A stretch of DNA of 64,000 bases from a virus. The translations under genes were made by a program, and so were the position numbers. How positions within the stretch are numbered: position 1 is the stretch's first letter; each line of letters begins with the position of its first letter. The stretch spans positions 1-64,000 of the IMG/VR virus record IMGVR_UViG_3300031787_000083; one strand, written 5' to 3'. Below the pieces are notes generated by a model. That model worked only from the letters and a program-made list of their open reading frames with translations, did no database searches and was not told where the DNA came from. Positions 1-64,000 of this stretch are shown piece after piece.

Positions 1-470
1 TTTGTACCATCCTTAAGGCTAATAGTTTCATCTTCTGATATACTATAATCATAACATTCAATAGTTACAAAGTATTTGGCTAGATTGATTTTACCACGTC
101 CATCTAGTTTGTTCTCAGAGATGCCAGCTTGGGAAGCTTGGAACTGCTTCACCATTCTATTCTTGATCTCTGTCTTGTCTTCTGTAAACTTAAATCTGTT
201 TAGATTCTCTAGGTATTCCATAGATATATTGGCTACACCTAAGCCCACACGCTTTTCCTTTAGCTCAGGATAGAGCTCATACATTTCATCATTAATGCCA
301 CACTTAAGAATTTGTATAGGGATTTGTGGTCCATCATAATCTAGGAAGCTTGAAATGTCTATAGCCTTCTCAAAGCTAGCCTTGTATTGCTCTGTAGACG
401 TCTTAGCAAGCTGAGCTTGTAACAAATTTATATATAAAAATGTTACAAAGACCAGTAGTAATCTTTTCAT
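1..470 (-). CDS. Secreted protein, possibly CsgG-like (3' end cut by window edge)
   Basis: The frame opens at an ATG at 470 and runs off the left edge, giving about 156 residues. It begins with a classic signal peptide (MKRLLLVFVTFLYINLLQAQ, cleavage probably after LQA). The mature part contains NRFKFTEDKTEIKNRM, then a GRGKINLAKYFVTIECYDYS stretch. This order (rF..tE...i..r..., then G.i..Akyfvt) recalls the CsgG family of curli-secretion lipoproteins, but there is no lipobox and the similarity is by eye only. Its ATG overlaps the TGA of the upstream gene by 4 nt, which suggests translational coupling. The product should be exported to the periplasm or envelope of the host. Secretion is well supported; the family assignment is tentative. 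Confidence 0.6.
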   Translation of the reverse strand, partial: MKRLLLVFVTFLYINLLQAQLAKTSTEQYKASFEKAIDISSFLDYDGPQIPIQILKCGINDEMYELYPELKEKRVGLGVANISMEYLENLNRFKFTEDKTEIKNRMVKQFQASQAGISENKLDGRGKINLAKYFVTIECYDYSISEDETISLKDGT

Positions 471-685
471 TTATGCTTATTTAAATGCTTCAATAATAAA
501 ATATAAGACAGAAAAAATGACCCTGAGATACAATAGAAAATAATATCTGCTACCCAGAAAGAACCTGTAGCGTTCATTATAGTCTTGAACAAAAAGTCGT
601 AACCAAATGGGAGAAAGAACATGGCCAGCATTAGGCTCATGTCTTTCATGTATGTCAGTCTCTTGATTGTTTTTCTTTTGGTCAT
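467..685 (-). CDS. Small membrane protein, two predicted TM segments
   Basis: A 72-residue protein with a basic N-terminus (MTKRKTIKR) and two hydrophobic stretches at about residues 16-36 (LMLAMFFLPFGYDFLF) and 43-64 (WVADIIFYCISGSFFLSYIL), ending in a basic tail. I recognise no family. It sits in a run of envelope-type genes and overlaps the next gene by the ATGA arrangement. An alternative frame over the same bases (477-695) gives a polar, arginine-rich product and is less credible. A holin-like or other inner-membrane role is possible but not shown. Confidence 0.6.
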   Translation of the reverse strand: MTKRKTIKRLTYMKDMSLMLAMFFLPFGYDFLFKTIMNATGSFWVADIIFYCISGSFFLSYILLLKHLNKHK

Positions 686-709
686 GAGTATCCATGTTAT
701 TAAATTAAG

Positions 710-1303
710 TTAAAGATCTTTTATCTTACCACAGTGGATACATTCATAGTCTCCATCATGATCTACATCAGCAAATACATGCTCACATTGCTTGTGCTCA
801 TGATGTAAAAACTCAAGCTTTTCCATCTCTTGCTCATGCTCTTGTTGGTCTTTAGCTAACTCAAACTCTTGTTTGTTTTCTACAATTGCTAAATCAGAAG
901 CACGCTCTGCAGCTTTAACAAAAGCATCAGGCATTAGAGGAGCATAAGGTTTGTTACTCTCTTTCATATCATTTGTATGAGAGAGGGTTGTACCATCCTC
1001 CTCGTCCATCTTCTGAACTAACATCTTGTCTTTATCTGTGTCACTGAACCAGTAGTCTATAATCTTTCCATAAGAACCAATGAAGGCACCTAACATTAAG
1101 AACAATAGTTCCTTCCACTCAGCAGGCATAGTGGCATTGTAATTAACTGCCACAAATATACTACCAATGATAAGCATGAATGATCCAAGCACTAGTGCAG
1201 TGATGTACCATCTTCTTGCCATCATGTTTGCTAGAAGTTCACGAAATCCTGTAGCTGCTGGTTGCTTTACTTCTTCAGCTGGTTTTGATTTAAATAAGTC
1301 CAT
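710..1303 (-). CDS. Membrane protein with C-terminal zinc-ribbon-like motif
   Basis: A 197-residue protein. Two hydrophobic segments, about residues 33-53 (YITALVLGSFMLIIGSIFVAV) and 65-80, form a hairpin in the membrane. A charged, probably helical region follows (ELAKDQQEHEQEMEKLEFLH). The C-terminus carries CEHVFADVDHDGDYECIHCG, which is Cys-x-His, then Cys-x2-Cys, followed by an acidic DVDHDGD loop; this looks like a small zinc ribbon. I do not recognise the family. The first 37 nt overlap the end of the small basic gene upstream. A membrane anchor with a cytoplasmic metal-binding tail is the simplest reading. Confidence 0.7.
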   Translation of the reverse strand: MDLFKSKPAEEVKQPAATGFRELLANMMARRWYITALVLGSFMLIIGSIFVAVNYNATMPAEWKELLFLMLGAFIGSYGKIIDYWFSDTDKDKMLVQKMDEEDGTTLSHTNDMKESNKPYAPLMPDAFVKAAERASDLAIVENKQEFELAKDQQEHEQEMEKLEFLHHEHKQCEHVFADVDHDGDYECIHCGKIKDL

Positions 1304-1404
1304 GCGTTTTTTATTACTTCTTGATTTGATTTAATTAGCTCAGCTTTCTTTATACCAGATCTTCTAGATCTCTGAGCCTTTGGTTTTTTCTGTGCGTTTG
1401 CCAT
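1267..1404 (-). CDS. Small basic protein (45 aa)
   Basis: A 45-residue lysine/arginine-rich protein beginning MANAQKKPKAQRSRRSGIKK and ending in NQNQLKK. The frame extends upstream to 1512, but that extension overlaps the 100-residue gene completely. The ATG at 1404 lies just after that gene's stop codon (1406-1408), so 1404 is chosen as start. The product has no hydrophobic segment and may bind nucleic acid or acidic partners. Two other tiny basic proteins occur in this part of the genome (4458-4583 and 5206-5358). Confidence 0.55.
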   Translation of the reverse strand: MANAQKKPKAQRSRRSGIKKAELIKSNQEVIKNAWTYLNQNQLKK

Positions 1405-1405
1405 A

Positions 1406-1708
1406 TTACCACTTTGGTGCTTCTTCTTTAAATTCATCACCTTCTTTCTTCTTAGCTGGAGCTGGTTTAGCTGCCACTTCTTTTTCCTTGATGACAACTG
1501 TCTTACCACCACCAGCAGCAGATTGTGCTTGTTGGTTAGAGTTGGTAATGTTAATCACTGGAGCTGGTGCAGCTGCTGGAGCTTCTTTCTCATCACCACC
1601 TGTTAACTTGGTTGTGAACCAACCACCTACACCTAGTGTAACTGTGCTTACTAAGCCAATTAAAATGTTTTTTATAGAGGTGCCACCACCTGCTTGTTCT
1701 TCTGACAT
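1406..1708 (-). CDS. Single-TM protein with Ala/Pro-rich tail
   Basis: A 100-residue protein. A glycine-containing hydrophobic segment lies at about residues 12-32 (IKNILIGLVSTVTLGVGGWF). It is followed by a low-complexity APAAAPAPV stretch, an Asn/Gln-rich part and a KPAPAKKKEGDEFKEEAPKW tail. This composition suggests a membrane anchor followed by an extended linker that spans periplasm or cytoplasm. I see no enzymatic motif and recognise no family. It lies 4 nt after the lipoprotein gene and belongs to the same envelope gene run. Confidence 0.65.
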   Translation of the reverse strand: MSEEQAGGGTSIKNILIGLVSTVTLGVGGWFTTKLTGGDEKEAPAAAPAPVINITNSNQQAQSAAGGGKTVVIKEKEVAAKPAPAKKKEGDEFKEEAPKW

Positions 1709-1712
1709 GTTA

Positions 1713-2090
1713 TTAATGTTTTATAGTTATTAATCTTTTATATTCTTTACCAGAGATGTCAATTAATTCAAGAGTGTAATCTCCAGTTTTAACATCTGAG
1801 TAGTCTAATGTTCTGACAACCAATGTGTTATCAGCTGTAAAGCCTACAGACTTTTTAACATCATTGTTTAAATCAATTAACCTTAATGAGTATTTAGCTC
1901 CTGGTGTAAGGCTCATTGTTACATCCACCTTATCTTTAATTAGTGCTGTAGATAAACTTACAATTGCTGTAGATGTAGATACCTTACCTAAATCAATAAC
2001 ATGAGGGGCAGGAATTTCCACCTTTGTACAAGCAATCACTATAAAAATAATTAGTAAATAGACAGTTAATATTTTGTTTGTTTCTTTCAT
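1713..2090 (-). CDS. Putative lipoprotein with Ig-like/sorting-type C-terminus
   Basis: A 125-residue protein with a hydrophobic N-terminus ending in VIAC, a plausible lipobox, so Cys21 would be lipidated. The rest is short beta-rich segments ending in DYTLELIDISGKEYKRLITI. That ending resembles the last strands of the type-A sorting domains of Bacteroidota type IX secretion (G.Y.L.l.d..Gk...k.i.i), though any Ig-like domain could give the same pattern. Its ATG shares one base with the TAA of the upstream cohesin-like gene, so the two are probably coupled. The lipoprotein call is reasonable; use of the type IX system is speculation. Confidence 0.65.
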   Translation of the reverse strand: MKETNKILTVYLLIIFIVIACTKVEIPAPHVIDLGKVSTSTAIVSLSTALIKDKVDVTMSLTPGAKYSLRLIDLNNDVKKSVGFTADNTLVVRTLDYSDVKTGDYTLELIDISGKEYKRLITIKH

Positions 2091-3784
2091 TAGAAGTTAT
2101 TATATCCTGTTAATTTAATAGTTGTTGTATTTAGTTTTACACCCAACTGGTTACCCTTGTTATCAGAAGCATCTAAGTTAGATGTAACTTTGATAGCTGA
2201 GTTAATGTCCAGCCCACTCTTGAGTGTAGAGAACACCAGTTTGAAAGGAGTGAGATCCTTTCCTGTATATGGAGTTTTTAATTCTCTATCTACAGCACCA
2301 AACTTAATACGTCCATCATGATTGTTTACAAACACTAACCACGTAGGCATATCTGCTTTGATAGATTCAAACTTCACCTTGGTTGGATCATATACAAACT
2401 CAAATTGTAAGCCTGATAGATTAGCCCCATTAGTGTTTACATTCACTGGAATAGTAAACTGGTCACTAGTAAGTGTTAAGTTATTTAAACTAACCTCTAC
2501 ATCAGGTAAAGTTTCATTAGGTGTATTAACAAACGTAGAGAATGTAGTTACTGTTTGAGCTTGTGTTCTAATTGAGCTGTGTGATCTGTTGATGTCTCCA
2601 GGAACTAAGTAACAGATGCTCAGTGGTTTAGCTACATTACTTGTTCTGAAATGCACTGTATACTTATCTGTAACAGCTTTCCAAGATGTAGAAGATAAGC
2701 TATCATATGTAGCACTTAGAAACGCAGGAAGGTTTGTTAATGTCTGACCAGCAATAGGTGTAAAGATTGTGTCAGCTCCTACAGCCTGTGCAAATAGTGC
2801 TGTTACATCTCCACCATCCAGTGTCTTATTATCATTAACGTCAGCTGCCATATACCCAATACCAGAAGCAATGTTGCTATTGGTAAATGTACCATCTAGG
2901 TTTTGCTTCATAAATTCTGAAACAGCAGCTGTATAGTCACTTACAGTGATTGCTCTATTAAGCATTGCTGGGATGCTATCTGAAACCACGTTTACATAAA
3001 TCTTGTACGCTGTGTTAGGAAGCAACTCACTACCAAGAGTGAATGCACCATTAACACCTGGAGTAACTGTAGCTCTCACTATGTTTGTAGCTGAGTCAAC
3101 AAATACTAATCTAGGTTGGTATCCTCCTGTTAGACCACTGCTTAACTTTAGTTCCCCATTAACAAGAGCATTAGCCACTGGTGTTAATCCCACCCAAGCT
3201 GAGTTAGGTTTAGGCATTCTTGTTTCATAATATGTTCCTCCATAATTACCACTGAATGCTTGAGCAAAGTTGTAATAGATAGAGTCATACGCAAAACCTG
3301 CTTGCACTTGCTCCACTCTAAATCTGATGTTACAGAATGTACCATCTACTAAGTCTGCACTTGATACAGCCCATATACGATTGATGGCTCTACCACCAGT
3401 TGCATTATATCCATAGCTTAGATTGTTACTGTTTGTCTGTGAAGACTCAGTTGTATTCTGTGCAGTTCTGTTTAGGAAGTAGCCAGGATAGTATTGATTC
3501 TGATAAGATGTCTGTGCTCCCTGAGGAACAGCATTGCCAAATGTTAAGTCTATCATATTGATAGCTGACATCTGATGTTGGAAGTCTAGGTAGAAAGAGC
3601 GTACAGGTTTACCTGCAGCTGCTTTATATATTAACGACACCTGTACAGTGTCACCTTTCTTGATAGCCCCACCACCAATATTAGTGCTAATAACATTAGG
3701 ACTGAGTCTTAATTCAGGGTTTTGACCATAAGATGATGTCACAAATATTGTAAAAAGTGTGACAAAAAATAATAGTTTTTTCAT
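2090..3784 (-). CDS. Secreted multidomain protein with dockerin-like and cohesin-like regions
   Basis: A 564-residue protein with a clear signal peptide (cleavage after SSYG). Around residues 312-330 is an EF-hand-like DVNDNKTLDGGDV loop and near residue 395 a second, shorter GDINRSHSS element; both recall dockerin calcium loops. From about residue 425 to the end the pattern (LSGLQFEFVYDPTKVKFESI, then later hydrophobic strands) matches cohesin-type beta-sandwiches. The N-terminal half (about 25-210) has another beta-rich region opening with ELRLSPNVIST. Such modules are typical of Bacteroidota cell-surface proteins and unusual in phages. It lies between a lipoprotein and a membrane protein, with TAATG overlaps at both ends. 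The function is unknown; adhesion or surface display is likely. Confidence 0.7.
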   Translation of the reverse strand: MKKLLFFVTLFTIFVTSSYGQNPELRLSPNVISTNIGGGAIKKGDTVQVSLIYKAAAGKPVRSFYLDFQHQMSAINMIDLTFGNAVPQGAQTSYQNQYYPGYFLNRTAQNTTESSQTNSNNLSYGYNATGGRAINRIWAVSSADLVDGTFCNIRFRVEQVQAGFAYDSIYYNFAQAFSGNYGGTYYETRMPKPNSAWVGLTPVANALVNGELKLSSGLTGGYQPRLVFVDSATNIVRATVTPGVNGAFTLGSELLPNTAYKIYVNVVSDSIPAMLNRAITVSDYTAAVSEFMKQNLDGTFTNSNIASGIGYMAADVNDNKTLDGGDVTALFAQAVGADTIFTPIAGQTLTNLPAFLSATYDSLSSTSWKAVTDKYTVHFRTSNVAKPLSICYLVPGDINRSHSSIRTQAQTVTTFSTFVNTPNETLPDVEVSLNNLTLTSDQFTIPVNVNTNGANLSGLQFEFVYDPTKVKFESIKADMPTWLVFVNNHDGRIKFGAVDRELKTPYTGKDLTPFKLVFSTLKSGLDINSAIKVTSNLDASDNKGNQLGVKLNTTTIKLTGYNNF

Positions 3785-4428
3785 TATAACAGCTTGTTTA
3801 CCAATGAGTTAGACGCTTTCTTCAAAGCTGAACTTAAATTTTGTTGGTTAAACTTGCCACCCTCATCTATTAATAGAGTGGACATACTTGTTTCAGCTGC
3901 AGACTCTTCGACAAGAGCTTTTTTAATAACCTTGCCATCTTTAATAATTGTTCCATATAATCTAATAATTACTGATTCTTTTTCTTTGTGGAATACAGAT
4001 AGCTGTGAAGTGTTCTTTAACACATCCAGATACACAATGTCTGCTGTGATTTGTAAACTAGCAGAAGGGTCAATGTCATACTCTTTATCTTGTAACACTT
4101 CTTCTATTATATTCTTCACACCAAACTCTAGGTTTCTATTACCAGCCAACACCCCTACCTTCACCTTATTAGTAATGGCACCAATGCTTATCTTGGTAGG
4201 CTCTTCGTAATAGATATTACCTGGATGGTTTTTAAATCTACCATCAAACTTCCAATCTAACTGATTAACTATGTTTTGAATCTTCTCGTGCTGGTTTGTA
4301 AACTCCAGATATAAGAAAAATAACTGTGCACCTAAGCCACAGAAAATAATAATCATCACACCATAGAGAAAAACTAAGAATAGTTTTTGCCCCATGTATG
4401 TGCCAATGCTTGCTAATTTTGTCCCCAT
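3784..4428 (-). CDS. Membrane-anchored protein, weak CsgG-like pattern
   Basis: A 214-residue protein with one TM segment at about residues 15-38 (LFLVFLYGVMIIIFCGLGAQ) followed by a globular domain. The domain contains LQITADIVYLDVLKN and VIIRLYGTIIKDGKVIKKAL, and ends in LSSALKKASNSLVNKLL. A strand with GKVI and a final helix of the type A..kA...lv..l is also how CsgG-family domains end, so it could be a partner of the partial gene at 1-470. I am not confident of that. It shares one base with the next gene (TAATG), indicating coupled translation. Confidence 0.6.
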   Translation of the reverse strand: MGTKLASIGTYMGQKLFLVFLYGVMIIIFCGLGAQLFFLYLEFTNQHEKIQNIVNQLDWKFDGRFKNHPGNIYYEEPTKISIGAITNKVKVGVLAGNRNLEFGVKNIIEEVLQDKEYDIDPSASLQITADIVYLDVLKNTSQLSVFHKEKESVIIRLYGTIIKDGKVIKKALVEESAAETSMSTLLIDEGGKFNQQNLSSALKKASNSLVNKLL

Positions 4429-4457
4429 TATATTTTATTTATGAGGACTCAGAAATC

Positions 4458-4583
4458 TTACTTCCCTTGTCCTCTGTATTTACTTACAGCTTTGTCTTTG
4501 GGTCCACTAGTCTTTTTAGCTTTGCCTCCTTTGCGTTTGCCAAAGCTAATCTTTCTAACTTCACCACCTTTTGCTTTTGCCAT
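4458..4583 (-). CDS. Small basic Gly/Lys-rich protein (41 aa)
   Basis: A short open frame starting at the ATG at 4583 and ending in TAA at 4458. The product starts MAKAKGGEVRKISFGKRKGG and continues with KAKKTSGPKDKAVSKYRGQGK. It is strongly basic with no hydrophobic segment, resembling small nucleic-acid-binding or packaging proteins. It fills the gap between the endolysin and the membrane protein, and there is no competing frame. The function is unknown. Confidence 0.6.
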   Translation of the reverse strand: MAKAKGGEVRKISFGKRKGGKAKKTSGPKDKAVSKYRGQGK

Positions 4584-4601
4584 GTTGGTTGTTTTTAAAT
4601 G

Positions 4602-5219
4602 TTAAACTAATAATTCATGATATTCTTTGAAATGCTTTATCCTATCTGCAAGGCCAATTGTACCACCATTAACACGTTTAGTAATCTTGGTAACCACAGC
4701 ATCTGTAGCACCTTCATCAGCAATCTTGTTTAGACCATTCTTGCTCCAGAACCAAGCTGCAGATAGTAACACATACTGTGTACCAACTAGATTAGGATCT
4801 GCATCAGGGCCTAGTCCAATTGATTTGAAGAACGCTGTGTAGTTATCTTTACCAGTCAGTTGAATTGCTCCTCTTCCACGAAACTTAAAACCATCTCCTG
4901 ATGCTTCTGGACCATTACCCATACGTCCACCATATACAAGATTGGCAATCTTCTCAGGCTTCTTAGCATAGGCTGCTACCTTAGGTTCATCAAAAGTTTT
5001 ATCAGGCCTTCTAAAATACTTACCAAAGATTCCTTTAAGACCTTTAGCAGAGTAGTTTAGGTTCTCTTGGAACACCTTAAATCCACCACTCTCATGTCCT
5101 GTTTGTGCTAGGAAATGAGCAAGTCTTACTGGGGTGTTTATTTGAAACTTCTCCATCACCTCAGGTATCTTGTCTAATATACTGTCAGGAATATGGCCCC
5201 TCAAATTATTTAATATCAT
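4602..5219 (-). CDS. GH19-family endolysin
   Basis: A 205-residue protein that should hydrolyse the beta-1,4 glycan backbone of host peptidoglycan at lysis. It is a single catalytic domain of the glycoside hydrolase 19 (chitinase/lysozyme) family. The catalytic acid motif is AHFLAQTGHESGGF (Glu43, in His42-Glu43), followed by FQENLNYS (Glu52, candidate second acid) and the family motif FRGRGAIQLTGKDNY at about residues 113-127. Length is normal for a domain without a separate cell-wall-binding part. No signal peptide is seen, so release probably depends on the holin-like genes just upstream. Its start overlaps the end of the 50-residue basic gene. Confidence 0.9.
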   Translation of the reverse strand: MILNNLRGHIPDSILDKIPEVMEKFQINTPVRLAHFLAQTGHESGGFKVFQENLNYSAKGLKGIFGKYFRRPDKTFDEPKVAAYAKKPEKIANLVYGGRMGNGPEASGDGFKFRGRGAIQLTGKDNYTAFFKSIGLGPDADPNLVGTQYVLLSAAWFWSKNGLNKIADEGATDAVVTKITKRVNGGTIGLADRIKHFKEYHELLV

Positions 5220-5358
5220 TTTTCTTTTTCTTTTTAGCAGGCTTCTTTTTAGGAGCTGCAGGTTTAAGTGGAACTACTGGTGCTACAACCTCTACAGCTT
5301 TACCTGCAAGTTCTTTCTTACCAAATAACTTTTTAATTAATTCTAAGATCTTCTTCAT
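5206..5358 (-). CDS. Small lysine-rich protein (50 aa)
   Basis: A 50-residue product starting MKKILELIKKLFGKKELAGK and ending with a histone-H1-like tail (PKKKPAKKKKKNDIK). The N-terminal 15 residues form an amphipathic, cationic helix, and the middle is VVAPVVPLKPAAP. It overlaps the endolysin start by 14 nt, the spacing of a translationally coupled lysis cassette. It could be a membrane-active cationic peptide that assists lysis, or a nucleic-acid-binding protein. The family is not recognised. Confidence 0.6.
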   Translation of the reverse strand: MKKILELIKKLFGKKELAGKAVEVVAPVVPLKPAAPKKKPAKKKKKNDIK

Positions 5359-5361
5359 GTT

Positions 5362-5979
5362 TTATTTTTTGAGTTTCCAAAATGTTTGAAAGCCATAACT
5401 TATTTGACCTTCAACGCTTGTACCAACTGTTACATTATATATCTGATCACTCTTAGTCTTAAGAAGCACACCAGCATTTAAGCTTGTAACACCTAATGTT
5501 TTATTACCACCTATACCACCACCTACATATAATTGACTCTTAGGAGGAGCATACTTAGTAATAGTTGTAGTTGTATGTATAGTAGGTATCTTATAATGAT
5601 ATTGATACCCACGATTATCTAGTTTGTTAGAATGCACTGTATCACTTACAACAATGTATCCTACAGAATCAAGCTTGAGACTATCTCTGTAAACATTCTT
5701 AGCTAAGAACAGACTCAATAAGTTTTCATATTGAACCTTCAAAGCAGCGTAGTTTGTATCAGCTATATACTGAGGAGGAAGTGTATCATGTACTACAGGA
5801 AGTGTTTTGTAAACAGTCATTCTTTTTACAATGAGACTATCACGCACCTCATATGTAGTGTCATGTACAGTTACTGTGTCAGGTCCCTTAGCAGCTTTAT
5901 CAGGTCCACAACCAGTTCTTTGTAAGACTATAATTGCTATGAGCACAAGTATAGCCAGGGTTAATATGTTTTTATTCAT
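5362..5979 (-). CDS. N-terminally anchored envelope protein, spanin-like candidate
   Basis: A 205-residue protein with one N-terminal hydrophobic segment (residues 4-20, ILTLAILVLIAIIVLQR) followed by TGCG; the cysteine could be lipidated, but the preceding residues are not a good lipobox. A Thr/Val-rich and then charged central region (about 35-115) follows. The last 60 residues are glycine-rich alternating strands (YVGGGIGGNKTLGV ... TSVEGQISYGF), like a small beta-barrel or outer-membrane contact. A membrane anchor, periplasmic spacer and outer-membrane-type end, next to an endolysin and holin-like genes, suggests a spanin-type role. This is inference from layout only. Confidence 0.6.
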   Translation of the reverse strand: MNKNILTLAILVLIAIIVLQRTGCGPDKAAKGPDTVTVHDTTYEVRDSLIVKRMTVYKTLPVVHDTLPPQYIADTNYAALKVQYENLLSLFLAKNVYRDSLKLDSVGYIVVSDTVHSNKLDNRGYQYHYKIPTIHTTTTITKYAPPKSQLYVGGGIGGNKTLGVTSLNAGVLLKTKSDQIYNVTVGTSVEGQISYGFQTFWKLKK

Positions 5980-6196
5980 TGTCTTTCTTTTTAGTTGAAA
6001 ACTTGTCCCATGTAGTGAATCCCATTCCTACAAAAACTATCCCAGCCACCAGGTCTGCTAAATGTACATTAACGTTGAAGTTGAATATGAATGCAGTTAG
6101 TAAACATATTGCACTAAGTGTAACAATAGTTCTTTTGTGACTGGTAGATCCACGCTCATCTGTGAGCATGTCTTTTAGAATTTGTTTAAAGCTCAT
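5972..6196 (-). CDS. Holin-like small membrane protein
   Basis: A 74-residue protein with a cytoplasmic-looking N-terminus (MSFKQILKDMLTDERGSTSHKR), two hydrophobic segments at about residues 23-40 and 46-62, and a charged tail FSTKKKDNE. Size, two TM segments, charged C-terminus and location two genes upstream of the endolysin all fit a class II holin. No sequence family is recognised. It overlaps both neighbours by a few bases. Confidence 0.6.
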   Translation of the reverse strand: MSFKQILKDMLTDERGSTSHKRTIVTLSAICLLTAFIFNFNVNVHLADLVAGIVFVGMGFTTWDKFSTKKKDNE

Positions 6197-6483
6197 CTTT
6201 GTTTGCTTTTTGATTTAACATAAGAGAACTCTCTGTTGGCAGCAACCCTGATTATAACAGGAGGTTCTTCTACAGGTCTGAGAGGAGCACTTGTGTTTGC
6301 TTTAAAGACACTCCTTTCTAGGTTGTCTATACGTGTCTTGTCTATATTAGACTGGGCCATAAGAGCCTTGACATCAGCTTTCACCTCATTGACATCATGT
6401 AAAATCATTAGGCCTAATATAGAAACCAGGCTTGGGAATACCCATACCTTGAACGCTACGATTGCAGAGTTTTCTTGATTCAT
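6193..6483 (-). CDS. Single-TM protein with coiled-coil, holin/lysis-accessory candidate
   Basis: A 96-residue product from the ATG at 6483. The frame extends to 6528, but that start lies inside a terminator hairpin (6497-6533), so MNQENSAIVAFK is chosen. A hydrophobic segment at about residues 8-28 is followed by a heptad-like helix (VNEVKADVKALMAQSNIDKTRIDNLE) and a Pro/Val tail with basic end. The organisation resembles T7-type holins and i-spanins. It is the first gene of the lysis cluster after the terminator and overlaps the next gene by ATGA. The exact lysis role is inferred. Confidence 0.6.
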   Translation of the reverse strand: MNQENSAIVAFKVWVFPSLVSILGLMILHDVNEVKADVKALMAQSNIDKTRIDNLERSVFKANTSAPLRPVEEPPVIIRVAANREFSYVKSKSKQR

Positions 6484-6533
6484 TTCAGTAAATAAAATAA
6501 CATGCCTGTCCCATTTAAGAGAAGGCATGTTAT
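6484..6533 (-). terminator. Rho-independent terminator after the DUF2061 gene
   Basis: A perfect 11-bp stem (6497-6507 with 6523-6533, ATAACATGCCT paired with AGGCATGTTAT) and a 15-nt loop. Read on the minus strand it is followed by TTTTATTTACTG. It would stop transcripts coming from the DUF2061 gene. The next start codon is only 13 nt beyond the stem. Confidence 0.75.
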
Positions 6534-6551
6534 GTAGTTATAAATAAATTG

Positions 6552-6758
6552 TTATTTCTTCAGACCATACTTGATCCACTTGTACCAGATACGTTCATGG
6601 ATAAAGTATTGTATAGGTTTGTATATAAGTTCAGCCACCCCAAAGGTAGCCCCTATCTTAATGGATCCGCTAATCCCCCACATAAGCAAGAAGCCTATCA
6701 AGGTGCTGACAATCCTGTAACTTATAGTTTTTGCAACATGTCGTTTGACTAATGGCAT
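6552..6758 (-). CDS. DUF2061-family membrane protein
   Basis: A 68-residue product from the ATG at 6758. An in-frame TTG at 6770 lies inside the promoter -7 element and is rejected as start. The sequence RHVAKTISYRIVSTLIGFLL and later ELIYKPIQYFIHERIWYKW match the DUF2061 pattern (KT.SyR...t.....fl, then E...K...Y.lHEriW). There are two TM segments with a conserved HER motif between membrane and C-terminus. It is a separate transcription unit with its own promoter (6768-6799) and terminator. From memory, DUF2061 proteins can occur with sulfate-activation genes, and the promoter is the same as that of the sulfation operon, so a link is possible but unproven. Confidence 0.8.
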   Translation of the reverse strand: MPLVKRHVAKTISYRIVSTLIGFLLMWGISGSIKIGATFGVAELIYKPIQYFIHERIWYKWIKYGLKK

Positions 6759-6767
6759 AATATTGGG

Positions 6768-6799
6768 CAAAGGTATGTAAAAAGATTGATATAACCAAA
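6768..6799 (-). promoter_or_regulatory. Bacteroidota-type promoter for DUF2061 gene
   Basis: On the minus strand TTTG (6796-6799), a 20-nt spacer and TACCTTTG (6768-6775) give an exact fit to the Bacteroidota consensus TTTG/TAnnTTTG. Transcription should begin around 6761-6764, a few bases before the ATG at 6758, so the mRNA would be almost leaderless. Confidence 0.75.
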
Positions 6800-6808
6800 T
6801 CTTTTTTT

Positions 6809-7177
6809 CTAGTAGGGTTGGTAGGACTTTTCCTCTATAAACTCAGAACCATACTTCATATTAATTTCTTTCTTAATACGTGCTCGCTTGTCATTCAATA
6901 AGTAAACACTCCTGGCTAGCTGGACAAAGTGGTTATCAAATACCTTGTTTCTCTCACAATCTCTGAGTCTATCCTCTACATCCCAGAGCTTTTTGTTCAC
7001 CCAGAGTAGCTCATCTGTCAAAGAATCATGTACTATCTCTGGAGGAATCACTCCAGTGAGGTAGGTTCTCTCCTTGAATACGTTTGTAAGCTTGTCTTTA
7101 TCTTGTATGTTCAAAGCTTTGATAGATAGGATGGTCCACTTGTCTACCACTTCTCCTATAGAAACTTCTATTTGCAT
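6809..7177 (-). CDS. DUF6165-like protein
   Basis: A 122-residue soluble protein. It opens MQIEVSIGEVVDKWTILSIK and continues KLTNVFKERTYL, which fits the DUF6165 pattern as I know it (conserved VSIGEiVDKlTIL.iK, then KL.Nv..E...L). A predominantly helical, charged remainder (LWDVEDRLRDCERNK) follows. The function of the family is unknown to me; such genes often sit beside glycosyltransferases, as here. It is transcribed from a promoter that faces away from the large plus-strand glycosyltransferase gene. Confidence 0.65.
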   Translation of the reverse strand: MQIEVSIGEVVDKWTILSIKALNIQDKDKLTNVFKERTYLTGVIPPEIVHDSLTDELLWVNKKLWDVEDRLRDCERNKVFDNHFVQLARSVYLLNDKRARIKKEINMKYGSEFIEEKSYQPY

Positions 7178-7185
7178 AAAAAATT

Positions 7186-7217
7186 ATTGAATATTCCCCA
7201 CAAATATAGTAATTTTG
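7186..7217 (+). promoter_or_regulatory. Promoter for the plus-strand glycosyltransferase gene
   Basis: On the plus strand ATTG (7186-7189), a 20-nt spacer and TAATTTTG (7210-7217), fitting the Bacteroidota consensus at three of four and all four fixed positions respectively. Transcription would start around 7221-7224, giving a leader of about 12-15 nt before the ATG at 7236. It decides between the ATG at 7231 (wrong frame) and the one at 7236. Confidence 0.65.
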
Positions 7218-7232
7218 TTGTAAATAATCAAT
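7201..7232 (-). promoter_or_regulatory. Promoter for the DUF6165 gene (divergent pair)
   Basis: On the minus strand ATTG (7229-7232), a 20-nt spacer and TATATTTG (7201-7208). The -7 element fits TAnnTTTG exactly and the -33 element at three of four bases. The start would be near 7194-7197, about 20 nt before the ATG at 7177. It is interleaved with the plus-strand promoter at 7186-7217. Confidence 0.65.
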
Positions 7233-7235
7233 GCT

Positions 7236-10200
7236 ATGCCCAACAGTTACACATATTTTAAGCAAGAGGTGAAGGAGTGGTTCAGGGATAATGTTCCTGC
7301 TAACACAAAAGTGTTAGACGTAGGTCCTGGACAGGGTACATATGGTAAGCTTTTATTTGAACTTGGGTATGCAATAGATGCTGTTGAGGTGTGGGATCCA
7401 TACATTAGTGAGTATAAACTGTGGGAGTATTATGGTAATGTACATATTGCTGATATACGTGAGTTTGATTGGTCTGAGTATGAGTTCATCATCCTAGGTG
7501 ATGTGCTAGAACACCTAACAGCTGAAGAAGGACAGAAGCTCATCACTGATATTGCCATGGCTAGGAAGCAATGTTTGGTTGCTATTCCCTATATGATGGA
7601 GCAAGATGGTGAGGAGTATGGTAATACATATGAGACCCACCTGCAAGCAGACCTTACAAAGGAGGTGATGGCAGAGCGTTATCCTACACTAGACTTGCTC
7701 TATGCCAATGATTACTATGGATATTATGTAAGTAAGAAGATAGCAGACAAAGCATTTGTACTCTATGCCACAGAAGCTTATTATGATATTGTGACAGCCT
7801 GTGTTAAGTCACTCACTACATTCAGTCAGTATCCAGTGTTTGTATACATGCTTAACTCTGACAAGAAGGTGCCCAGGGCTACAACTATCAGGTGGAACTG
7901 TGATATAGATCCAATAGAATACAATACCAAAGAACAGTTCTACATCAATAGAACAGATGATAGAGTATATAACATCCTCATACAGCGTCCACTGATTGTT
8001 ATAGACTGTCTGAAGTATGCTGACACTGTAATGTATGTAGACAGCGATAGTGTTGCTACACCTTTTGTAGATAAAGTGTTTAACTACCCTGTCTCTGAGT
8101 ATCCCCTATTTACATCTAGCATCTATGACCAGATGTTCCTAAATGGAAAAGGAGACCTTGAGAAACCTATTTGTGATCTATTAGATATACAGAGAGGCAG
8201 GTATATACAAACAGGATACTTCCTAGCCAATAGAGATTGTCTACCATTCTTACAAGAGTGGGCTAGTTTATGTATTGATGCAAGAGTGATGGGTGATTTC
8301 AAACTCTATGCTCCATTCCATGAAGAGACATTAGCTAATGCAACACTTTGGAAGAATGATTATAACAAATCTCTACCACTCATCTATACTAATGCTAGCT
8401 TAGATGTATTAGAGAACATAGATAAATATGAGTTTGGTAAAGAGCATTGGGAATGGTTTAAACTACCTGATAGTAAGCATGAGTTGTTCTTCTACCATGG
8501 AGAGAAGAGACCAGATGTAATGTACAAGATGATTAGTAGATTGAAAGGTAATAAGAGAGTGTTATTTCTAGCACCTCACCTATCTACAGGTGGTATGCCT
8601 GCGTTCCTATTAAAGAGAATACAGGAGATAAAAGACCATGTAGAGATATATGTAGTTGAGTATCAATGCCACAGCTTAGACTTTGTTGTACAACGTAATG
8701 CTATCAAAGAGATTGTAGGATCTAACTTCACTACACTGTATGAGAACAAGATGGAGCTGTTTGATATTATTGATAGCTGGAAGCCAGACATCATTCATCT
8801 AGATGAACCTGCTGAAAGATATAACAGAGAGATGATTACTAAGTTGTATGATGTAAACAGATCATACAAGATTGTAGAGACATTCCATGATGTAGCATTC
8901 AAGCCTGAAGAAAAGATGTTTCAGTCAGAAGCATATGCATTCTGTACACCATACCACCTCAATAAGTTTACAAACTTACAGGGTTATAGAAAGGTGATTG
9001 AGTTTCCTTTAGAAAACAAGAAACCAACTAACACACGTAAGATAATAGCTAAGAACAAGGTAGGGTTTGCTCCATTCAGGACTAGTGTTGTAAATGTAGG
9101 ACTGTGGACTCCAGGTAAAAATCAAGCAGAGGGAATTGAAATAGCTAAGAAGTATCCTCATATGGATTTCTATTTTGTAGGTAATCAAGCTGGTAACTTC
9201 AAAGATTACTGGGAACCTTTAATGAAAGACTTACCAAAGAATGTATATGTTCTAGGAGAGAAGAGCAATGTAGAAGACTATTTAACAGCTGCAGATATAT
9301 TCATGTTCAACAGCACATGGGAATGTAATCCTCTTGTACTTAGAGAAGCAATCAGTTATGCACTACCTGTTGTAGCTAGAAACCTACCACAGTATGAAGA
9401 TATGTTTACTAAGTATCTTCTACCTATAGATAGTGACTTTGATGAAATATACAATCAGTATAGAAATGGTATTGTTCAGTATGACATACCAGACATTACA
9501 TTTAGACAAGACAACATAGACTTCTACAATCATGTAGATTCTATCTCTCTACAGCCACAAGATGTAACCATCACACAGCATTACATAGTTAATCCATTTC
9601 TTGAGATAACAGGTGTGAGTGATAGTAACTTCAAAATAGAATACTATGATGAGCAGGGTGTATGTCACTACAGTAGTGTAATCAAAACCAACCAGTGGGT
9701 AAAGTTAAACAGAAGTTATTACACTAAATGGAGAAACAAGATATGGCAAGATGGCAATCTTATACACGACTACACACTAGACTATACAGACAAGACTGTG
9801 TTCATCTACTTTGATAGTGAAAGTCTTGGTGATACAATTGCATGGATGCCATACTGTTTAGAGTTTAAGAAGAAGCACAACTGTCATGTTGTTGTAAGTA
9901 CATACAAAAACTTCTTGTTTGAGAAGGCCTATCCAGAGCTTGAGTTTGTTGCACCTGGAACACCTGTGAATGCTTATGGAGAATACATAATAGGTTGGAG
10001 ATATAACACAGACCAAGAGCCTGAGTTATGTAACACCATCCCTCTACAGAAAGCAGCTACTAATATACTTGGACTAGAATACAAAGAGATAAGACCTAGA
10101 ATTGCTTATACACCTGTACAGTTTGAAGACAGGACTAAGTATGTAACTATTGCTACGAATAGTACAACAGGATGTAAGTTTTGGACTAGAGAAGGGTGGC

Positions 10201-10628
10201 AAGAAGTGATTAACTATCTAGTGAGTCAAGGATACAAAGTGTACAATGTATCTAAGGAAAGAAATCCATTTGATAACTGTGTACAGATAGAAGACACATC
10301 AATGGATAACACCATCAATATGATTTGGAACAGTAAGTTCTTTATAGGACTTAGTTCAGGATTAAGCTGGTTAGCTTGGGCTTTAGGTAAACAAGTGGTG
10401 ATGATTTCTAACTTCACCAAAGCAGACCATGAGTTTCAATCTAACTGTATTAGAATTACAGATGAGAGCGTGTGTCATGGATGTTGGAACAATAAGAACT
10501 TCAAGTTTGATAGAGGAGACTGGAACTGGTGCCCTATCTGGAAGGGTTATGACAAACAGTTTGAATGCCATAACACCATCACAGCAGATAAAGTTATAGC
10601 TTCCCTTCAGCCTTTAATTGTTCTCTAA
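7236..10628 (+). CDS. Four-domain methyltransferase-glycosyltransferase fusion with TibC/Aah-type heptosyltransferase domain
   Basis: 1,130 residues in four parts. Residues 1-170 are a SAM methyltransferase (NTKVLDVGPGQGTYGK motif I, then FIILGDVLEHL). Residues about 175-420 are a GT8-like glycosyltransferase with a DxD in YVDSDSVAT. Residues about 425-770 are a GT4-like domain (FLAPHLSTGGMPAF near its start, and WECNPLVLREA, the E-x7-E motif). Residues about 790-1130 match bacterial autotransporter heptosyltransferases (TibC/Aah), with FDSESLGDTIAWMPY and a four-cysteine finger at Cys1080, 1083, 1099 and 1111. In TibC such cysteines hold an iron ion and the enzyme puts heptose on serines of repeat proteins. 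It is the only plus-strand gene and its last 35 nt overlap the convergent nucleotidyltransferase gene. Substrate and sugar are inferred; phage fibre repeats are the obvious candidate. Confidence 0.85.
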   Translation: MPNSYTYFKQEVKEWFRDNVPANTKVLDVGPGQGTYGKLLFELGYAIDAVEVWDPYISEYKLWEYYGNVHIADIREFDWSEYEFIILGDVLEHLTAEEGQKLITDIAMARKQCLVAIPYMMEQDGEEYGNTYETHLQADLTKEVMAERYPTLDLLYANDYYGYYVSKKIADKAFVLYATEAYYDIVTACVKSLTTFSQYPVFVYMLNSDKKVPRATTIRWNCDIDPIEYNTKEQFYINRTDDRVYNILIQRPLIVIDCLKYADTVMYVDSDSVATPFVDKVFNYPVSEYPLFTSSIYDQMFLNGKGDLEKPICDLLDIQRGRYIQTGYFLANRDCLPFLQEWASLCIDARVMGDFKLYAPFHEETLANATLWKNDYNKSLPLIYTNASLDVLENIDKYEFGKEHWEWFKLPDSKHELFFYHGEKRPDVMYKMISRLKGNKRVLFLAPHLSTGGMPAFLLKRIQEIKDHVEIYVVEYQCHSLDFVVQRNAIKEIVGSNFTTLYENKMELFDIIDSWKPDIIHLDEPAERYNREMITKLYDVNRSYKIVETFHDVAFKPEEKMFQSEAYAFCTPYHLNKFTNLQGYRKVIEFPLENKKPTNTRKIIAKNKVGFAPFRTSVVNVGLWTPGKNQAEGIEIAKKYPHMDFYFVGNQAGNFKDYWEPLMKDLPKNVYVLGEKSNVEDYLTAADIFMFNSTWECNPLVLREAISYALPVVARNLPQYEDMFTKYLLPIDSDFDEIYNQYRNGIVQYDIPDITFRQDNIDFYNHVDSISLQPQDVTITQHYIVNPFLEITGVSDSNFKIEYYDEQGVCHYSSVIKTNQWVKLNRSYYTKWRNKIWQDGNLIHDYTLDYTDKTVFIYFDSESLGDTIAWMPYCLEFKKKHNCHVVVSTYKNFLFEKAYPELEFVAPGTPVNAYGEYIIGWRYNTDQEPELCNTIPLQKAATNILGLEYKEIRPRIAYTPVQFEDRTKYVTIATNSTTGCKFWTREGWQEVINYLVSQGYKVYNVSKERNPFDNCVQIEDTSMDNTINMIWNSKFFIGLSSGLSWLAWALGKQVVMISNFTKADHEFQSNCIRITDESVCHGCWNNKNFKFDRGDWNWCPIWKGYDKQFECHNTITADKVIASLQPLIVL

Positions 10629-10980
10629 TTTGTGTAGCAGATATATCATGTATATCTTGAGGTGGTACGTGTTCTACAACATCATAACCAATACCTCTAC
10701 CAATATTAACAGATTCAATATCAGGTATAATCATGAGTCTAACTCTTCCTTCCTCAATGAGATCCATTAATTCTTCTGTTAGATTCATCATAACTTGCCA
10801 TGGAGACCAAGGATTCTTCTCATCAGGAGTAACATCTCTTACACAGAGGAGAACATTCTTACCTTCATTTAATTTCTGATCAATCAACCATCTGTGACCA
10901 GGATGCCATGGTTGCCATCTTCCTATGAACATAGCATAACCACTTCCATTACCATTACCTTTTGCTAGAATATTCTGCAT
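10594..10980 (-). CDS. HxGH-motif nucleotidyltransferase
   Basis: A 128-residue Rossmann-type nucleotidyltransferase. FIGRWQPWHPGHRWLI (His26-x-x-His29) is the nucleotide-binding HxGH motif, and DISATQIRE at about residues 112-120 is the second ATP-phosphate motif (ISsT.iR). This superfamily includes NMN adenylyltransferases, cytidylyltransferases, ADP-heptose synthases and ATP sulfurylases. Its place directly after an APS kinase and a sulfotransferase makes an ATP-sulfurylase-like step (sulfate to APS) attractive. Activation of a sugar phosphate for the neighbouring heptosyltransferase domain is the alternative. It is shorter than a normal ATP sulfurylase. Its start overlaps the APS kinase gene by 16 nt and its end overlaps the convergent plus-strand gene by 35 nt. 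Confidence 0.8.
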   Translation of the reverse strand: MQNILAKGNGNGSGYAMFIGRWQPWHPGHRWLIDQKLNEGKNVLLCVRDVTPDEKNPWSPWQVMMNLTEELMDLIEEGRVRLMIIPDIESVNIGRGIGYDVVEHVPPQDIHDISATQIREQLKAEGKL

Positions 10981-11402
10981 ACATGTTTGATTTTATCTAC
11001 ACTATCTTCAATAGAAGTGTTAGATGTATTAATAATTAAATCTACATCATCTTTCTGTGGTAGCTCAAAGTCTGCCACTTTAAATTGATCTCTACCTCTA
11101 TCTTCTTCATATGTGAGATAGATCCATTTAACATCTCTGGTTAGACTGCTTAGATACTCTCTAGCTTCTTCATAAGGATACACTAGTGATAACACTATGT
11201 TATAGTTTCTTGCTTTATTCAAATAGTAAGCAATATCACTAGCTCTGTTTAAGTTTTTAATCCTACCTTCTTTACTGTAGTCTTTGTTCTTAAACATATC
11301 TCTTAGTTCATCACCATCTATGTGGTGGAATCCCTCTGCTATAAACTTTTTAGCAAGAGTTGTCTTGCCTGATGCAGGCTGTCCAAATAATACTATTATC
11401 AT
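10965..11402 (-). CDS. cysC: Adenylylsulfate (APS) kinase-like P-loop kinase
   Basis: A 145-residue P-loop kinase. The Walker A is GQPASGKTT (residues 7-15). It is followed by HIDGDELRDMFKNKDYSKEG and RIKNLNRASDIAYYL, which match the APS kinase pattern (lDGD.vR..l..d..fs...R..n..R...vA..l). SLVYPYEEAREYL corresponds to the conserved SPyr..R segment. The reaction would be APS + ATP to PAPS + ADP, supplying the sulfate donor to the sulfotransferase encoded immediately upstream. It is shorter than typical cellular CysC (about 200 residues) and the Walker A differs from the usual GLSGSGKST, so a divergent phage form, or a kinase for another small substrate, cannot be excluded. Confidence 0.75.
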   Translation of the reverse strand: MIIVLFGQPASGKTTLAKKFIAEGFHHIDGDELRDMFKNKDYSKEGRIKNLNRASDIAYYLNKARNYNIVLSLVYPYEEAREYLSSLTRDVKWIYLTYEEDRGRDQFKVADFELPQKDDVDLIINTSNTSIEDSVDKIKHVCRIF

Positions 11403-12217
11403 TTTGTATATCTAAATTGTTGAAAGAACCATTGGTAATTATCCCATATCCAGTTTGTAACGTCCTTACCTAATAAGGCTTTTGCTCTAGAAGGAACAGG
11501 TTCTAATCTAGTACGAATAGTGTGGTCACCAAAGCTACCATACACCTCATCATCTTCTTTAGTAACTTGTTCTATATTATCCCAATCATGTTGGTAATAA
11601 GGAATGCCTAGGTATTGATATATCCTTTGCATCTCTGTATCTGGATATAGACACAAGTCTTCAAACTTAACAAACAATACATGTTTGTCTATCCCTAGCC
11701 TAAACATCTCTTGTAATCTTTCTATAGCTAGACCAACAGGTTGACTCTGTGCCCAGATGTCTATACGTTTAGGAACTGTTGTTCCTTGCATCTGTGCCCA
11801 ATTAAGAATAGCATTAGCCTTATCAGGATTCTTTCTGTAGTTGTTCTCCATAGAAGCAAAGACATCACGTAGGTCTCTCACCATACATATAATCTTTGGC
11901 TCTGGGTGGATAAAGTTTAGGAAGTCATAATGTATTCCCCATCCTCTAGATTTGTCTACAACATATTTCTTATCTGTAATAGCATTGTAATAAGCAATCA
12001 TTCCTTCTTTACAGAATGCTTGGAATGCAGCTTTCATTACTTGTGGATCTTGAGCTTGGAACTCAGGACTGTCTGTATAGTTTCCTCTAGCAGCAAACAC
12101 TAACTCAAGTACACCACTAGTTGGTGTAGCATAGATGTCTGGATTTTGTGCTAATATGTTTTGTAACAATGTTGAACCTGCTCTTGGTAAAGAGCTTTGA
12201 TAGAATATATTCTCCAT
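11399..12217 (-). CDS. PAPS-dependent sulfotransferase
   Basis: A 272-residue protein that should transfer sulfate from PAPS to an acceptor hydroxyl. The 5'-phosphosulfate-binding loop is SLPRAGSTLLQN (residues 9-20). The 3'-phosphate-binding motif is ICMVRDLRDVFAS (Arg114 and Ser122 in the usual spacing). FVKFEDLCLYPDTEMQRIYQYLG near residue 190 is the family's FE.L...P......i..fLg segment. Length is normal for the family. The gene overlaps the APS kinase gene by 4 nt, so donor synthesis and transfer are encoded together. The acceptor is not visible from sequence: a glycan built by the neighbouring glycosyltransferases or tyrosine on a virion protein are both possible. Phage-encoded sulfotransferases beside PAPS synthesis are unusual. 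Confidence 0.85.
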   Translation of the reverse strand: MENIFYQSSLPRAGSTLLQNILAQNPDIYATPTSGVLELVFAARGNYTDSPEFQAQDPQVMKAAFQAFCKEGMIAYYNAITDKKYVVDKSRGWGIHYDFLNFIHPEPKIICMVRDLRDVFASMENNYRKNPDKANAILNWAQMQGTTVPKRIDIWAQSQPVGLAIERLQEMFRLGIDKHVLFVKFEDLCLYPDTEMQRIYQYLGIPYYQHDWDNIEQVTKEDDEVYGSFGDHTIRTRLEPVPSRAKALLGKDVTNWIWDNYQWFFQQFRYTK

Positions 12218-12218
12218 A

Positions 12219-13094
12219 TTAAGATTTTAAAGATGCTATGATTTGATCTACATTAAATATTTCTTTCTCATTGTTATATGGAAACTCTAATAGGTTCCCT
12301 GATATATCAAACTTCTGCAAGTATGCATTGCGTAACTCAGGCTTCTTAGTGAATGGATTACATACAATGTTATCATGTACATCATATCCAAACACCTCAG
12401 GCTTATTACACACCCATAGCACTGTAGAAGGTTTATTCATAGCAGCAGCTGCATGATGACCAAAGCTATCCATCAACAATCTCTTACTACTAAGTTCTAT
12501 AAGAACAGCTAGTGCTCTGAAGTTATCTGTAACAGGAGTGGTGAAGTCATAACCAATCTGATCTTCTCTTCTTATGTGTACAATGTTATAATCATTTTTA
12601 AATTCATGTATAACATTCTCCACTACATAACTAGGAATGTCTCTAGCCCATGAGTATTTCAACTCTTGTCCTGGAGCACCACCATTTGTTTGTAACAATA
12701 AAATAGGTCTGTCAGATGTAAACTTCTGACCAAAGAACTTACGTTCTCTATCTGTAAGATAGAGCTTAGGAATAACACTCTCAGGTGTAGGAACACCAAA
12801 CATTCTTGTCCATGTATGACTTAAGTGTTCATTCTGCATAAGATGTTCTGTCTGTAGATATGGATCATGTGCAAACACTTTGAACTCTTTACCCTCTATA
12901 AAATCTTCATAGAAGTATTGTGTCATGCCAAAAGAAAATGAGCGATACACAAAGGGGTTGTTTATAAACACCTCTGGGTAACCGCTCATTACAATTAATT
13001 GACTATCAGGATATTGTTTGTGAATTGCTTCACAAACAGATGTAGCAAGTATACACTTACCTATACCACCATTGATTTGGAAAATGATATTCAT
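12219..13094 (-). CDS. GT9-like (heptosyltransferase-like) glycosyltransferase
   Basis: A 291-residue protein. The N-terminus MNIIFQINGGIGKCILATSV and AIHKQYPDSQLIVMSG match the first Rossmann fold of GT9 enzymes (G.iGd.il.tp....l...yP...i). The C-terminal half has LLQTNGGAPG, then SSKRLLMDSFGHHAAAAMNK and PSTVLWVCNKPEVFGY, the family's D..g.HlAaa..kp...l. region. GT9 enzymes normally transfer heptose from ADP-heptose. It is the first gene of the operon with sulfotransferase, APS kinase and nucleotidyltransferase, behind a consensus promoter at 13111-13142. The acceptor is unknown. Confidence 0.75.
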   Translation of the reverse strand: MNIIFQINGGIGKCILATSVCEAIHKQYPDSQLIVMSGYPEVFINNPFVYRSFSFGMTQYFYEDFIEGKEFKVFAHDPYLQTEHLMQNEHLSHTWTRMFGVPTPESVIPKLYLTDRERKFFGQKFTSDRPILLLQTNGGAPGQELKYSWARDIPSYVVENVIHEFKNDYNIVHIRREDQIGYDFTTPVTDNFRALAVLIELSSKRLLMDSFGHHAAAAMNKPSTVLWVCNKPEVFGYDVHDNIVCNPFTKKPELRNAYLQKFDISGNLLEFPYNNEKEIFNVDQIIASLKS

Positions 13095-13110
13095 AATTTA
13101 GCTTTACAAG

Positions 13111-13142
13111 CAAAGGTATACATTGCTTATAATAAAACCAAA
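13111..13142 (-). promoter_or_regulatory. Bacteroidota-type promoter of the glycosylation-sulfation operon
   Basis: On the minus strand TTTG (13139-13142), 20-nt spacer, TACCTTTG (13111-13118). Both elements and the spacing are identical to the promoter of the DUF2061 gene at 6768-6799. Transcription would start near 13104-13107, about 10 nt before the ATG at 13094. Confidence 0.75.
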
Positions 13143-13152
13143 TTATTTAACA

Positions 13153-13500
13153 TTATTCTTCAACAGCTGTAGTTGTGGTTGTTGTGGTTGTAGGACCAGC
13201 CAAAACAGCCTCAGCAAGATCTACAAAAGCTGTAGTATCTAAGTCTGCATACTGTACTCTAAAACTTTCTGCACCTTGTTGACTTGGTAGCCAATCAGAG
13301 AAAAGATCATAGAATGTGTTGATAGCATGATACTGCTTAGGGCCTGTATAACCTTCTGGTTTGTTTGCCCATACATCATCTACGCAAGCGTCTACTAGAG
13401 CTTGGAAGTCAGAAACATTTGCCTGTACGTTTTGGGTATCAGTGATTACCTGCACTGTACCAAAGCCAAAGATGTGAAGTGTGTTAAATGGATTTGCCAT
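13153..13500 (-). CDS. Small protein with poly-threonine tail, probable virion or fibre accessory
   Basis: A 115-residue protein: a folded part of about 100 residues (MANPFNTLHIFGFGTVQVIT ... YADLDTTAFVDLAEAVLAGP) and a C-terminal run of eight threonines followed by AVEE. The same poly-Thr linker type occurs in the proteins at 48161-53407, 56969-57508 and 59971-61134, all within the structural region, so this is probably also a virion component. It follows the giant fibre gene by 20 nt and may be a fibre partner or chaperone. The family is not recognised. Confidence 0.65.
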   Translation of the reverse strand: MANPFNTLHIFGFGTVQVITDTQNVQANVSDFQALVDACVDDVWANKPEGYTGPKQYHAINTFYDLFSDWLPSQQGAESFRVQYADLDTTAFVDLAEAVLAGPTTTTTTTTAVEE

Positions 13501-13520
13501 TGTTTATTGTTTTTGTAAAG

Positions 13521-16500
13521 TTAAATTAAATTATTGTTTTTCAAAATATTTTCTATTATTTTTATTCTATCCTTCAGACTATCATTCTCAGCTTTAAGTT
13601 CTTTGAATGCGTTTACATAAGAAGCATAGATGGCATCTTTTTCAAATTGTAGTATTGGGCTACCACCTTCTCCAACTATCACCTCAAGACCATTTTCATC
13701 CACTCTTGAAACACTGTTGACTTCTACAACACAAGCCATTGCTTGTTGTACCTCTTGAGCTATGAAGCCATACTTTCTATGACATGACACATCCCCATTC
13801 CAACAATAGCTTACAGGTCTTAGTTTGATAATATCATCTAAACCAAAGCATGTATCTTGAATAGTATTCTTTCTTCTGCAATCAGAGATACCACCACCCC
13901 ACTGACATAAGTTGTTTACAAATGTGAAGTTGTTAGCTACACCAAATAAACAAGAACCAATCATGTGTGCGTTGGTAGCACTATTTGTAGTATTACATAA
14001 TCCTGCAAGAACAGATGACCAACATGAATTAGCTACGTTATTTAATCCTCCACCAACAAATGTATAATTTGAAGTACAAGCTCTATTCCCTTCACCTCCT
14101 ACTATAGCTGAATATGTAGTTGATGCAATATTATTATATCCACCACCTACGAATGAGCTATTACCTGACGCGGTATTAGTTTGACCTCCTACTATAGATG
14201 ATAAATAACCTGATGCTGAATTAGTAAGACCTCCTCCAAGTGTAGTCCAAGTGTTTGATGCTGCATTTCCTGACCCTCCTCCTACGAACGAACGAGTTCC
14301 TGAAGCTACGTTACTTGAACCTCCTGCTACAGTTGAATATGCTCCTGAAGCTGTATTAGATTGCCCAGCTCCTACAAACCCTCTATTACCACTGGCTGTA
14401 TTGCTATAACCTCCTGATACAGTTGATATAGAAAAACTAGCTGAGTTTAAAAACCCTCCACCAACGGTTGCCCATGAGCCTGTAGCACCATTACTTCTTC
14501 CTCCTGCTATTGTTGATTCACAACCTGTTGCATTATTGTTATATCCACCACTTGCTGTAGATCTAATTCCACAAGCTCTTACAGAAGCACCTCCTCCAAC
14601 AAAAGATCCACTTCCTAATGCTAGATTTGACGCACCACCAACTACAGCGGCATAACCACCACTTGCTGTATTATTGTTTCCACTACCTACAAATGAGCCA
14701 TAGCCACTTGCTGAGGCAGCTCTACCTCCTGCTATAGTTGAACAAGCCCCTCCTGCTGTATTACTAAACCCACCACCAACTGTTGCATGGGAATTAGTTG
14801 CCGAGTTATTACACCCACCACCAACTCTTGAAGCAACCCCTGATGCTGTATTTGATTGACCTGCACCAATAGATGCTTTATTACCACTTGCAGTGTTTAA
14901 TGCTCCACCTGCTATTGTTGAATCATATGTACCACTAACTGTATTCGTGTAACCACCACCAATAGTACCTGTTATTGAAGAAGCAGTGTTACTTAAACCA
15001 CCTGATATTGTTGAGTTACCTGCTAATGCTCTGTTATAACATCCACCCCCTACTGTTGTCCAAGATGAAGCAGCACAGTTGAATTGACCTCCCCCTAAAA
15101 ACGCATAATTGCCACAGTTAATATTCATCCATCCACCAACAAGAACACCTGCTGTTCCCATTGTGTAAATAACAGATGGAGCAGTTGAGAAGTATGAACT
15201 ACCCATAACACCACCTGAAGTATTGTTTCCAATACCACCACCTGCAAAACCACCCGTAGCATTTGCTCTATTACATATACCTCCTGCAACTGTTGATTGA
15301 GTACCACTTGCACAGTTTCTATAACCTCCTGAAACTGTTCCATTGTATCCTGAAGATGCATTGACATATCCACCTCCTACTGCTGAATAGTTTCCACTAG
15401 CAGTGTTAGAATAACCTCCTGCAATTGTTGGATATTGGCTTGATGCTACGTTTCCAAATCCACCACCTACTGTTGATTGTGTTCCACAAGATTGATTTGA
15501 ACAACCTCCGCCTACAAAAGCTCCTGTAACAGATGCTGTATTACTAATACCTCCTCCAACTGCTGTAAAATATCCACTTGCTGTGTTTGATTGACCACCT
15601 GCTACAACAGAACGTACGGCTGTTGCATTATTGCCAACACCACCACCTACAGTTGTTCCATTGGATGATGATGTATTTCCATTACCACCACCAATCGTAG
15701 CCCAACATCCTGAAGCATTATTTCCTCTACCGCCTCCAACAGTTGAACTTTCGCCTGAAGCTGTTACATCATATCCACCACCAATAAAAGACCATGAGCC
15801 TGAAGCTAAGTTTGAATATCCTCCACTAACAGTTGATGTATCACCACAAGCTACGTTTACAACACCACCTGCAACAACACTATGAGATGCTGATGCTAAG
15901 TTTTGTCTACCACCAACCATAGCCATATAACCACTAGCTGAGTTATTACATCCACCTAATACAGCTGAAAACTGACCTGAAGCAGTGTTTTGCATACCTG
16001 CTCCTACAAATGAAGTGTTTCCTGATGCTGCATTGAATCTTCCTCCTGATACAGTAGAGAAATATCCGCTCGTTGTATTACATAAACCACCACCAATTGA
16101 TGTGTTATTACTTGATGCAACGCTACATTGTCCACCACTTACCACTGAATATGTCCCTGATGCTCTATTCTGAAATCCTCCTCCTATTGTTGAATAGATA
16201 CCTGCATTTACTCTTGTAGGAGCCACTGTAAATTCACAAGCAGCAAGACTCCAAGTTCCCCCTGATGTATTATTACCTACACCACCTACTACCACAGCAC
16301 CAAATGCTAAACAATCAGAAGTTGAATTACATATTGAATTACAACTACCACCACCAATAAAACCATGATTTGCAAATACAAAGTTTCCTTGACCGCCAAC
16401 AGCTGATGAGTGTAAACTACATACATGATTTACGCTTCCTGCGCCTATGAAAGAACGATTGCCACAAGCTACTACGTTAAATGTTCCATTGACAATAGTT

Positions 16501-19500
16501 GCCATATATGAAGAAGCTGTGCCTTGCCTTCCGCCACCTATAAAAGATCTATCTCCTGAAGCTATATTTCCTGCTGCTCCACTACCTATTACTGTTGCAA
16601 ACCCACCTGATGCAGTATTTCCATTACCACCTAAAACAATAGATGAATAACCACTGGCTGTGTTAAGACATCCTGCACCAACTAGTGAATAAGAGCCTAT
16701 TGAGGAGTTAAATCTTCCTCCTACTACAGAGGCAACGTATCCACTTGCAGTGTTACAATAACCACCTGAAACTGTAGTTCTCCAATTAGTAGCACGATTA
16801 CACAATCCACCACCAACTGTAGAATGTCCACAACCTGATGCTGTATTAACCTCACCTCCACCTATAGTTCCAAATGGAGCTGATGCTGAATTTGTACTAC
16901 CACCACCTATAGAAGAAGCACCTCCTGATGCTGTGTTAGAAAGACCACCTCCAACAAATGTATAAGAATTTGTAGTAGAGTTTGCTCTACCTCCTGCAAT
17001 TGTAGACATATAGCCTGATGCAGTGTTATCATATCCACCTGCAACTGTCGCAGAGTAACTACCTGAAGCTACGTTATTAAAACCACCTCCTACAGTTGCG
17101 TGATATGTTCCACAAGCTCTGTTGCAAACACCACCTGCTACCACATTATTTTCTCCTGAAGCTATATTAGCACGACCACCTAAAACAGCAGAACAAGCTC
17201 CTGACGCTGTATTAGAACAGCCTCCTGCAACTACTGAATGAGAACCTGAAGAAGCGTTTCCATTACCACTAAATACACCTGAGATGCCTCCTGACGCTGT
17301 ATTGAATCCTCCTCCTCCAACAATTGAACGATAAGCTGAAGTTGTATTCCCAATGCCTCCTGCTACAGTTGAAATATAACCTGAAGCTGTATTTGCTCTA
17401 CCCCCTGATATAGCAGAATAATCACCTGATGCTATGTTTGGAGAAGGAGGACGACCACCACCTCCAATAAAAGCATAAAGACCTGAAGCTACGTTCTGAT
17501 AGCCACCTGCTACTACACTCATATAAGCAGAAGCAGTGTTACCTGAACCTCCTCCTATGAACGAATAGTTGCCTGTTGATTTATTTACTTCACCACCTGC
17601 CACTACTGCTGCTTCTCCAAAAGCACAGTTAATTCTGCCCCCTGCTACTGTAGATGAATTTGTACAAGCTATATTATTACATCCACCACCTATTGATGAA
17701 TTAACTCCTGACGCTGCATTATTTATACCACCTGAAATTGTTGAATAGCCACCTGTGGCTGCATTTAATTGACCACCTCCTACAGTAGAGCAGTTTCCTG
17801 ATGATGTGTTAGTAGACCCTCCACCTATAGATGACAATGCACCTGACGCTGTGTTTACATGTCCACCACCCACTACAGACCCATTTGATGTAGATGTATT
17901 TCTACAACCACCACCAATGAAAGACCTAGTTCCTGAAGCAGTGTTTTGATAACCACCTGAAACTGTTGAATAAGTTCCTGAGGAAGTATTATCATATCCA
18001 CCACTCACTGTAGAATATCCTCCTGTAGCATCATTCATTACACCACCTAAAGCTGATGAATATGCAAATGTTGCTGTATTACATCTACCTCCTGCCACAG
18101 TTGTCCAACAACCTGTTGCTCTATTAACTGTACCACCACCTATTGTTGAAGTGTTTCCTGACGCTATGTTTTGATAACCTCCACTAATTGTACTAAACTG
18201 ACCTGTTGCAATATGCCTAAAGCCACCACCAATAAATGAGAAATATCCTGCATCACAAACTGTTGGTGCTACAGAGAAACAACCTCCTGTCCAAGTACCA
18301 CCTGTTGTGTTATGACCTGTTCCACCTACTATAGTAGACCAAGCACCACAAGAAGCTGACGTTGCATTACATATAAAGTTTGATGTACCACCTGCTATAG
18401 TAATACCTGTTCCTGCTATGGCTATACAATTAAATGCACCACCACCAATTAAAGAACAAACTCCTGAATTTGTATTTGCATAACCACCACCTATAAATGA
18501 ATAACAACCATTTGCATAGTTTGATTCACCACCTACAACTGATGCTTGACCTCCATTAGTGCAGTTACCATATCCTCCACCCACAACACTATATATTCCT
18601 GCTGCACCATTCACTCTACCGCCACCTACTGTTGAGCAGTTTCCTGAAGATGTGTTATTACAACCACCTCCTATAGAAGTATTATTTCCTGAAGCAACAT
18701 TCCCATTACCACTACCAATAAAACTTTCTCCACCTGATGTTATATTTAATACACCACCCCCAATGTGAGAGCGAGATGCAGATGCTGTATTGTTTTGACC
18801 ACCCCCAATACCTGCCATATATCCTGAAGTGGTATTAAGATAACCACCTGCTGCTACAGAACCATAGCTTCCACTTGCAGTGTTACCATAACCTCCACCT
18901 ATAAATGGATATTGTGCGCCTGATGCATTATTTGCAGCACCACCTGCTACTGTGGCTCTTAAACCACTTGCAACGTTGCACCACCCACCACCTATTGCGG
19001 AGCAACCACCATAAGAACAGTTCGCTTGTCCTCCTCCTACTGTAGAAAAGGCAATATTTGCAATATTCCCTCTACCACCACCTATGAAAGTATAAGTGCC
19101 TGAAGCTGTATTTTGATAACCTCCTACAACTGATGAATAAGTACTTGAAGCTGTGTTGTCATAACCTGCTCCTACAAAGGAATAATTTGCACTTGATAAA
19201 TTTGATTCACCACTTACAACAGCTGACCTTGTGCCTGATGCATTATTACTTAAACCACCTCCTGTAAAGCTGTATGTACCTGAAGCTGTGTTTGACTGAC
19301 CACCTCCTACAACTGACCTATTTGCTGAAGCTGAATTATTACTACCACCACCTATAAAAGAAGCTGTATTTTGGGTAGTATTAGAAAGACCACCTGCAAT
19401 GGCAGAATATGAACCCACTGAAGCATTAGCTGAACCACTTAAAGAACCACTATATGCTCCTGAAGAAGTATTTGTTACACCACATCTTACTGAAGAACAC

Positions 19501-22400
19501 AATCCTGCTCCAAGCACAATAACAGCACTAGAACCAACATTTATACCAGAACTACCTGAGCTACCACTTGTACCTGACGTACCACTGGTGCCAGAAGTTC
19601 CACTTGTTCCTGAGCTACCACTGGTTCCTGTAGTTCCTGAAGAACCACTAGAGCCTGTTGTACCAGAGGTTCCTGTTGTACCAGACGTACCACTTGTAGC
19701 TGATGTACCACTAGAGCCTGAAGTACCTGTGGTACCTGACGTACCACCTGTACCATTGGTTCCACTTGTACCACTTGTTGCTGAAGAGCCAGAACTACCT
19801 GATGTACCTGATGTTCCATTTATACCAGAAGTTCCTGAGGTACCAGCAGTTCCTGAGGTACCACTAATACCACTTGTTCCACTGGTGCCACTAGTTCCTG
19901 AAGAACCAGAGCTTCCTGTGGTTCCAGATGTACCACTTGTACCTCCTGTACCATTAGTACCAGACGTACCACTAGAACCTGCTGTGCCACTTGTGCCAGA
20001 GGTTCCTGTAGTACCAGAGGTTCCTGAACTTCCTGATGTTCCACTAGAACCACTTGTTCCTGTTGTTCCACTTGATCCTGAAGAGCCAGTTGTACCACTA
20101 GTACCACTTGTTCCTCCTGTTCCATCTGTGCCACTGGTTCCACTAGTTCCTGTTGTACCACTAGTGCCAGATGTACCATTTACTCCTGAAGAGCCTGATG
20201 TGCCACTTGTACCAGAAGAACCAGAAGAACCTGAAGAACCTTCACCTCCTGTAGCACCATCCAAGTTAACTTGCCATGAGCTATATGTACCAGACCCTGT
20301 AAGTCTAAATACAGTGAAGCTTAATGAGCCAGTTGCTGGGTTATAAGAAGTCACCTCAGCCTCTACGTGATTGTTTGCATCATAAGCAACAATAATAGAC
20401 TGACCAACTGTATATGCTAATCCTGTTCCCACTGTAATGGTTCCTGAAGAACCTACAGCTCCTAATGTATATGTTGATGTTGATGTGGTGGCAAATCTGT
20501 CACCACTCAACCCTGAAGTTCCTGATGTCCCACTAGTACCAGAGGTTCCAGAAGTTCCTCTTGTTCCACTAGTTCCACTAGTTCCACTAGTGCCCCCAGT
20601 ACCATCTGTAGCTGATGTACCAGAACTTCCACTTGTACCTGAAGTTCCTGACGTTCCAGAGGTACCACTTGTTCCTGTGGTACCTGATGTACCAGCACTA
20701 CCACTTGTACCACTAGATCCACTAGTACCAGTTGTACCTGATGATCCTGAAGACCCTGTAGTACCAGAAGTACCTGATGTGCCTCCTGTTCCATCAGTCC
20801 CACTAGTCCCACTCGTACCACTAGTTCCAGCTGTGCCTGAAGTCCCACTTGTTCCACCTGTACCATCAGTACCTGAAGTTCCAGTTGTACCTGATGTACC
20901 TGCTGTTCCTGAGCTTCCACTAGAGCCACTTGACCCACTTGTACCAGTTGTACCAGAGGTTCCCCCTGTACCATCAGTACCAGAGGTGCCTGATGTTCCA
21001 GTAGTACCTGCTGTACCACTTGATCCTGATGTTCCAGAACTGCCACTAGTACCTGTAGTACCTGATGTGCCACTGGTACCTGCTGTACCTGAAGTACCTG
21101 TTGTACCAGCAGTTCCTGAGCTGCCTGATGTGCCAGAGCTGCCTGAAGTTCCTGTGGTTCCACTTGTACCAGATGTGCCATCTGTACCTGAAGTTCCACT
21201 AGTTCCAGTTGTTCCACTGGAACCTGAGCTTCCAGAAGTACCTGTTGTACCACTGGTTCCAGCTGTACCACTGGTTCCTGATGTGCCATCAGTACCAGAC
21301 GTGCCTGAAGTTCCACCTGTACCATCTGTTCCACTCGTACCTGAAGTACCAGAGGTTCCAGAAGTGCCAGAGGTTCCTGACGTACCATCAATACCTGAAG
21401 TACCAGAGGTACCACCTGTAGCTGTGAAGTTTGCAATAGTACCATCACCTCGTATGTATTGAGCTGCTGATCCTGTTGCTACAACGTTTATAGTTCCTGA
21501 AGAAGTTATAGGGGGTGTTGTAATGCTGAATGCTGGAGGCATGGCAAGTTGTACACTTGTCACTGTTCCTACAGACCAACTTCTGTTTGCTGATAGGTCT
21601 TGTGTTAAACCATTGATGCTCAACGTTCTAGTTGTAGGCACTGGTGTATATCCTAATGCAGATACAATATCTCCTTGTGTTACAGGAGTGGCAGACGTAA
21701 CAAGACCTTTGCCATTCACAGCCACCTTTAAAAAGGTGTTGCTTCCATAGACATTAGGGTTGACAGTCTGTAATGTAAGAGTTGTAGGAGAACCTGTTGT
21801 ACCAGTTCCTGTTACATCACCAACAATGATGATGACACCAGAAGGAACAGCAATGTTTACAGGAGTAACATTAGTTACAAGTCCTTTTGCATTCACTGTT
21901 ATTCTTGGAACCTGTGTAGTGGAACCATAAGTTCCTGGGTTAGCATTGACACTAGCCAATGTAAGAACAGCAGACCCTGGGCCACTAGCTGTACCATCTC
22001 CTGTTAGTGCTGTGATATAAGGACCTGATGGTTGGTATGATGTATTATCTAAGCTACCATCCCCCTTAACAAAATCTGAAGAGGTACCACCTGTTGTTAT
22101 TAATGCTGCAGACTCAATTGAATCTGAAATCTTGAATGTATAGCCATTGCTAAGAATAACTGTGTTCTGGGTTAAGCTACCGCCTAGCTTCACTGGTTGA
22201 CCAGGAGCTGACTGTATAATTCCATTTTGGAATATATACCCAAGACCAGCATCTCCAAACTTAGCGTCTATTTTTTGTAGAGCAGTTTGAAGACTATCAT
22301 TAGTATTGATGCCAGTGTATATTAAATTCTCACCTTCATAGAATACGCAGGTGGCATTTAGTATGACTGGACATGGTTCTGCTGAGCAAGATACATCCAT
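13521..22400 (-). CDS. Giant tail fibre/adhesin: anchor, collagen-like blocks, YadA-head-like repeats, S74 chaperone
   Basis: 2,959 residues, presumably the receptor-binding fibre. Residues about 1-50 hold an anchor motif (YTGINTNDSLQTALQKIDAK) shared with proteins at 57532 and 57806. Residues 50-326 are beta-rich repeats of the T.G..T....V.VNAKGLVT type. Residues about 327-629 and 716-952 are Gly-X-Y blocks (GTS, GSS, GTT, GTD), separated by an 85-residue folded domain (TYTLGAVGSSGTITVGTGLA). Residues about 965-2830 hold about 120 repeats of 15 residues (S.vgGG..NtASG.y), like trimeric autotransporter heads. The last 120 residues are a peptidase S74 chaperone with Ser2839 and Lys2844 (SDCRRK), LRPVSYCW and GFIAQEVQ, ending in a coiled coil. 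It should trimerise and cleave itself near Ser2839. The Ser/Thr-rich repeats lie next to the glycosylation cassette. Confidence 0.9.
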   Translation of the reverse strand: MDVSCSAEPCPVILNATCVFYEGENLIYTGINTNDSLQTALQKIDAKFGDAGLGYIFQNGIIQSAPGQPVKLGGSLTQNTVILSNGYTFKISDSIESAALITTGGTSSDFVKGDGSLDNTSYQPSGPYITALTGDGTASGPGSAVLTLASVNANPGTYGSTTQVPRITVNAKGLVTNVTPVNIAVPSGVIIIVGDVTGTGTTGSPTTLTLQTVNPNVYGSNTFLKVAVNGKGLVTSATPVTQGDIVSALGYTPVPTTRTLSINGLTQDLSANRSWSVGTVTSVQLAMPPAFSITTPPITSSGTINVVATGSAAQYIRGDGTIANFTATGGTSGTSGIDGTSGTSGTSGTSGTSGTSGTDGTGGTSGTSGTDGTSGTSGTAGTSGTTGTSGSSGSSGTTGTSGTSGTDGTSGTSGTTGTSGSSGTSGSSGTAGTTGTSGTAGTSGTSGTTGTSGSSGTSGSSGTAGTTGTSGTSGTDGTGGTSGTTGTSGSSGSSGSSGTAGTSGTTGTSGTDGTGGTSGTSGTAGTSGTSGTSGTDGTGGTSGTSGTTGSSGSSGTTGTSGSSGTSGSAGTSGTTGTSGTSGTSGTSGTSGSSGTSATDGTGGTSGTSGTSGTRGTSGTSGTSGTSGTSGLSGDRFATTSTSTYTLGAVGSSGTITVGTGLAYTVGQSIIVAYDANNHVEAEVTSYNPATGSLSFTVFRLTGSGTYSSWQVNLDGATGGEGSSGSSGSSGTSGTSGSSGVNGTSGTSGTTGTSGTSGTDGTGGTSGTSGTTGSSGSSGTTGTSGSSGTSGSSGTSGTTGTSGTSGTAGSSGTSGTNGTGGTSGTSGTTGSSGSSGTSGTSGTSGISGTSGTAGTSGTSGINGTSGTSGSSGSSATSGTSGTNGTGGTSGTTGTSGSSGTSATSGTSGTTGTSGTTGSSGSSGTTGTSGSSGTSGTSGTSGTSGTSGSSGSSGINVGSSAVIVLGAGLCSSVRCGVTNTSSGAYSGSLSGSANASVGSYSAIAGGLSNTTQNTASFIGGGSNNSASANRSVVGGGQSNTASGTYSFTGGGLSNNASGTRSAVVSGESNLSSANYSFVGAGYDNTASSTYSSVVGGYQNTASGTYTFIGGGRGNIANIAFSTVGGGQANCSYGGCSAIGGGWCNVASGLRATVAGGAANNASGAQYPFIGGGYGNTASGSYGSVAAGGYLNTTSGYMAGIGGGQNNTASASRSHIGGGVLNITSGGESFIGSGNGNVASGNNTSIGGGCNNTSSGNCSTVGGGRVNGAAGIYSVVGGGYGNCTNGGQASVVGGESNYANGCYSFIGGGYANTNSGVCSLIGGGAFNCIAIAGTGITIAGGTSNFICNATSASCGAWSTIVGGTGHNTTGGTWTGGCFSVAPTVCDAGYFSFIGGGFRHIATGQFSTISGGYQNIASGNTSTIGGGTVNRATGCWTTVAGGRCNTATFAYSSALGGVMNDATGGYSTVSGGYDNTSSGTYSTVSGGYQNTASGTRSFIGGGCRNTSTSNGSVVGGGHVNTASGALSSIGGGSTNTSSGNCSTVGGGQLNAATGGYSTISGGINNAASGVNSSIGGGCNNIACTNSSTVAGGRINCAFGEAAVVAGGEVNKSTGNYSFIGGGSGNTASAYMSVVAGGYQNVASGLYAFIGGGGRPPSPNIASGDYSAISGGRANTASGYISTVAGGIGNTTSAYRSIVGGGGFNTASGGISGVFSGNGNASSGSHSVVAGGCSNTASGACSAVLGGRANIASGENNVVAGGVCNRACGTYHATVGGGFNNVASGSYSATVAGGYDNTASGYMSTIAGGRANSTTNSYTFVGGGLSNTASGGASSIGGGSTNSASAPFGTIGGGEVNTASGCGHSTVGGGLCNRATNWRTTVSGGYCNTASGYVASVVGGRFNSSIGSYSLVGAGCLNTASGYSSIVLGGNGNTASGGFATVIGSGAAGNIASGDRSFIGGGRQGTASSYMATIVNGTFNVVACGNRSFIGAGSVNHVCSLHSSAVGGQGNFVFANHGFIGGGSCNSICNSTSDCLAFGAVVVGGVGNNTSGGTWSLAACEFTVAPTRVNAGIYSTIGGGFQNRASGTYSVVSGGQCSVASSNNTSIGGGLCNTTSGYFSTVSGGRFNAASGNTSFVGAGMQNTASGQFSAVLGGCNNSASGYMAMVGGRQNLASASHSVVAGGVVNVACGDTSTVSGGYSNLASGSWSFIGGGYDVTASGESSTVGGGRGNNASGCWATIGGGNGNTSSSNGTTVGGGVGNNATAVRSVVAGGQSNTASGYFTAVGGGISNTASVTGAFVGGGCSNQSCGTQSTVGGGFGNVASSQYPTIAGGYSNTASGNYSAVGGGYVNASSGYNGTVSGGYRNCASGTQSTVAGGICNRANATGGFAGGGIGNNTSGGVMGSSYFSTAPSVIYTMGTAGVLVGGWMNINCGNYAFLGGGQFNCAASSWTTVGGGCYNRALAGNSTISGGLSNTASSITGTIGGGYTNTVSGTYDSTIAGGALNTASGNKASIGAGQSNTASGVASRVGGGCNNSATNSHATVGGGFSNTAGGACSTIAGGRAASASGYGSFVGSGNNNTASGGYAAVVGGASNLALGSGSFVGGGASVRACGIRSTASGGYNNNATGCESTIAGGRSNGATGSWATVGGGFLNSASFSISTVSGGYSNTASGNRGFVGAGQSNTASGAYSTVAGGSSNVASGTRSFVGGGSGNAASNTWTTLGGGLTNSASGYLSSIVGGQTNTASGNSSFVGGGYNNIASTTYSAIVGGEGNRACTSNYTFVGGGLNNVANSCWSSVLAGLCNTTNSATNAHMIGSCLFGVANNFTFVNNLCQWGGGISDCRRKNTIQDTCFGLDDIIKLRPVSYCWNGDVSCHRKYGFIAQEVQQAMACVVEVNSVSRVDENGLEVIVGEGGSPILQFEKDAIYASYVNAFKELKAENDSLKDRIKIIENILKNNNLI
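13930..19450 (-). repeat. About 120 tandem 45-bp repeats coding YadA-head-like strands
   Basis: Imperfect 45-bp (sometimes 48-bp) tandem units, consensus product S-x-V-G-G-G-x-x-N-T-A-S-G-x-Y. Third-codon positions differ widely between copies, so the array is old rather than recently amplified. Three units carry longer loops (near 18.3, 16.25 and 15.2 kb) with a shared NNTSGG or NTTGG start and an F(S/T)xAP ending. Many units have cysteine at the same two positions (before the Asn and after the ASG). Confidence 0.85.
19545..20250 (-). repeat. Collagen-like Gly-X-Y block 2
   Basis: Nine-base units coding Gly-Thr-Ser, Gly-Ser-Ser, Gly-Thr-Thr and similar triplets in phase for about 235 residues without a break. 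On the plus strand this appears as repeats of the ccacttgtacct type. Confidence 0.85.
20513..21420 (-). repeat. Collagen-like Gly-X-Y block 1
   Basis: About 300 residues of uninterrupted Gly-X-Y triplets, mostly GTS with GSS, GTT, GTA and GTD and occasional GTG-GTS junctions. It is separated from block 2 by a normal globular domain encoded at about 20250-20513. Confidence 0.85.
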
Positions 22401-22442
22401 AATATATTAATAATAAAAATGTGTAAGTAATTGATACGCAAA

Positions 22443-22473
22443 TAGGTGTACCTCTTTCTATAGAGTACACCTA
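22443..22473 (-). promoter_or_regulatory. Hairpin at the 5' end of the giant fibre transcript
   Basis: A 9-bp perfect stem (TAGGTGTAC at 22443-22451 with its complement at 22465-22473), then a one-base bulge and three more pairs, with a six-base loop. It begins where transcription from the promoter at 22480-22510 should start, so it would form the very 5' end of the fibre mRNA. There is no T-run after it on the minus strand, so it is a poor terminator. ATACGCAAA stands on both sides of it as a direct repeat. Confidence 0.6.
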
Positions 22474-22479
22474 TATACG

Positions 22480-22510
22480 CAAAAATAGTTTAAATTAGTT
22501 TATTTTCAAT
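22480..22510 (-). promoter_or_regulatory. Promoter of the giant fibre gene
   Basis: On the minus strand ATTG (22507-22510), 19-nt spacer and TATTTTTG (22480-22487), matching the Bacteroidota pattern except for one base in the -33 element. It gives the giant fibre its own transcript with a leader of about 70 nt, much longer than those of the other promoters here. Confidence 0.65.
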
Positions 22511-22547
22511 GAGTTAGATAAAACTATGCTACATAATATAGCATTAT

Positions 22548-25500
22548 TTATCTACTTTCTTGTTGTATAGTAACGTCATACTCTTTAGCAAATTCAGAAT
22601 CAAATATAGCTAGGTATGTTACAAGTGATTTTGTGAAAGGAAACATCTTCATAGCGTTCTTTATAGGCTGTGCTTTCTTCCTTACATCCTCTGTTGTTGT
22701 ATCTAGTTTCATATCAAGCCCTGTTGTTTCCATCCATAAATGGTCCATAAATCTACCAAAGTCTTTGATAAGACCTGCTGCTGGGAATATGCCCTGATCT
22801 AATAGGGATTGATAGTTCACTGGGTTATAGAAGAATGAAAGCTCACCCACAAACTTATCTATTGTCTTCAATGCAAATCTGTGGAAGTTTTTAGTAGCTT
22901 TATCTTTATCATCATCAGGTGCCATGAAGCCTAGAGATAACATCAATCCTACCAATGCTCCTAGAATAGCTAGTTCCTTAATCTGATTGTGTAGGTTGTT
23001 TCTCACCATGTCAATAAACTCCTCTTTGGTCATGTATAATTGTTGACCTGTAGTTTTCTCATACTCTTCTCTGTACTCTTCATACATATCATTAAGCTTC
23101 CTGATACCATCATCATTCATGTTGATGATGTTAAGCAGGTTAGTTTGCTTATCTTTAAATGAAGAACCAATTACAGCAGCTAGTAGACGAATACGTCCAA
23201 TGTCATACTTCTCACCAACAGGTATTCCATCCTCACCAATCTCTACAGAGAAGTCATCACTCACTCTTCTAAACTCAGAGAAACGTGTATCTGTTAGCTT
23301 TGGTATCCAGTTTTTGAACAGCATCATAGACTTGGTCCAGATAGACATAGACATTCTGTTAATGTCACCATCTGACAAGTTACCTGTTGCATTCCTAGAG
23401 ATACGTCTAGTCAGCGTGGTAAGTCTTTGTATCTCATCTCTATTGCTTAGATCCAAGCCAGGGATAACTAACTTACCGTCTACTAACTTCTTAGTATTAG
23501 CAATAGATCTTTTCTTCTTCAACTCCTCAATCTCTGCATCTATCTTAGCTTTGCTTTCCTGAAACTTAGCAGCACTATCATATCTGTCTTTGTACTTGCT
23601 GTTTACAAACTCTCTGATACTCACAATCTTACCATTCTCTACCATCATGTTTTCAAGTAGTGTCAAGAATGTAGCTTTCTCTAATAGTTGTTCTGGCTTT
23701 CTCATGAAGACCATCAAGAAGTCACCTAAGTTACCTCTTGTTAATGTAGTCATACCAGCTCTGTTAAACTCTTCATAAGAAGGGTCATCCTTTAATGGCA
23801 TGAATGTGTTTATGAGTTCTGTAAAGATTTCTCTATCTTTCCTGTTATCAAATCTCTGACCAATAAGTTTAATCTCATTCTTTGCAAATTCTCTACTCTT
23901 GAAGTAGTTTCCTGCTTGGGTGGCAATTTGAATATTACCACCAAACATGTTTGCAGCACCAGAGATGAATTCAAATCCAAGGGCCTTTAATTGGAATGCT
24001 CTGTTAGCAGCATCCATTGTTTTAATTAATGATGTAGGTGTAGGGTTTTCTTCAGGTGAAAAGATTTCCTTACCAGCAAGTCTATTAATACCATTCTTAA
24101 CAAAGTTTGTCACCTTGCCCATGTTTAATGGTAAGTCTGCATTATCTACAGTGTATTTCTGATCATACAACAAAGCTCTTAAGAACTCATCATATATCTT
24201 TGTATTCTCTTCATTACCAGGAAGTTCTTGTGGAGTACCATCTTTTCTAACTATATCACTATATCTAGTGGTGTTAAGATGTCCTTTGAACGACTCAATG
24301 GTTCTTACTAAGTTTAACTGACCTTCTACATCAGATAGATACTTATACTTCTCTACCTGTTGAATGTATAGAATTAGGTTTTTAAATAAGTCTTCACTCA
24401 CATCAGAGTAGTCATTAACTCCTGTATCAGTTTGTGTGAAGTCATATGTATAGTATTTAGGAATACCATTCTGTAGTTCCCCTGTGATTTCGTTGATGCT
24501 ACCATAACCAGTGTCATCTGTTCTAGCTTGTAAGCTATTATAAAAGTTGCTCATGATAGACAACTTATTATCCCACACAAGCTGCTCAGCCATGCTCTTT
24601 CTAATGAATGGTAGAAAGTTTTTAGACACCATGTTGTTGATGTAACCAATATCCTTTGCCTTCTCATTATACTTAGTAATGAAATTGTATAGCTCAAGTA
24701 GGTCAGGATCTTTCTGAATCTCTAAGTATTCTTCAGAGAACCAGTCATCTTTAGGATGTCTCTTAATAACATAGTTGTTGAAGCCATTGAAGTCTGCTCT
24801 ATCTATATCCCATAAGCGTTGTGCCTCAAGTATATATCTTTCTCTCTGTTCATTTTGTTCTTCTTCAGAACCAGAGTAAGAGTTTTTACTGATTCTAGCA
24901 ATCTGGTTTTCTAACAAAGGTGCAGCTTCTTTTCTATAAGCTTCTACATCAATGTTATTTAATAACCATTCTTTATCTCCACCTTCCTTAGCTTTCTCAT
25001 CTATTTGCTCAAAGAAGTCTTTCTTATACTTATAGATTAGTTTATTTACCAATCCACCTTCTGTAGTCTTTTGGTAAAGCTTTTGTACAAGTTTTCTTGT
25101 ATCACCACCTCTAGCAACAAGCTTATCTCTAAGACTCATTAGGACTTCCACTTCTTTAAATGCATCAGCTGCAGCGTTGTTCTTTGCTGTAGATGTAAGT
25201 TTATATAAAACTTGTAATGCACGTGAAGGTAGTTCAGATACACCTCTAAATCTAGCAGCCAATCCTTTGATTACTGCCTCAGCTTTGGTTAATCCTGTTA
25301 CAAGGTTTCTTTGTCCTATGTGTTTATCAGCAAACTCTTCAGATGCCTTAGTAATTTGTTTAATAGAAAGTCTAATGAATTTAGACTCTGAATCTAGTTC
25401 TTGTAAGATTTCTTTTCTAATAGCTACGTTCTCTTTTTCTTCTTCACTAGCAGCTGACTCTTCCATGTCTGCTGTATAGATTAAATAACCTATATCATCA

Positions 25501-26822
25501 CCAATGCTTGAGAAGACTTCAGAGAATCTAATGTAGTTATTCATATCATCAGCAAAGTCAGATAGTTCTGCGTTTGTAGAGTCAGTGTCTCTAGCAGCTC
25601 TGTCTTTGTAGATAGTGTTGTAGTCATTTAAGATTCTATCACCATCTCTTCTCATCACCTGGATTACGTCTATGAGAGGTTGTAGGTTACCAGTTCCTTG
25701 CACTAAACGAATGGCTTTTCTGAGAGTATTCATACGTTCAATCTTGAACATACGCTCTCCCTCATCAGTCACCTTCTCTTTAGCATATTCACGCATTAGT
25801 GCATTCAACTTACGTAATACACCATCAAGTGCTTCACTACCAGTGGTTTCTGATTCTTCAGATAATGGAATAAGTTTAAGATCCATAATAGGATCTATTT
25901 GAGACTTATCTACAGAACCAACTGCCATACCTGTAAGTTCATATCCCTCTTTTGGATTTTGTTTGTCTTTCAATCCAAACTCCATAGAGATGGGAATAGC
26001 ACGTAACATACCAAACTCCTTCACTCCATAGTTATCACGTAACATCTGTTTGTATGTACCAATCTGGATATTGAATGCTCCTTGTTTAAACCAGGCAACA
26101 TCATTACCAGCAATGTACATAAACTTCCAGTCTAGGATGTGAGTCTTACCATTAGGATCTACAGCAAGAAAGTCAATTGTACCAGCCTCTTTATTTTTAC
26201 TATCATAAACTATCACCTCAGAGAATACTAATGTATCCTTAGGGAATGTTTTGATTAAGTCAGAATAATAAGTCTCAAGCATGTTATACATTGCTTGGGT
26301 CTCTACATTGAATTTATTAGGTCTGTCTAATGGTTCAGGTCTTCTGGTTCCATCTTTATTGAAGTATCTTTCATGTATTTCTTCTAGATCTTTGTGACCA
26401 GCAACCCCATAGTTTCTTTTAAGTTCATTGAACTTCTTCTCTGCTTCAGTGAACTGCTTGTTACCAAACCTTTCTTTATACCAAGCTTTAACCCTATCAG
26501 TTACCCTCTTTGTTATCTTAGTCCAAGTACCATCACTATTCATGATTTCATAGCCATTGTTAGCTTCTTCAGAATCTAATAACAGAGGATCTGTGTTTGC
26601 AGAATCATACTGAACCTTCTTAATATACTTAGGATCTTGTGTTCTAGCTAACTGCTCCTGTATTGCTTTCTGAGGAGCAGTAACAATTTGCTCTACATTA
26701 TCAAGAATATCTTGTGGAACCTCACCATTGTATTCATCCCATAGGTAATGAGCCATTGCCTCACCTCTGAGTTCTACAAGCTGCTTCCAACTGTCTGAGT
26801 TTTTATTTGGGCATGTTGCCAT
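22548..26822 (-). CDS. Large virion-type protein with N-terminal PD-(D/E)XK nuclease motif
   Basis: 1,424 residues. Near the N-terminus is a RecB/Cas4-type nuclease core: Glu202 (VFSEVIVY), Asp217 (EAGTIDFLAV), then Asp231-Trp-Lys233 (THILDWKF) and a downstream Gln/Tyr motif (NIQIGTYKQML), in the order and spacing of the family. The following 1,000 residues are mostly charged helices with no motif I recognise. A hydrophobic segment near residue 1290 (LAILGALVGLMLSLGFM) may insert in a membrane. It follows the RNA polymerase gene by one base, so the two are co-translated and probably co-packaged. A nuclease carried in the virion, acting on host DNA or on the incoming genome end, is the likely role. 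The metal-site residues all appear intact. Confidence 0.75.
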   Translation of the reverse strand: MATCPNKNSDSWKQLVELRGEAMAHYLWDEYNGEVPQDILDNVEQIVTAPQKAIQEQLARTQDPKYIKKVQYDSANTDPLLLDSEEANNGYEIMNSDGTWTKITKRVTDRVKAWYKERFGNKQFTEAEKKFNELKRNYGVAGHKDLEEIHERYFNKDGTRRPEPLDRPNKFNVETQAMYNMLETYYSDLIKTFPKDTLVFSEVIVYDSKNKEAGTIDFLAVDPNGKTHILDWKFMYIAGNDVAWFKQGAFNIQIGTYKQMLRDNYGVKEFGMLRAIPISMEFGLKDKQNPKEGYELTGMAVGSVDKSQIDPIMDLKLIPLSEESETTGSEALDGVLRKLNALMREYAKEKVTDEGERMFKIERMNTLRKAIRLVQGTGNLQPLIDVIQVMRRDGDRILNDYNTIYKDRAARDTDSTNAELSDFADDMNNYIRFSEVFSSIGDDIGYLIYTADMEESAASEEEKENVAIRKEILQELDSESKFIRLSIKQITKASEEFADKHIGQRNLVTGLTKAEAVIKGLAARFRGVSELPSRALQVLYKLTSTAKNNAAADAFKEVEVLMSLRDKLVARGGDTRKLVQKLYQKTTEGGLVNKLIYKYKKDFFEQIDEKAKEGGDKEWLLNNIDVEAYRKEAAPLLENQIARISKNSYSGSEEEQNEQRERYILEAQRLWDIDRADFNGFNNYVIKRHPKDDWFSEEYLEIQKDPDLLELYNFITKYNEKAKDIGYINNMVSKNFLPFIRKSMAEQLVWDNKLSIMSNFYNSLQARTDDTGYGSINEITGELQNGIPKYYTYDFTQTDTGVNDYSDVSEDLFKNLILYIQQVEKYKYLSDVEGQLNLVRTIESFKGHLNTTRYSDIVRKDGTPQELPGNEENTKIYDEFLRALLYDQKYTVDNADLPLNMGKVTNFVKNGINRLAGKEIFSPEENPTPTSLIKTMDAANRAFQLKALGFEFISGAANMFGGNIQIATQAGNYFKSREFAKNEIKLIGQRFDNRKDREIFTELINTFMPLKDDPSYEEFNRAGMTTLTRGNLGDFLMVFMRKPEQLLEKATFLTLLENMMVENGKIVSIREFVNSKYKDRYDSAAKFQESKAKIDAEIEELKKKRSIANTKKLVDGKLVIPGLDLSNRDEIQRLTTLTRRISRNATGNLSDGDINRMSMSIWTKSMMLFKNWIPKLTDTRFSEFRRVSDDFSVEIGEDGIPVGEKYDIGRIRLLAAVIGSSFKDKQTNLLNIINMNDDGIRKLNDMYEEYREEYEKTTGQQLYMTKEEFIDMVRNNLHNQIKELAILGALVGLMLSLGFMAPDDDKDKATKNFHRFALKTIDKFVGELSFFYNPVNYQSLLDQGIFPAAGLIKDFGRFMDHLWMETTGLDMKLDTTTEDVRKKAQPIKNAMKMFPFTKSLVTYLAIFDSEFAKEYDVTIQQESR

Positions 26823-26823
26823 A

Positions 26824-29800
26824 TTAACAGATTTCTTTTAGTATGTTACCAATTTCTTCAGGAGTATATCCTAGCTTCTTTAAAAGCTTACCATCTATTT
26901 CTAGTTTTGTATAAGCTCTACCATCCTGTAAAGTTAATGTTTCTTGTGGATCTCCAACAAACAAATTACTAACGTCTTGTATTTTCTTTAAAACCTCAGT
27001 GTTAGTAATGTTATTTACATTTTGTTGGAACATAGCAATTGCTTTATCAATAGTGCTAGAACCTATATGAGTTATATATAAACCTCCTGCTTCAACTCTC
27101 CAATCATCTTTGTATATGAAACCTTCTTGATCAATAGCCTCATTTGAAACATACACATTAGCATTAGGATATTCAGGAATTATAAGTTTATATCCTTCTT
27201 TCTCAACCTCTTTATTATCACGTATTATTGTAAACTTTGTTTTCTTTGTAGCTCTTCTTGGAAGTGATATCTTACCTTCAATTACATTTGTACTTTCATT
27301 AATAGTCTGTGGAGGAGTTACAGTTTCTTTATCTGTACCTGTAGCCTCATCATATGTAAAGAACTCTAATATATCAGCATCTTCTACTTCCCTTGATTCT
27401 TCAAAACCATTAGGAATTACAGATGTTTTAACTACATTATAAAACTCATTAGCTTTAATACCATCTCCCCACGCATTGATTTGCTTGTAGGTATAAACAT
27501 CTGTGCCATAGAAGTTTTTGGTAGTTAATGGAGATGTTCCATTGTACACCTTCTTGAACAGTGCCTTCTTGATGTAAGAGTAGTCTCCTCTCTTTCTCAT
27601 TTCAGCCTTCTCTTCTTTACTTCCAATCTCCCAAGAGTATACAATATAGTCTTTGTTTGCATCACGTGCTAGAGAAGAAAGCTTCATTAGCTGTGGTATT
27701 CTTCCTAGATTTGTAGCATCTTCAATGGTTTGGTCTTTCATATTCAATGCATTAGCATAGAACCAATCACCATTTTTGTTTTGCTTAAACTTAGCTTTTC
27801 TATATGGAACAATGTCATCATTATTCCAGTTGTTTCTTTGGAACACACCTAAGTTATAGAAGTCATCTAAGTTAGGCATCTTGTTTAATGTAGACAATGT
27901 CTTATTGTAAACCTCTTCAAAGTCTTCATATGGAAGCAAGCTTGTGTAAGATATAGGACTCTTAGATAATCCTGATTGTAATACAGCAAGTCTTACAATC
28001 TTACCATACAGAGGATCATCACCAAGGTATTCTTTCAGCTCTCTAAAACCATTAATGATTTCGTTTTGATCAAACACCTTGTTACTCTTATTCTTTATCT
28101 TAACATTGTTCACTCCACCTTTTGTTGGAGAAGGTAACTGTTCTAGTAACTTAATTGCTTGATTATCAATTAGTTTGTGTCTTTTGTTATTTTTAACTTT
28201 AACTACAAAGTTGTTGATGTCACGAGCAGCGTTGTTATCTGATAATAGTATTTCTGAAATCTGAGTGTTTAACTTTCTATCTATTTGTACAGCCCAGTCA
28301 AATAAGTCAGCTACAGCTTTCTGTGCCACCTTAATGAAGTCTCCATCTGGTAAGTCTGTATAAGGAAGTAGAACCTTTTCTATTACGCTTCTAACGTTCT
28401 TATTGTCAGATGTAAGTATCTCAGCATAGGCATTTCTTACATCCTGTAATCTGTTAGCCATTACTCCTAAGAAAGAGTTTTCTAATATAGAATCTACACC
28501 AGGGATAATGTTACCATTTTTATCTACAGAAGCAATGATTGTCTTTTGAGCTTTGATAAGCTGTTGTTGTTTTTTGAATACTAGGTATGGGTCGTTGAAT
28601 GTAGCTGTATCAAAGTTAGACCCTTGAGTTACAGTGAACAACTGACTAGCCATCTTAGCATATTTCAAGAACTCATCTAACATGAATTGTTGCTGAGCTC
28701 TATCATCTTGGTTAGGAAGTTTCTTAGCACCTAATGTTTCTAATAGCTTAGTGTTATTAGGTATAGTGGTAAACTTACTAAAGTTGTAATTCTCACCTAC
28801 AGCATACTTTGGATCAGCTTTGATTTCTTTTACAAAGTCATCAATGAATAACCAAGAGTATCCTGAGTTTTCAATCTTACGTAAGTAATCACGTATGATT
28901 GGTTGGTTCATGAAGTATGCAATAGACTTGATAGGTACACCAACTTTTGCTAGGAACATCCATGTAGATGCTACGTTAGGTGTCATACCTAATTCAATAA
29001 TCCAAGGACCTTTTGCAATGTCCACAAATCCATCAATGAACTGAGATAGGATGTCTGATATTCTTTGTTTGCCTTGGTTATAAACCTGAGAAAGACTTGG
29101 GTATGTTTTACCATTAACTTCTACAGTGTTATAACTTTCAAACTTAATCTTACCATCACCCATCCATTCTCTATCTACATCACTTAGTTTATCTTGCATA
29201 CCATCAAAGTCAACAAAGATGTTGCTTCTTTGGTTAAGAGAATGGTTTGTTTGGTTTACAGCAGCAATACCAATAGCATACTTACCAGATATGAATGCTT
29301 GTCTAAGTCTAGACATAAACCTTCTATCTAACATGTTGCCTGGGTCAGTATAGTCAATCTTAGCCAATCCAAGTTTACCAACTATCTCACCAGATAGTTT
29401 CTTTAATTGGTCTGCTGAGTTAGGAGTAGTTAGAGGCTCAAAGTTCTCTTCACTAGATATAAGGTTTTCAAGAGACTTAAAGTATGCATTCTCTAATGAT
29501 CTTTTGTATAGCTCATAGGTATTCATATCAAGACCCATAGCCTTTATCTTAGCAATAGCCTTTTCTCCTACACCAAAGTAAGGAATAACTCTAAGGTCAC
29601 CATTCTTATCTTGGTATATGTTCTTTAGGTATACAGATAACTTATCAATGTCAAAGTCAGAACCTGCTTTCTTAACTAATGCAGATGGGATGATTACGCT
29701 ATCTCCAAACTCTTTAGGTAAGAACTTAGCCACCTTGATGACATCAATAGAGTTTTGCTTCTGTGTAGGGATACGAAACCCTATACCTTTTAATATCTCT

Positions 29801-32800
29801 TGACCTTCATCTGTATTGTTAAGGTAGTCTAACAATTCTTGATCTGACATGTCTATATCAAACCATCTTGATAACATCACCTCAGCAACACGCTGTCCTT
29901 CTTTGTTAGTGTAGAACTTAAGTACATCAGATGTGTATCCTTTCTCACCTGCTTTCTTAACTCTGTTCTCTTCCATAAAGGTAGATGGAAGCTGTACTTT
30001 CATACCACCATTTACCTTCTGAGAAATAACTTCTCTGTCAGCAATAGAATATAAGATGTTTCTAATCTGTTGGTATGCAGGTGTAGCTTCTAATGTCACC
30101 TTACCTTCTAAGAAACCAGCTAATGAATCAGCAATGTTGTCATTCACTTCTCTCTTAAGTATCTCTCTACGTAATGTATTAGCTGCTTTAGAGAAGTCTG
30201 TCACTTCAAACTTTTCTCCTACCTTCTTGATTCCCATAGAGTTAAGTAGGTTATTGAAACCTAAACTAATCATTCCCTCAAGAATGTATTGGTTATTCTT
30301 AATCTCATTGTATAATGGAGAAGCTTCTTTTTTCTTATCTTCACTTAGTCTATTCCAAACTTCTACTCCTCCTTTGTAGTCCACAGGCACACCAGTTTCC
30401 ATTAAGTCAAGAGTGACTAATTTGGTGATTTGACTACCTCTTGTAACCTCTCCATCTTCTTTAGAAGGTACATCAGATTGAGTAGACATGATAGAGAAAG
30501 GAACGTTTACAAGTTGCTTTTCAGTAAAAGGTGCCTCGTTAAAATTATCATTTTCATCATATGGATCAAATGTTTCTTGAGCTCCCACCTTTCTACCAGA
30601 CTTGAATACAACATAGTCAATGTCCTCTCTTTGCATCTTGTTGTACAACTTGATAGCATTTACATCAGGGTTAAACTCATGTAACACTCTGAAGCTCAAT
30701 GGATAAAGGGCAAACTTATCTAGTACAATATCATTGTATAATTGACCATTACCTTTATTACCAGATACAATAGGTTTGATTGGAGTGTATGTGCTTTGAA
30801 CACCAGGATTACTTTTTAGTAATTCTTTTATTTGTTCTGGGGTAGCACCTGCCTTTACAGCTTTCTCATATCTAATATCAAATCTGTATTGTAGCTCCTC
30901 ATCACTATTCCAATCACCACTGCGTATTCTAAAGTTACGATGGGCAGGTAGAGATATAATACCAGAACCATCTGTTTCTTCAAATGGTTCTTCCTCAGAA
31001 GCTAATTCAAATTCTATAGCATAAGGATATTGTCCTACTAATCTATCTGTTACAGATTTTTCCCAACCTTCTTTCTGCCATGTGGCATCTTGATATTCTT
31101 TAGTAAAAGGAACAACATTTGTAATTCTAGTATAAGCAACTCGACCACTTTTATCTGTCATGCGAATTGTTTTACCAACCAAGTCTTCAATGTTAGTAAG
31201 ACCATAATCTTGCATCATCCTTTGGATATCAGTATTAGCACGAGTAGTTCTAGTTCTGTCTCCTGAAAGAATTAAATCCATAGTAGACTTACCTGCAAAC
31301 TTAGCCTGCATTTTACGTCCACCTTGACCATCTGTAAAGTTTTGTTCAATAGGAGTAAGACTATCAGCTTCTTCTTTATTAATTCCACCTTTACCATATC
31401 CAGGCAAATCACCAACTGCTAATACATCAGTCATTGTAACTGTTCTGAAATAGTCTCTTGTGAAGTCTATATATCCTACTTCCCCTTCTTTGAACTCTTT
31501 GTTATATACATTGTTCATAGCAGCATTTAACTCTGAAGAGTTAGCTGCTAATGATTGACGTGGAGATAGGAAGTTCTTAATACGCTTTAACTCATCCTTG
31601 TATTGATATGGATCTGAGTATAATAACTTATGTAGCTCAATGTTATTGATCATGAAGTTGATCTGTAGCATCTCAAGATGCTGCATCAAATCTTCATCAT
31701 CCATAACCTTACCCATAGATAGATTAGTCAAAGTCCAAACGTCTGGCTCTTCCTCATCTATTTTAATAATATCATAGTCGTATAGAGTATTCTTAAACTG
31801 CCTTGTTTTATCAGCAATGTATTTAGCTAACGCAGCATTTATTCTATCTTCATTTGCAGCATAAACTTCTTCAGAAGTTCCTTCTGCTTCTATAATATCA
31901 TTATGTAATGTCTCACCTAAGATGGCTTTGAAGAAACGTAACTCTTTGCTGTTTCTAACATCACGTCCTTCCTTGGCAAGGTTTAACTCAGATATAAGGT
32001 AGCCTTTGAATATCTCATTGATTCCACCATTTTCATATCCTTCTATTACATTCTCTTTGCTAACAGCATTTTTCATATAAACCATGTGCTCTAGAGATGA
32101 GTCTCCAGGAACAAGGTTATAGTAGAAACCTGCCAAGTTCATATTGATCTCTTGGATCAAACGTTCTTGGTAAGTAAGCTTACTAGATTGTTTCTTCTTA
32201 GCATTGGTAGAGTTGATTGTACCATCAGCCCAAGCAGGTTCCATTAAGTTTTCTGAATCCTTGATACGATCTCCATTACCAGCAATATCAAACATCTTGT
32301 TTAATATTACAGAGTTTTGAGCAAATGTATCTGTTAATAGATATGCATATGGAGTGTTAGCTAATTCACTAATGTTACTTAGTTTAGACAATGCACTATG
32401 TAAATTGCTTAGGGCATTCACACCAATAAAGGTTTGTGTAGCATCTCCATTTACATTATAGAATACACTATCAAACTCAGGGTTTTTAATCTTAGCTTGG
32501 ATAGTGGCTAGTTCTAATAATCTACCATTGATAGATAGGGTTCTACCTGTTAGTGTAGATACCACCTCAAGATCTGTAAAGCTCTTCTTTATACCTAATG
32601 TTGCATTAGTAAATCTAGTTTTGTCATCCACATCTAATTGATCTACATCAGCTATGTTAAATGGAATTCCAAGCTTATTTAAGAACTTAACTTGTTCTTC
32701 TAATGTAGCTGTAGGGAAATCTCCAATAACAGCTTTACCTTGATTATTTATCTTAGGAGCATACCCCTTTCTTAAACCACTGTATTCAAAGTATTTAGTA

Positions 32801-35800
32801 TCATTCTTTACAGAAGAAACTATACCATTCTTAAACTCATCAGCTAATTGTCTAGCTGCTGTGGTGAAGTTAGAATCTCCCACCTGAACATCACCATTGT
32901 CTAGGATGTACAAGTTTTTAACTGTAGGGTTTTGTTTATTAAACAATCTCCATAAGGCATTAACTAATCTAAGTTGATGGTCTTCACCTAGGTTTTCATA
33001 GCTAGGGTCTCCATCATCATATGGTTTTCTTGTAATACGCTCATATAATGTACGATAGTTTTCATCATCTATTGCTAGTTGACGTAAAGCTTCTAACATT
33101 TCATCAGGGTTAGTGGCTGCATATGTTCTATTAATGATAGTCATATAAACCTCACTTGTAGGAATTAACTTAGCTCCATTAATAGATGTATATACCAAGT
33201 CACCATTTCTAACTATAGGAATAGTAGAAAGCAATAACTTGATAGCAGAGTTGGCCTTTCTGAAGTTATCTATCTTCTCAGCACTACTGTATGTTTCATC
33301 TTTACCTTTGTCTTCAAGAACAACTGCTTCATTGTTCTCATCAAACTCAATGTTATAAGATAGTAAGTATTCTTTATGCTTCTCAGTTAGTGCATCCCAG
33401 TTGTTTGTAATCCTACTCCATAGTGAATTAGACTTATCAATGATAGACGCATATCTTTCTTCAGCAGCTTTACCTTCTTGCTCACTTACCTTTCTAGCTT
33501 TCTCAATTAACTTTTCAGCAGCCTTTCTAGACTTAAGTGCTGTCTTTTGTAAAGCATCCTTAAGTTCTTCATTACTTACAGTATTGTTAGTAATGTTAAA
33601 TATATTACCTCCTGGTCTAACAACTCTTCTTAAAACCTCATAGGTCATTTGTTGCATGATGTCATTCACCTCTTGACCTGCAAATCCTTTAATACGTGTT
33701 TCACTTTCTCTATCTGCAAATGCATCACTGATATTAATAATACCTGCTTTTGCATAAGATAGTTGTTGACGTGCAGGAAATTGCTTGCTATAGAAACCAG
33801 TGGTCATTCTCTTGAATAACTCCTCTGTGTTCCTAGCAGCTTGTGGTCCTACAAAGAATGACTTGATGAAGTTAACTAAGTCATTGAACAACTTAACAAT
33901 AAATGGTTGTCCTTTAGCTGGTTTCATTGGAACCTTGCCATATTGTACAAAGTCTCTGAACTCCTCAGCTAATTGTTCTTTAAGTTGGAAGTCAGTAGCC
34001 TCAGAGTATTTAACTGTTTCACCAGTCACTCTGTCTACAAAACTACCAGCTCTATTTCTAAATTCATTAGTAATGTTAATCTTTTCTTCAGGGCTAGAGA
34101 ATAGTTTCCATACTGCTTCAAATACCTCATGGTATGCTGTACCCACCTCTGCATTCTCGTATACATAGATGCCACCATTTCTCAACATACCCCAAGCCTC
34201 AATACCACCCAAGCCTCTGATAATGTTCTTAACTCTATATAGAGGAATCATAGGGAAGTTATTCTTCATGAACTCCTCAATCTTTGGCCAATCTTCTTTC
34301 TCAAACTTATCTGTATCTTGCTGAACCTTAACACGAAATGGTGCATCATCTCCCATCTCATTCATCTGTTGTCTAATCAAATCCTCATCAGATGGAGTAA
34401 TCTCAGCCTCATCACTTTCTGTAGCAACTTCTTCAACAGGAGCTACAGTAGCTACAGGAGCAGGAGTTGGTTGAGCTACAGGAGCAGCAGCAGGGGTTGT
34501 CAACTTATTATATATAGAGTTAGCTAATAAACTAGTAGCTTTATCAATAGGAAGGCTTTTCTCTGCAGCTAATTTTTCAATTGCTGGTTGAGATACTAAC
34601 TTACCACTTGCATCTTGTACTAACGCAACACCAGACTTACCACCACTTGTTGTTAACTCTTCACCATTTACAGTGAATACAATATCTCCATACTGAGCAT
34701 TCTTGATTGTGTTAGGTGTTTTACCATCCATTACAAATCCTGCTGTTGGAGAAGGAGCTACAGGAATAACAATGTTCTTCTTAGCCACTGTAGCTTTATT
34801 AATTACACCAGCATACTTTTCTTTTGTATCTGTGTTTACAAAGTAGATACCTTCTCTATTAGTAGTGGTAGGTGTAGCTTCTTTGTAAGGTACAGTTAGT
34901 GGAGTTTCTTGTCCTGTTCTACCTGACGTAGATAATAAGTAGCTTTGATAGTTCTTCCACTTTTTGGTGGTTATCTTGCCATCAGCACCAACGCTTAGTA
35001 TTTGTTCATAAGAGTTATTCCAATTAGATAGTTCAGAGCTAACGTAAGCAGATCTTACGTTATTGTACATAGTTTGTAACTTCTCTACAATAGCATCTTT
35101 ATTTGCTTCTATGCTAAGTGGAGTGAATGGATAACTTGTACCATCATTTGATATGTTAAGTTTTAATTCTAGTGGACCATCTGCATTAAACCACACACTG
35201 TTTGGACTAGCAGCATTTTTAGGACTTCCCCAATAGGTTACAGTACGTAACCAATCAAATAGACGATCAGCCCCTAGACGTTTAGCCTCAGCTGAATTAA
35301 AGTCTCCTACTTCAAATCTAATAGTAGCTAATCTACTAATTGCTTGATAAATTACCTCAGCTTCTTTTTCACTATGTAACTTGTTCTGTAATGGAACATA
35401 ACCATTACCTGCTATCAAGAATATTTTACCTAAAGCATTAGCATAACTTGTTGATCCTCTTTGAGCTACATTGTTCAAAGTAGGAATATATATTACAGGC
35501 TTTGTAGCTAGGTCTGATTCTTGAATCAATCCAGCAGCTACAGCACCAGTTCTTACGTTCTTAACAGGATTACCCTGTGCATCTAATACAGTTTGAGGAA
35601 CACCAAATGATGCCTCAATCTGGAAAGTGTTTAAGTCTGTAGAGTCTAATGTTTCATTTGCAAACTCAGTGTACTCTTTTATAATTGCATTCTTCTCAGC
35701 TTCTGTTGTATCCTGAGGGAACATACTCTTACCACCAAACTTCTCGCTCCACTGGAACTTAGGATCTGGCATCACTTGAAATACAGCAGTATCAAATGTA

Positions 35801-38800
35801 GGGTTGTCTAATGTTTTACCATCTACACCCACCACTTTAATCTTGCTACCAACTTGCTCAACCATTACCACAGCAATAGTTTTGCTAGGATCCACATCAC
35901 TAGTTCCTTTGATGTGATTCATCAATCCTTTTAGTCCTAGTTGTTCTTCATTTTTAGCTGTTACATATACACCACGTATTTGTTTTCTATTAGAAAACTT
36001 ATACATGTCAGCTCCAAACTTTATAGAGTTTTGATACCCAGGAAGTTGAGGAGTAGATATAGTGGCTCTAGGAATAATTAACTTGGTCTTTTTATTAACC
36101 TGCTCATACTCAGCAGCTTTGGCACCAGTTTGTTCGCCTGGTACTTCTGTATTCTGACTATTTAGAATTTCTTCATTTCCCTTCTTAATCTTTTCATCCT
36201 TAGCCTTATTCTTAAAATAGTTGGTAGCTGCCTTATTATATTCTGCAAAGATAGCATTAATTAACTCAGGGTTGTCTAATGAGTTAACAAACTCTAAAGC
36301 ACTTTGATCTTCAGGCTTTTGAACATCTTTGAACTCAGCCTTCTTTAACACAGTGGCAATAGCCTTATCCATGATGTAATTAACATCCTCATTTGAAACT
36401 AACTGGTCACTTATTTTAAACTGTCTGAACTGTTCAGGAGTAAGGAAAGTTACACTACCATCAGGAAGTTGAACTTCTAGTTCTCCTCCTAAGGTTTGTG
36501 ATAGTACGCTTATCTTTGGCTGAACTATTAGTTTACCATTCTGTACCAATACTGGTTCTTCAAGAGTATACTCTTTACCAATCTCTAACTTCTTCTCAAC
36601 AATTTTCTCTTTCCCTTTCTTCTTTGTTGGGGCAACTCTCTGTTCAACAGTAACTGGAACTTCTTCCTCTGCACCAAACTCTTCTTCCATTTCCTCATAT
36701 CCTTTAGGATCTTGCTTGATAGCATCATACTCTTGGATATATTTTCTTCTGTTTAATGAAAGGTCAATAACATCAGCTAGTGCAGTTTTAAGATCTTCTT
36801 TAACATCAGATATAACATCCATGCTATTGATTTGATCTAGTACAGTTTGTGTAGCTTGTTTGTTAGGCTCATTACCTGAAATAATACTTTGTAAGATTTC
36901 AGCAGTATTGATACCAGCTACATTTAAAATAGAATTCACTTGTGGAATACGCACATCATAGTTACCCACCTTGGCTGTGGCATATACAAGTTTGTCTATC
37001 ACCTTATCACTATATAACTTGTTACCTTCTCTATCAGCAATGTTAGAATATCTTTCTCTAACCATAGAATAGGTATCTTCTACCTGCTTGGCTAGAGCTG
37101 ATAAGTTGTCAAGTCTTTGAACAAATTGTTCTTTAGTTTCATTAGCATTAACTATACCATCAGCTACTAATTCCTCAAAGCCTACGTTATCCATAGCTTG
37201 AGATTTGTAGTAGGATAGTTCTTGGTTAACAGCATCTATCTTACCATACTTTACTCTAGGCATTAAATAAGATAGAGTGAAGTCATGCTCCATGTCTTTC
37301 TCAGTGAGTTTATCATTAGCTATGATAGCTGCTTGTCTTGCTTTCTGAGAACCAATACCAATACCAACATAGTTAGCTAGGTCTTTTAGAACAGCTGCAG
37401 AGTTTGTTTTATTCAATGCCTGTATTGCTACATCTGTATTTCTACCTCTTTCACCACCATATCCTAAAAATCCTCTTTCTCCTAATTCACCAGATTTACC
37501 AAACCCTACTCTTGTTCTTCCTTGCTCATCTTGGTATGTGCCTACATATCCAGCTTGTTGTAATCCACCAGACAACGCACCTATGAGGATGTTTTGCATA
37601 CCCTCTTTGGTATTCAATGTTTCATCTATACCATATTCAACTATGTTTCCCATTACACTGTTTGTGTTATTTAGGAAACTAGAAACATCTTTTTTATTTC
37701 TATATGCTCTATTGAAATAATCATTAACACCAGTTTGAATAGCAAACTGTGCACCTTCTTCAAAACCTTCTGAAGGAGATACAATAAGTCCACCAATGTT
37801 TCTGATGCCACTACCTATTTTACCAAGTCTTGTCTTTGGTAAGTATTTAGACCATTCTCCACCAACTACTGATTGCTCAATGTCATTGATCAATGCAGCA
37901 TCTGCTTTCTTAGAAGAACCCAAAATCTTTGGAAGTTGAATGTAGTTTGTTGCTGTGAGTAGCAATGAGTTCATTCCCCATGTAAAGTTACCTATCTTAT
38001 CTGCATAAGCGTTGATAGCATCTAGATCTTTACCTGTAGGAGTTTCACCATACTTATCTCTATATTCTTCGATAGCATTGTTTCTAAAGGTGTTCATGTT
38101 CTGAAGACCTTCTAATCCTGCTTCACCAAATGTACCTGTGGCAGATGTAATAATTCTGTCTGAGTTTCTCAATACAGAAGCTGCTGGTGACTTTAAATAC
38201 TTCTGTGCTACAGAGTTAAGTGCACCATCAAACGCAGCAAACTTTTGTAACCTAGGAGCTGCAGCCATAGATTCTTCTACAGCTGTTAGTGCTTCCAGAC
38301 CTTGACCTGCTTTGACTAACTTACTAGTTACACCCAATGCCTTTAGGGCTTTGCTCCACGCAAAACCACCTCCTATTGTACCTAATGAATACCCTAAGTT
38401 TTTAAGGATACCATCAGAAAAGAAGTTAGCTGTCAATAAATAATCAGGGGAATACCAGTTAGCATCAGTTTGCTTCTGGGTCATATAGTTAGGAAGTATA
38501 TCTTCTAATGCCTTGTATGAATCATCTAACTTCCTATTAATCTCATTATCAAACAATGAAGAGAATCTACCATCACGTACCATAGCACCTAAGCCATAGA
38601 CAGTACCAGCTGTACCAGAGATAAAACTATTGGTAGCTGTGCCTACAAACTTTAAGGCACCATTTCTCCACTGCTCTAGTGCACTCTGTTGTTGTGCATA
38701 CTTTTCTTCTAGATCAGTTTCATATGGTCTACTGCTTTTATATCTATTGCCAATATATATTGAAGAAACAGGAAGTTGAGGAACTTTAGTTTTTCCTGGA

Positions 38801-38991
38801 TCAGTATTGTTCCATATATCTTGAGGAGACATATCACCTCCAACAACACCCACCTTGCTATCAGTTCTAGAGAAATCAAGACTGATATCTGGAAAATTTG
38901 ACTGACCACCCAAGTTAACAACTTTTGGTTCAGTGGTAGGCTGCGTAGCATTAACACCTTCTCCTAAATTAATTATTTTTTCTTCTGGCAT
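26824..38991 (-). CDS. Giant crAss-like virion RNA polymerase fusion protein
   Basis: 4,055 residues. GSDFDIDKL at Asp3112-Asp3114-Asp3116 is the DxDxD metal-binding loop of cellular-type RNA polymerases, in the DFDID form seen in crAss-like phage virion polymerases such as phi14:2 gp66. The upstream part of the core (about 2670-2790) has ISLPAHRNFRIRSG, then KFALYPLSFRVL and DIDYVVFKSGRKVG. Before it, at about 2555-2665, lies an ASCH/PUA-like insertion (MDLILSGDRTRTTR, then VGKTIRM). At about 1540-1720 is a degenerate zincin (YHEVFEAVW, His1621-Glu1622, with Glu in place of the second His; LAEEF later). Residues 1-500 include Gly/Ala-rich hydrophobic stretches. gp66 has about 2,180 residues, so this is a large fusion. 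It is predicted to be injected and to transcribe early genes. Confidence 0.88.
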   Translation of the reverse strand: MPEEKIINLGEGVNATQPTTEPKVVNLGGQSNFPDISLDFSRTDSKVGVVGGDMSPQDIWNNTDPGKTKVPQLPVSSIYIGNRYKSSRPYETDLEEKYAQQQSALEQWRNGALKFVGTATNSFISGTAGTVYGLGAMVRDGRFSSLFDNEINRKLDDSYKALEDILPNYMTQKQTDANWYSPDYLLTANFFSDGILKNLGYSLGTIGGGFAWSKALKALGVTSKLVKAGQGLEALTAVEESMAAAPRLQKFAAFDGALNSVAQKYLKSPAASVLRNSDRIITSATGTFGEAGLEGLQNMNTFRNNAIEEYRDKYGETPTGKDLDAINAYADKIGNFTWGMNSLLLTATNYIQLPKILGSSKKADAALINDIEQSVVGGEWSKYLPKTRLGKIGSGIRNIGGLIVSPSEGFEEGAQFAIQTGVNDYFNRAYRNKKDVSSFLNNTNSVMGNIVEYGIDETLNTKEGMQNILIGALSGGLQQAGYVGTYQDEQGRTRVGFGKSGELGERGFLGYGGERGRNTDVAIQALNKTNSAAVLKDLANYVGIGIGSQKARQAAIIANDKLTEKDMEHDFTLSYLMPRVKYGKIDAVNQELSYYKSQAMDNVGFEELVADGIVNANETKEQFVQRLDNLSALAKQVEDTYSMVRERYSNIADREGNKLYSDKVIDKLVYATAKVGNYDVRIPQVNSILNVAGINTAEILQSIISGNEPNKQATQTVLDQINSMDVISDVKEDLKTALADVIDLSLNRRKYIQEYDAIKQDPKGYEEMEEEFGAEEEVPVTVEQRVAPTKKKGKEKIVEKKLEIGKEYTLEEPVLVQNGKLIVQPKISVLSQTLGGELEVQLPDGSVTFLTPEQFRQFKISDQLVSNEDVNYIMDKAIATVLKKAEFKDVQKPEDQSALEFVNSLDNPELINAIFAEYNKAATNYFKNKAKDEKIKKGNEEILNSQNTEVPGEQTGAKAAEYEQVNKKTKLIIPRATISTPQLPGYQNSIKFGADMYKFSNRKQIRGVYVTAKNEEQLGLKGLMNHIKGTSDVDPSKTIAVVMVEQVGSKIKVVGVDGKTLDNPTFDTAVFQVMPDPKFQWSEKFGGKSMFPQDTTEAEKNAIIKEYTEFANETLDSTDLNTFQIEASFGVPQTVLDAQGNPVKNVRTGAVAAGLIQESDLATKPVIYIPTLNNVAQRGSTSYANALGKIFLIAGNGYVPLQNKLHSEKEAEVIYQAISRLATIRFEVGDFNSAEAKRLGADRLFDWLRTVTYWGSPKNAASPNSVWFNADGPLELKLNISNDGTSYPFTPLSIEANKDAIVEKLQTMYNNVRSAYVSSELSNWNNSYEQILSVGADGKITTKKWKNYQSYLLSTSGRTGQETPLTVPYKEATPTTTNREGIYFVNTDTKEKYAGVINKATVAKKNIVIPVAPSPTAGFVMDGKTPNTIKNAQYGDIVFTVNGEELTTSGGKSGVALVQDASGKLVSQPAIEKLAAEKSLPIDKATSLLANSIYNKLTTPAAAPVAQPTPAPVATVAPVEEVATESDEAEITPSDEDLIRQQMNEMGDDAPFRVKVQQDTDKFEKEDWPKIEEFMKNNFPMIPLYRVKNIIRGLGGIEAWGMLRNGGIYVYENAEVGTAYHEVFEAVWKLFSSPEEKINITNEFRNRAGSFVDRVTGETVKYSEATDFQLKEQLAEEFRDFVQYGKVPMKPAKGQPFIVKLFNDLVNFIKSFFVGPQAARNTEELFKRMTTGFYSKQFPARQQLSYAKAGIINISDAFADRESETRIKGFAGQEVNDIMQQMTYEVLRRVVRPGGNIFNITNNTVSNEELKDALQKTALKSRKAAEKLIEKARKVSEQEGKAAEERYASIIDKSNSLWSRITNNWDALTEKHKEYLLSYNIEFDENNEAVVLEDKGKDETYSSAEKIDNFRKANSAIKLLLSTIPIVRNGDLVYTSINGAKLIPTSEVYMTIINRTYAATNPDEMLEALRQLAIDDENYRTLYERITRKPYDDGDPSYENLGEDHQLRLVNALWRLFNKQNPTVKNLYILDNGDVQVGDSNFTTAARQLADEFKNGIVSSVKNDTKYFEYSGLRKGYAPKINNQGKAVIGDFPTATLEEQVKFLNKLGIPFNIADVDQLDVDDKTRFTNATLGIKKSFTDLEVVSTLTGRTLSINGRLLELATIQAKIKNPEFDSVFYNVNGDATQTFIGVNALSNLHSALSKLSNISELANTPYAYLLTDTFAQNSVILNKMFDIAGNGDRIKDSENLMEPAWADGTINSTNAKKKQSSKLTYQERLIQEINMNLAGFYYNLVPGDSSLEHMVYMKNAVSKENVIEGYENGGINEIFKGYLISELNLAKEGRDVRNSKELRFFKAILGETLHNDIIEAEGTSEEVYAANEDRINAALAKYIADKTRQFKNTLYDYDIIKIDEEEPDVWTLTNLSMGKVMDDEDLMQHLEMLQINFMINNIELHKLLYSDPYQYKDELKRIKNFLSPRQSLAANSSELNAAMNNVYNKEFKEGEVGYIDFTRDYFRTVTMTDVLAVGDLPGYGKGGINKEEADSLTPIEQNFTDGQGGRKMQAKFAGKSTMDLILSGDRTRTTRANTDIQRMMQDYGLTNIEDLVGKTIRMTDKSGRVAYTRITNVVPFTKEYQDATWQKEGWEKSVTDRLVGQYPYAIEFELASEEEPFEETDGSGIISLPAHRNFRIRSGDWNSDEELQYRFDIRYEKAVKAGATPEQIKELLKSNPGVQSTYTPIKPIVSGNKGNGQLYNDIVLDKFALYPLSFRVLHEFNPDVNAIKLYNKMQREDIDYVVFKSGRKVGAQETFDPYDENDNFNEAPFTEKQLVNVPFSIMSTQSDVPSKEDGEVTRGSQITKLVTLDLMETGVPVDYKGGVEVWNRLSEDKKKEASPLYNEIKNNQYILEGMISLGFNNLLNSMGIKKVGEKFEVTDFSKAANTLRREILKREVNDNIADSLAGFLEGKVTLEATPAYQQIRNILYSIADREVISQKVNGGMKVQLPSTFMEENRVKKAGEKGYTSDVLKFYTNKEGQRVAEVMLSRWFDIDMSDQELLDYLNNTDEGQEILKGIGFRIPTQKQNSIDVIKVAKFLPKEFGDSVIIPSALVKKAGSDFDIDKLSVYLKNIYQDKNGDLRVIPYFGVGEKAIAKIKAMGLDMNTYELYKRSLENAYFKSLENLISSEENFEPLTTPNSADQLKKLSGEIVGKLGLAKIDYTDPGNMLDRRFMSRLRQAFISGKYAIGIAAVNQTNHSLNQRSNIFVDFDGMQDKLSDVDREWMGDGKIKFESYNTVEVNGKTYPSLSQVYNQGKQRISDILSQFIDGFVDIAKGPWIIELGMTPNVASTWMFLAKVGVPIKSIAYFMNQPIIRDYLRKIENSGYSWLFIDDFVKEIKADPKYAVGENYNFSKFTTIPNNTKLLETLGAKKLPNQDDRAQQQFMLDEFLKYAKMASQLFTVTQGSNFDTATFNDPYLVFKKQQQLIKAQKTIIASVDKNGNIIPGVDSILENSFLGVMANRLQDVRNAYAEILTSDNKNVRSVIEKVLLPYTDLPDGDFIKVAQKAVADLFDWAVQIDRKLNTQISEILLSDNNAARDINNFVVKVKNNKRHKLIDNQAIKLLEQLPSPTKGGVNNVKIKNKSNKVFDQNEIINGFRELKEYLGDDPLYGKIVRLAVLQSGLSKSPISYTSLLPYEDFEEVYNKTLSTLNKMPNLDDFYNLGVFQRNNWNNDDIVPYRKAKFKQNKNGDWFYANALNMKDQTIEDATNLGRIPQLMKLSSLARDANKDYIVYSWEIGSKEEKAEMRKRGDYSYIKKALFKKVYNGTSPLTTKNFYGTDVYTYKQINAWGDGIKANEFYNVVKTSVIPNGFEESREVEDADILEFFTYDEATGTDKETVTPPQTINESTNVIEGKISLPRRATKKTKFTIIRDNKEVEKEGYKLIIPEYPNANVYVSNEAIDQEGFIYKDDWRVEAGGLYITHIGSSTIDKAIAMFQQNVNNITNTEVLKKIQDVSNLFVGDPQETLTLQDGRAYTKLEIDGKLLKKLGYTPEEIGNILKEIC

Positions 38992-38997
38992 TCTTTA

Positions 38998-41841
38998 TTA
39001 TTTTAATGCAGCTTGTGCAAATTCTGGACCTAGTGATTTCAATTTATTTACAACAACTTCCAAGTTTGGATCACCTGGTAATGCTTGTACATTCCTCTTA
39101 CCACCATTTGCTGTAGAGGTATAAATATATGCATAGTACATATCATTAGCTTTCACTATATTAGCTTGCATATCATAGTTAGGATTACCTACCATTCTTG
39201 GGAATTCAAACTTTTCAAAGTATGAACCATTTTGTTTTAGATATGTAGAAACATCTCCTGCATCTAACATAGTTGTAGAGCCTAATGGATTTCTTCTTAT
39301 AGCACGTCTTACGTTTGTAATTTCATCTGACTCATACAATCCACTTACATCAATACCAAGACCTTTAGCTTCATCATCTGCAATTACAATAGATCCAGAC
39401 TTGTTAGTCTTTAAATCAGTTCCTAATATTTGTATAACCTTCTTTCCACCAGGACCTGTCATTGTTTTTGCTTCTAATGAAATATCTGCTAGATCTCCTT
39501 TAATAGCTTCTAACATTCCATCTAATTCACCTGAGACTGCTAAGTTCTTTCCAGATCTTCCATAATCAAGTGTCCATCTTCTAATATCATTAAGGGTTTG
39601 TCTGTCTGTTTCAGCATCACCTGTAAGGATAGGCATCTTAACATCAGGCTTGAAGAAGCTCTTACTTTGAAGAAGTTCAGCTTTTCTAGTTAATGCTTTT
39701 GCTGAAGCTTCAGTATTTATTATGTTATATACCTTTTTTAAATTGTTTTCAAAGTCACCTTTAGTATCCACGTTTACTTGATACCCTTTAGGGTTTCTTA
39801 AATAAACTTGATCTGTAAATGGTAATAGTTCTACACCTTGTCTTATTGTAGTTTTCCAATCTCTTAAAATACCTGAAGGACTAAGAGTACTGGTAGCAAA
39901 CTTATCTAATACAGTGGGAATTAAAAAAGCTTTACCTCTGCTATTTAATCTAGCTTCAGCAGCTTTGGCATTTTCTTTATGCACCTTGTCATCAAAATAG
40001 CCACCTACAGTGACATTACCTTTAGCATATATAGCTAGGTCATAGAAGTCTTCTTTAGTAACTATAACATCTTTACCTTGGAACTTCATTGGTGTATCTT
40101 TGATATCTACAGTATTGATCACCTTTAATAAATCAGTTCCTAATTCTTTAGCCACTGCTGCATCAACATCTGCTGCCTCCTGTGATATAGATTGGAAAGT
40201 CTTTTGTTTCTTTTTAAACAAATTATAAGCATCACCCAAAGCAGGAGGTACCCCACCTGGCTTTGTCTTTAATTCATTTACCACTTTATCAGACCATCTG
40301 TTTATAAAATCTACATATGGTTCTTTGTTAGCATTAGCAGTATTCTTTAAGATGGTTTCTATACCTTGCTCTCTTGTTTTACCTAATGCTATTTGTTTGC
40401 TTAGTGCCTGAATGTTTTTTGGATTGTTAGCAAAGAAGCCTGACCATACAAGTTCATTACCTGTAGTTAACATGTCATTAGCAGCGTTTGTTTTTACTTG
40501 CTCACTGTTTACAATTACATCCATGCTAGATTCATTCTCAGCAAACTCAAGACCTCGTTCATCATCAGGACCAGACCCAGGTTTTTTCTTACCAGTTGTA
40601 GCTTTCAATGCTGCTATTCTAAGATCATTTTCTCTTGCTAATCTAGCTAATTCACTAGCTTGGGCAAGAGCATCATATTTGTACTTAAGGTCAGCAGCTG
40701 ATTCTCTCATACGATTAGCCTCTTGCCATTCTTTAAAGTTAGCATTCCAAAGAGGACTTTCCATATTTTCCTTGCTCACCTTTACTGAACCAAACATGCC
40801 TCGTAAGTTATCTAGAGAGTTTTCTTTATAAACAAATCCTCTTACGTAGTCTGGGTTCTTGTAAGCTTCTTGTGCTAGTTTATCATATGAAGAATTAACT
40901 CCATCTAATTTACTTTGAAGCTGATCTATTTCTCCTTGTATGAGTTTCTTACCCTCATCAGTTTTTTCTAGTGTCTTACGTAATGTAAGTTCAGCTATCT
41001 TATCATTGTATCCTGTTGTCTTCTCATCCCTTTGAGCATACACCATGTCTGCAAGACCTTTCTCATCAATGTTTCCATAGTTGTACTCTCCTGTAATCTG
41101 AAGTTGCTTAGTCACTCTAGGATCAGAAAAGATCTGATTAAGTGTAGCTTTAACCTCTGCAGGTAGTCTACCCTCTTGTTCCATTCTTACCATGTAAGGA
41201 GAAACAACAGGAGTTTGTTTTATGATGTTACCTTTCTTATCTTTTACAATATCAAACTTATAGTTACCTTGAGCATCTGTTTCATACAATTGATCAAATG
41301 ACCACTTGCCTGGTTTAACAGCATCAAACTGCTCCTTAGCAAACTTCATGATGTCAAAGTGAGGATTGTATGTACCATTAAACACTTGTCCTGGTTTTGT
41401 AGAACTTAACCAAGGTTGAGCTTGTTTTTGAAAGTTTTTTATATTAGCTGGGTTTGATTTACCCTCATCTATATCTTTTTGGATTTTACTTAATCCACTT
41501 CTATATCTAGCTGTAGACCCTATGGCATTTGTAATCAATTGATCCTTAGATATTTGTGCTGTCATGCCAGTAACAGAGTTAACTAACTGTTGGTTAGAGA
41601 AATCACCAGCTGCCACTGTCTTTAACTTATTACCTAATTCACCTAGCTTTGACTGAAGATATTCTTTATCTACATCTAAATACACGTCTACACCAGCCAC
41701 CCTATCAATGTAGTTCTGGATTTTTTGCACACCTTGGTTGTACTGGGCCTGTTTGGCCATACCAACCTGGTACATCTCCTGAACTGGCAGTTCCTGGATG
41801 TAGGGGTTAAATTGAAATGATTTATCAGTAAACGATGCCAT
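38998..41841 (-). CDS. Large helical virion cargo/ejection protein candidate
   Basis: 947 residues, highly charged and predominantly helical. It begins MASFTDKSFQFNPYIQELPV and continues with long heptad-rich stretches (KIQNYIDRVAGVDVYLDVDK; KLIQGEIDQLQSKLDG). There is no signal peptide, TM segment or catalytic motif that I can see. In crAss-like virions the genes just before the RNA polymerase encode cargo proteins packed in head and tail and ejected with DNA; position and composition fit that. A promoter-like element just upstream (41846-41876) would give a nearly leaderless mRNA covering this gene and the polymerase. Confidence 0.65.
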   Translation of the reverse strand: MASFTDKSFQFNPYIQELPVQEMYQVGMAKQAQYNQGVQKIQNYIDRVAGVDVYLDVDKEYLQSKLGELGNKLKTVAAGDFSNQQLVNSVTGMTAQISKDQLITNAIGSTARYRSGLSKIQKDIDEGKSNPANIKNFQKQAQPWLSSTKPGQVFNGTYNPHFDIMKFAKEQFDAVKPGKWSFDQLYETDAQGNYKFDIVKDKKGNIIKQTPVVSPYMVRMEQEGRLPAEVKATLNQIFSDPRVTKQLQITGEYNYGNIDEKGLADMVYAQRDEKTTGYNDKIAELTLRKTLEKTDEGKKLIQGEIDQLQSKLDGVNSSYDKLAQEAYKNPDYVRGFVYKENSLDNLRGMFGSVKVSKENMESPLWNANFKEWQEANRMRESAADLKYKYDALAQASELARLARENDLRIAALKATTGKKKPGSGPDDERGLEFAENESSMDVIVNSEQVKTNAANDMLTTGNELVWSGFFANNPKNIQALSKQIALGKTREQGIETILKNTANANKEPYVDFINRWSDKVVNELKTKPGGVPPALGDAYNLFKKKQKTFQSISQEAADVDAAVAKELGTDLLKVINTVDIKDTPMKFQGKDVIVTKEDFYDLAIYAKGNVTVGGYFDDKVHKENAKAAEARLNSRGKAFLIPTVLDKFATSTLSPSGILRDWKTTIRQGVELLPFTDQVYLRNPKGYQVNVDTKGDFENNLKKVYNIINTEASAKALTRKAELLQSKSFFKPDVKMPILTGDAETDRQTLNDIRRWTLDYGRSGKNLAVSGELDGMLEAIKGDLADISLEAKTMTGPGGKKVIQILGTDLKTNKSGSIVIADDEAKGLGIDVSGLYESDEITNVRRAIRRNPLGSTTMLDAGDVSTYLKQNGSYFEKFEFPRMVGNPNYDMQANIVKANDMYYAYIYTSTANGGKRNVQALPGDPNLEVVVNKLKSLGPEFAQAALK

Positions 41842-41845
41842 AATA

Positions 41846-41876
41846 CAAAATTAATTTAAAATATTAGAATTACCAA
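41846..41876 (-). promoter_or_regulatory. Possible promoter of the cargo-polymerase operon
   Basis: On the minus strand CTTG-type -33 (TTG at 41874-41876), 20-nt spacer and TAATTTTG (41846-41853). The -7 element is exact; the -33 is weak. Transcription would start at about the A of the ATG at 41841, giving a leaderless mRNA. Confidence 0.45.
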
Positions 41877-41917
41877 GAGCTATAACAAATTTTAGTAATT
41901 CACTATAACTGAATTAG

Positions 41918-44629
41918 TTAGAGGTTTTTTAGAGCTTTTACAATTGAGCTATTTCTAGCTTTTGTTTTACCACCATTCTTTTGCGTTCCCATAAAACTAT
42001 CTAGTTCATCAAGAGAAGGTTTTTGAGAGCTACTTGCCTTTCTAGTTGCAACTCTACGTCCTGCTGCATTGAAAAGATCTTCATAACCTTCTTCTAGTTG
42101 CCCAGAACTCTGTCCTCTACCAAATGGATTACCTGACGTGTTAAAGAACTGTAGGGCATTAGCATTGATTGCTCTACCCTTAGGATCAAATCTGAAGTTG
42201 TACATATTCTCTAGAACAGCCATCTTTCTATTAACAGCTCTTTGTTGTGCAGTCTTAGCAGCAATAGAACTCAATGCACTAAAGTTTCTCTCAGCAGTAT
42301 TAGATGCAGCTTCAGTTTGTCTTTCGTACTGTTTATCAAGGATTTGCAAGTTTCTAAGTTTAGCATCATTTAACAACGCTCTGTTCTTATCATAAACCTG
42401 CATTCTGTTTGCAGTATTCATTCTATCTCGTTCTCCTAGTAGTTGATTTTTAGCTTGTAATGTCTGAGCCATAATCATTGCCTGTGCAGCAGGATTAGCA
42501 CCAGCAGCTCTAATAGCAGCTCTTGATTGAGCATCAACTGCAGCAAGTTGATCATTAAAAGAAATATCAACAGGGCTGTCTAACATTGGTTGGAATGTCT
42601 GAGCCTGTACAGGTTGTAATTGATTGGTAGCCAATGCATAAAGTTCAGGATACAATTGATCTGGAGGTAACTGCTCATCTGCATTAGTAGGTCTTAAGAA
42701 AGGTTCTAGATTAGACAAAGCAGCAGGAGCATAATCTCCAAGAAACTTACCTGTTTTCTTTAATGCATTTAATACTTTACTACCTTTCTTAGGTGAGAAG
42801 AAATCACCTGGCATGTCTTCGATGCTAGGAGGATGAAATTTAGGGGTATTTGAAATTACAAAATCTGGCAAAGTCATTTGTGATTCTTCTTCAGGTACCC
42901 ATACATCTCCTTCCCAGTTTCCTCCTCCTTGAGCTTTTTGTACTCTAGTACCATACTTGGCAACCATGCTTGGGTCTGTTTCTTTTTCAAATTTACCTTC
43001 AGCTAATTTGTCATTCTTAACACCTAAATGCTTAGCTGTCTGATGAATAGCATCTTGTACAATACCTGCTTCTTTAATCTTATCAGCATTAATCTTTTGC
43101 CAAGCGTTAGCTCCTTGGAGCATAGCCTTTCCTGTATTTAAAGACAAATGATCAAATGCATTGTTCTCATCAGAGTTTTCAATTAAATTAACAGCTTTAC
43201 TAATTTTCTTTAATTGTTTAGCATCATTCTTAGCAATGTCAGCTATATATGTTTTAAACTTCATTCCTTTTGCTTTTGGATCTCCCATAAGATCTGCTAT
43301 GTTTTTATTGATTTTCATGTTGCCAAATACAACAAGGTTATCACTAGATCCACCATCTTTTAATTTAACAGCTGGTTCACCACCTTCTACTTCCACTTCA
43401 TTCTCACCATACTTAGTTTGAATACCACCATTGTCATGAGACGCACCTCTGAACATTCCTATCTCACCACCAGGTAAGTTAGGATTGTATGACATTGTTT
43501 CAAGGTATCCACCATCTCCTACTTCTAACTCACCACCCATTGCCATCTGTACTCCATTTTGAGCCATAGGCATATCAGGTCTACCAGTAAACATAGCTGC
43601 AGCACTAGGAGGTGTATACTCTTTTAAGTGTCCACCTGCACGTAACATGTCTGCATCATTAGGAGGTTGTAATAAGTCTTTTAACTTATGCTCACCAAAT
43701 GTAGCAATTACTTGTGGCTGCCAATCATTACTTACCCATCCACCATCTTCCATATATGCGTTGAGAGGACCTTGTGATCTGTTTTGTTGGAACCCAAGTT
43801 GACTTTGAGTCAAAGCCATTTTATCTTTCTGTGCTTGTAATGCTCTAGCATCCTTAGCACCACCTAATGCATTTCCTAATAGTTTACCAGCAAACTTACC
43901 TACAGCAGCTCCTGCAGGACCAAAGGCAGAACCAATAGATTCTCCTACAGCACTACCAATTTGTGCTTGACCTGAGTCTTGGAAGTATTCTCCAAACTCT
44001 GCTTTGTGCATATGGCCACCATGTTTAAATTGTTTGTATGTTTCTTGCAATGGTTCAAATCCAAGATCATTGTAGATATCATTAGGAGCATATGTATTCT
44101 GAATCTCAGTGGGGTTGCCACCAATCATTGTACCATTCTCAGCTAAGTAGTTTGTGCCTGATCCATAAGGATTACCTAATTGTCCAGGTTGTATTGGATT
44201 GTCCTCTTCTCTAACATAATTACGTTTAGGTTGCTCCATAGTTTGATTAGCTTGCAAAGCAAGTCCTGATAACTGAGCAGCTTGGTCAGCCTTTTTAATG
44301 TTTCTCTTTTGCTCAGCAATAGCACTAATTCCACCAGCAATTTTATCTAAATTATTAAGAGCACTCATACCAGCTGTTTGTGCACCAGCACCAAAACTCT
44401 CTGGTTTAGTAAATTTAAACTCAGGTGGTGTGGTTACTCCAGTTTGAGCAATAGGAGGGTTACCAAAGTCACTTAGTTGATGTAACTGTTTGTATACCAT
44501 AGACTTACCCATAGCAGCTTTCTTAAACTCTTTCTTATGAGCTTTCATAAATGCTTCTTCTGTTGGGTACTTCTTGTAGAATTCCTTTTCAGACTTAACT
44601 CCTGCAATCTTTAAGATTTGATCTTTCAT
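41918..44629 (-). CDS. Virion structural/cargo protein with GG-rich motifs
   Basis: 903 residues. The N-terminus (MKDQILKIAGVKSEKEFYKK) is helical. A Gly/Ala-rich region (about 222-255, SAVGESIGSAFGPAGAAVGK) could be membrane-active. The middle has SHDNGGIQTKYGENEVEVEG, a beta-type element seen in many phage structural proteins. Short peptides with paired glycines recur (FKHGGHM, MAMGGELEVGDGG, VQKAQGGGNW, QKNGGKTK). The C-terminal third is Ala/Gln-rich helix (AQSRAAIRAAGANPAAQAMI). I recognise no enzyme. Order between the hub-type protein and the polymerase suggests a cargo or ejection protein. Confidence 0.65.
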   Translation of the reverse strand: MKDQILKIAGVKSEKEFYKKYPTEEAFMKAHKKEFKKAAMGKSMVYKQLHQLSDFGNPPIAQTGVTTPPEFKFTKPESFGAGAQTAGMSALNNLDKIAGGISAIAEQKRNIKKADQAAQLSGLALQANQTMEQPKRNYVREEDNPIQPGQLGNPYGSGTNYLAENGTMIGGNPTEIQNTYAPNDIYNDLGFEPLQETYKQFKHGGHMHKAEFGEYFQDSGQAQIGSAVGESIGSAFGPAGAAVGKFAGKLLGNALGGAKDARALQAQKDKMALTQSQLGFQQNRSQGPLNAYMEDGGWVSNDWQPQVIATFGEHKLKDLLQPPNDADMLRAGGHLKEYTPPSAAAMFTGRPDMPMAQNGVQMAMGGELEVGDGGYLETMSYNPNLPGGEIGMFRGASHDNGGIQTKYGENEVEVEGGEPAVKLKDGGSSDNLVVFGNMKINKNIADLMGDPKAKGMKFKTYIADIAKNDAKQLKKISKAVNLIENSDENNAFDHLSLNTGKAMLQGANAWQKINADKIKEAGIVQDAIHQTAKHLGVKNDKLAEGKFEKETDPSMVAKYGTRVQKAQGGGNWEGDVWVPEEESQMTLPDFVISNTPKFHPPSIEDMPGDFFSPKKGSKVLNALKKTGKFLGDYAPAALSNLEPFLRPTNADEQLPPDQLYPELYALATNQLQPVQAQTFQPMLDSPVDISFNDQLAAVDAQSRAAIRAAGANPAAQAMIMAQTLQAKNQLLGERDRMNTANRMQVYDKNRALLNDAKLRNLQILDKQYERQTEAASNTAERNFSALSSIAAKTAQQRAVNRKMAVLENMYNFRFDPKGRAINANALQFFNTSGNPFGRGQSSGQLEEGYEDLFNAAGRRVATRKASSSQKPSLDELDSFMGTQKNGGKTKARNSSIVKALKNL

Positions 44630-44649
44630 ATCAAACGTTTATATGTGGT

Positions 44650-47280
44650 TTATTTATATTTATTTAGCCAGCCACCTTTTGGATATTCAGTGACATAATC
44701 TCCATCAAATTTATAATTCTTTCCTGGTTTCATCAACTTTTTGTCACCAGTATTACTTACACCTAGTACATCATAGTTAACACCTTTCATGGTGATATCA
44801 TTGCCTGGGATGATAGTTGTTTTTCCTGGGTGTGCCCATTGTCCCATTGGGTCTACAATCTGTCCACCATTCTTCCAGTTCTTAATTGTCTTATATTTGT
44901 TCACCATTACATCTATATCAAAAAGATTACCAGCTTCCATAACTTGTCTTTTGAAATCAGGTGATTTAAACTCTTCAAATGATATTGGATTTCCTTTATA
45001 CTTTATATAAGGCATTGGTAACTCTGATCCTGTATACTCATTGATTGTTTTATAAGTTCTCTCAAGTTTTGGAAATTGATCAATTATCTCAGTATACCAA
45101 GCATCTGGAGAAAAGCTAGAACGAGTAATTTGGTTTAATGAAGACATTCGTGTTAATGGTTCAATTTGTATTCTACCTGGTTGACCACTACTTAACTTAG
45201 CAACACGTGTGTTTAATAATGGCTGAGAGTGGATACTTGTACTTATTGGTTCTATACGTGCTTTTTCAGGTAGGTGACTAAATACAATGTTCATTTGTTT
45301 AGAGCTACTCTTAGGGTCTCTATTAAAGAAACTTACATCTCTTACATCTACATATGGGTCTCCTGGATATTGTCTAGTTTTGATTTGTATATGTTGCGAA
45401 GGAGATTTTGCATCAGCTATATCATAAGTTCTTAATATTCGACCAGATTCATAAGCTTCTATGCTTTCACGTATATTGTGACCTTCAGGATGTTTAGTTA
45501 CAAATTCACCTGATTGATCACCTTGACCAATACGAAACTTATCAGCTTCCCATTGTTTCTCAACAGGTAATGCTGCAGCAGGAGGAGCTGGAGCTGGAGC
45601 AACTAAATCATCTTCACTTATAAAGTCCAAATCAATTACTGATGGTTCTGTGTCTATATCTCTAAGAGCTCTTTGCAAACTCTCACTCATTGGTTGAGGA
45701 GCAGGAGCAGGAGTTATACTTGTTGAACTTCCACCTCTAATTCTTTGCAAAAGATCATCTGCAGCTATTTGTAAATTAGATTGAAGTTCTCTATCAACAG
45801 GAAATTGACTGCGTACAGCAGCTAACTCTTCTTCAGTAGGAATTCTTTGTGTAACAGGTCTAGGGTTTCTTTGATAATATTCTTCAATAGGATCAAGTTC
45901 AAGAGTGCTAGGTGCTGGAGGAGTTACTTCAGAAGGTCTTCTATAATATCTATTAGCTTCTGCTGTATTCCAAGCAAGAAGTTCTTCATCTGTAGGAAAC
46001 TGATAAGGAACTCTTGAGCTTTGGCTTCCTTGTGTCACTGCATTATTAAGTCTTTGTTGACGTATTGCATTTAACTCTAGGTTAGTTGGTTGAACTGTAG
46101 GTCTTGGACCTTTACCAATAAACCCTGCAGTTTGTACATTGTAACCAAGGTTATCGATTGCTCCTCTAGAAAAACGTTGAGCTTTCATAGCACTTCCTAA
46201 TGGATCAAGACCCATTGCTCCTAGTCCTGCAGTCATTGCCAATGTTGCAGCAACACCTTCAGGACTTCTTGCAGCAACTGATTCTCCAAGTGCATCTGCT
46301 AATCCTCCCACTGTATATGCAGGGTTTATGTATTCATCAAACATTTCTCCCAATCCACCAACACTTTCAGGAAATAATCTAGCTTTTTCTGCTATATTAA
46401 AACTACCAGGAACATTTACATCTCCTTTTGTTGTTCTCCTAGCTGCTCTCTCATCTAATATTTGCTTATTGCGTTCTTCAGTTCTTTTTTGAGTTTCTTT
46501 ATTTATCCTAGCATTCTCTTCTTGCTCTTTCTTAGTAAGAACTTTTACAGGAGCAGCCACTCGTGTAGCATCTGATGGAGCTTTCTCTTCTTTAAACCTG
46601 TCCATGATTAAACCATTCTGACTAATAGTCTTAGGAGTGAAGTCTAGCCCTTCTTGGTAAAACTTCATCTCTTGTCCATTCTGTGCAGAAGCTTTTGTCT
46701 TTTTAGCATATTTACCATTGCTAGGAGCAGGATCAATTGTACGTGCGTACGTGAATCCTACAGCACCTGGGATACCACCACCCATAGCCATATCTCCCCA
46801 TCTCTTAAGTGGTGTAGGAATAGGTTTTCCTTTTTCTACATATGGATGTCTAATCTCTTGTTCCCACTTCTCAGCTTCTTGCCATGTTTTAAATGGACCA
46901 CCAAGATGTTCTCCTGTCTTCTTATATTCAGCAATAGGATCTTTTAGTTTCTTACCACCTTTAAATGAAGGAATTAAATAAGCTGGTTCTCCATCTTCTC
47001 CTCCTATAGACATAGCTAATTCAGTGCTAGGAGTGTTATATGGTATTACATATCCTTTTGGTAATTTAGGACTAGTAGGTTGTAAGAAACCACCATTCTG
47101 AAATTGTCCACCCCATGCAGGAGAATAGTTTCTACCTTTAATATTATAACCTAGTCCTACAAAGTCAGGACCTACAGACGCTTGTACGTTGTTAGGATTA
47201 GCTTTCTTACCATAGTTATCCTTGGTCTTCTTCTTTAAGACCATTCCTCCTTGTTCGTATTTATCTAACCAATTTGCCAT
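44650..47280 (-). CDS. Virion cargo-type protein with terminal WL(D/N)KY motifs
   Basis: 876 residues. It starts MANWLDKYEQGG and ends with KGGWLNKYK, so the same short motif stands at both termini. The first 200 residues are Gly/Pro-rich with QNGGFLQP and MAMGGGIPGA. Residues about 255-300 are a charged helix (KKEQEENARINKETQKRTEE), followed by a hydrophobic Ala/Gly stretch (GVAATLAMTAGLGAMG). The central part is Pro-rich and variable, and a globular domain lies at about 575-760. The function is not recognised. The location and shared GG peptides link it with the preceding 903-residue protein. Confidence 0.6.
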   Translation of the reverse strand: MANWLDKYEQGGMVLKKKTKDNYGKKANPNNVQASVGPDFVGLGYNIKGRNYSPAWGGQFQNGGFLQPTSPKLPKGYVIPYNTPSTELAMSIGGEDGEPAYLIPSFKGGKKLKDPIAEYKKTGEHLGGPFKTWQEAEKWEQEIRHPYVEKGKPIPTPLKRWGDMAMGGGIPGAVGFTYARTIDPAPSNGKYAKKTKASAQNGQEMKFYQEGLDFTPKTISQNGLIMDRFKEEKAPSDATRVAAPVKVLTKKEQEENARINKETQKRTEERNKQILDERAARRTTKGDVNVPGSFNIAEKARLFPESVGGLGEMFDEYINPAYTVGGLADALGESVAARSPEGVAATLAMTAGLGAMGLDPLGSAMKAQRFSRGAIDNLGYNVQTAGFIGKGPRPTVQPTNLELNAIRQQRLNNAVTQGSQSSRVPYQFPTDEELLAWNTAEANRYYRRPSEVTPPAPSTLELDPIEEYYQRNPRPVTQRIPTEEELAAVRSQFPVDRELQSNLQIAADDLLQRIRGGSSTSITPAPAPQPMSESLQRALRDIDTEPSVIDLDFISEDDLVAPAPAPPAAALPVEKQWEADKFRIGQGDQSGEFVTKHPEGHNIRESIEAYESGRILRTYDIADAKSPSQHIQIKTRQYPGDPYVDVRDVSFFNRDPKSSSKQMNIVFSHLPEKARIEPISTSIHSQPLLNTRVAKLSSGQPGRIQIEPLTRMSSLNQITRSSFSPDAWYTEIIDQFPKLERTYKTINEYTGSELPMPYIKYKGNPISFEEFKSPDFKRQVMEAGNLFDIDVMVNKYKTIKNWKNGGQIVDPMGQWAHPGKTTIIPGNDITMKGVNYDVLGVSNTGDKKLMKPGKNYKFDGDYVTEYPKGGWLNKYK

Positions 47281-48149
47281 TATTTGTAAGAGATTTGAGC
47301 AGGTGTAATAATGAATTGAGAAACTATATGAGCTTCAGAACTGTTATCAAGTATGTGTCTCACCTTGAGGTCTTTAGCTCTCAATGGTTCTTTCTTAAAT
47401 GATCTCTTTCCATAATCCATATTTGGTTGATTTACAATCTTATCTATAGATAAAGACTCACAACTTGTCATGAATAAAGGTATAGATTTGTTCTTAACAA
47501 GACTCCAGAATGTATTGTATTGATAGAAGTTATCACTCTTTGTATACATAATGGTTTTACTATTAGTATTGTACATAGGGTAGGTTAAGTATGCACTTAG
47601 GTTGTTGATAGGCTTTGGTACCAATTCTAATACACCTGTAGACTGTTGTCCATTGTATAGAACAGCTTTGTTAAACCATTGATTATCAACTTCTATCCTA
47701 GCATTGTCATTGAACACACCATCTGGAATAGGTAGATAGTTGTACACTTTACTGTAGTCTTTCACGTTTTGTAATATCTCATCATAGCTTTGGTAGCTAA
47801 AAGGATATTCAATTATATATGGTTCTATATTACCATAGAACTTATTATAGTTTTGTACATCTGTCAGATGTCTCCAAATAGATCCTGTGTTACATGTTGT
47901 ATATGTCAAAGCTGCAAGCTCCTCTTTAGTAGCTGTGCCAATTGAAACCTCTATAAAGATTCCATTGCACTTGCCTGCAGATGTTATAATAACACTCTCA
48001 ATAGAGTCATCAACACTAACAGTATAACCATCAATTAAGTTTTGCTTGGTTATATTGGTGCCTAGAACATTGCCTTCATTATCAGAGATATTGAAAGGTC
48101 CAGTTCTACCACCAGAGCATGTTAATCTTATTATTACTGTCTTTGCCAT
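47280..48149 (-). CDS. Structural protein with N-terminal GPFNI domain
   Basis: 289 residues. The first 75 residues (VIIRLTCSGGRTGPFNISDN, then NLIDGYTVSVDDSIESVIIT, then AGKCNG) are clearly related to the start of the protein at 56969-57508 (LITLTLAGADTGPFNIYSDS, LLAGYSLAGVPNDATIIRV, TGTC). The rest is rich in Tyr and Asn (NVKDYSKVYNYLPIPDG) and may be a small folded virion domain. Its ATG lies 12 nt after the large hub-type gene, and it overlaps the next gene by one base (TAATG). It is probably a tail or fibre component; the exact role is unknown. Confidence 0.6.
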   Translation of the reverse strand: MAKTVIIRLTCSGGRTGPFNISDNEGNVLGTNITKQNLIDGYTVSVDDSIESVIITSAGKCNGIFIEVSIGTATKEELAALTYTTCNTGSIWRHLTDVQNYNKFYGNIEPYIIEYPFSYQSYDEILQNVKDYSKVYNYLPIPDGVFNDNARIEVDNQWFNKAVLYNGQQSTGVLELVPKPINNLSAYLTYPMYNTNSKTIMYTKSDNFYQYNTFWSLVKNKSIPLFMTSCESLSIDKIVNQPNMDYGKRSFKKEPLRAKDLKVRHILDNSSEAHIVSQFIITPAQISYK

Positions 48150-48160
48150 TTATCTTATGT

Positions 48161-51100
48161 TTAAATACAATCTGTACAATTTGCTGTTCCAGATAACTCA
48201 CATCCTGGTGGTGGTGGAGTAGTAGTTGTTGTTGTGGTTGTACTAGTAGATGTACTAGTAGTAGTTGTTGTAGTTGTTGGTACAGGACAGTTAACAAAGT
48301 TTCCTCCACTAGCATTAAGATTAAAATATACTATTGTATATGCACTTATTGATGGAATTATGAAAGGATTTGATTTGCCACAAAGAGATGTAAAATCTCC
48401 ACTAGATGCACCTGTTCCATATTGAATATCATTACCAGATGTATCAGTTATAGCAAGATACACTGTAACTCCTCCATTAAATATTGTACCAGCAAAATTA
48501 TCATAAAGTGGATAATCACTAATTGGGAATGTACTTGTTATCCATAGTGTCCAAGTTGCACCAAAGTCTGTACTATACCATAACTGTATTAATTGTCCAG
48601 TATTAGAAAATTCTGATATTCTCCAATCAACATTGTAGAAAACACTTGATGTTGTAGTGGTAGTTGTGGTTGGTGTAGCAGTGGTTGTGGTAGTTGTAGT
48701 GCTTGTACTACTAGATGTTGTAGTTGTAGTAGTGATTCCACAATCTATACACTCTGCTGTACCAGACAAGTTACAATATAAAATTGTTGTGGTAGTAGTT
48801 GTAGTGGTTGGAGAAGGAATCTCTGTAACTGCCACTGCTGTGATATCACAACCTTCATTTAATCCAGAATAGAAGAAGTTATTTTCTCCTATATAGAAGT
48901 TAGGAATGTATGTATGGAAACTTACCCAACTCTTAGTGTTTAGGTTAAATGAAGCAGTCCATGATTTGTTACAGAAGTATTCTAAGTCTGTTACATTTAT
49001 AAACCTCTTCACTGATGTATTACCAGCAGTTGGTTGGTTTACATAAAACTCTTTAGCCACTTCATCATAGAATATTTCTTTTCCTGGTTGAGGAATATAG
49101 TCTAGTTTAGTGATGATGATTCTTTCAAACTTGCTGTCAAATACACCATGTAATCCAATACCCTTGAAGTGATTATCTGTATCAATATTAGGAAAATACC
49201 TTAATATTTCAAATGATAAATGGTCTGTAAAGAATCTATTTAACCCAGAACCAAAGCCTGATATATCTGTTGCTTGGGTGCCTTGGATTAAGAATATCTG
49301 TCCTCTCTTGGCATCTACAGTAACTTGACCTTGTGGTATTCTAAGTAACATCTTGTTCTGACATCCTACATATCCAAGGTCTGTTTCTGCAAAGTCAATT
49401 GGAGGTGTATTGCCAAATAAATCACCACCTCCTAAATATGCAGCCTGAGGATTGCTTGTGTCAATAGTTAATAAGTTATTGTATAACAATGTCTTATTCT
49501 CAAATCTAGCTAAGGTTGCTCTGTTCTGTATACCATCTAGAGATACTAAGTTACCATAGTTTTGAGGGAAGTCAAAGAAGTTCACTGGACGATATATCAA
49601 CCAGCTATTTATTCTGTTATCAGAATAGCTTTCTTGTCTATCAGAGTATATTGCTCTGAATGGAAAATGGGTGTAGCATAATTGCTGTACCCAATCTGCA
49701 GGCAAATGAGAGAAGAAGTTCTCTACGTTTTGCTTAGTGAATGTTGTATTGTAATAGTAAGTGTTATCAAATGCAATAGGCACTCTACTTTCTTGGAACC
49801 ATTGGTCAGGAATACCTGAGCTCACATGTGGGTAGAAGTCACCCTCCAAGTTGTTGAATGCTTGACGTAAGTCTACATTGATAGAACTCTCTACATAGTA
49901 ATAAGGAATACCATATGCAAACAAATACATTTTGCCACCATATGTGTAGTTCAAAGAACCAGCCACCACTGTTCCTGGAGGAGGTGTTGTAGATGTAGTT
50001 GTTGTACTAGTTGATGTTTGTACAATATTATCATTAGGACAATCAAAATAATGTGCTTTGGTAGATATGATGTTCTTCATCAATGTACCACCCACATAGT
50101 AGTCTGATAGGATAGATCTAGCTGAGTGCCAGTATTGTGGGTAAGCCACATTACCAATCTCATCATAGTAAATGTCACTGTCATCAGGAGCATTCACTCT
50201 ATTATCAATAAAGAATGGAAGTTTAGTTTTGAATCCAAACTTACCAATGAATGTATCACCACCAAAGATAACCTCAGGATCATTTGCAGGGAGAGCATTA
50301 AATATTCTTTGGAATCCTGTATCAATTGTTTGATATGAATATATCTGTCCCCACTGTCCATTATTGATTGTCTTGATTGAACCATAATATGAAACAACCT
50401 TTATATCTTCTTGAGCCTCAGGACTAGCACAGTTATCTACTTGTGAAATTGTAAATCTTGAAGTATCACTAATTTGACTTACACCTGCTACAACAAGATT
50501 TGGTGTTTTGTTAGGATATGGTAAAGCTGGTACAGCTCCCACTCCAGTTCTTGTTTCAATACTCTTGGTATATACTGATGATTCTCTGTTCCAGTTGTTG
50601 ATGTCATAGTTATCTCCCACAGATTGAACACCTGGGAAAATGTACTGTGACTTATCAAGTTGTCTTTGCTTAACTCCTTGATCATTAGGAATATCTACAC
50701 TATAGTCATAGCTAGATCTAGAATTAAAAGAATATGCAAAGTTTTGTCTACTGATACCATTTATATAGATCTGTAGATATGTTTGATATGCTGTGAAGAA
50801 TGCTGAAGCATTAAATCCTCCTAGGTCAGCTATTGCTTTACTAGAGTTCAAAGCACTGATTTGTGTTTGCTCAGTGAGAAGTTTGTACATAGCATGCTTC
50901 TCCACTTTAACAAAGTGGGCCCTACCAGCACCAAACAATACACTCTCTAGCTTAAGAACATTACCTAATGTAGGTTGTCCAAAAGATGTTTCAGGTGAGT
51001 TAAACACCTGTCTGTATGGTGATTCATTATTATTAAACCCATCTAGCTTTTGAGGATAGCAGGCAAGGTTTTCATTAGTGTTAGCAGCAACAATAGTAAA

Positions 51101-53407
51101 TCTAGGACTTCCACTTATACGTACAGGAACAATTGTTGAGTTTATTGTTACTGGATTACCATAGTAAACTGTAATGTTTTGAGTGGCTTGTGTAACTGGA
51201 TCTATGTATCTAAAAGTAGCGTATGCTAAAATAGCACTGGTCATTGTGATTGTAAATGCTGTATTTGTAACATTTACAAATGTAGCAGACCCACTATTTA
51301 AAACAGGAAGTGTAATAGAACATATCTCAGTTGTAGCAGTAGTGAAACTTTGTGTAGTCACCTCTCCTGTAAAACAATCTGTATATTGTAAAGTACCAGC
51401 AGCTGATACTGTCATCTTATACGTATCACATTGAGAGTTGTAAGCGTTGTTTCTCTCAAGTAAGAATGGATCTTCATTAAGATCATTATATGGATAGTTA
51501 GGATAGTAGTAGTATGTAGCATTAGGGTCACTAGGATCTTCTCTAGTGTATTTACCTACGTTTCTAAGAATACCCTTAGCAATGATGGATTTGTTTGTAC
51601 TTCTATTACCTCTTACTATTTTGAATCCAACAATAGAGGCTTTCTCTTCAGCTGTTAAATTAGATGCTTGGATGAGAAATGCTATTTGTTGTACGTCTAC
51701 CTTTACACCAATTGGATACACAGCACTAGCATTTTGCATCACTGGTTGTATCTGTCCACCAGAATATATAATAGGTGCACTTTCAAAGTGAGGACTTACA
51801 AGAACATCAGGAAACTTGTGATGTCTAATAGGTTGACCAGCAAGGTCTCCCCATATATCTACATTGCATGGATAGGTATCAGTTGATTCCCAATAAGCAA
51901 AGTCTCCAGATTGATATGGATAAGCCTCTCCTATTTTACCAGCATTTGTGGTAGGGACAGGATAAGTAGCAGTTACGCTAGCTGTATTGTATATTCTCCA
52001 ATAAGGTTCAGGAGCACCATCTCCTACATAGTCTGGGTTAGATGTTGTCACATCTGCATATGCTAATTCATTTGCATTCTTAGCTCTACCAGGAATATGG
52101 AAACCATCTGTTTGTTTACCATTGTCTAGTAAAAAGACTATCTCAAATGGATACACTTCATCTCTTAAATAACCTCTAAGATTAGTAGTGTAAAACCCAT
52201 CAGCATATGTATTGTTAGCTGGTAACTTATATGTCTCCCACTGAAGTTGAATCTTATTAGCTATTTGCTGATAGTTGATTCTGTCAATAGAAGTTAAGTT
52301 ATCCCACACAATAACATCCTGTACGTTTGTAACGTCTTGAGCAATATCATAGTAAGCGAACTTCTCAAGTACATCGTTAAGACTCAAAGGGATTTGAGTT
52401 ATGTTCTGACCTGTATAAGTAATAGATGTAGACTTCTCTTGAATGTTATACGTTCCCACTAATTCTACAGTGGTTCCACTGTTAATGGTTTTGATAACAG
52501 CCAAGTTAAAGTATTGGAAGTATCCTGTAACATCTAAGTTACTGACATTCAACACAATAGACTTACCTACATTGTAATCAAAGTTAGGTGTTGTTATCTC
52601 TGTGTTTGCAATAGATGTAGGATTGGTAATTGAGTAGTATGATGTATATGCATCTCCTGATGCATTAGCATATTGAATAGCAAACTGATAAGTACCAGCT
52701 TTTAAATCTCCTCCTACAACAATGTCAACAACATCTAGACTAGGGATTTGAAAGTTAGGTTGTACTTTTAATTTATTACAATCTAAGGTTGCTTCGATGA
52801 TTGGATCACAAGTTTCATTACCTACATAAGTTGTGATGTAAGGAACTTGTTCAATGTTAATGTATCTTCTTGGATTTAATCCATCTGTCCAATAAACCTC
52901 TGTTGTACAGTTAGTAATTTTATGTACAACCTTTTTAATTGGATAGTTTATATCAAAGTTTAAACAAGGAGAGTTAGCACAAACTGTTAGTTCTGTATTA
53001 GGAATAGGAGTACAAAGCGTGTTGTATACACAGTCATTGTTATCCATATATCCTATCTCACTTCCTCCTGTTTCAGGATTAGTTAAGAAGAATATGTGTT
53101 TGTTTTTCTCTTGGATGAAGTGTGTACCAATAAGTTGATAACCTTCAGGAAAATTTAAACAGAACACGTTAGCTGGTTCATTCTGATAGTTTACAGAATT
53201 AGAGTCAAAGTTTTCTAATGCTGCATTCAGGGCATAGGAAAGTTTCCCCTTCTGTACTTGATTTACAGAAGAGTCCATGTCTAGCCCAACTCTACCAAGA
53301 TTGAATTCTTGTCTTATGTTAGATGTTCCTTGATTATCTGTTCCAGCCTCTGCCATATCTTGAGCTTCTATTTGGTAATTCATATTGTCCAAAGCGTTGT
53401 AAGTCAT
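48161..53407 (-). CDS. Very large tail hub/muzzle candidate with poly-Thr linkers
   Basis: 1,748 residues. The N-terminal part (GKLSYALNAALENF, then NEPANVFCLNFPEGYQLIGT, then IFFLTNPETGGSEIGYM) resembles the beta-propeller-type tail tube/hub proteins of podoviruses (T7 gp12 or P22 gp10 type). It also follows a gp4-like gene, the normal podovirus order. In crAss-like virions the big protein in this place is the tail muzzle. Runs of 6-8 threonines occur near residue 1140 and again after residue 1530. The last 220 residues contain two copies of C-x-LSGTA-x-C-x-DC (about 1545 and 1736-1748), separated by poly-Thr and a module with YSTDFGATWTLW. The first codons overlap the upstream gene by 74 nt; Met9 or Met18 are alternative starts. 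The muzzle/hub call is inferred. Confidence 0.7.
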   Translation of the reverse strand: MTYNALDNMNYQIEAQDMAEAGTDNQGTSNIRQEFNLGRVGLDMDSSVNQVQKGKLSYALNAALENFDSNSVNYQNEPANVFCLNFPEGYQLIGTHFIQEKNKHIFFLTNPETGGSEIGYMDNNDCVYNTLCTPIPNTELTVCANSPCLNFDINYPIKKVVHKITNCTTEVYWTDGLNPRRYINIEQVPYITTYVGNETCDPIIEATLDCNKLKVQPNFQIPSLDVVDIVVGGDLKAGTYQFAIQYANASGDAYTSYYSITNPTSIANTEITTPNFDYNVGKSIVLNVSNLDVTGYFQYFNLAVIKTINSGTTVELVGTYNIQEKSTSITYTGQNITQIPLSLNDVLEKFAYYDIAQDVTNVQDVIVWDNLTSIDRINYQQIANKIQLQWETYKLPANNTYADGFYTTNLRGYLRDEVYPFEIVFLLDNGKQTDGFHIPGRAKNANELAYADVTTSNPDYVGDGAPEPYWRIYNTASVTATYPVPTTNAGKIGEAYPYQSGDFAYWESTDTYPCNVDIWGDLAGQPIRHHKFPDVLVSPHFESAPIIYSGGQIQPVMQNASAVYPIGVKVDVQQIAFLIQASNLTAEEKASIVGFKIVRGNRSTNKSIIAKGILRNVGKYTREDPSDPNATYYYYPNYPYNDLNEDPFLLERNNAYNSQCDTYKMTVSAAGTLQYTDCFTGEVTTQSFTTATTEICSITLPVLNSGSATFVNVTNTAFTITMTSAILAYATFRYIDPVTQATQNITVYYGNPVTINSTIVPVRISGSPRFTIVAANTNENLACYPQKLDGFNNNESPYRQVFNSPETSFGQPTLGNVLKLESVLFGAGRAHFVKVEKHAMYKLLTEQTQISALNSSKAIADLGGFNASAFFTAYQTYLQIYINGISRQNFAYSFNSRSSYDYSVDIPNDQGVKQRQLDKSQYIFPGVQSVGDNYDINNWNRESSVYTKSIETRTGVGAVPALPYPNKTPNLVVAGVSQISDTSRFTISQVDNCASPEAQEDIKVVSYYGSIKTINNGQWGQIYSYQTIDTGFQRIFNALPANDPEVIFGGDTFIGKFGFKTKLPFFIDNRVNAPDDSDIYYDEIGNVAYPQYWHSARSILSDYYVGGTLMKNIISTKAHYFDCPNDNIVQTSTSTTTTSTTPPPGTVVAGSLNYTYGGKMYLFAYGIPYYYVESSINVDLRQAFNNLEGDFYPHVSSGIPDQWFQESRVPIAFDNTYYYNTTFTKQNVENFFSHLPADWVQQLCYTHFPFRAIYSDRQESYSDNRINSWLIYRPVNFFDFPQNYGNLVSLDGIQNRATLARFENKTLLYNNLLTIDTSNPQAAYLGGGDLFGNTPPIDFAETDLGYVGCQNKMLLRIPQGQVTVDAKRGQIFLIQGTQATDISGFGSGLNRFFTDHLSFEILRYFPNIDTDNHFKGIGLHGVFDSKFERIIITKLDYIPQPGKEIFYDEVAKEFYVNQPTAGNTSVKRFINVTDLEYFCNKSWTASFNLNTKSWVSFHTYIPNFYIGENNFFYSGLNEGCDITAVAVTEIPSPTTTTTTTTILYCNLSGTAECIDCGITTTTTTSSSTSTTTTTTTATPTTTTTTTSSVFYNVDWRISEFSNTGQLIQLWYSTDFGATWTLWITSTFPISDYPLYDNFAGTIFNGGVTVYLAITDTSGNDIQYGTGASSGDFTSLCGKSNPFIIPSISAYTIVYFNLNASGGNFVNCPVPTTTTTTTSTSTSTTTTTTTTPPPPGCELSGTANCTDCI

Positions 53408-54320
53408 TTCTTACTCTTCTTTGTTTAGTCCATGCATCTTGTTTCTTAATCTCAATCATTGCCATTATAAAAGCCTCATCATGTAATGCTTTATAATAGA
53501 TTAGCTTTTGTTGTATCTGTTGGAATGTTTCATCAGTTAACTGATTAGACAATGTTTCAAATACTTTATATTTAATATACGCTTCAACAAACTCTCTGAT
53601 ACGATAGTTGTCTGGAATCAATTGATTACCAACACAATCATACTCTGTAGCATAGAATATCAAATGCACCACCCCATTTCTAAAGTTGGTGACAAACTTA
53701 TTGTCTCTAATATCAAAGCTATCATAACTAGCAGATCCTGGAGTGAACTCTCTAATAGGAGGAGCAGTTTGATAAAACTCCCAAGCATCTGTATAAGTTA
53801 CATCACAGTTTTGTCTTGCAGAAATATTACCTGGTTTAAGTAAGTATTCATGCCTGAACGCTCTAGTTCCTTGTTGATTAGTTTTGTATACAGCTGGTAT
53901 AATTTGAGGTAGACAACTTCCATCACATTGAGGATTGGTACAAGCGTTGTCATGTTGACAATCTACACAAGGAGTACCACCCACTGTTACAGGAGTTACC
54001 TGTATAGTGGTTTCAGATAATGCTTGAGAGTAGAATGAATTGGCTGTTTGATAAGGGTATCCTTCTGCTGCTGTACACATCCAAGCTTCTCTCACAGCAT
54101 AAAAGTTATCTGGGAGTCTAGCTTCAAAGTCTTCTACATATAACACCTCTTCACTAATAACATACGTTGCCCTACCTAGTTTCATAAGACACTTATCTAA
54201 GTAGGTTGGGAACATTAGATCATCTACTGCTCCTGTATCAAAATAAGACTTTAACTCTTCCTTGACAGTTGAATAAACTGGATCAGGAGAAACAAAGTTA
54301 TACTTGTAATAATATGACAT
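53334..54320 (-). CDS. Tail adaptor/ring protein, P22 gp4-like candidate
   Basis: 328 residues. The N-terminus (VKEELKSYFDTGAVDDLMFP, then YLDKCLMKLGRATYVISEEV) and the segment RLPDNFYAVREAWMC have the layout of head-tail adaptors (a helical start, then LP..f..v..a). The C-terminal half ends in a long helix (YIKYKVFETLSNQLTDETFQ). A central Cys-rich loop (CVDCQHDNACTNPQCDGSC) with six cysteines in 19 residues could bind a metal. In podoviruses such a protein (P22 gp4, T7 gp11) sits between portal and tail hub, and the next gene here is the hub candidate. The call rests on layout and weak pattern, not a clear motif. Confidence 0.6.
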   Translation of the reverse strand: MSYYYKYNFVSPDPVYSTVKEELKSYFDTGAVDDLMFPTYLDKCLMKLGRATYVISEEVLYVEDFEARLPDNFYAVREAWMCTAAEGYPYQTANSFYSQALSETTIQVTPVTVGGTPCVDCQHDNACTNPQCDGSCLPQIIPAVYKTNQQGTRAFRHEYLLKPGNISARQNCDVTYTDAWEFYQTAPPIREFTPGSASYDSFDIRDNKFVTNFRNGVVHLIFYATEYDCVGNQLIPDNYRIREFVEAYIKYKVFETLSNQLTDETFQQIQQKLIYYKALHDEAFIMAMIEIKKQDAWTKQRRVRNDLQRFGQYELPNRSSRYGRGWNR

Positions 54321-54326
54321 GTTATT

Positions 54327-54803
54327 TTATTTTTTCCATTCACAGTAGATATTCTGATACTTACTGTCAATGTTTATGTAATGGGATAGTAATCTAGACG
54401 TTGCACGAGAGGGCTTGAAATACCACAGGTCTATGTTTCTGATTCTTGTAGATTCTTTGAACCACATCCAGCCAAAGAAAAATCCTTCTGTATGATAGTT
54501 GAAATTGTATATGCGTTTACCTTTCTCCTTGGTCTTTTTCCAATCTATGGGTAAGTTAACCACCTCTTTACCATCTACAGTTTTTAGCTTTCTTCTCTTC
54601 TTTTTATTAATGGAGAACTCTCCAAAGCCAAAAGGAAGTCTTGCTTTCTCTCCTGTTTCTAGAATGTAGTTTTTAAAATAGTCATTATATAGATATATAA
54701 TGTTTTTCCACTGGTCAAATGTAACCTTTACAGTGGGGTTTTTATTGCAAAAATTATTATAGTTTTCTTTACTAGAACTTCTCCAATCTATTTTTGTACG
54801 CAT
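54327..54803 (-). CDS. Conserved-type small structural/neck protein
   Basis: 158 residues, basic and aromatic. Key stretches are LPFGFGEFSINKKKRRKLKT, then PIDWKKTKEKGKRIYNFNYH, then FFFGWMWFKESTRIRN and a C-terminal RATSRLLSHYINIDSKYQ. I recall similar proteins in the structural block of crAss-like phages, but know no function. It lies between two candidate ring/adaptor proteins and shares one base with the upstream gene (TAATG). It is most likely a neck or tail completion component, possibly touching DNA given its charge. Confidence 0.55.
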   Translation of the reverse strand: MRTKIDWRSSSKENYNNFCNKNPTVKVTFDQWKNIIYLYNDYFKNYILETGEKARLPFGFGEFSINKKKRRKLKTVDGKEVVNLPIDWKKTKEKGKRIYNFNYHTEGFFFGWMWFKESTRIRNIDLWYFKPSRATSRLLSHYINIDSKYQNIYCEWKK

Positions 54804-55534
54804 TAGTTAGTGTTGGTTGTATTTGGTGCTTGACCATCAACCCCATCTGATGTTTGATCTGTCTTCAATCTGAAATAAGTTGATAACAGTTTTTGAGATG
54901 TTAGTTCTAGCACCTGCTTTTCTAAATATCCAGGGCAGCCATATTCCTTATCTAAAGGATTCTTGCAGAGCTCATCTGTAGAATAGTCTACATTGCCACA
55001 GCCACACTCAGGAAACATTATTTCATTAGGTACATCTTCTTCAAAGAAAGCAGAAATTCTTGCTGCCTTTAGCAATGGATTACTGATGTATAAGTAACCA
55101 CCATTGGCTATCCAATAGTATTGTTCATTCTTAATGATAGGAAGTTTCAATAAATTTAAGTATCTGTTGATAGTAATCTCTTTGAATCTTTTTCCTTGTC
55201 CACCCATAGCGTTGATAGAATATACACCCTGGATAACATATTGATAGTTTCCTTCTGTAATGCGAGGAAGTTTGTATCTGCTTCTTGCTACGTTACATGG
55301 GTCTACATATTCACAACATTCAGAAATAGGAACTTCTATCATCTCAAGGCATGGGATGGTAGTAAACAAAGTATCAGTAGCCCAAAGCTTTCTGAGATTT
55401 GTCTCACGTTTAACTAATAACTGTGTGTTGTTCTTAATCTCAGAAGCAACAACCCTATCAGTGATAAGGTTATCTGTGGACAGCAATTTGTGCATTCCAC
55501 GAACGTCTGAAACTAATTTCCTTAATGTTGCCAT
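54803..55534 (-). CDS. Tail/neck structural protein with Cys cluster
   Basis: 243 residues. It has a helical N-terminus (MATLRKLVSDVRGMHKLLST) and then a beta-rich core (CLEMIEVPISECCEYVDPCN; YKLPRITEGNYQYVIQGVYS). There is a cysteine-rich stretch (MFPECGCGNVDYSTDELCKN) and a final helix before a low-complexity DGVDGQAPNTTNTN tail. The layout of an alpha-helical clamp around a beta core is common in ring-forming connector proteins. Neighbours on both sides are coupled by one-base overlaps, supporting a role in the same sub-structure. The family is not certain. Confidence 0.55.
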   Translation of the reverse strand: MATLRKLVSDVRGMHKLLSTDNLITDRVVASEIKNNTQLLVKRETNLRKLWATDTLFTTIPCLEMIEVPISECCEYVDPCNVARSRYKLPRITEGNYQYVIQGVYSINAMGGQGKRFKEITINRYLNLLKLPIIKNEQYYWIANGGYLYISNPLLKAARISAFFEEDVPNEIMFPECGCGNVDYSTDELCKNPLDKEYGCPGYLEKQVLELTSQKLLSTYFRLKTDQTSDGVDGQAPNTTNTN

Positions 55535-56784
55535 TATAAATATTGTTTGAATATATTTGTCATTCCTGAGCCTTGTTCTATTAAGAAGGCAGTCACTTCA
55601 GCCTTAGACATCACGTGACCATTCTTATCATCCCAAAGACTCTTAGCACTAGAGAATGCTGGAATTTGGTAAAATTTAATACCATTGAAATCTTGACTAA
55701 CTTCATGGTGTTTATCTCCTGTGAATATGTAGAAGTTGTCATGGAAAGACCACGCTTCTCTAAATTCTATTGGAAATAATGCTGCAAGCTTAGCTGGCTT
55801 TAAAGCATCTCCATGATTAAACATCAATGCTGAACCACCATAGCTTACATACTTTCTATACTTAGGACTCACATCAAATGTAAGTCTGTTTGTATTTCTA
55901 AAATAGGTTTGTAACCAAGTAACTAAATGCCATCCTACATACTCATCATGATTACCTGCTACATAGATTACATTTACATTATCAGCGTATTGTAATAACA
56001 TTGTAATCATTAACACCTCATGGTCACATATAAAGCTAAATGAATCTTGATATGTATGAGTGTTTGTTTGAGGAGTGCCTTTAGTTGTAGTTCCTGTAAA
56101 CTCACTGTTGAATTCATCAGAACCAATAATATATGTAATTTGATCTAAGTTATTTGAAAGCTGTGCTTGATTAGCAATAAGCTCCACCTTGTACATGATA
56201 GAAGCTAGTCTATCAGCAATGTTGTTATTGCCATCAATATCATATTTGTTCAAATGAGAGTCTTGCTTATTGATAACCAACATAGCAGGAAACTTATGTT
56301 CAGAGAACTTAGGACTCATAACTTCCTGACTAACAGGTTGATATGATGCTAAAAAGTCTACAAAACTATCTTGAAAAACTTGTTCTGTAGACTTCTTACC
56401 TAACCATGCTTTGACTTGCCAATGAGGACTGTTTCCATTCCCCCAGAAGTTCTGTACATATTTAGTTATTTCCCATTTATCTGTGTCTATGTGACACTTC
56501 TCAATTAGTTCATCTAAGCTCTTAACCTCTTCGCTAAAATTAGCTACCACCTCTCCTGTACCCTTTATAAGATCTTCTGTAAACTTAACCACTCTATCTT
56601 CTAAGTCTGCTATGTAGTTTCCTATCTCTGCTTCTTCTTGTGCGTTTTCTTCTTTTCTGATGTCTGCTAACAGACCATCTATCTCTGCCTCTGTAATTCC
56701 TAGCTTATCAGCATAGTATTTTTTTGATTTCTTCCAATGCAGCATCTGTTGAAGTTGCTCCAAAAGACTTTGGTTTTCAGGCAT
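55534..56784 (-). CDS. Metallophosphoesterase with N-terminal HTH-like segment
   Basis: 416 residues. The calcineurin-type metal motifs are in order: KQDSHLNK (Asp about 174, in D-x-H form), IIGSDEFNSEF (GD..N form with Asp), VAGNHDE (about 275-281), MFNHGD (about 324) and FTGDKHHE (about 357). A two-metal phosphodiesterase or nuclease/phosphatase is expected. The first 45 residues (KSKKYYADKLGITEAEIDGL) look like a helix-turn-helix, followed by an acidic helix region. It has its own consensus promoter (56813-56844) just after a terminator, so it begins a new transcription unit leading into the tail genes. The substrate is unknown; phosphate or nucleotide processing of host or phage DNA is possible. 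Confidence 0.85.
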   Translation of the reverse strand: MPENQSLLEQLQQMLHWKKSKKYYADKLGITEAEIDGLLADIRKEENAQEEAEIGNYIADLEDRVVKFTEDLIKGTGEVVANFSEEVKSLDELIEKCHIDTDKWEITKYVQNFWGNGNSPHWQVKAWLGKKSTEQVFQDSFVDFLASYQPVSQEVMSPKFSEHKFPAMLVINKQDSHLNKYDIDGNNNIADRLASIMYKVELIANQAQLSNNLDQITYIIGSDEFNSEFTGTTTKGTPQTNTHTYQDSFSFICDHEVLMITMLLQYADNVNVIYVAGNHDEYVGWHLVTWLQTYFRNTNRLTFDVSPKYRKYVSYGGSALMFNHGDALKPAKLAALFPIEFREAWSFHDNFYIFTGDKHHEVSQDFNGIKFYQIPAFSSAKSLWDDKNGHVMSKAEVTAFLIEQGSGMTNIFKQYL

Positions 56785-56812
56785 ATGTAGGTAAGTTTAG
56801 TTAAAATTAGCG

Positions 56813-56844
56813 TAAAGATAGGAACTATTTTTGATATACCCAAA
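56813..56844 (-). promoter_or_regulatory. Promoter of the metallophosphoesterase-tail operon
   Basis: On the minus strand TTTG (56841-56844), 20-nt spacer and TATCTTTA (56813-56820), seven of eight -7 positions. The start would be about 20-25 nt before the ATG at 56784. The AT-rich stretch upstream (about 56845-56890) may act as an UP-like element. Confidence 0.65.
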
Positions 56845-56887
56845 AATTTACTAACTAATTTAATTATATAGAATAACTTTTTTTGTT

Positions 56888-56927
56888 AGAGTTAAAACAA
56901 AAACCCCCAGCCTAGAAAGGCCAGGGG
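56888..56927 (-). terminator. Terminator after the head/fibre gene block
   Basis: A stem of two 4-bp helices (CCCC/GGGG at 56904-56907 and 56924-56927; GCCT/AGGC at 56910-56913 and 56918-56921) with a 2x2 internal mismatch and an AGAA loop. On the minus strand it is followed by GTTTTTGTTTTAAC. It would end transcripts coming from the capsid side. Confidence 0.65.
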
Positions 56928-56968
56928 ATACTCTGTAAACCAACAAACAGAGTTTTTGATATTTTATA

Positions 56969-57508
56969 TTAAGGACATGCTGTTGTAGCAATAACAAATC
57001 CACCATTGTCTACTTGATAACTATCTGCACCAGGGCCTTGAGAATACCATTGATTACCACCAGTTACAGGAGTTACACCACACTCACCTTCTAACCATAA
57101 TCTTGTAGGAGTTAAAGAGTTGTCAGTATCAAATAATACTAAACTTCCTAAATGAGCACATGCTGTAGCATTTGCAGGATATAAGAATATCTGTTGACAT
57201 CCTGGAGTTGGAGTAGTTGTAGTTGTTGTAGTTGGAGGAACTGTAGTTGTAGTTGTTGTTGTACTACTTGTAGTTGTTGTTGTAGTGGTATTAGCAATAA
57301 GCATATCGATAGAGTTGGTACAGGTTCCTGTAGAAGTCACTCTAATGATTGTAGCATCATTGGGAACACCTGCTAAGCTGTACCCTGCTAATAATGCTGA
57401 TTTAGATACCCCTGTAGCTAATGGAGTAGTGTACCCATCTGAATCTGAATAGATGTTGAAAGGACCTGTATCTGCCCCAGCTAGGGTTAATGTTATTAAG
57501 ACTGTCAT
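56969..57508 (-). CDS. Small virion protein: GPFNI domain plus poly-Thr linker plus C-terminal domain
   Basis: 179 residues in three parts. Residues 1-72 are a domain related to the start of the 47280-48149 protein (TGPFNIYSDS, SALLAGYSLAGVPNDATIIRVTS). Residues 73-100 are a threonine linker with single Ser/Val/Pro breaks. Residues 101-179 are a small domain with three cysteines (PGCQQIFLYP, ATACAHLGS, EGECGVTPV), ending IATTACP. It is the last gene before the terminator at 56888-56927. Modular build and poly-Thr suggest a surface-exposed decoration or fibre protein. Confidence 0.65.
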   Translation of the reverse strand: MTVLITLTLAGADTGPFNIYSDSDGYTTPLATGVSKSALLAGYSLAGVPNDATIIRVTSTGTCTNSIDMLIANTTTTTTTSSTTTTTTTVPPTTTTTTTPTPGCQQIFLYPANATACAHLGSLVLFDTDNSLTPTRLWLEGECGVTPVTGGNQWYSQGPGADSYQVDNGGFVIATTACP

Positions 57509-57531
57509 ATTTAAATTGATTTTTTAGTTGG

Positions 57532-57795
57532 TTATGGACACTCACTCAATAGAGCACAGAGAGCAGTTTTTAACTGTACACTGTTTCCAATGGCAGTTAA
57601 AATTGCTTGGGCCAAGAGTGTTGGGTCTAGTTCAGAGTCTATCTTTTGGAGAGCCACTGTTACGTTATCATTTGTTTCTATACCTGTGTTAGGAAGATTA
57701 GCTCCTGTATACTTTACATTGTTTGTACCAATGCAATATCCAGGACCTGCAGTTTGTCCTTCTGGGGTATAGCATGGATTATAAATATTTACCAT
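57532..57795 (-). CDS. Short fibre-type protein with shared anchor motif
   Basis: 87 residues. Residues about 20-55 (CIGTNNVKYTGANLPNTGIE, then TNDNVTVALQKIDSEL) closely match an N-terminal element also present in the tail-collar protein (57806-58939) and the giant fibre (13521-22400). The C-terminal 30 residues form a helix with two cysteines (LKTALCALLSECP). It contains little besides this element, so it may be a minimal fibre base or a fibre partner. It is directly downstream of the collar protein gene. Confidence 0.65.
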   Translation of the reverse strand: MVNIYNPCYTPEGQTAGPGYCIGTNNVKYTGANLPNTGIETNDNVTVALQKIDSELDPTLLAQAILTAIGNSVQLKTALCALLSECP

Positions 57796-57805
57796 TTTGT
57801 TTCTA

Positions 57806-58939
57806 TTAAGGGATGTACATTATATAATATGCAGCAATTACAGGTTGAATGTTTGAGTGAGCTACGTTGTCACCTGTAGGTTCAACTGTTATAGATACGT
57901 TGTTAGCAGCATTTGAAGTCACTGTAATTCCAGTGGTAGCTGTTGTTGTTGGAACATTAGTAGGAGTTCTATCTACAATACCAATGGTACCTGAACTGCT
58001 CCAACCTTCTGGTGTGTTACCTACATAGTGACTATGACCAGGATCATTTAATGTAACAATTGCTGTACCCAAAGCATTATGTGAGTGAGCTGGTAATTGT
58101 GAAGGAACAAGCACTATTGAGTTTGCTCCTGCTGTACCAGACAGTGCGTAGTTTGGATTACCAGCAAATGCAGGATCTACAGCAGGGTCAAGACCAATTC
58201 CTACAGGAGGTACGCTAGCAATAGCTCCTACAGCAACACGTCCTCTTTTATCAGGAGTACCATTTAAGCCATTGCATAGATACACCTTGTTGAATCCATT
58301 TGCTGGAATACCAGCACCTGTTCCATCAAAGTTAGACAATGAACCATAATATTCATATGCTACAAAAGGAATCATCTTTGCAGACTGTTGAGTTGTACCA
58401 CCTGCTTGACTAGCTAGATAAGCTGCAATCAAAGCATCTAAGTCTGCAAGCTTAACATAGTTTGTATTAAGATCTAATGTAAGAGCAGCTAAATCAGCTT
58501 CTACTATACAAAGCTTTGTTATAACAGCTTGTAATACAGCATGTGTATCACTAGAGTCTGTTACACCACTTAGGCAGTCTACATCATAATCAGCATTTAG
58601 TATTGCTAGTGTTCCATCAATTGCATCTACTTGTGTCTGTAACTCACAAGCAGCTCTTACCAAAGCAGATAACACCTCTACTAAGTTAGGTGTTCCTTCT
58701 GGTAAGTATTGCTCTACTAGTTCACAATAATATGATGGGTTAATAGTTATGTCAATGCCAGTGCCATCTAAGAAAGAAACAACCTTATCAATAAGAATGT
58801 TCTCTATAGTGAACAAGGAATCATTGGTTTGTATTCCCAAAGCAGGTACGTCATCACCTGTGTATCTAACACATTGGTCAGACACAATCTCTACGCATCC
58901 ATTGTAACAAGCTTCAGGAGGGCAATTTGAACAAGACAT
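57806..58939 (-). CDS. Tail-collar/short fibre protein
   Basis: 377 residues. The N-terminal element (VRYTGDDVPALGIQTNDSLF, residues about 24-45) is shared with two other proteins of this window. A helical middle (AVLQAVITKLCIVEADLAAL) suggests a trimeric stalk. The C-terminal 180 residues are a phage tail-collar/microcystin-dependent-protein type domain: VYLCNGLNGTPDKRGRVAVG, then LSGTAGANSIVLVPSQLPAH with SHN, DPGHSH, and the end NIQPVIAAYYIMYIP. Such domains form receptor-binding or collar tips and bind metal through the His pairs. It is probably a short tail or head fibre. Confidence 0.85.
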   Translation of the reverse strand: MSCSNCPPEACYNGCVEIVSDQCVRYTGDDVPALGIQTNDSLFTIENILIDKVVSFLDGTGIDITINPSYYCELVEQYLPEGTPNLVEVLSALVRAACELQTQVDAIDGTLAILNADYDVDCLSGVTDSSDTHAVLQAVITKLCIVEADLAALTLDLNTNYVKLADLDALIAAYLASQAGGTTQQSAKMIPFVAYEYYGSLSNFDGTGAGIPANGFNKVYLCNGLNGTPDKRGRVAVGAIASVPPVGIGLDPAVDPAFAGNPNYALSGTAGANSIVLVPSQLPAHSHNALGTAIVTLNDPGHSHYVGNTPEGWSSSGTIGIVDRTPTNVPTTTATTGITVTSNAANNVSITVEPTGDNVAHSNIQPVIAAYYIMYIP

Positions 58940-58947
58940 TTTATAAT

Positions 58948-59214
58948 TTATTTATGAATTAAAACTTTAACTCTACTAGCTATTCTCTGTACAGAGTAGG
59001 CTTTGGCATAGTTTGGATTACAATACTTGTATGTTAGTATTCTTCTGTAATTCAACAGTTCACCAATTGGGCTACATGAAAGGTTATAGTTCATAGAGAA
59101 TATGATATTGTTATATTGAATCTTAGCTAACTCAGTTAGCTTACAATCAATATCTTGAAGCAACACAGGGATGCTTGCACATTCTATACAGTTAGTTAAT
59201 CTTGGCTGCAACAT
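58948..59214 (-). CDS. Small structural-region protein
   Basis: 88 residues. The start MLQPRLTNCIECASIPVLLQ has CIEC, a possible metal pair, followed by DIDCKLTELAKIQYNNIIFS and a basic C-terminus (YSVQRIASRVKVLIHK). There is no signal peptide or TM. Its first codons overlap the end of the small Cys-rich gene upstream by 23 nt. The family is not recognised; it is likely a minor head or tail component. Confidence 0.55.
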   Translation of the reverse strand: MLQPRLTNCIECASIPVLLQDIDCKLTELAKIQYNNIIFSMNYNLSCSPIGELLNYRRILTYKYCNPNYAKAYSVQRIASRVKVLIHK

Positions 59215-59326
59215 ATTTAATCAGATTTGTAGCTTGCTTTACAGCATTGTTACATGCTGAACATAAGCCATTAATTAATTGACACCCACAGCCAACCTTA
59301 GCTCCACAGTTTCTACAGTTTGCCAT
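59192..59326 (-). CDS. Cys-rich zinc-ribbon-like microprotein (44 aa)
   Basis: A 44-residue open frame with ATG at 59326 and TAA at 59192. The product starts MANCRNCGAKVGCGCQLING and continues LCSACNNAVKQATNL. It has six cysteines as CxxC, CxC and CxxC in the first 25 residues, followed by a helix. The layout is that of a zinc ribbon or a small zinc-binding knuckle. It fills a gap with no competing frame and overlaps the next gene by 23 nt. Confidence 0.65.
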   Translation of the reverse strand: MANCRNCGAKVGCGCQLINGLCSACNNAVKQATNLIKYVAAKIN

Positions 59327-59327
59327 A

Positions 59328-59885
59328 TTAATAAAAGTTAACGATGTAATTATTTCCAGAACAACCACAGTTGCTCTTTATAAAATTGTTTAACATATTG
59401 TTTGCTTGTACATAAAGCTTGTTAGCAGTATCTACAGCACAGTTGTTTGCAGCAGCTATTGAACCTGATATCATGTAGTAGATGCTAGTCAATGTCACTT
59501 TTGATTGTGTTTTGATAGCAAGATCACACTCCATTAAATCAAGCTTCATAAATGCATTATCAAACTTTTCCTGTATAAGCTCAGTACGCATGATGTTCTT
59601 TTCTACATTATAAGTAAGAGCAGGTGCCACTGTATACTTTAGATAGTATATGCCATCTGGTAGAGGAATCAATGGTTCACCTACAGCACTAAGTCCTAAA
59701 GATGCAGAATTGAATATATTAAAGTCATTTGGAACAAATGGTAAAGATACCACTCCAAAGTTAGGTACTGTTATTTCTATTGTAGGGGAGCTTACAACAG
59801 GAGGATCTGTGTCATATGTTGAAGCGTCAGCAACACCCAATGTTAGGGTGTTATAGGTTGGTATTACCAGTATATCTAAGACCAT
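59328..59885 (-). CDS. Structural-region protein with beta N-domain
   Basis: 185 residues from the ATG at 59885. The frame extends to 59942, but those 19 codons lie in a terminator hairpin, so MVLDILVIPTYNTLTLGVAD is taken as the start. The N-terminal 90 residues are beta-rich (SPTIEITVPNFGVVSLPF; DGIYYLKYTVAP), like an Ig-type or neck domain. The C-terminal part is helical (EKFDNAFMKLDLMECDLAIK), ending with NCGCSGNNYIV. The family is not recognised. A head decoration or neck role would suit the position. Confidence 0.6.
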   Translation of the reverse strand: MVLDILVIPTYNTLTLGVADASTYDTDPPVVSSPTIEITVPNFGVVSLPFVPNDFNIFNSASLGLSAVGEPLIPLPDGIYYLKYTVAPALTYNVEKNIMRTELIQEKFDNAFMKLDLMECDLAIKTQSKVTLTSIYYMISGSIAAANNCAVDTANKLYVQANNMLNNFIKSNCGCSGNNYIVNFY

Positions 59886-59887
59886 GT

Positions 59888-59942
59888 TATTTAAAATAAA
59901 AATGCCAGAGGATTTGAGAAATATCCTCTCACCCTCTGGCAT
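59888..59942 (-). terminator. Terminator/attenuator after the 387-residue protein gene
   Basis: A perfect 10-bp stem (ATGCCAGAGG at 59902-59911 with CCTCTGGCAT at 59933-59942). On the minus strand it is followed by TTTTTATTTTAAATAAC. A nested alternative hairpin (GAGGAT at 59908-59913 with ATCCTC at 59923-59928) competes for the same bases. The next start codon is 17 nt after the stem. Confidence 0.75.
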
Positions 59943-59970
59943 AGGTTAATATGATAACTACCTTATTCTA

Positions 59971-61134
59971 TTAAGGAATCAAAGTAGTTGTTGTTGAAGT
60001 ACTAGGCCAAACAGTTGTTGTGGTAGAAGTTGTTGTAATACAACCATTATCACTAGCAACAGTTCCTAAAGCACCTTCTAATACAGCTTCAATTGCAGAA
60101 CTTAAGTTCTGAGGAGAAGCTATGATTACAGTGCTATCTTCCATGATATAATCACCCCACTGGTAAGTAGATTTGTCATAAGCGTTAAACTTAACATAGT
60201 AGGTATCATAGGTAGTACCATCTGTTACCCAGCTTTCAAAGTTTTCGTTATAACCAACCATTCTGTACAAGTGCTTAAGGTAACCAGCTTGGTAGCTATA
60301 GAAATTCTTTTCTAATTGTTGAATTTCTGCAGAAGTACCTAGAGGGTAGCTAGAGCGTTGAACGATAACAGGTTCAGCAACAAAGTTACATCTGTCAGCA
60401 ACAATGAAGTCAGCAGTAGTTGCAGGACCAGAATACACGAATGTGCGGAAGTAAAATCTGTCATACTCCCAAGGGAATGCAGCAACGTCACATGGCTGAC
60501 CATATACAGTTAGAGGCTTACCAGAGATAACTAATACAGCATTCTGATCATTTCCACGTCTTTGGAATTGGTAGAAAGTGTTGAAAGAAATGTTGTCTGG
60601 GTTATCACCAGGAGCTTGTTGTGTCAACTTGATGATAAACTCATCAATTAAAGCAGGCACATCAACATCAGTACAAGGATCACCACCACAGTCACAACAA
60701 GGAGCTTGTACAGTTACTGAGCGAGTGAAACCATTGAAGTATAGGGTATCAACGTAAGAAGAATGACCACGTAAAGTTAATGTTACGATGTCACCACATT
60801 TAACAGTCCAACCACCAACTTCAGTTACTTGGTTAGACACTGTAGAACATCCTGTAACTTTGTACCATTCTGTTACATTTGATTTACCATTACCTCCAGA
60901 GCTTAAAGGTCCAGCAATTTTGTCTGAACGCTTAGAACCCTGTAAATAAGTATTTACTCTACCTTGAGCAACGTAGAAGTATGGAGAGTTACCAATGTTA
61001 CCAGCGTTAGCCACTGTGTAATCACTAGCGAAAAATCCAACTTGACCAGCTGTTAAATCTTGTGTAGAACCAGAGCTAGGTAGAGTGTTTCCTACTGGCA
61101 CCACAAAGAGCGTGGTTAATGAAAAATCAGCCAT
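59971..61134 (-). CDS. Probable virion protein (head auxiliary or tail) with poly-Thr tail
   Basis: 387 residues, beta-rich. It starts MADFSLTTLFVVPVGNTLPS. It has an internal Cys-rich spot (VQAPCCDCGGDPCTDVDVPA) that may bind a metal, then FIIKLTQQAPGD and an aromatic C-terminal half (FYSYQAGYLKHLYRMVGYNE). The last 25 residues are Thr-rich (TTTSTTTTVWPSTSTTTTLI), the same linker type as in other structural proteins here. A strong terminator follows it, which suggests it is made in large amount together with the capsid protein. A decoration or tube protein is likely; the family is not certain. Confidence 0.65.
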   Translation of the reverse strand: MADFSLTTLFVVPVGNTLPSSGSTQDLTAGQVGFFASDYTVANAGNIGNSPYFYVAQGRVNTYLQGSKRSDKIAGPLSSGGNGKSNVTEWYKVTGCSTVSNQVTEVGGWTVKCGDIVTLTLRGHSSYVDTLYFNGFTRSVTVQAPCCDCGGDPCTDVDVPALIDEFIIKLTQQAPGDNPDNISFNTFYQFQRRGNDQNAVLVISGKPLTVYGQPCDVAAFPWEYDRFYFRTFVYSGPATTADFIVADRCNFVAEPVIVQRSSYPLGTSAEIQQLEKNFYSYQAGYLKHLYRMVGYNENFESWVTDGTTYDTYYVKFNAYDKSTYQWGDYIMEDSTVIIASPQNLSSAIEAVLEGALGTVASDNGCITTTSTTTTVWPSTSTTTTLIP

Positions 61135-61164
61135 TTTGTTTTATTTTAAATTGTAAAGAAAAAA

Positions 61165-61896
61165 TTACTCGTTTGTTTGTATTCTGTATATGGAGCTTTG
61201 AACAGCAGATTGGTTCTCTGTATACATTGCTAGGTTTTGTACTGTAAGGTCTAGTAACTCATCCTCAAGATAGGTTTCTAGTTCACAGTCAGAATTTATA
61301 GAGTTTGTACCATCAAATCTCACGTATCCAACTTTATCTATATATTGTGGGTAACGCATGTATGAGATGTATATTTGCTTAGGTGTAAAAGTACCATCTG
61401 TAAATATAGAAATCTCATCAGAGGATAAGGAATTGAACGTTTCTTGATATTCAAATGATGGTTTGTAATGAGTGTTGGTTAAGCAAAATTGTAAATCACC
61501 ATGCTTAGACAAGTCTCTATTAATCCATATCTTTCTATCTGTACATACACCTTTGTCTGCTAATACATAACTATCAATATAGAACATGTATTTAGGAGTG
61601 AGCAGATGAATGTCTGCAGACCATTGATTTAATTCAGCGTTCTTAATTGTTAAGTTAAGAGGTTGATGGTTATATACCATCACCAGACTTTGTAGGTCTT
61701 CATAGCGTTTTTTAAACGAGTCTAGACCTTGTCCTGATACAGTACTAAAACCATCAACCTTTTGCTTTATTAGCTTTATCTGAGCTTCATTTAACGCTAG
61801 AATTTTATCTTCTAGGTTAATTTGCTGATGTTCATTTGTTGATAGTTTATTTAGTTTCTGATCAATTTTGTATAATAAACTATCTACAGGGATCAT
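61165..61896 (-). CDS. Structural-region protein, helical N-terminus and beta C-domain
   Basis: 243 residues. The first 65 residues form a coiled coil (IDQKLNKLSTNEHQQINLED, then KILALNEAQIKLIKQKVDGF). The rest is mixed, with KYMFYIDSYVLADKGVCTDR, GDLQFCLTNTHYKPS and a final helix LEDELLDLTVQNLAMYTENQ. I do not recognise the family. It overlaps the upstream 321-residue gene by 4 nt. The place two genes after the capsid protein suggests a head-tail connector or ring component. Confidence 0.6.
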   Translation of the reverse strand: MIPVDSLLYKIDQKLNKLSTNEHQQINLEDKILALNEAQIKLIKQKVDGFSTVSGQGLDSFKKRYEDLQSLVMVYNHQPLNLTIKNAELNQWSADIHLLTPKYMFYIDSYVLADKGVCTDRKIWINRDLSKHGDLQFCLTNTHYKPSFEYQETFNSLSSDEISIFTDGTFTPKQIYISYMRYPQYIDKVGYVRFDGTNSINSDCELETYLEDELLDLTVQNLAMYTENQSAVQSSIYRIQTNE

Positions 61897-62858
61897 AATG
61901 AAGCTATTTTTTTACCTTTTAATTTACCTTCTAAAGTCAATAATTGATCTTGGTTGTCATCATCTGCTAAGAACTTAACTAATTCATCTTCATCCTTAGC
62001 TATTTCAAACTCACCTTCGTAAACTTTACCATTAGGTCTCACTCTATAAATAGAATGTGCAATGGCTTGTTTAACTAAATCTTTAATATGGAGTAAGTTT
62101 TCCTTCATGTCTGCAAATCTGTTAAATACCTCAATTGGACTTAACCCTTGATATTTGCCATTCTTGAATTCTGTTTGTTTTAATAGGTTATCCACCTGAT
62201 TGTATACAGCTTCTTCTTTAGAATCATCTGATACTGGGAGACCAAGTAGACGAGCTACTTTCTTCTTCTTTTCAGGAGTCATATCATCAAACTTGATGAT
62301 TGCTTTATTAATAAGTTGTTTCTTCTTGAAAATCACCTTATTCTCAATCTCATCATCAGCAACATAATATTGGATGTCTGCTGGATATTCACCACGCTCC
62401 CAAGCTTGATATGAGCTTGCAATTGTTGGATGAACTCTTAACCATGCGAACGCTAGTTCTTGTAATGGTACACTTAAGTCAAAGAAATTATCACCATCTG
62501 ATAACTTAACAGGTTGCACGTGCAGAGAGTCATCAACAGAAGTTGATAAGCCATAATTCCAGAACTGAGCACGAGGACTCAAGTCAACATTCAAAGCATC
62601 TTCAAGCTTTTGTTTTAACTCAGTTACTCTTTCAACCTCCATCTCTCTTTCAAGAGGATCAGAGATTCTTCTGATGTAAGCAGCTTTAGGATCTAATCCT
62701 GTTCTGTACTGACCATCTAACTCTTTGTAAGGATACTTAAATACACCTGTACCAGGGATTCTTGTATAACCTTTCATAGCAAGTCCACCTTGCATCGTTT
62801 GCAATTGTGAGTTGTTGTACTCTTTTTTAATAGTAGAGATTTTTCCTATCTTACCCAT
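61893..62858 (-). CDS. Conserved-type protein following the capsid gene
   Basis: 321 residues, soluble, basic at the start (MGKIGKISTIKKEYNNSQLQ) with a TMQGGLAMKGYTRIPGTGVF segment. A helical region SDPLEREMEVERVTELKQKL follows, then EEAVYNQVDNLLKQTEFKNG. The C-terminus is charged (EDELVKFLADDDNQDQLLTL) and ends in LKGKKIASL. Immediate position after the capsid gene, separated by a strongly structured spacer, fits a head structural or scaffold-like role as in crAss-like phages. There is no catalytic motif. Confidence 0.6.
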   Translation of the reverse strand: MGKIGKISTIKKEYNNSQLQTMQGGLAMKGYTRIPGTGVFKYPYKELDGQYRTGLDPKAAYIRRISDPLEREMEVERVTELKQKLEDALNVDLSPRAQFWNYGLSTSVDDSLHVQPVKLSDGDNFFDLSVPLQELAFAWLRVHPTIASSYQAWERGEYPADIQYYVADDEIENKVIFKKKQLINKAIIKFDDMTPEKKKKVARLLGLPVSDDSKEEAVYNQVDNLLKQTEFKNGKYQGLSPIEVFNRFADMKENLLHIKDLVKQAIAHSIYRVRPNGKVYEGEFEIAKDEDELVKFLADDDNQDQLLTLEGKLKGKKIASL

Positions 62859-62895
62859 ATGTAGTTGTTTTTTTGTTTGGTTTATTTGCAGATGG

Positions 62896-63021
62896 TTCCC
62901 ATCGAAGGGAATGCAGTTAACACTTAGTTAACCCATCCATCTGTGTGAGAAGACTCCCCCACTGGGAGGAGTGGGGGGGAATTCTTCTCTGTATAGTAAT
63001 TCTAACCCTAAGATTAGAATT
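62896..63021 (-). other. Cluster of hairpins between capsid gene and next gene
   Basis: Four inverted repeats in 126 nt: AATTCTAA/TTAGAATT (62998-63005 with 63014-63021, overlapping the capsid stop codon); a GC-rich stem AGAAGA...CCCCCACT with AGTGGGGG...TCTTCT (62948-62988); GTTAAC repeated at 62916-62921 and 62927-62932; and TTCCC/GGGAA (62896-62900 with 62907-62911). No T-run follows any stem on the minus strand. This points to mRNA stabilisation, processing or partial attenuation rather than simple termination. Confidence 0.7.
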
Positions 63022-64000
63022 GTGGTATTTCTTCGATTAACACAGTACGTGATAAATCTTCAATGAATACATCACAACGATCTTTCATCCAGATCTCATA
63101 ACCAGGGAATTTGTTCGCAGAACTCATACCTTGAGACTTAGCAAAGCCTAAGTGGTGACGAGTACCATCGATATAACCCCAAGTCATAGAAGGTGCACCT
63201 TTCATACGTACTTCACGAATGTTGTTCACCATAGAACCATCGCTCATAGGAGATACGTCAAATACCATGAATACAGGTGTAGACTTCTTGTTCTGTCCAA
63301 ATTCTAGGTTTGTTTGAGGAAGGTCTAATTCTTTTAAGTGAATTAGTTCAACACGACCAGTTTCACGTGTAACCATTGCATCGAATGCAAAGTTGTAAGT
63401 GATGTGTTGACCTTCTCCTTGTAAATATCTGTTACCAGAATCAGCCATGAAAGTAAGACCAGAATTTAAAGCATCTGTTTTTAAAGCTTGTTGGAATACG
63501 TCAAAGCCAGCTTCATTAGTGTACATTTTAACACGTCTGTCTTTAACATCCACACGTCTGTAGAATAAGTCACCAAATACAGCACGAATCAAGTTAGCTG
63601 TGAACTCACCACGATTGTATTGTACTAAGTTACCATTGTTACGCATTCTGTGATATACACCAGCAGAAGTACGCTTTAATTCTTGCTTAGAACCATTAGT
63701 CTTCACAGTACCAGGACGAGCCCAGATCATACGCTTAACTTTTAATTCTAACATAGACTTACGCATCCAGAACTCAATAAATGGTTCCCATTTAACATCA
63801 TTACGAGTTAAAGGTAATTGGTTACGTCTTTGAGGAGCATATACTAAGATATCCAATGGATTACCTTTGCTATCTCTCATCATTTTGTCATCAGCCCACT
63901 CTGTAATTTTGTGCTCATAACCATATGCAGAACCTAAAGATTCAAACATAGTAATTTGCTCACCTAAACGAGGAAGACCTAATAAGTCTTGGTCAAATTC
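63014..64000 (-). CDS. Probable major capsid protein (5' end cut by window edge)
   Basis: The frame is open to the right edge, giving the last 328 residues; the ATG at 63949 is internal. The sequence is even, beta-rich and without low complexity, as expected for a capsid lattice protein. Typical stretches are VLIEEIPQF at the end, GTRHHLGFAKSQGMSSANKF, PGYEIWMKDRCDVFIEDLSR and FTANLIRAVFGDLFYRRVDV. Codon choice here looks more uniform than in neighbours, as in highly expressed genes. It is followed by an unusually structured spacer. crAss-like capsid proteins are about 500 residues, so roughly a third is missing. The call rests on composition, position and similarity from memory. Confidence 0.7.
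   Translation of the reverse strand, partial: EFDQDLLGLPRLGEQITMFESLGSAYGYEHKITEWADDKMMRDSKGNPLDILVYAPQRRNQLPLTRNDVKWEPFIEFWMRKSMLELKVKRMIWARPGTVKTNGSKQELKRTSAGVYHRMRNNGNLVQYNRGEFTANLIRAVFGDLFYRRVDVKDRRVKMYTNEAGFDVFQQALKTDALNSGLTFMADSGNRYLQGEGQHITYNFAFDAMVTRETGRVELIHLKELDLPQTNLEFGQNKKSTPVFMVFDVSPMSDGSMVNNIREVRMKGAPSMTWGYIDGTRHHLGFAKSQGMSSANKFPGYEIWMKDRCDVFIEDLSRTVLIEEIPQF

Follow-up and report, generated by a model that had tools for sequence, protein, structure and literature searches.

Two separable enzyme sets accompany two repeat types of a giant phage fibre, suggesting dedicated fibre-modification modules

Introduction

On what do the sugar- and sulfate-transferring enzymes encoded beside a giant phage fibre act: on the fibre itself, and then on which part of it, or on something else? 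The question is raised by a 64,000-nt window, the whole stretch of DNA analysed here, which is part of a 70.8-kb IMG/VR virus contig from a water-borne phage. A sequence-only reading of this window proposed a single virion-decoration cassette, in which a TibC-type glycosyltransferase and a sulfation operon modify a fibre rich in YadA-head-like repeats. Neither the enzyme families nor the glycosylation of phage virions is new. In mycobacteriophages, phage-encoded glycosyltransferases are thought to decorate the phage's own virion, with the capsid as target and through different enzymes; to our knowledge, no sulfotransferase is involved. Putative capsid glycosyltransferases are mentioned in PMC11256854, and TibC and AAH use ADP-heptose to attach heptose to repeat autotransporters (PMC4358343).

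The fibre locus and its surroundings

The features of the locus are collected in Table 1. The fibre gene is followed on its 3' side, on the same strand, by a 115-aa ORF, the glycosyltransferase GT9b, the sulfotransferase, an APS-kinase-like protein (APSK) and a nucleotidyltransferase (NTase). The 115-aa ORF has a poly-Thr tail and is a possible fibre-assembly protein.

Table 1. Features of the fibre locus (window positions)
Feature	Position	Strand	Remarks
DUF6165 protein, adjoins TibC-like gene	6809..7177	-	found in several relatives
1,130-aa multidomain protein, TibC-like domain C-terminal	7236..10628	+	convergent to sulfation operon
TibC-like (TIGR04414) catalytic domain	9621..10607	+	equivalents of Asp110, Lys230 and four iron-finger Cys
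128-aa HxGH nucleotidyltransferase	10594..10980	-	nearest are NMN adenylyltransferases
APS-kinase-like P-loop kinase	10965..11402	-	P-loop, DGDxxR
PAPS-type sulfotransferase	11399..12217	-	PF13469; 5'-PSB-like PRAGSTLLQ, 3'-PB-like RDLRDVFASM
GT9b, GT9-fold glycosyltransferase	12219..13094	-	adjoins sulfotransferase in nearly all relatives
115-aa ORF between fibre and GT9b	13153..13500	-	kept in most relatives
Giant S74 fibre, 2,959 aa	13521..22400	-	uninterrupted ORF
Peptidase_S74 intramolecular chaperone	13725..13886	-	PF13884; SDCRRK matches Ser-Asp-x-x-x-Lys by eye
LPBR 15-aa YadA-head-like beta-roll repeats, fibre aa ~961-2830; putative substrate of GT9b and sulfotransferase	13911..19520	-	
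Gly-Thr/Ser triplet shaft, fibre aa 330-954; putative TibC-like substrate	19539..21413	-	PF01391, 194 bits

Elsewhere in the window, a 4,055-aa ORF (26824-38991) lies between the fibre and other structural genes, and the major capsid protein (63014-63949) matches at least 598 IMG/VR contigs, the best 80 of them with 97-100% identity. The capsid group comprises extremely abundant phages, in which the capsid is near-constant and the fibre modules are variable. A separate Gly-Thr/Ser triplet ORF is located near the capsid gene in several capsid-selected records, including G006 (42-44 kb).

From N to C terminus, the fibre consists of a non-repetitive N-terminus, G-X-Y triplets, a 15-aa beta-roll repeat and the S74 chaperone. 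Its reading frame is open over all 2,959 residues, as the sequence-only reading had stated, and the count of 537 triplet residues matches the estimate of about 540. The triplets form runs at aa 330-596, 600-635, 715-873, 877-900 and 904-954, the shaft being broken at aa 636-714, and the Collagen model PF01391 scores far above its cut-off of 27 bits. Hydroxyl residues dominate both variable positions (X: Thr 137 and Ser 33; Y: Ser 125 and Thr 21; n=179 each). Proline is almost absent from phage triplets (0.4% at Y, pooled), so a fold other than the collagen triple helix is possible.

The predicted region of about 1,870 residues of YadA-head-like repeats was likewise found, and contains 91 copies of a 15-mer G-G-x-x-N motif, labelled LPBR here (consensus S-T-V-G-G-G-x-x-N-T-A-S-G-x-x). 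The LbR_Ice_bind model (YadA-head/LbR beta roll) scores 26.8 bits on the window fibre, below its cut-off of 30, and 44.2 bits on the relative L003. A scan of the fibre against NCBIfam returned collagen-like models only, and no strand-loop-strand repeat model. Tyr is frequent at repeat positions 7 and 15. Cys makes up 3% of the beta-roll repeats, which is unusual in a phage fibre. The Peptidase_S74 domain lies at aa 2839-2892 (30.5 bits, cut-off 22).

The encoded enzymes

The proposed position of the fibre beside a TibC-type transferase and a sulfation operon was borne out, with TIGR04414, PF13469 and PF01583 all scoring above their cut-offs. The TibC-like domain occupies aa 796-1124 of the multidomain protein (244.7 bits, curated cut-off 200) and aligns with PDB 4rap over 302 residues (5e-47). 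The catalytic Asp110, the donor-binding Lys230 and the four iron-finger Cys, whose roles in BAHT enzymes are described in PMC4358343, are kept, and are invariant in 12 homologues. The rest of the protein contains a GT4 domain (aa 618-726) and an N-terminus that is weakly methyltransferase-like, and a PDB search with the segment between these two parts returned nothing. In two relatives (G013, G021), an ORF resembling the HldE nucleotidyltransferase, scoring under the curated cut-off, lies near the TibC-like gene, which fits a sugar made locally. At least 589 TibC-like relatives were matched in IMG/VR.

The sequence-only reading had treated the glycosyltransferase as one item; the TibC-like gene stands, and a second enzyme, GT9b, had not been told apart from it. 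GT9b gave no match in a Pfam scan. Its AlphaFold (AF2) model (pLDDT 80.8) has as best Foldseek matches a GT9 protein (3tov), WaaF (1psw), WaaC and TibC, and on this model GT9b is predicted to have the GT9 GT-B fold, with TibC among its best structural matches.

The sulfotransferase scores 73.7 bits with PF13469 (cut-off 27; 3e-20), its PAPS-binding motifs are conserved across 10 homologues, and the best PDB sequence match of its profile is protein-tyrosine sulfotransferase 1 (7e-9). The kinase scores 35.6 bits with APS_kinase (PF01583, cut-off 21) and has APS kinases as best PDB matches, while lying below the cut-off of the CysC equivalog model (TIGR00455, 33.9 vs 138.7 bits). The nucleotidyltransferase was considered as an ATP sulfurylase, a name that is unjustified because its nearest homologues are NMN adenylyltransferases (NMNATs); the C-terminal part of its AF2 model is poor. 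Stenotrophomonas phages contain a fused APS-kinase-like/nucleotidyltransferase gene (L091:3587-4327 and L092:3593-4324) with no sulfotransferase nearby, and one of these genes adjoins an NADAR-type gene, which hints at another role.

TibC-like genes follow the triplets

Two scans for the sulfotransferase gave 83 viral loci, and 50 of these records were searched whole. TibC and triplets were both present in 23 of them and both absent in 23 (Fisher 5e-10, truncated records included). Three records cut off at the fibre or cassette were then removed and a single isolated triplet match was scored as absent; on this basis, presence of TibC and of triplets agreed in 47/47. The two traits change in lockstep nine times on the sulfotransferase tree; only three of these changes lie on strongly supported branches, and the tree sign test alone is therefore not significant.

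When loci were instead chosen independently by their TibC domain, 80 viral loci were obtained, and 46 of the records were searched whole. Triplets were present in 42; in each of the remaining four, the contig breaks off within 1 kb of TibC. The triplet ORF is mostly convergent to the TibC-like gene and within a few kb of it. At one locus (L059, record G036), the two genes adjoin each other, and the sulfotransferase is over 100 kb away. Two further phages, Microcystis phage Mel-JY01 and one of 735 kb, also have TibC beside triplet ORFs, with no sulfotransferase within the stretches read. In Mel-JY01, the open frame with 151 triplets (L088:2-3052) crosses genes annotated on the opposite strand, which makes a misannotation of the triplet protein probable. 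A huge phage of 636 kb (L090) has TibC, and no triplet-rich ORF was found in its 20-kb flanks. Relatives are few among phage isolates, and most of the phage records surveyed are incomplete.

Selection on the cassette was avoided in a third survey, in which 31 records were taken by the major capsid protein alone (97-100% identical). Triplets were present in 10/10 TibC-bearing records of this set. Ten TibC-negative records, mostly fragments of 42-79 kb, also had some triplets (two triplet matches each in the two records longer than 85 kb), so the association is weaker there (Fisher p=0.005).

A shared fibre tip was considered as the source of the TibC/triplet link and found unsupported, since the C-termini of 37 TibC-linked triplet ORFs fall into 20 clusters, too varied to account for it.

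GT9b and the sulfation genes follow the beta-roll repeats

Almost all 83 sulfotransferase loci have GT9b next to them or close by, and an LPBR fibre lies upstream in 55 of the 61 loci whose upstream sequence spans 3.5 kb or more. Among the other six, L061 and L080 have LPBR elsewhere in the record, L019 and L039 are short contigs, and L082 and L084 are real exceptions. The records G047 and G048 keep GT9b and the sulfotransferase and have no LPBR, and LPBR was not seen in the distant sulfotransferase loci L017 and L019. A search of viral contigs with the LPBR segment yielded one locus.

The 71 phage TibC loci with a visible fibre, which come from both scans, allow the same link to be followed among TibC carriers: 31 have sulfotransferase and LPBR together and 38 have neither, so that 69/71 agree. 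The two disagreements are L110, which is cut at the sulfotransferase, and L061. The accompanying genes are confined to sulfotransferase-positive TibC loci (GT9b 32/33, APSK 31/33 and NTase 27/33, vs 0/38 sulfotransferase-negative loci for each). On the TibC tree, sulfotransferase and LPBR change in lockstep 12 times (sign test p=0.016). In the 31 capsid-selected records, LPBR is present in 8/8 with a sulfotransferase vs 2/23 others (p=6e-6), and in the latter two, both cut, the match is at a contig end.

TibC-like genes thus follow triplets with or without the sulfotransferase, and the GT9b set follows LPBR with or without TibC. Co-occurrence in related phages, proposed as a check from the sequence alone, was observed and strongly supports the claim that fibre and modifying enzymes form a linked system, which survives in this form. 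The single cassette does not: the two enzyme-repeat pairs assort independently of each other, which rules out one joint cassette. Nor does the claim that TibC-type enzymes modify just such strand-loop repeats, as TibC action on YadA-like repeats is ruled out by the 38 TibC loci that lack both sulfotransferase and LPBR.

Bacterial TibC relatives

Thirteen bacterial TibC-like genes (L177-L184, L186, L191, L194, L195, L199) have, less than 1.5 kb away, a gene for a small (GTS)n/(GSS)n protein that is secreted or a lipoprotein. These triplet-linked genes are the nearest to the phage ones, and include those of Methylobacter luteus and Methylomicrobium. Several of the small neighbours have a lipobox-like Cys. 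In the classical TibC clade, triplets were found in 0/45, and a long Ser/Thr/Gly-rich ORF is often next door. On a tree of 122 TibC domains, the classical members are separated from the triplet-linked ones of bacteria and from those of phages; the dividing branch is weakly supported (70), and the classical core of 44 rows has a support of 99. In Bradyrhizobium (L224, L232), a classical TibC gene is followed by a giant Ser/Thr/Gly-rich ORF, and a sulfotransferase (~114 bits) is encoded about 9 kb from the TibC gene.

Proposed pathway and alternatives

The specific and separable co-occurrence suggests that the fibre is the substrate of both enzyme sets, and the phage probably encodes two dedicated fibre-modification modules, one in which the TibC-like enzyme serves the triplets and one in which GT9b and the sulfotransferase serve LPBR. 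In the first module, the TibC-like domain would put a sugar on Ser/Thr of the triplet shaft (O-glycosylation), by homology a heptose from an ADP-sugar; this sugar may be lengthened and capped by the GT4 and possible methyltransferase domains of the same protein. In the second, GT9b would add a sugar to the 15-aa beta-roll repeats and the PAPS-dependent sulfotransferase would sulfate the product, the PAPS being supplied by the APS-kinase-like protein, perhaps together with the nucleotidyltransferase. With S74 cleaved off, the beta-roll part would be distal and carry the sulfated sugar. Because most X and Y positions carry a hydroxyl residue and there is hardly any proline, the glycans may stiffen or protect the shaft; the purpose could be a stiffer proline-poor shaft, protease resistance and charge on the distal fibre. 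Several points count against the two modules. Co-occurrence alone does not equal modification, G047 and G048 keep GT9b and the sulfotransferase without LPBR, and L090 has TibC without a triplet-rich ORF in the flanks searched. In addition, a few TibC-negative records have triplets (mostly fragments or very short runs), and the nucleotidyltransferase is NMNAT-like and occurs fused to the kinase in phages without a nearby sulfotransferase.

It is unlikely, though it deserves some weight, that only the TibC pair represents fibre glycosylation, and that the sulfotransferase targets tyrosines, a small molecule or a host glycan. The match to protein-tyrosine sulfotransferase 1 and the Tyr at repeat positions 7 and 15 would suit a tyrosine target, and the sulfotransferase has cyanophage relatives without GT9b or LPBR; against this, GT9b adjoins the sulfotransferase in nearly every relative and the link with LPBR is near-perfect.

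We consider it distinctly improbable that the enzymes modify host surface polysaccharide against superinfection and lie near the fibre through a common host-recognition island. LPS heptosyltransferases do belong to GT9, and pelagimyophages, as far as the parts of PMC7029224 considered here go, offer a precedent: they are glycosyltransferase-rich, have host-recognition clusters of fibres and glycosyltransferases, and have collagen and YadA domains in proteins of the structural region, including fibres. Unlike in the present case, the enzymes there are read as host O-chain modifiers, and those parts of the paper report no enzyme-repeat pairing. However, host-surface modification predicts neither that each enzyme set tracks one shaft repeat nor that fibre tips vary under a constant link, and leaves bacterial TibC genes beside tiny (GTS)n lipoproteins unaccounted for; the family of the TibC domain, moreover, glycosylates proteins (PMC4358343). 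Hitchhiking, with fibre and enzymes moving as one mobile block without functional connection, is very improbable: the genes are adjacent and the whole block travels together in many loci, but the pairs occur separately as well as together and change repeatedly in lockstep on the trees, and unrelated phages and bacteria also have the TibC pair, which in G036 lies far from the sulfotransferase.

Relation to known systems

The phage enzyme resembles TibC and AAH in family score, in the Asp, Lys and iron-finger Cys, and in the proximity of its gene to a Ser/Thr-rich repeat protein. It differs in that the partner is a Gly-Thr/Ser triplet protein (a phage fibre or small lipoprotein), not an autotransporter, and in that the phage and triplet-linked bacterial domains group apart, across a weakly supported branch, and frequently share a polypeptide with GT4 and other domains. 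The pairing of a collagen-like G-X-Y protein with a glycosyltransferase of its own has parallels in SgtA/BclA3 of Clostridioides difficile (PMC7157674) and in the glycosylated BclA of the Bacillus exosporium. By contrast, those proteins are on the spore surface, and the phage triplets are nearly proline-free. SgtA presumably belongs to an enzyme family different from the TibC-like one. The cyanophages S-SKS1, S-SRM01 and S-SCSM1 encode a sulfotransferase of the same family (27-29% identity), but without GT9b, APSK or an LPBR fibre beside it. In the open-access literature searched, no report was found that pairs TibC-type enzymes with Gly-Thr/Ser triplet proteins or links a phage sulfotransferase module to a fibre repeat.

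Significance

Whether the two modules are part of a modular repeat-enzyme code, in which one TibC subfamily would be reserved for (Gly-Thr/Ser-Ser)n proteins, phage and bacterial, and in some phages a GT9b-sulfotransferase-PAPS module for beta-rolls, is in our view an evenly balanced proposition. The findings provide a substrate prediction for the widespread TibC-like subfamily and for phage sulfotransferases, and cultured carriers of TibC-like genes exist in Microcystis phage Mel-JY01 and Methylobacter luteus. They suggest that many aquatic phages modify the fibres that they make, a point relevant to adsorption, stability and recognition.
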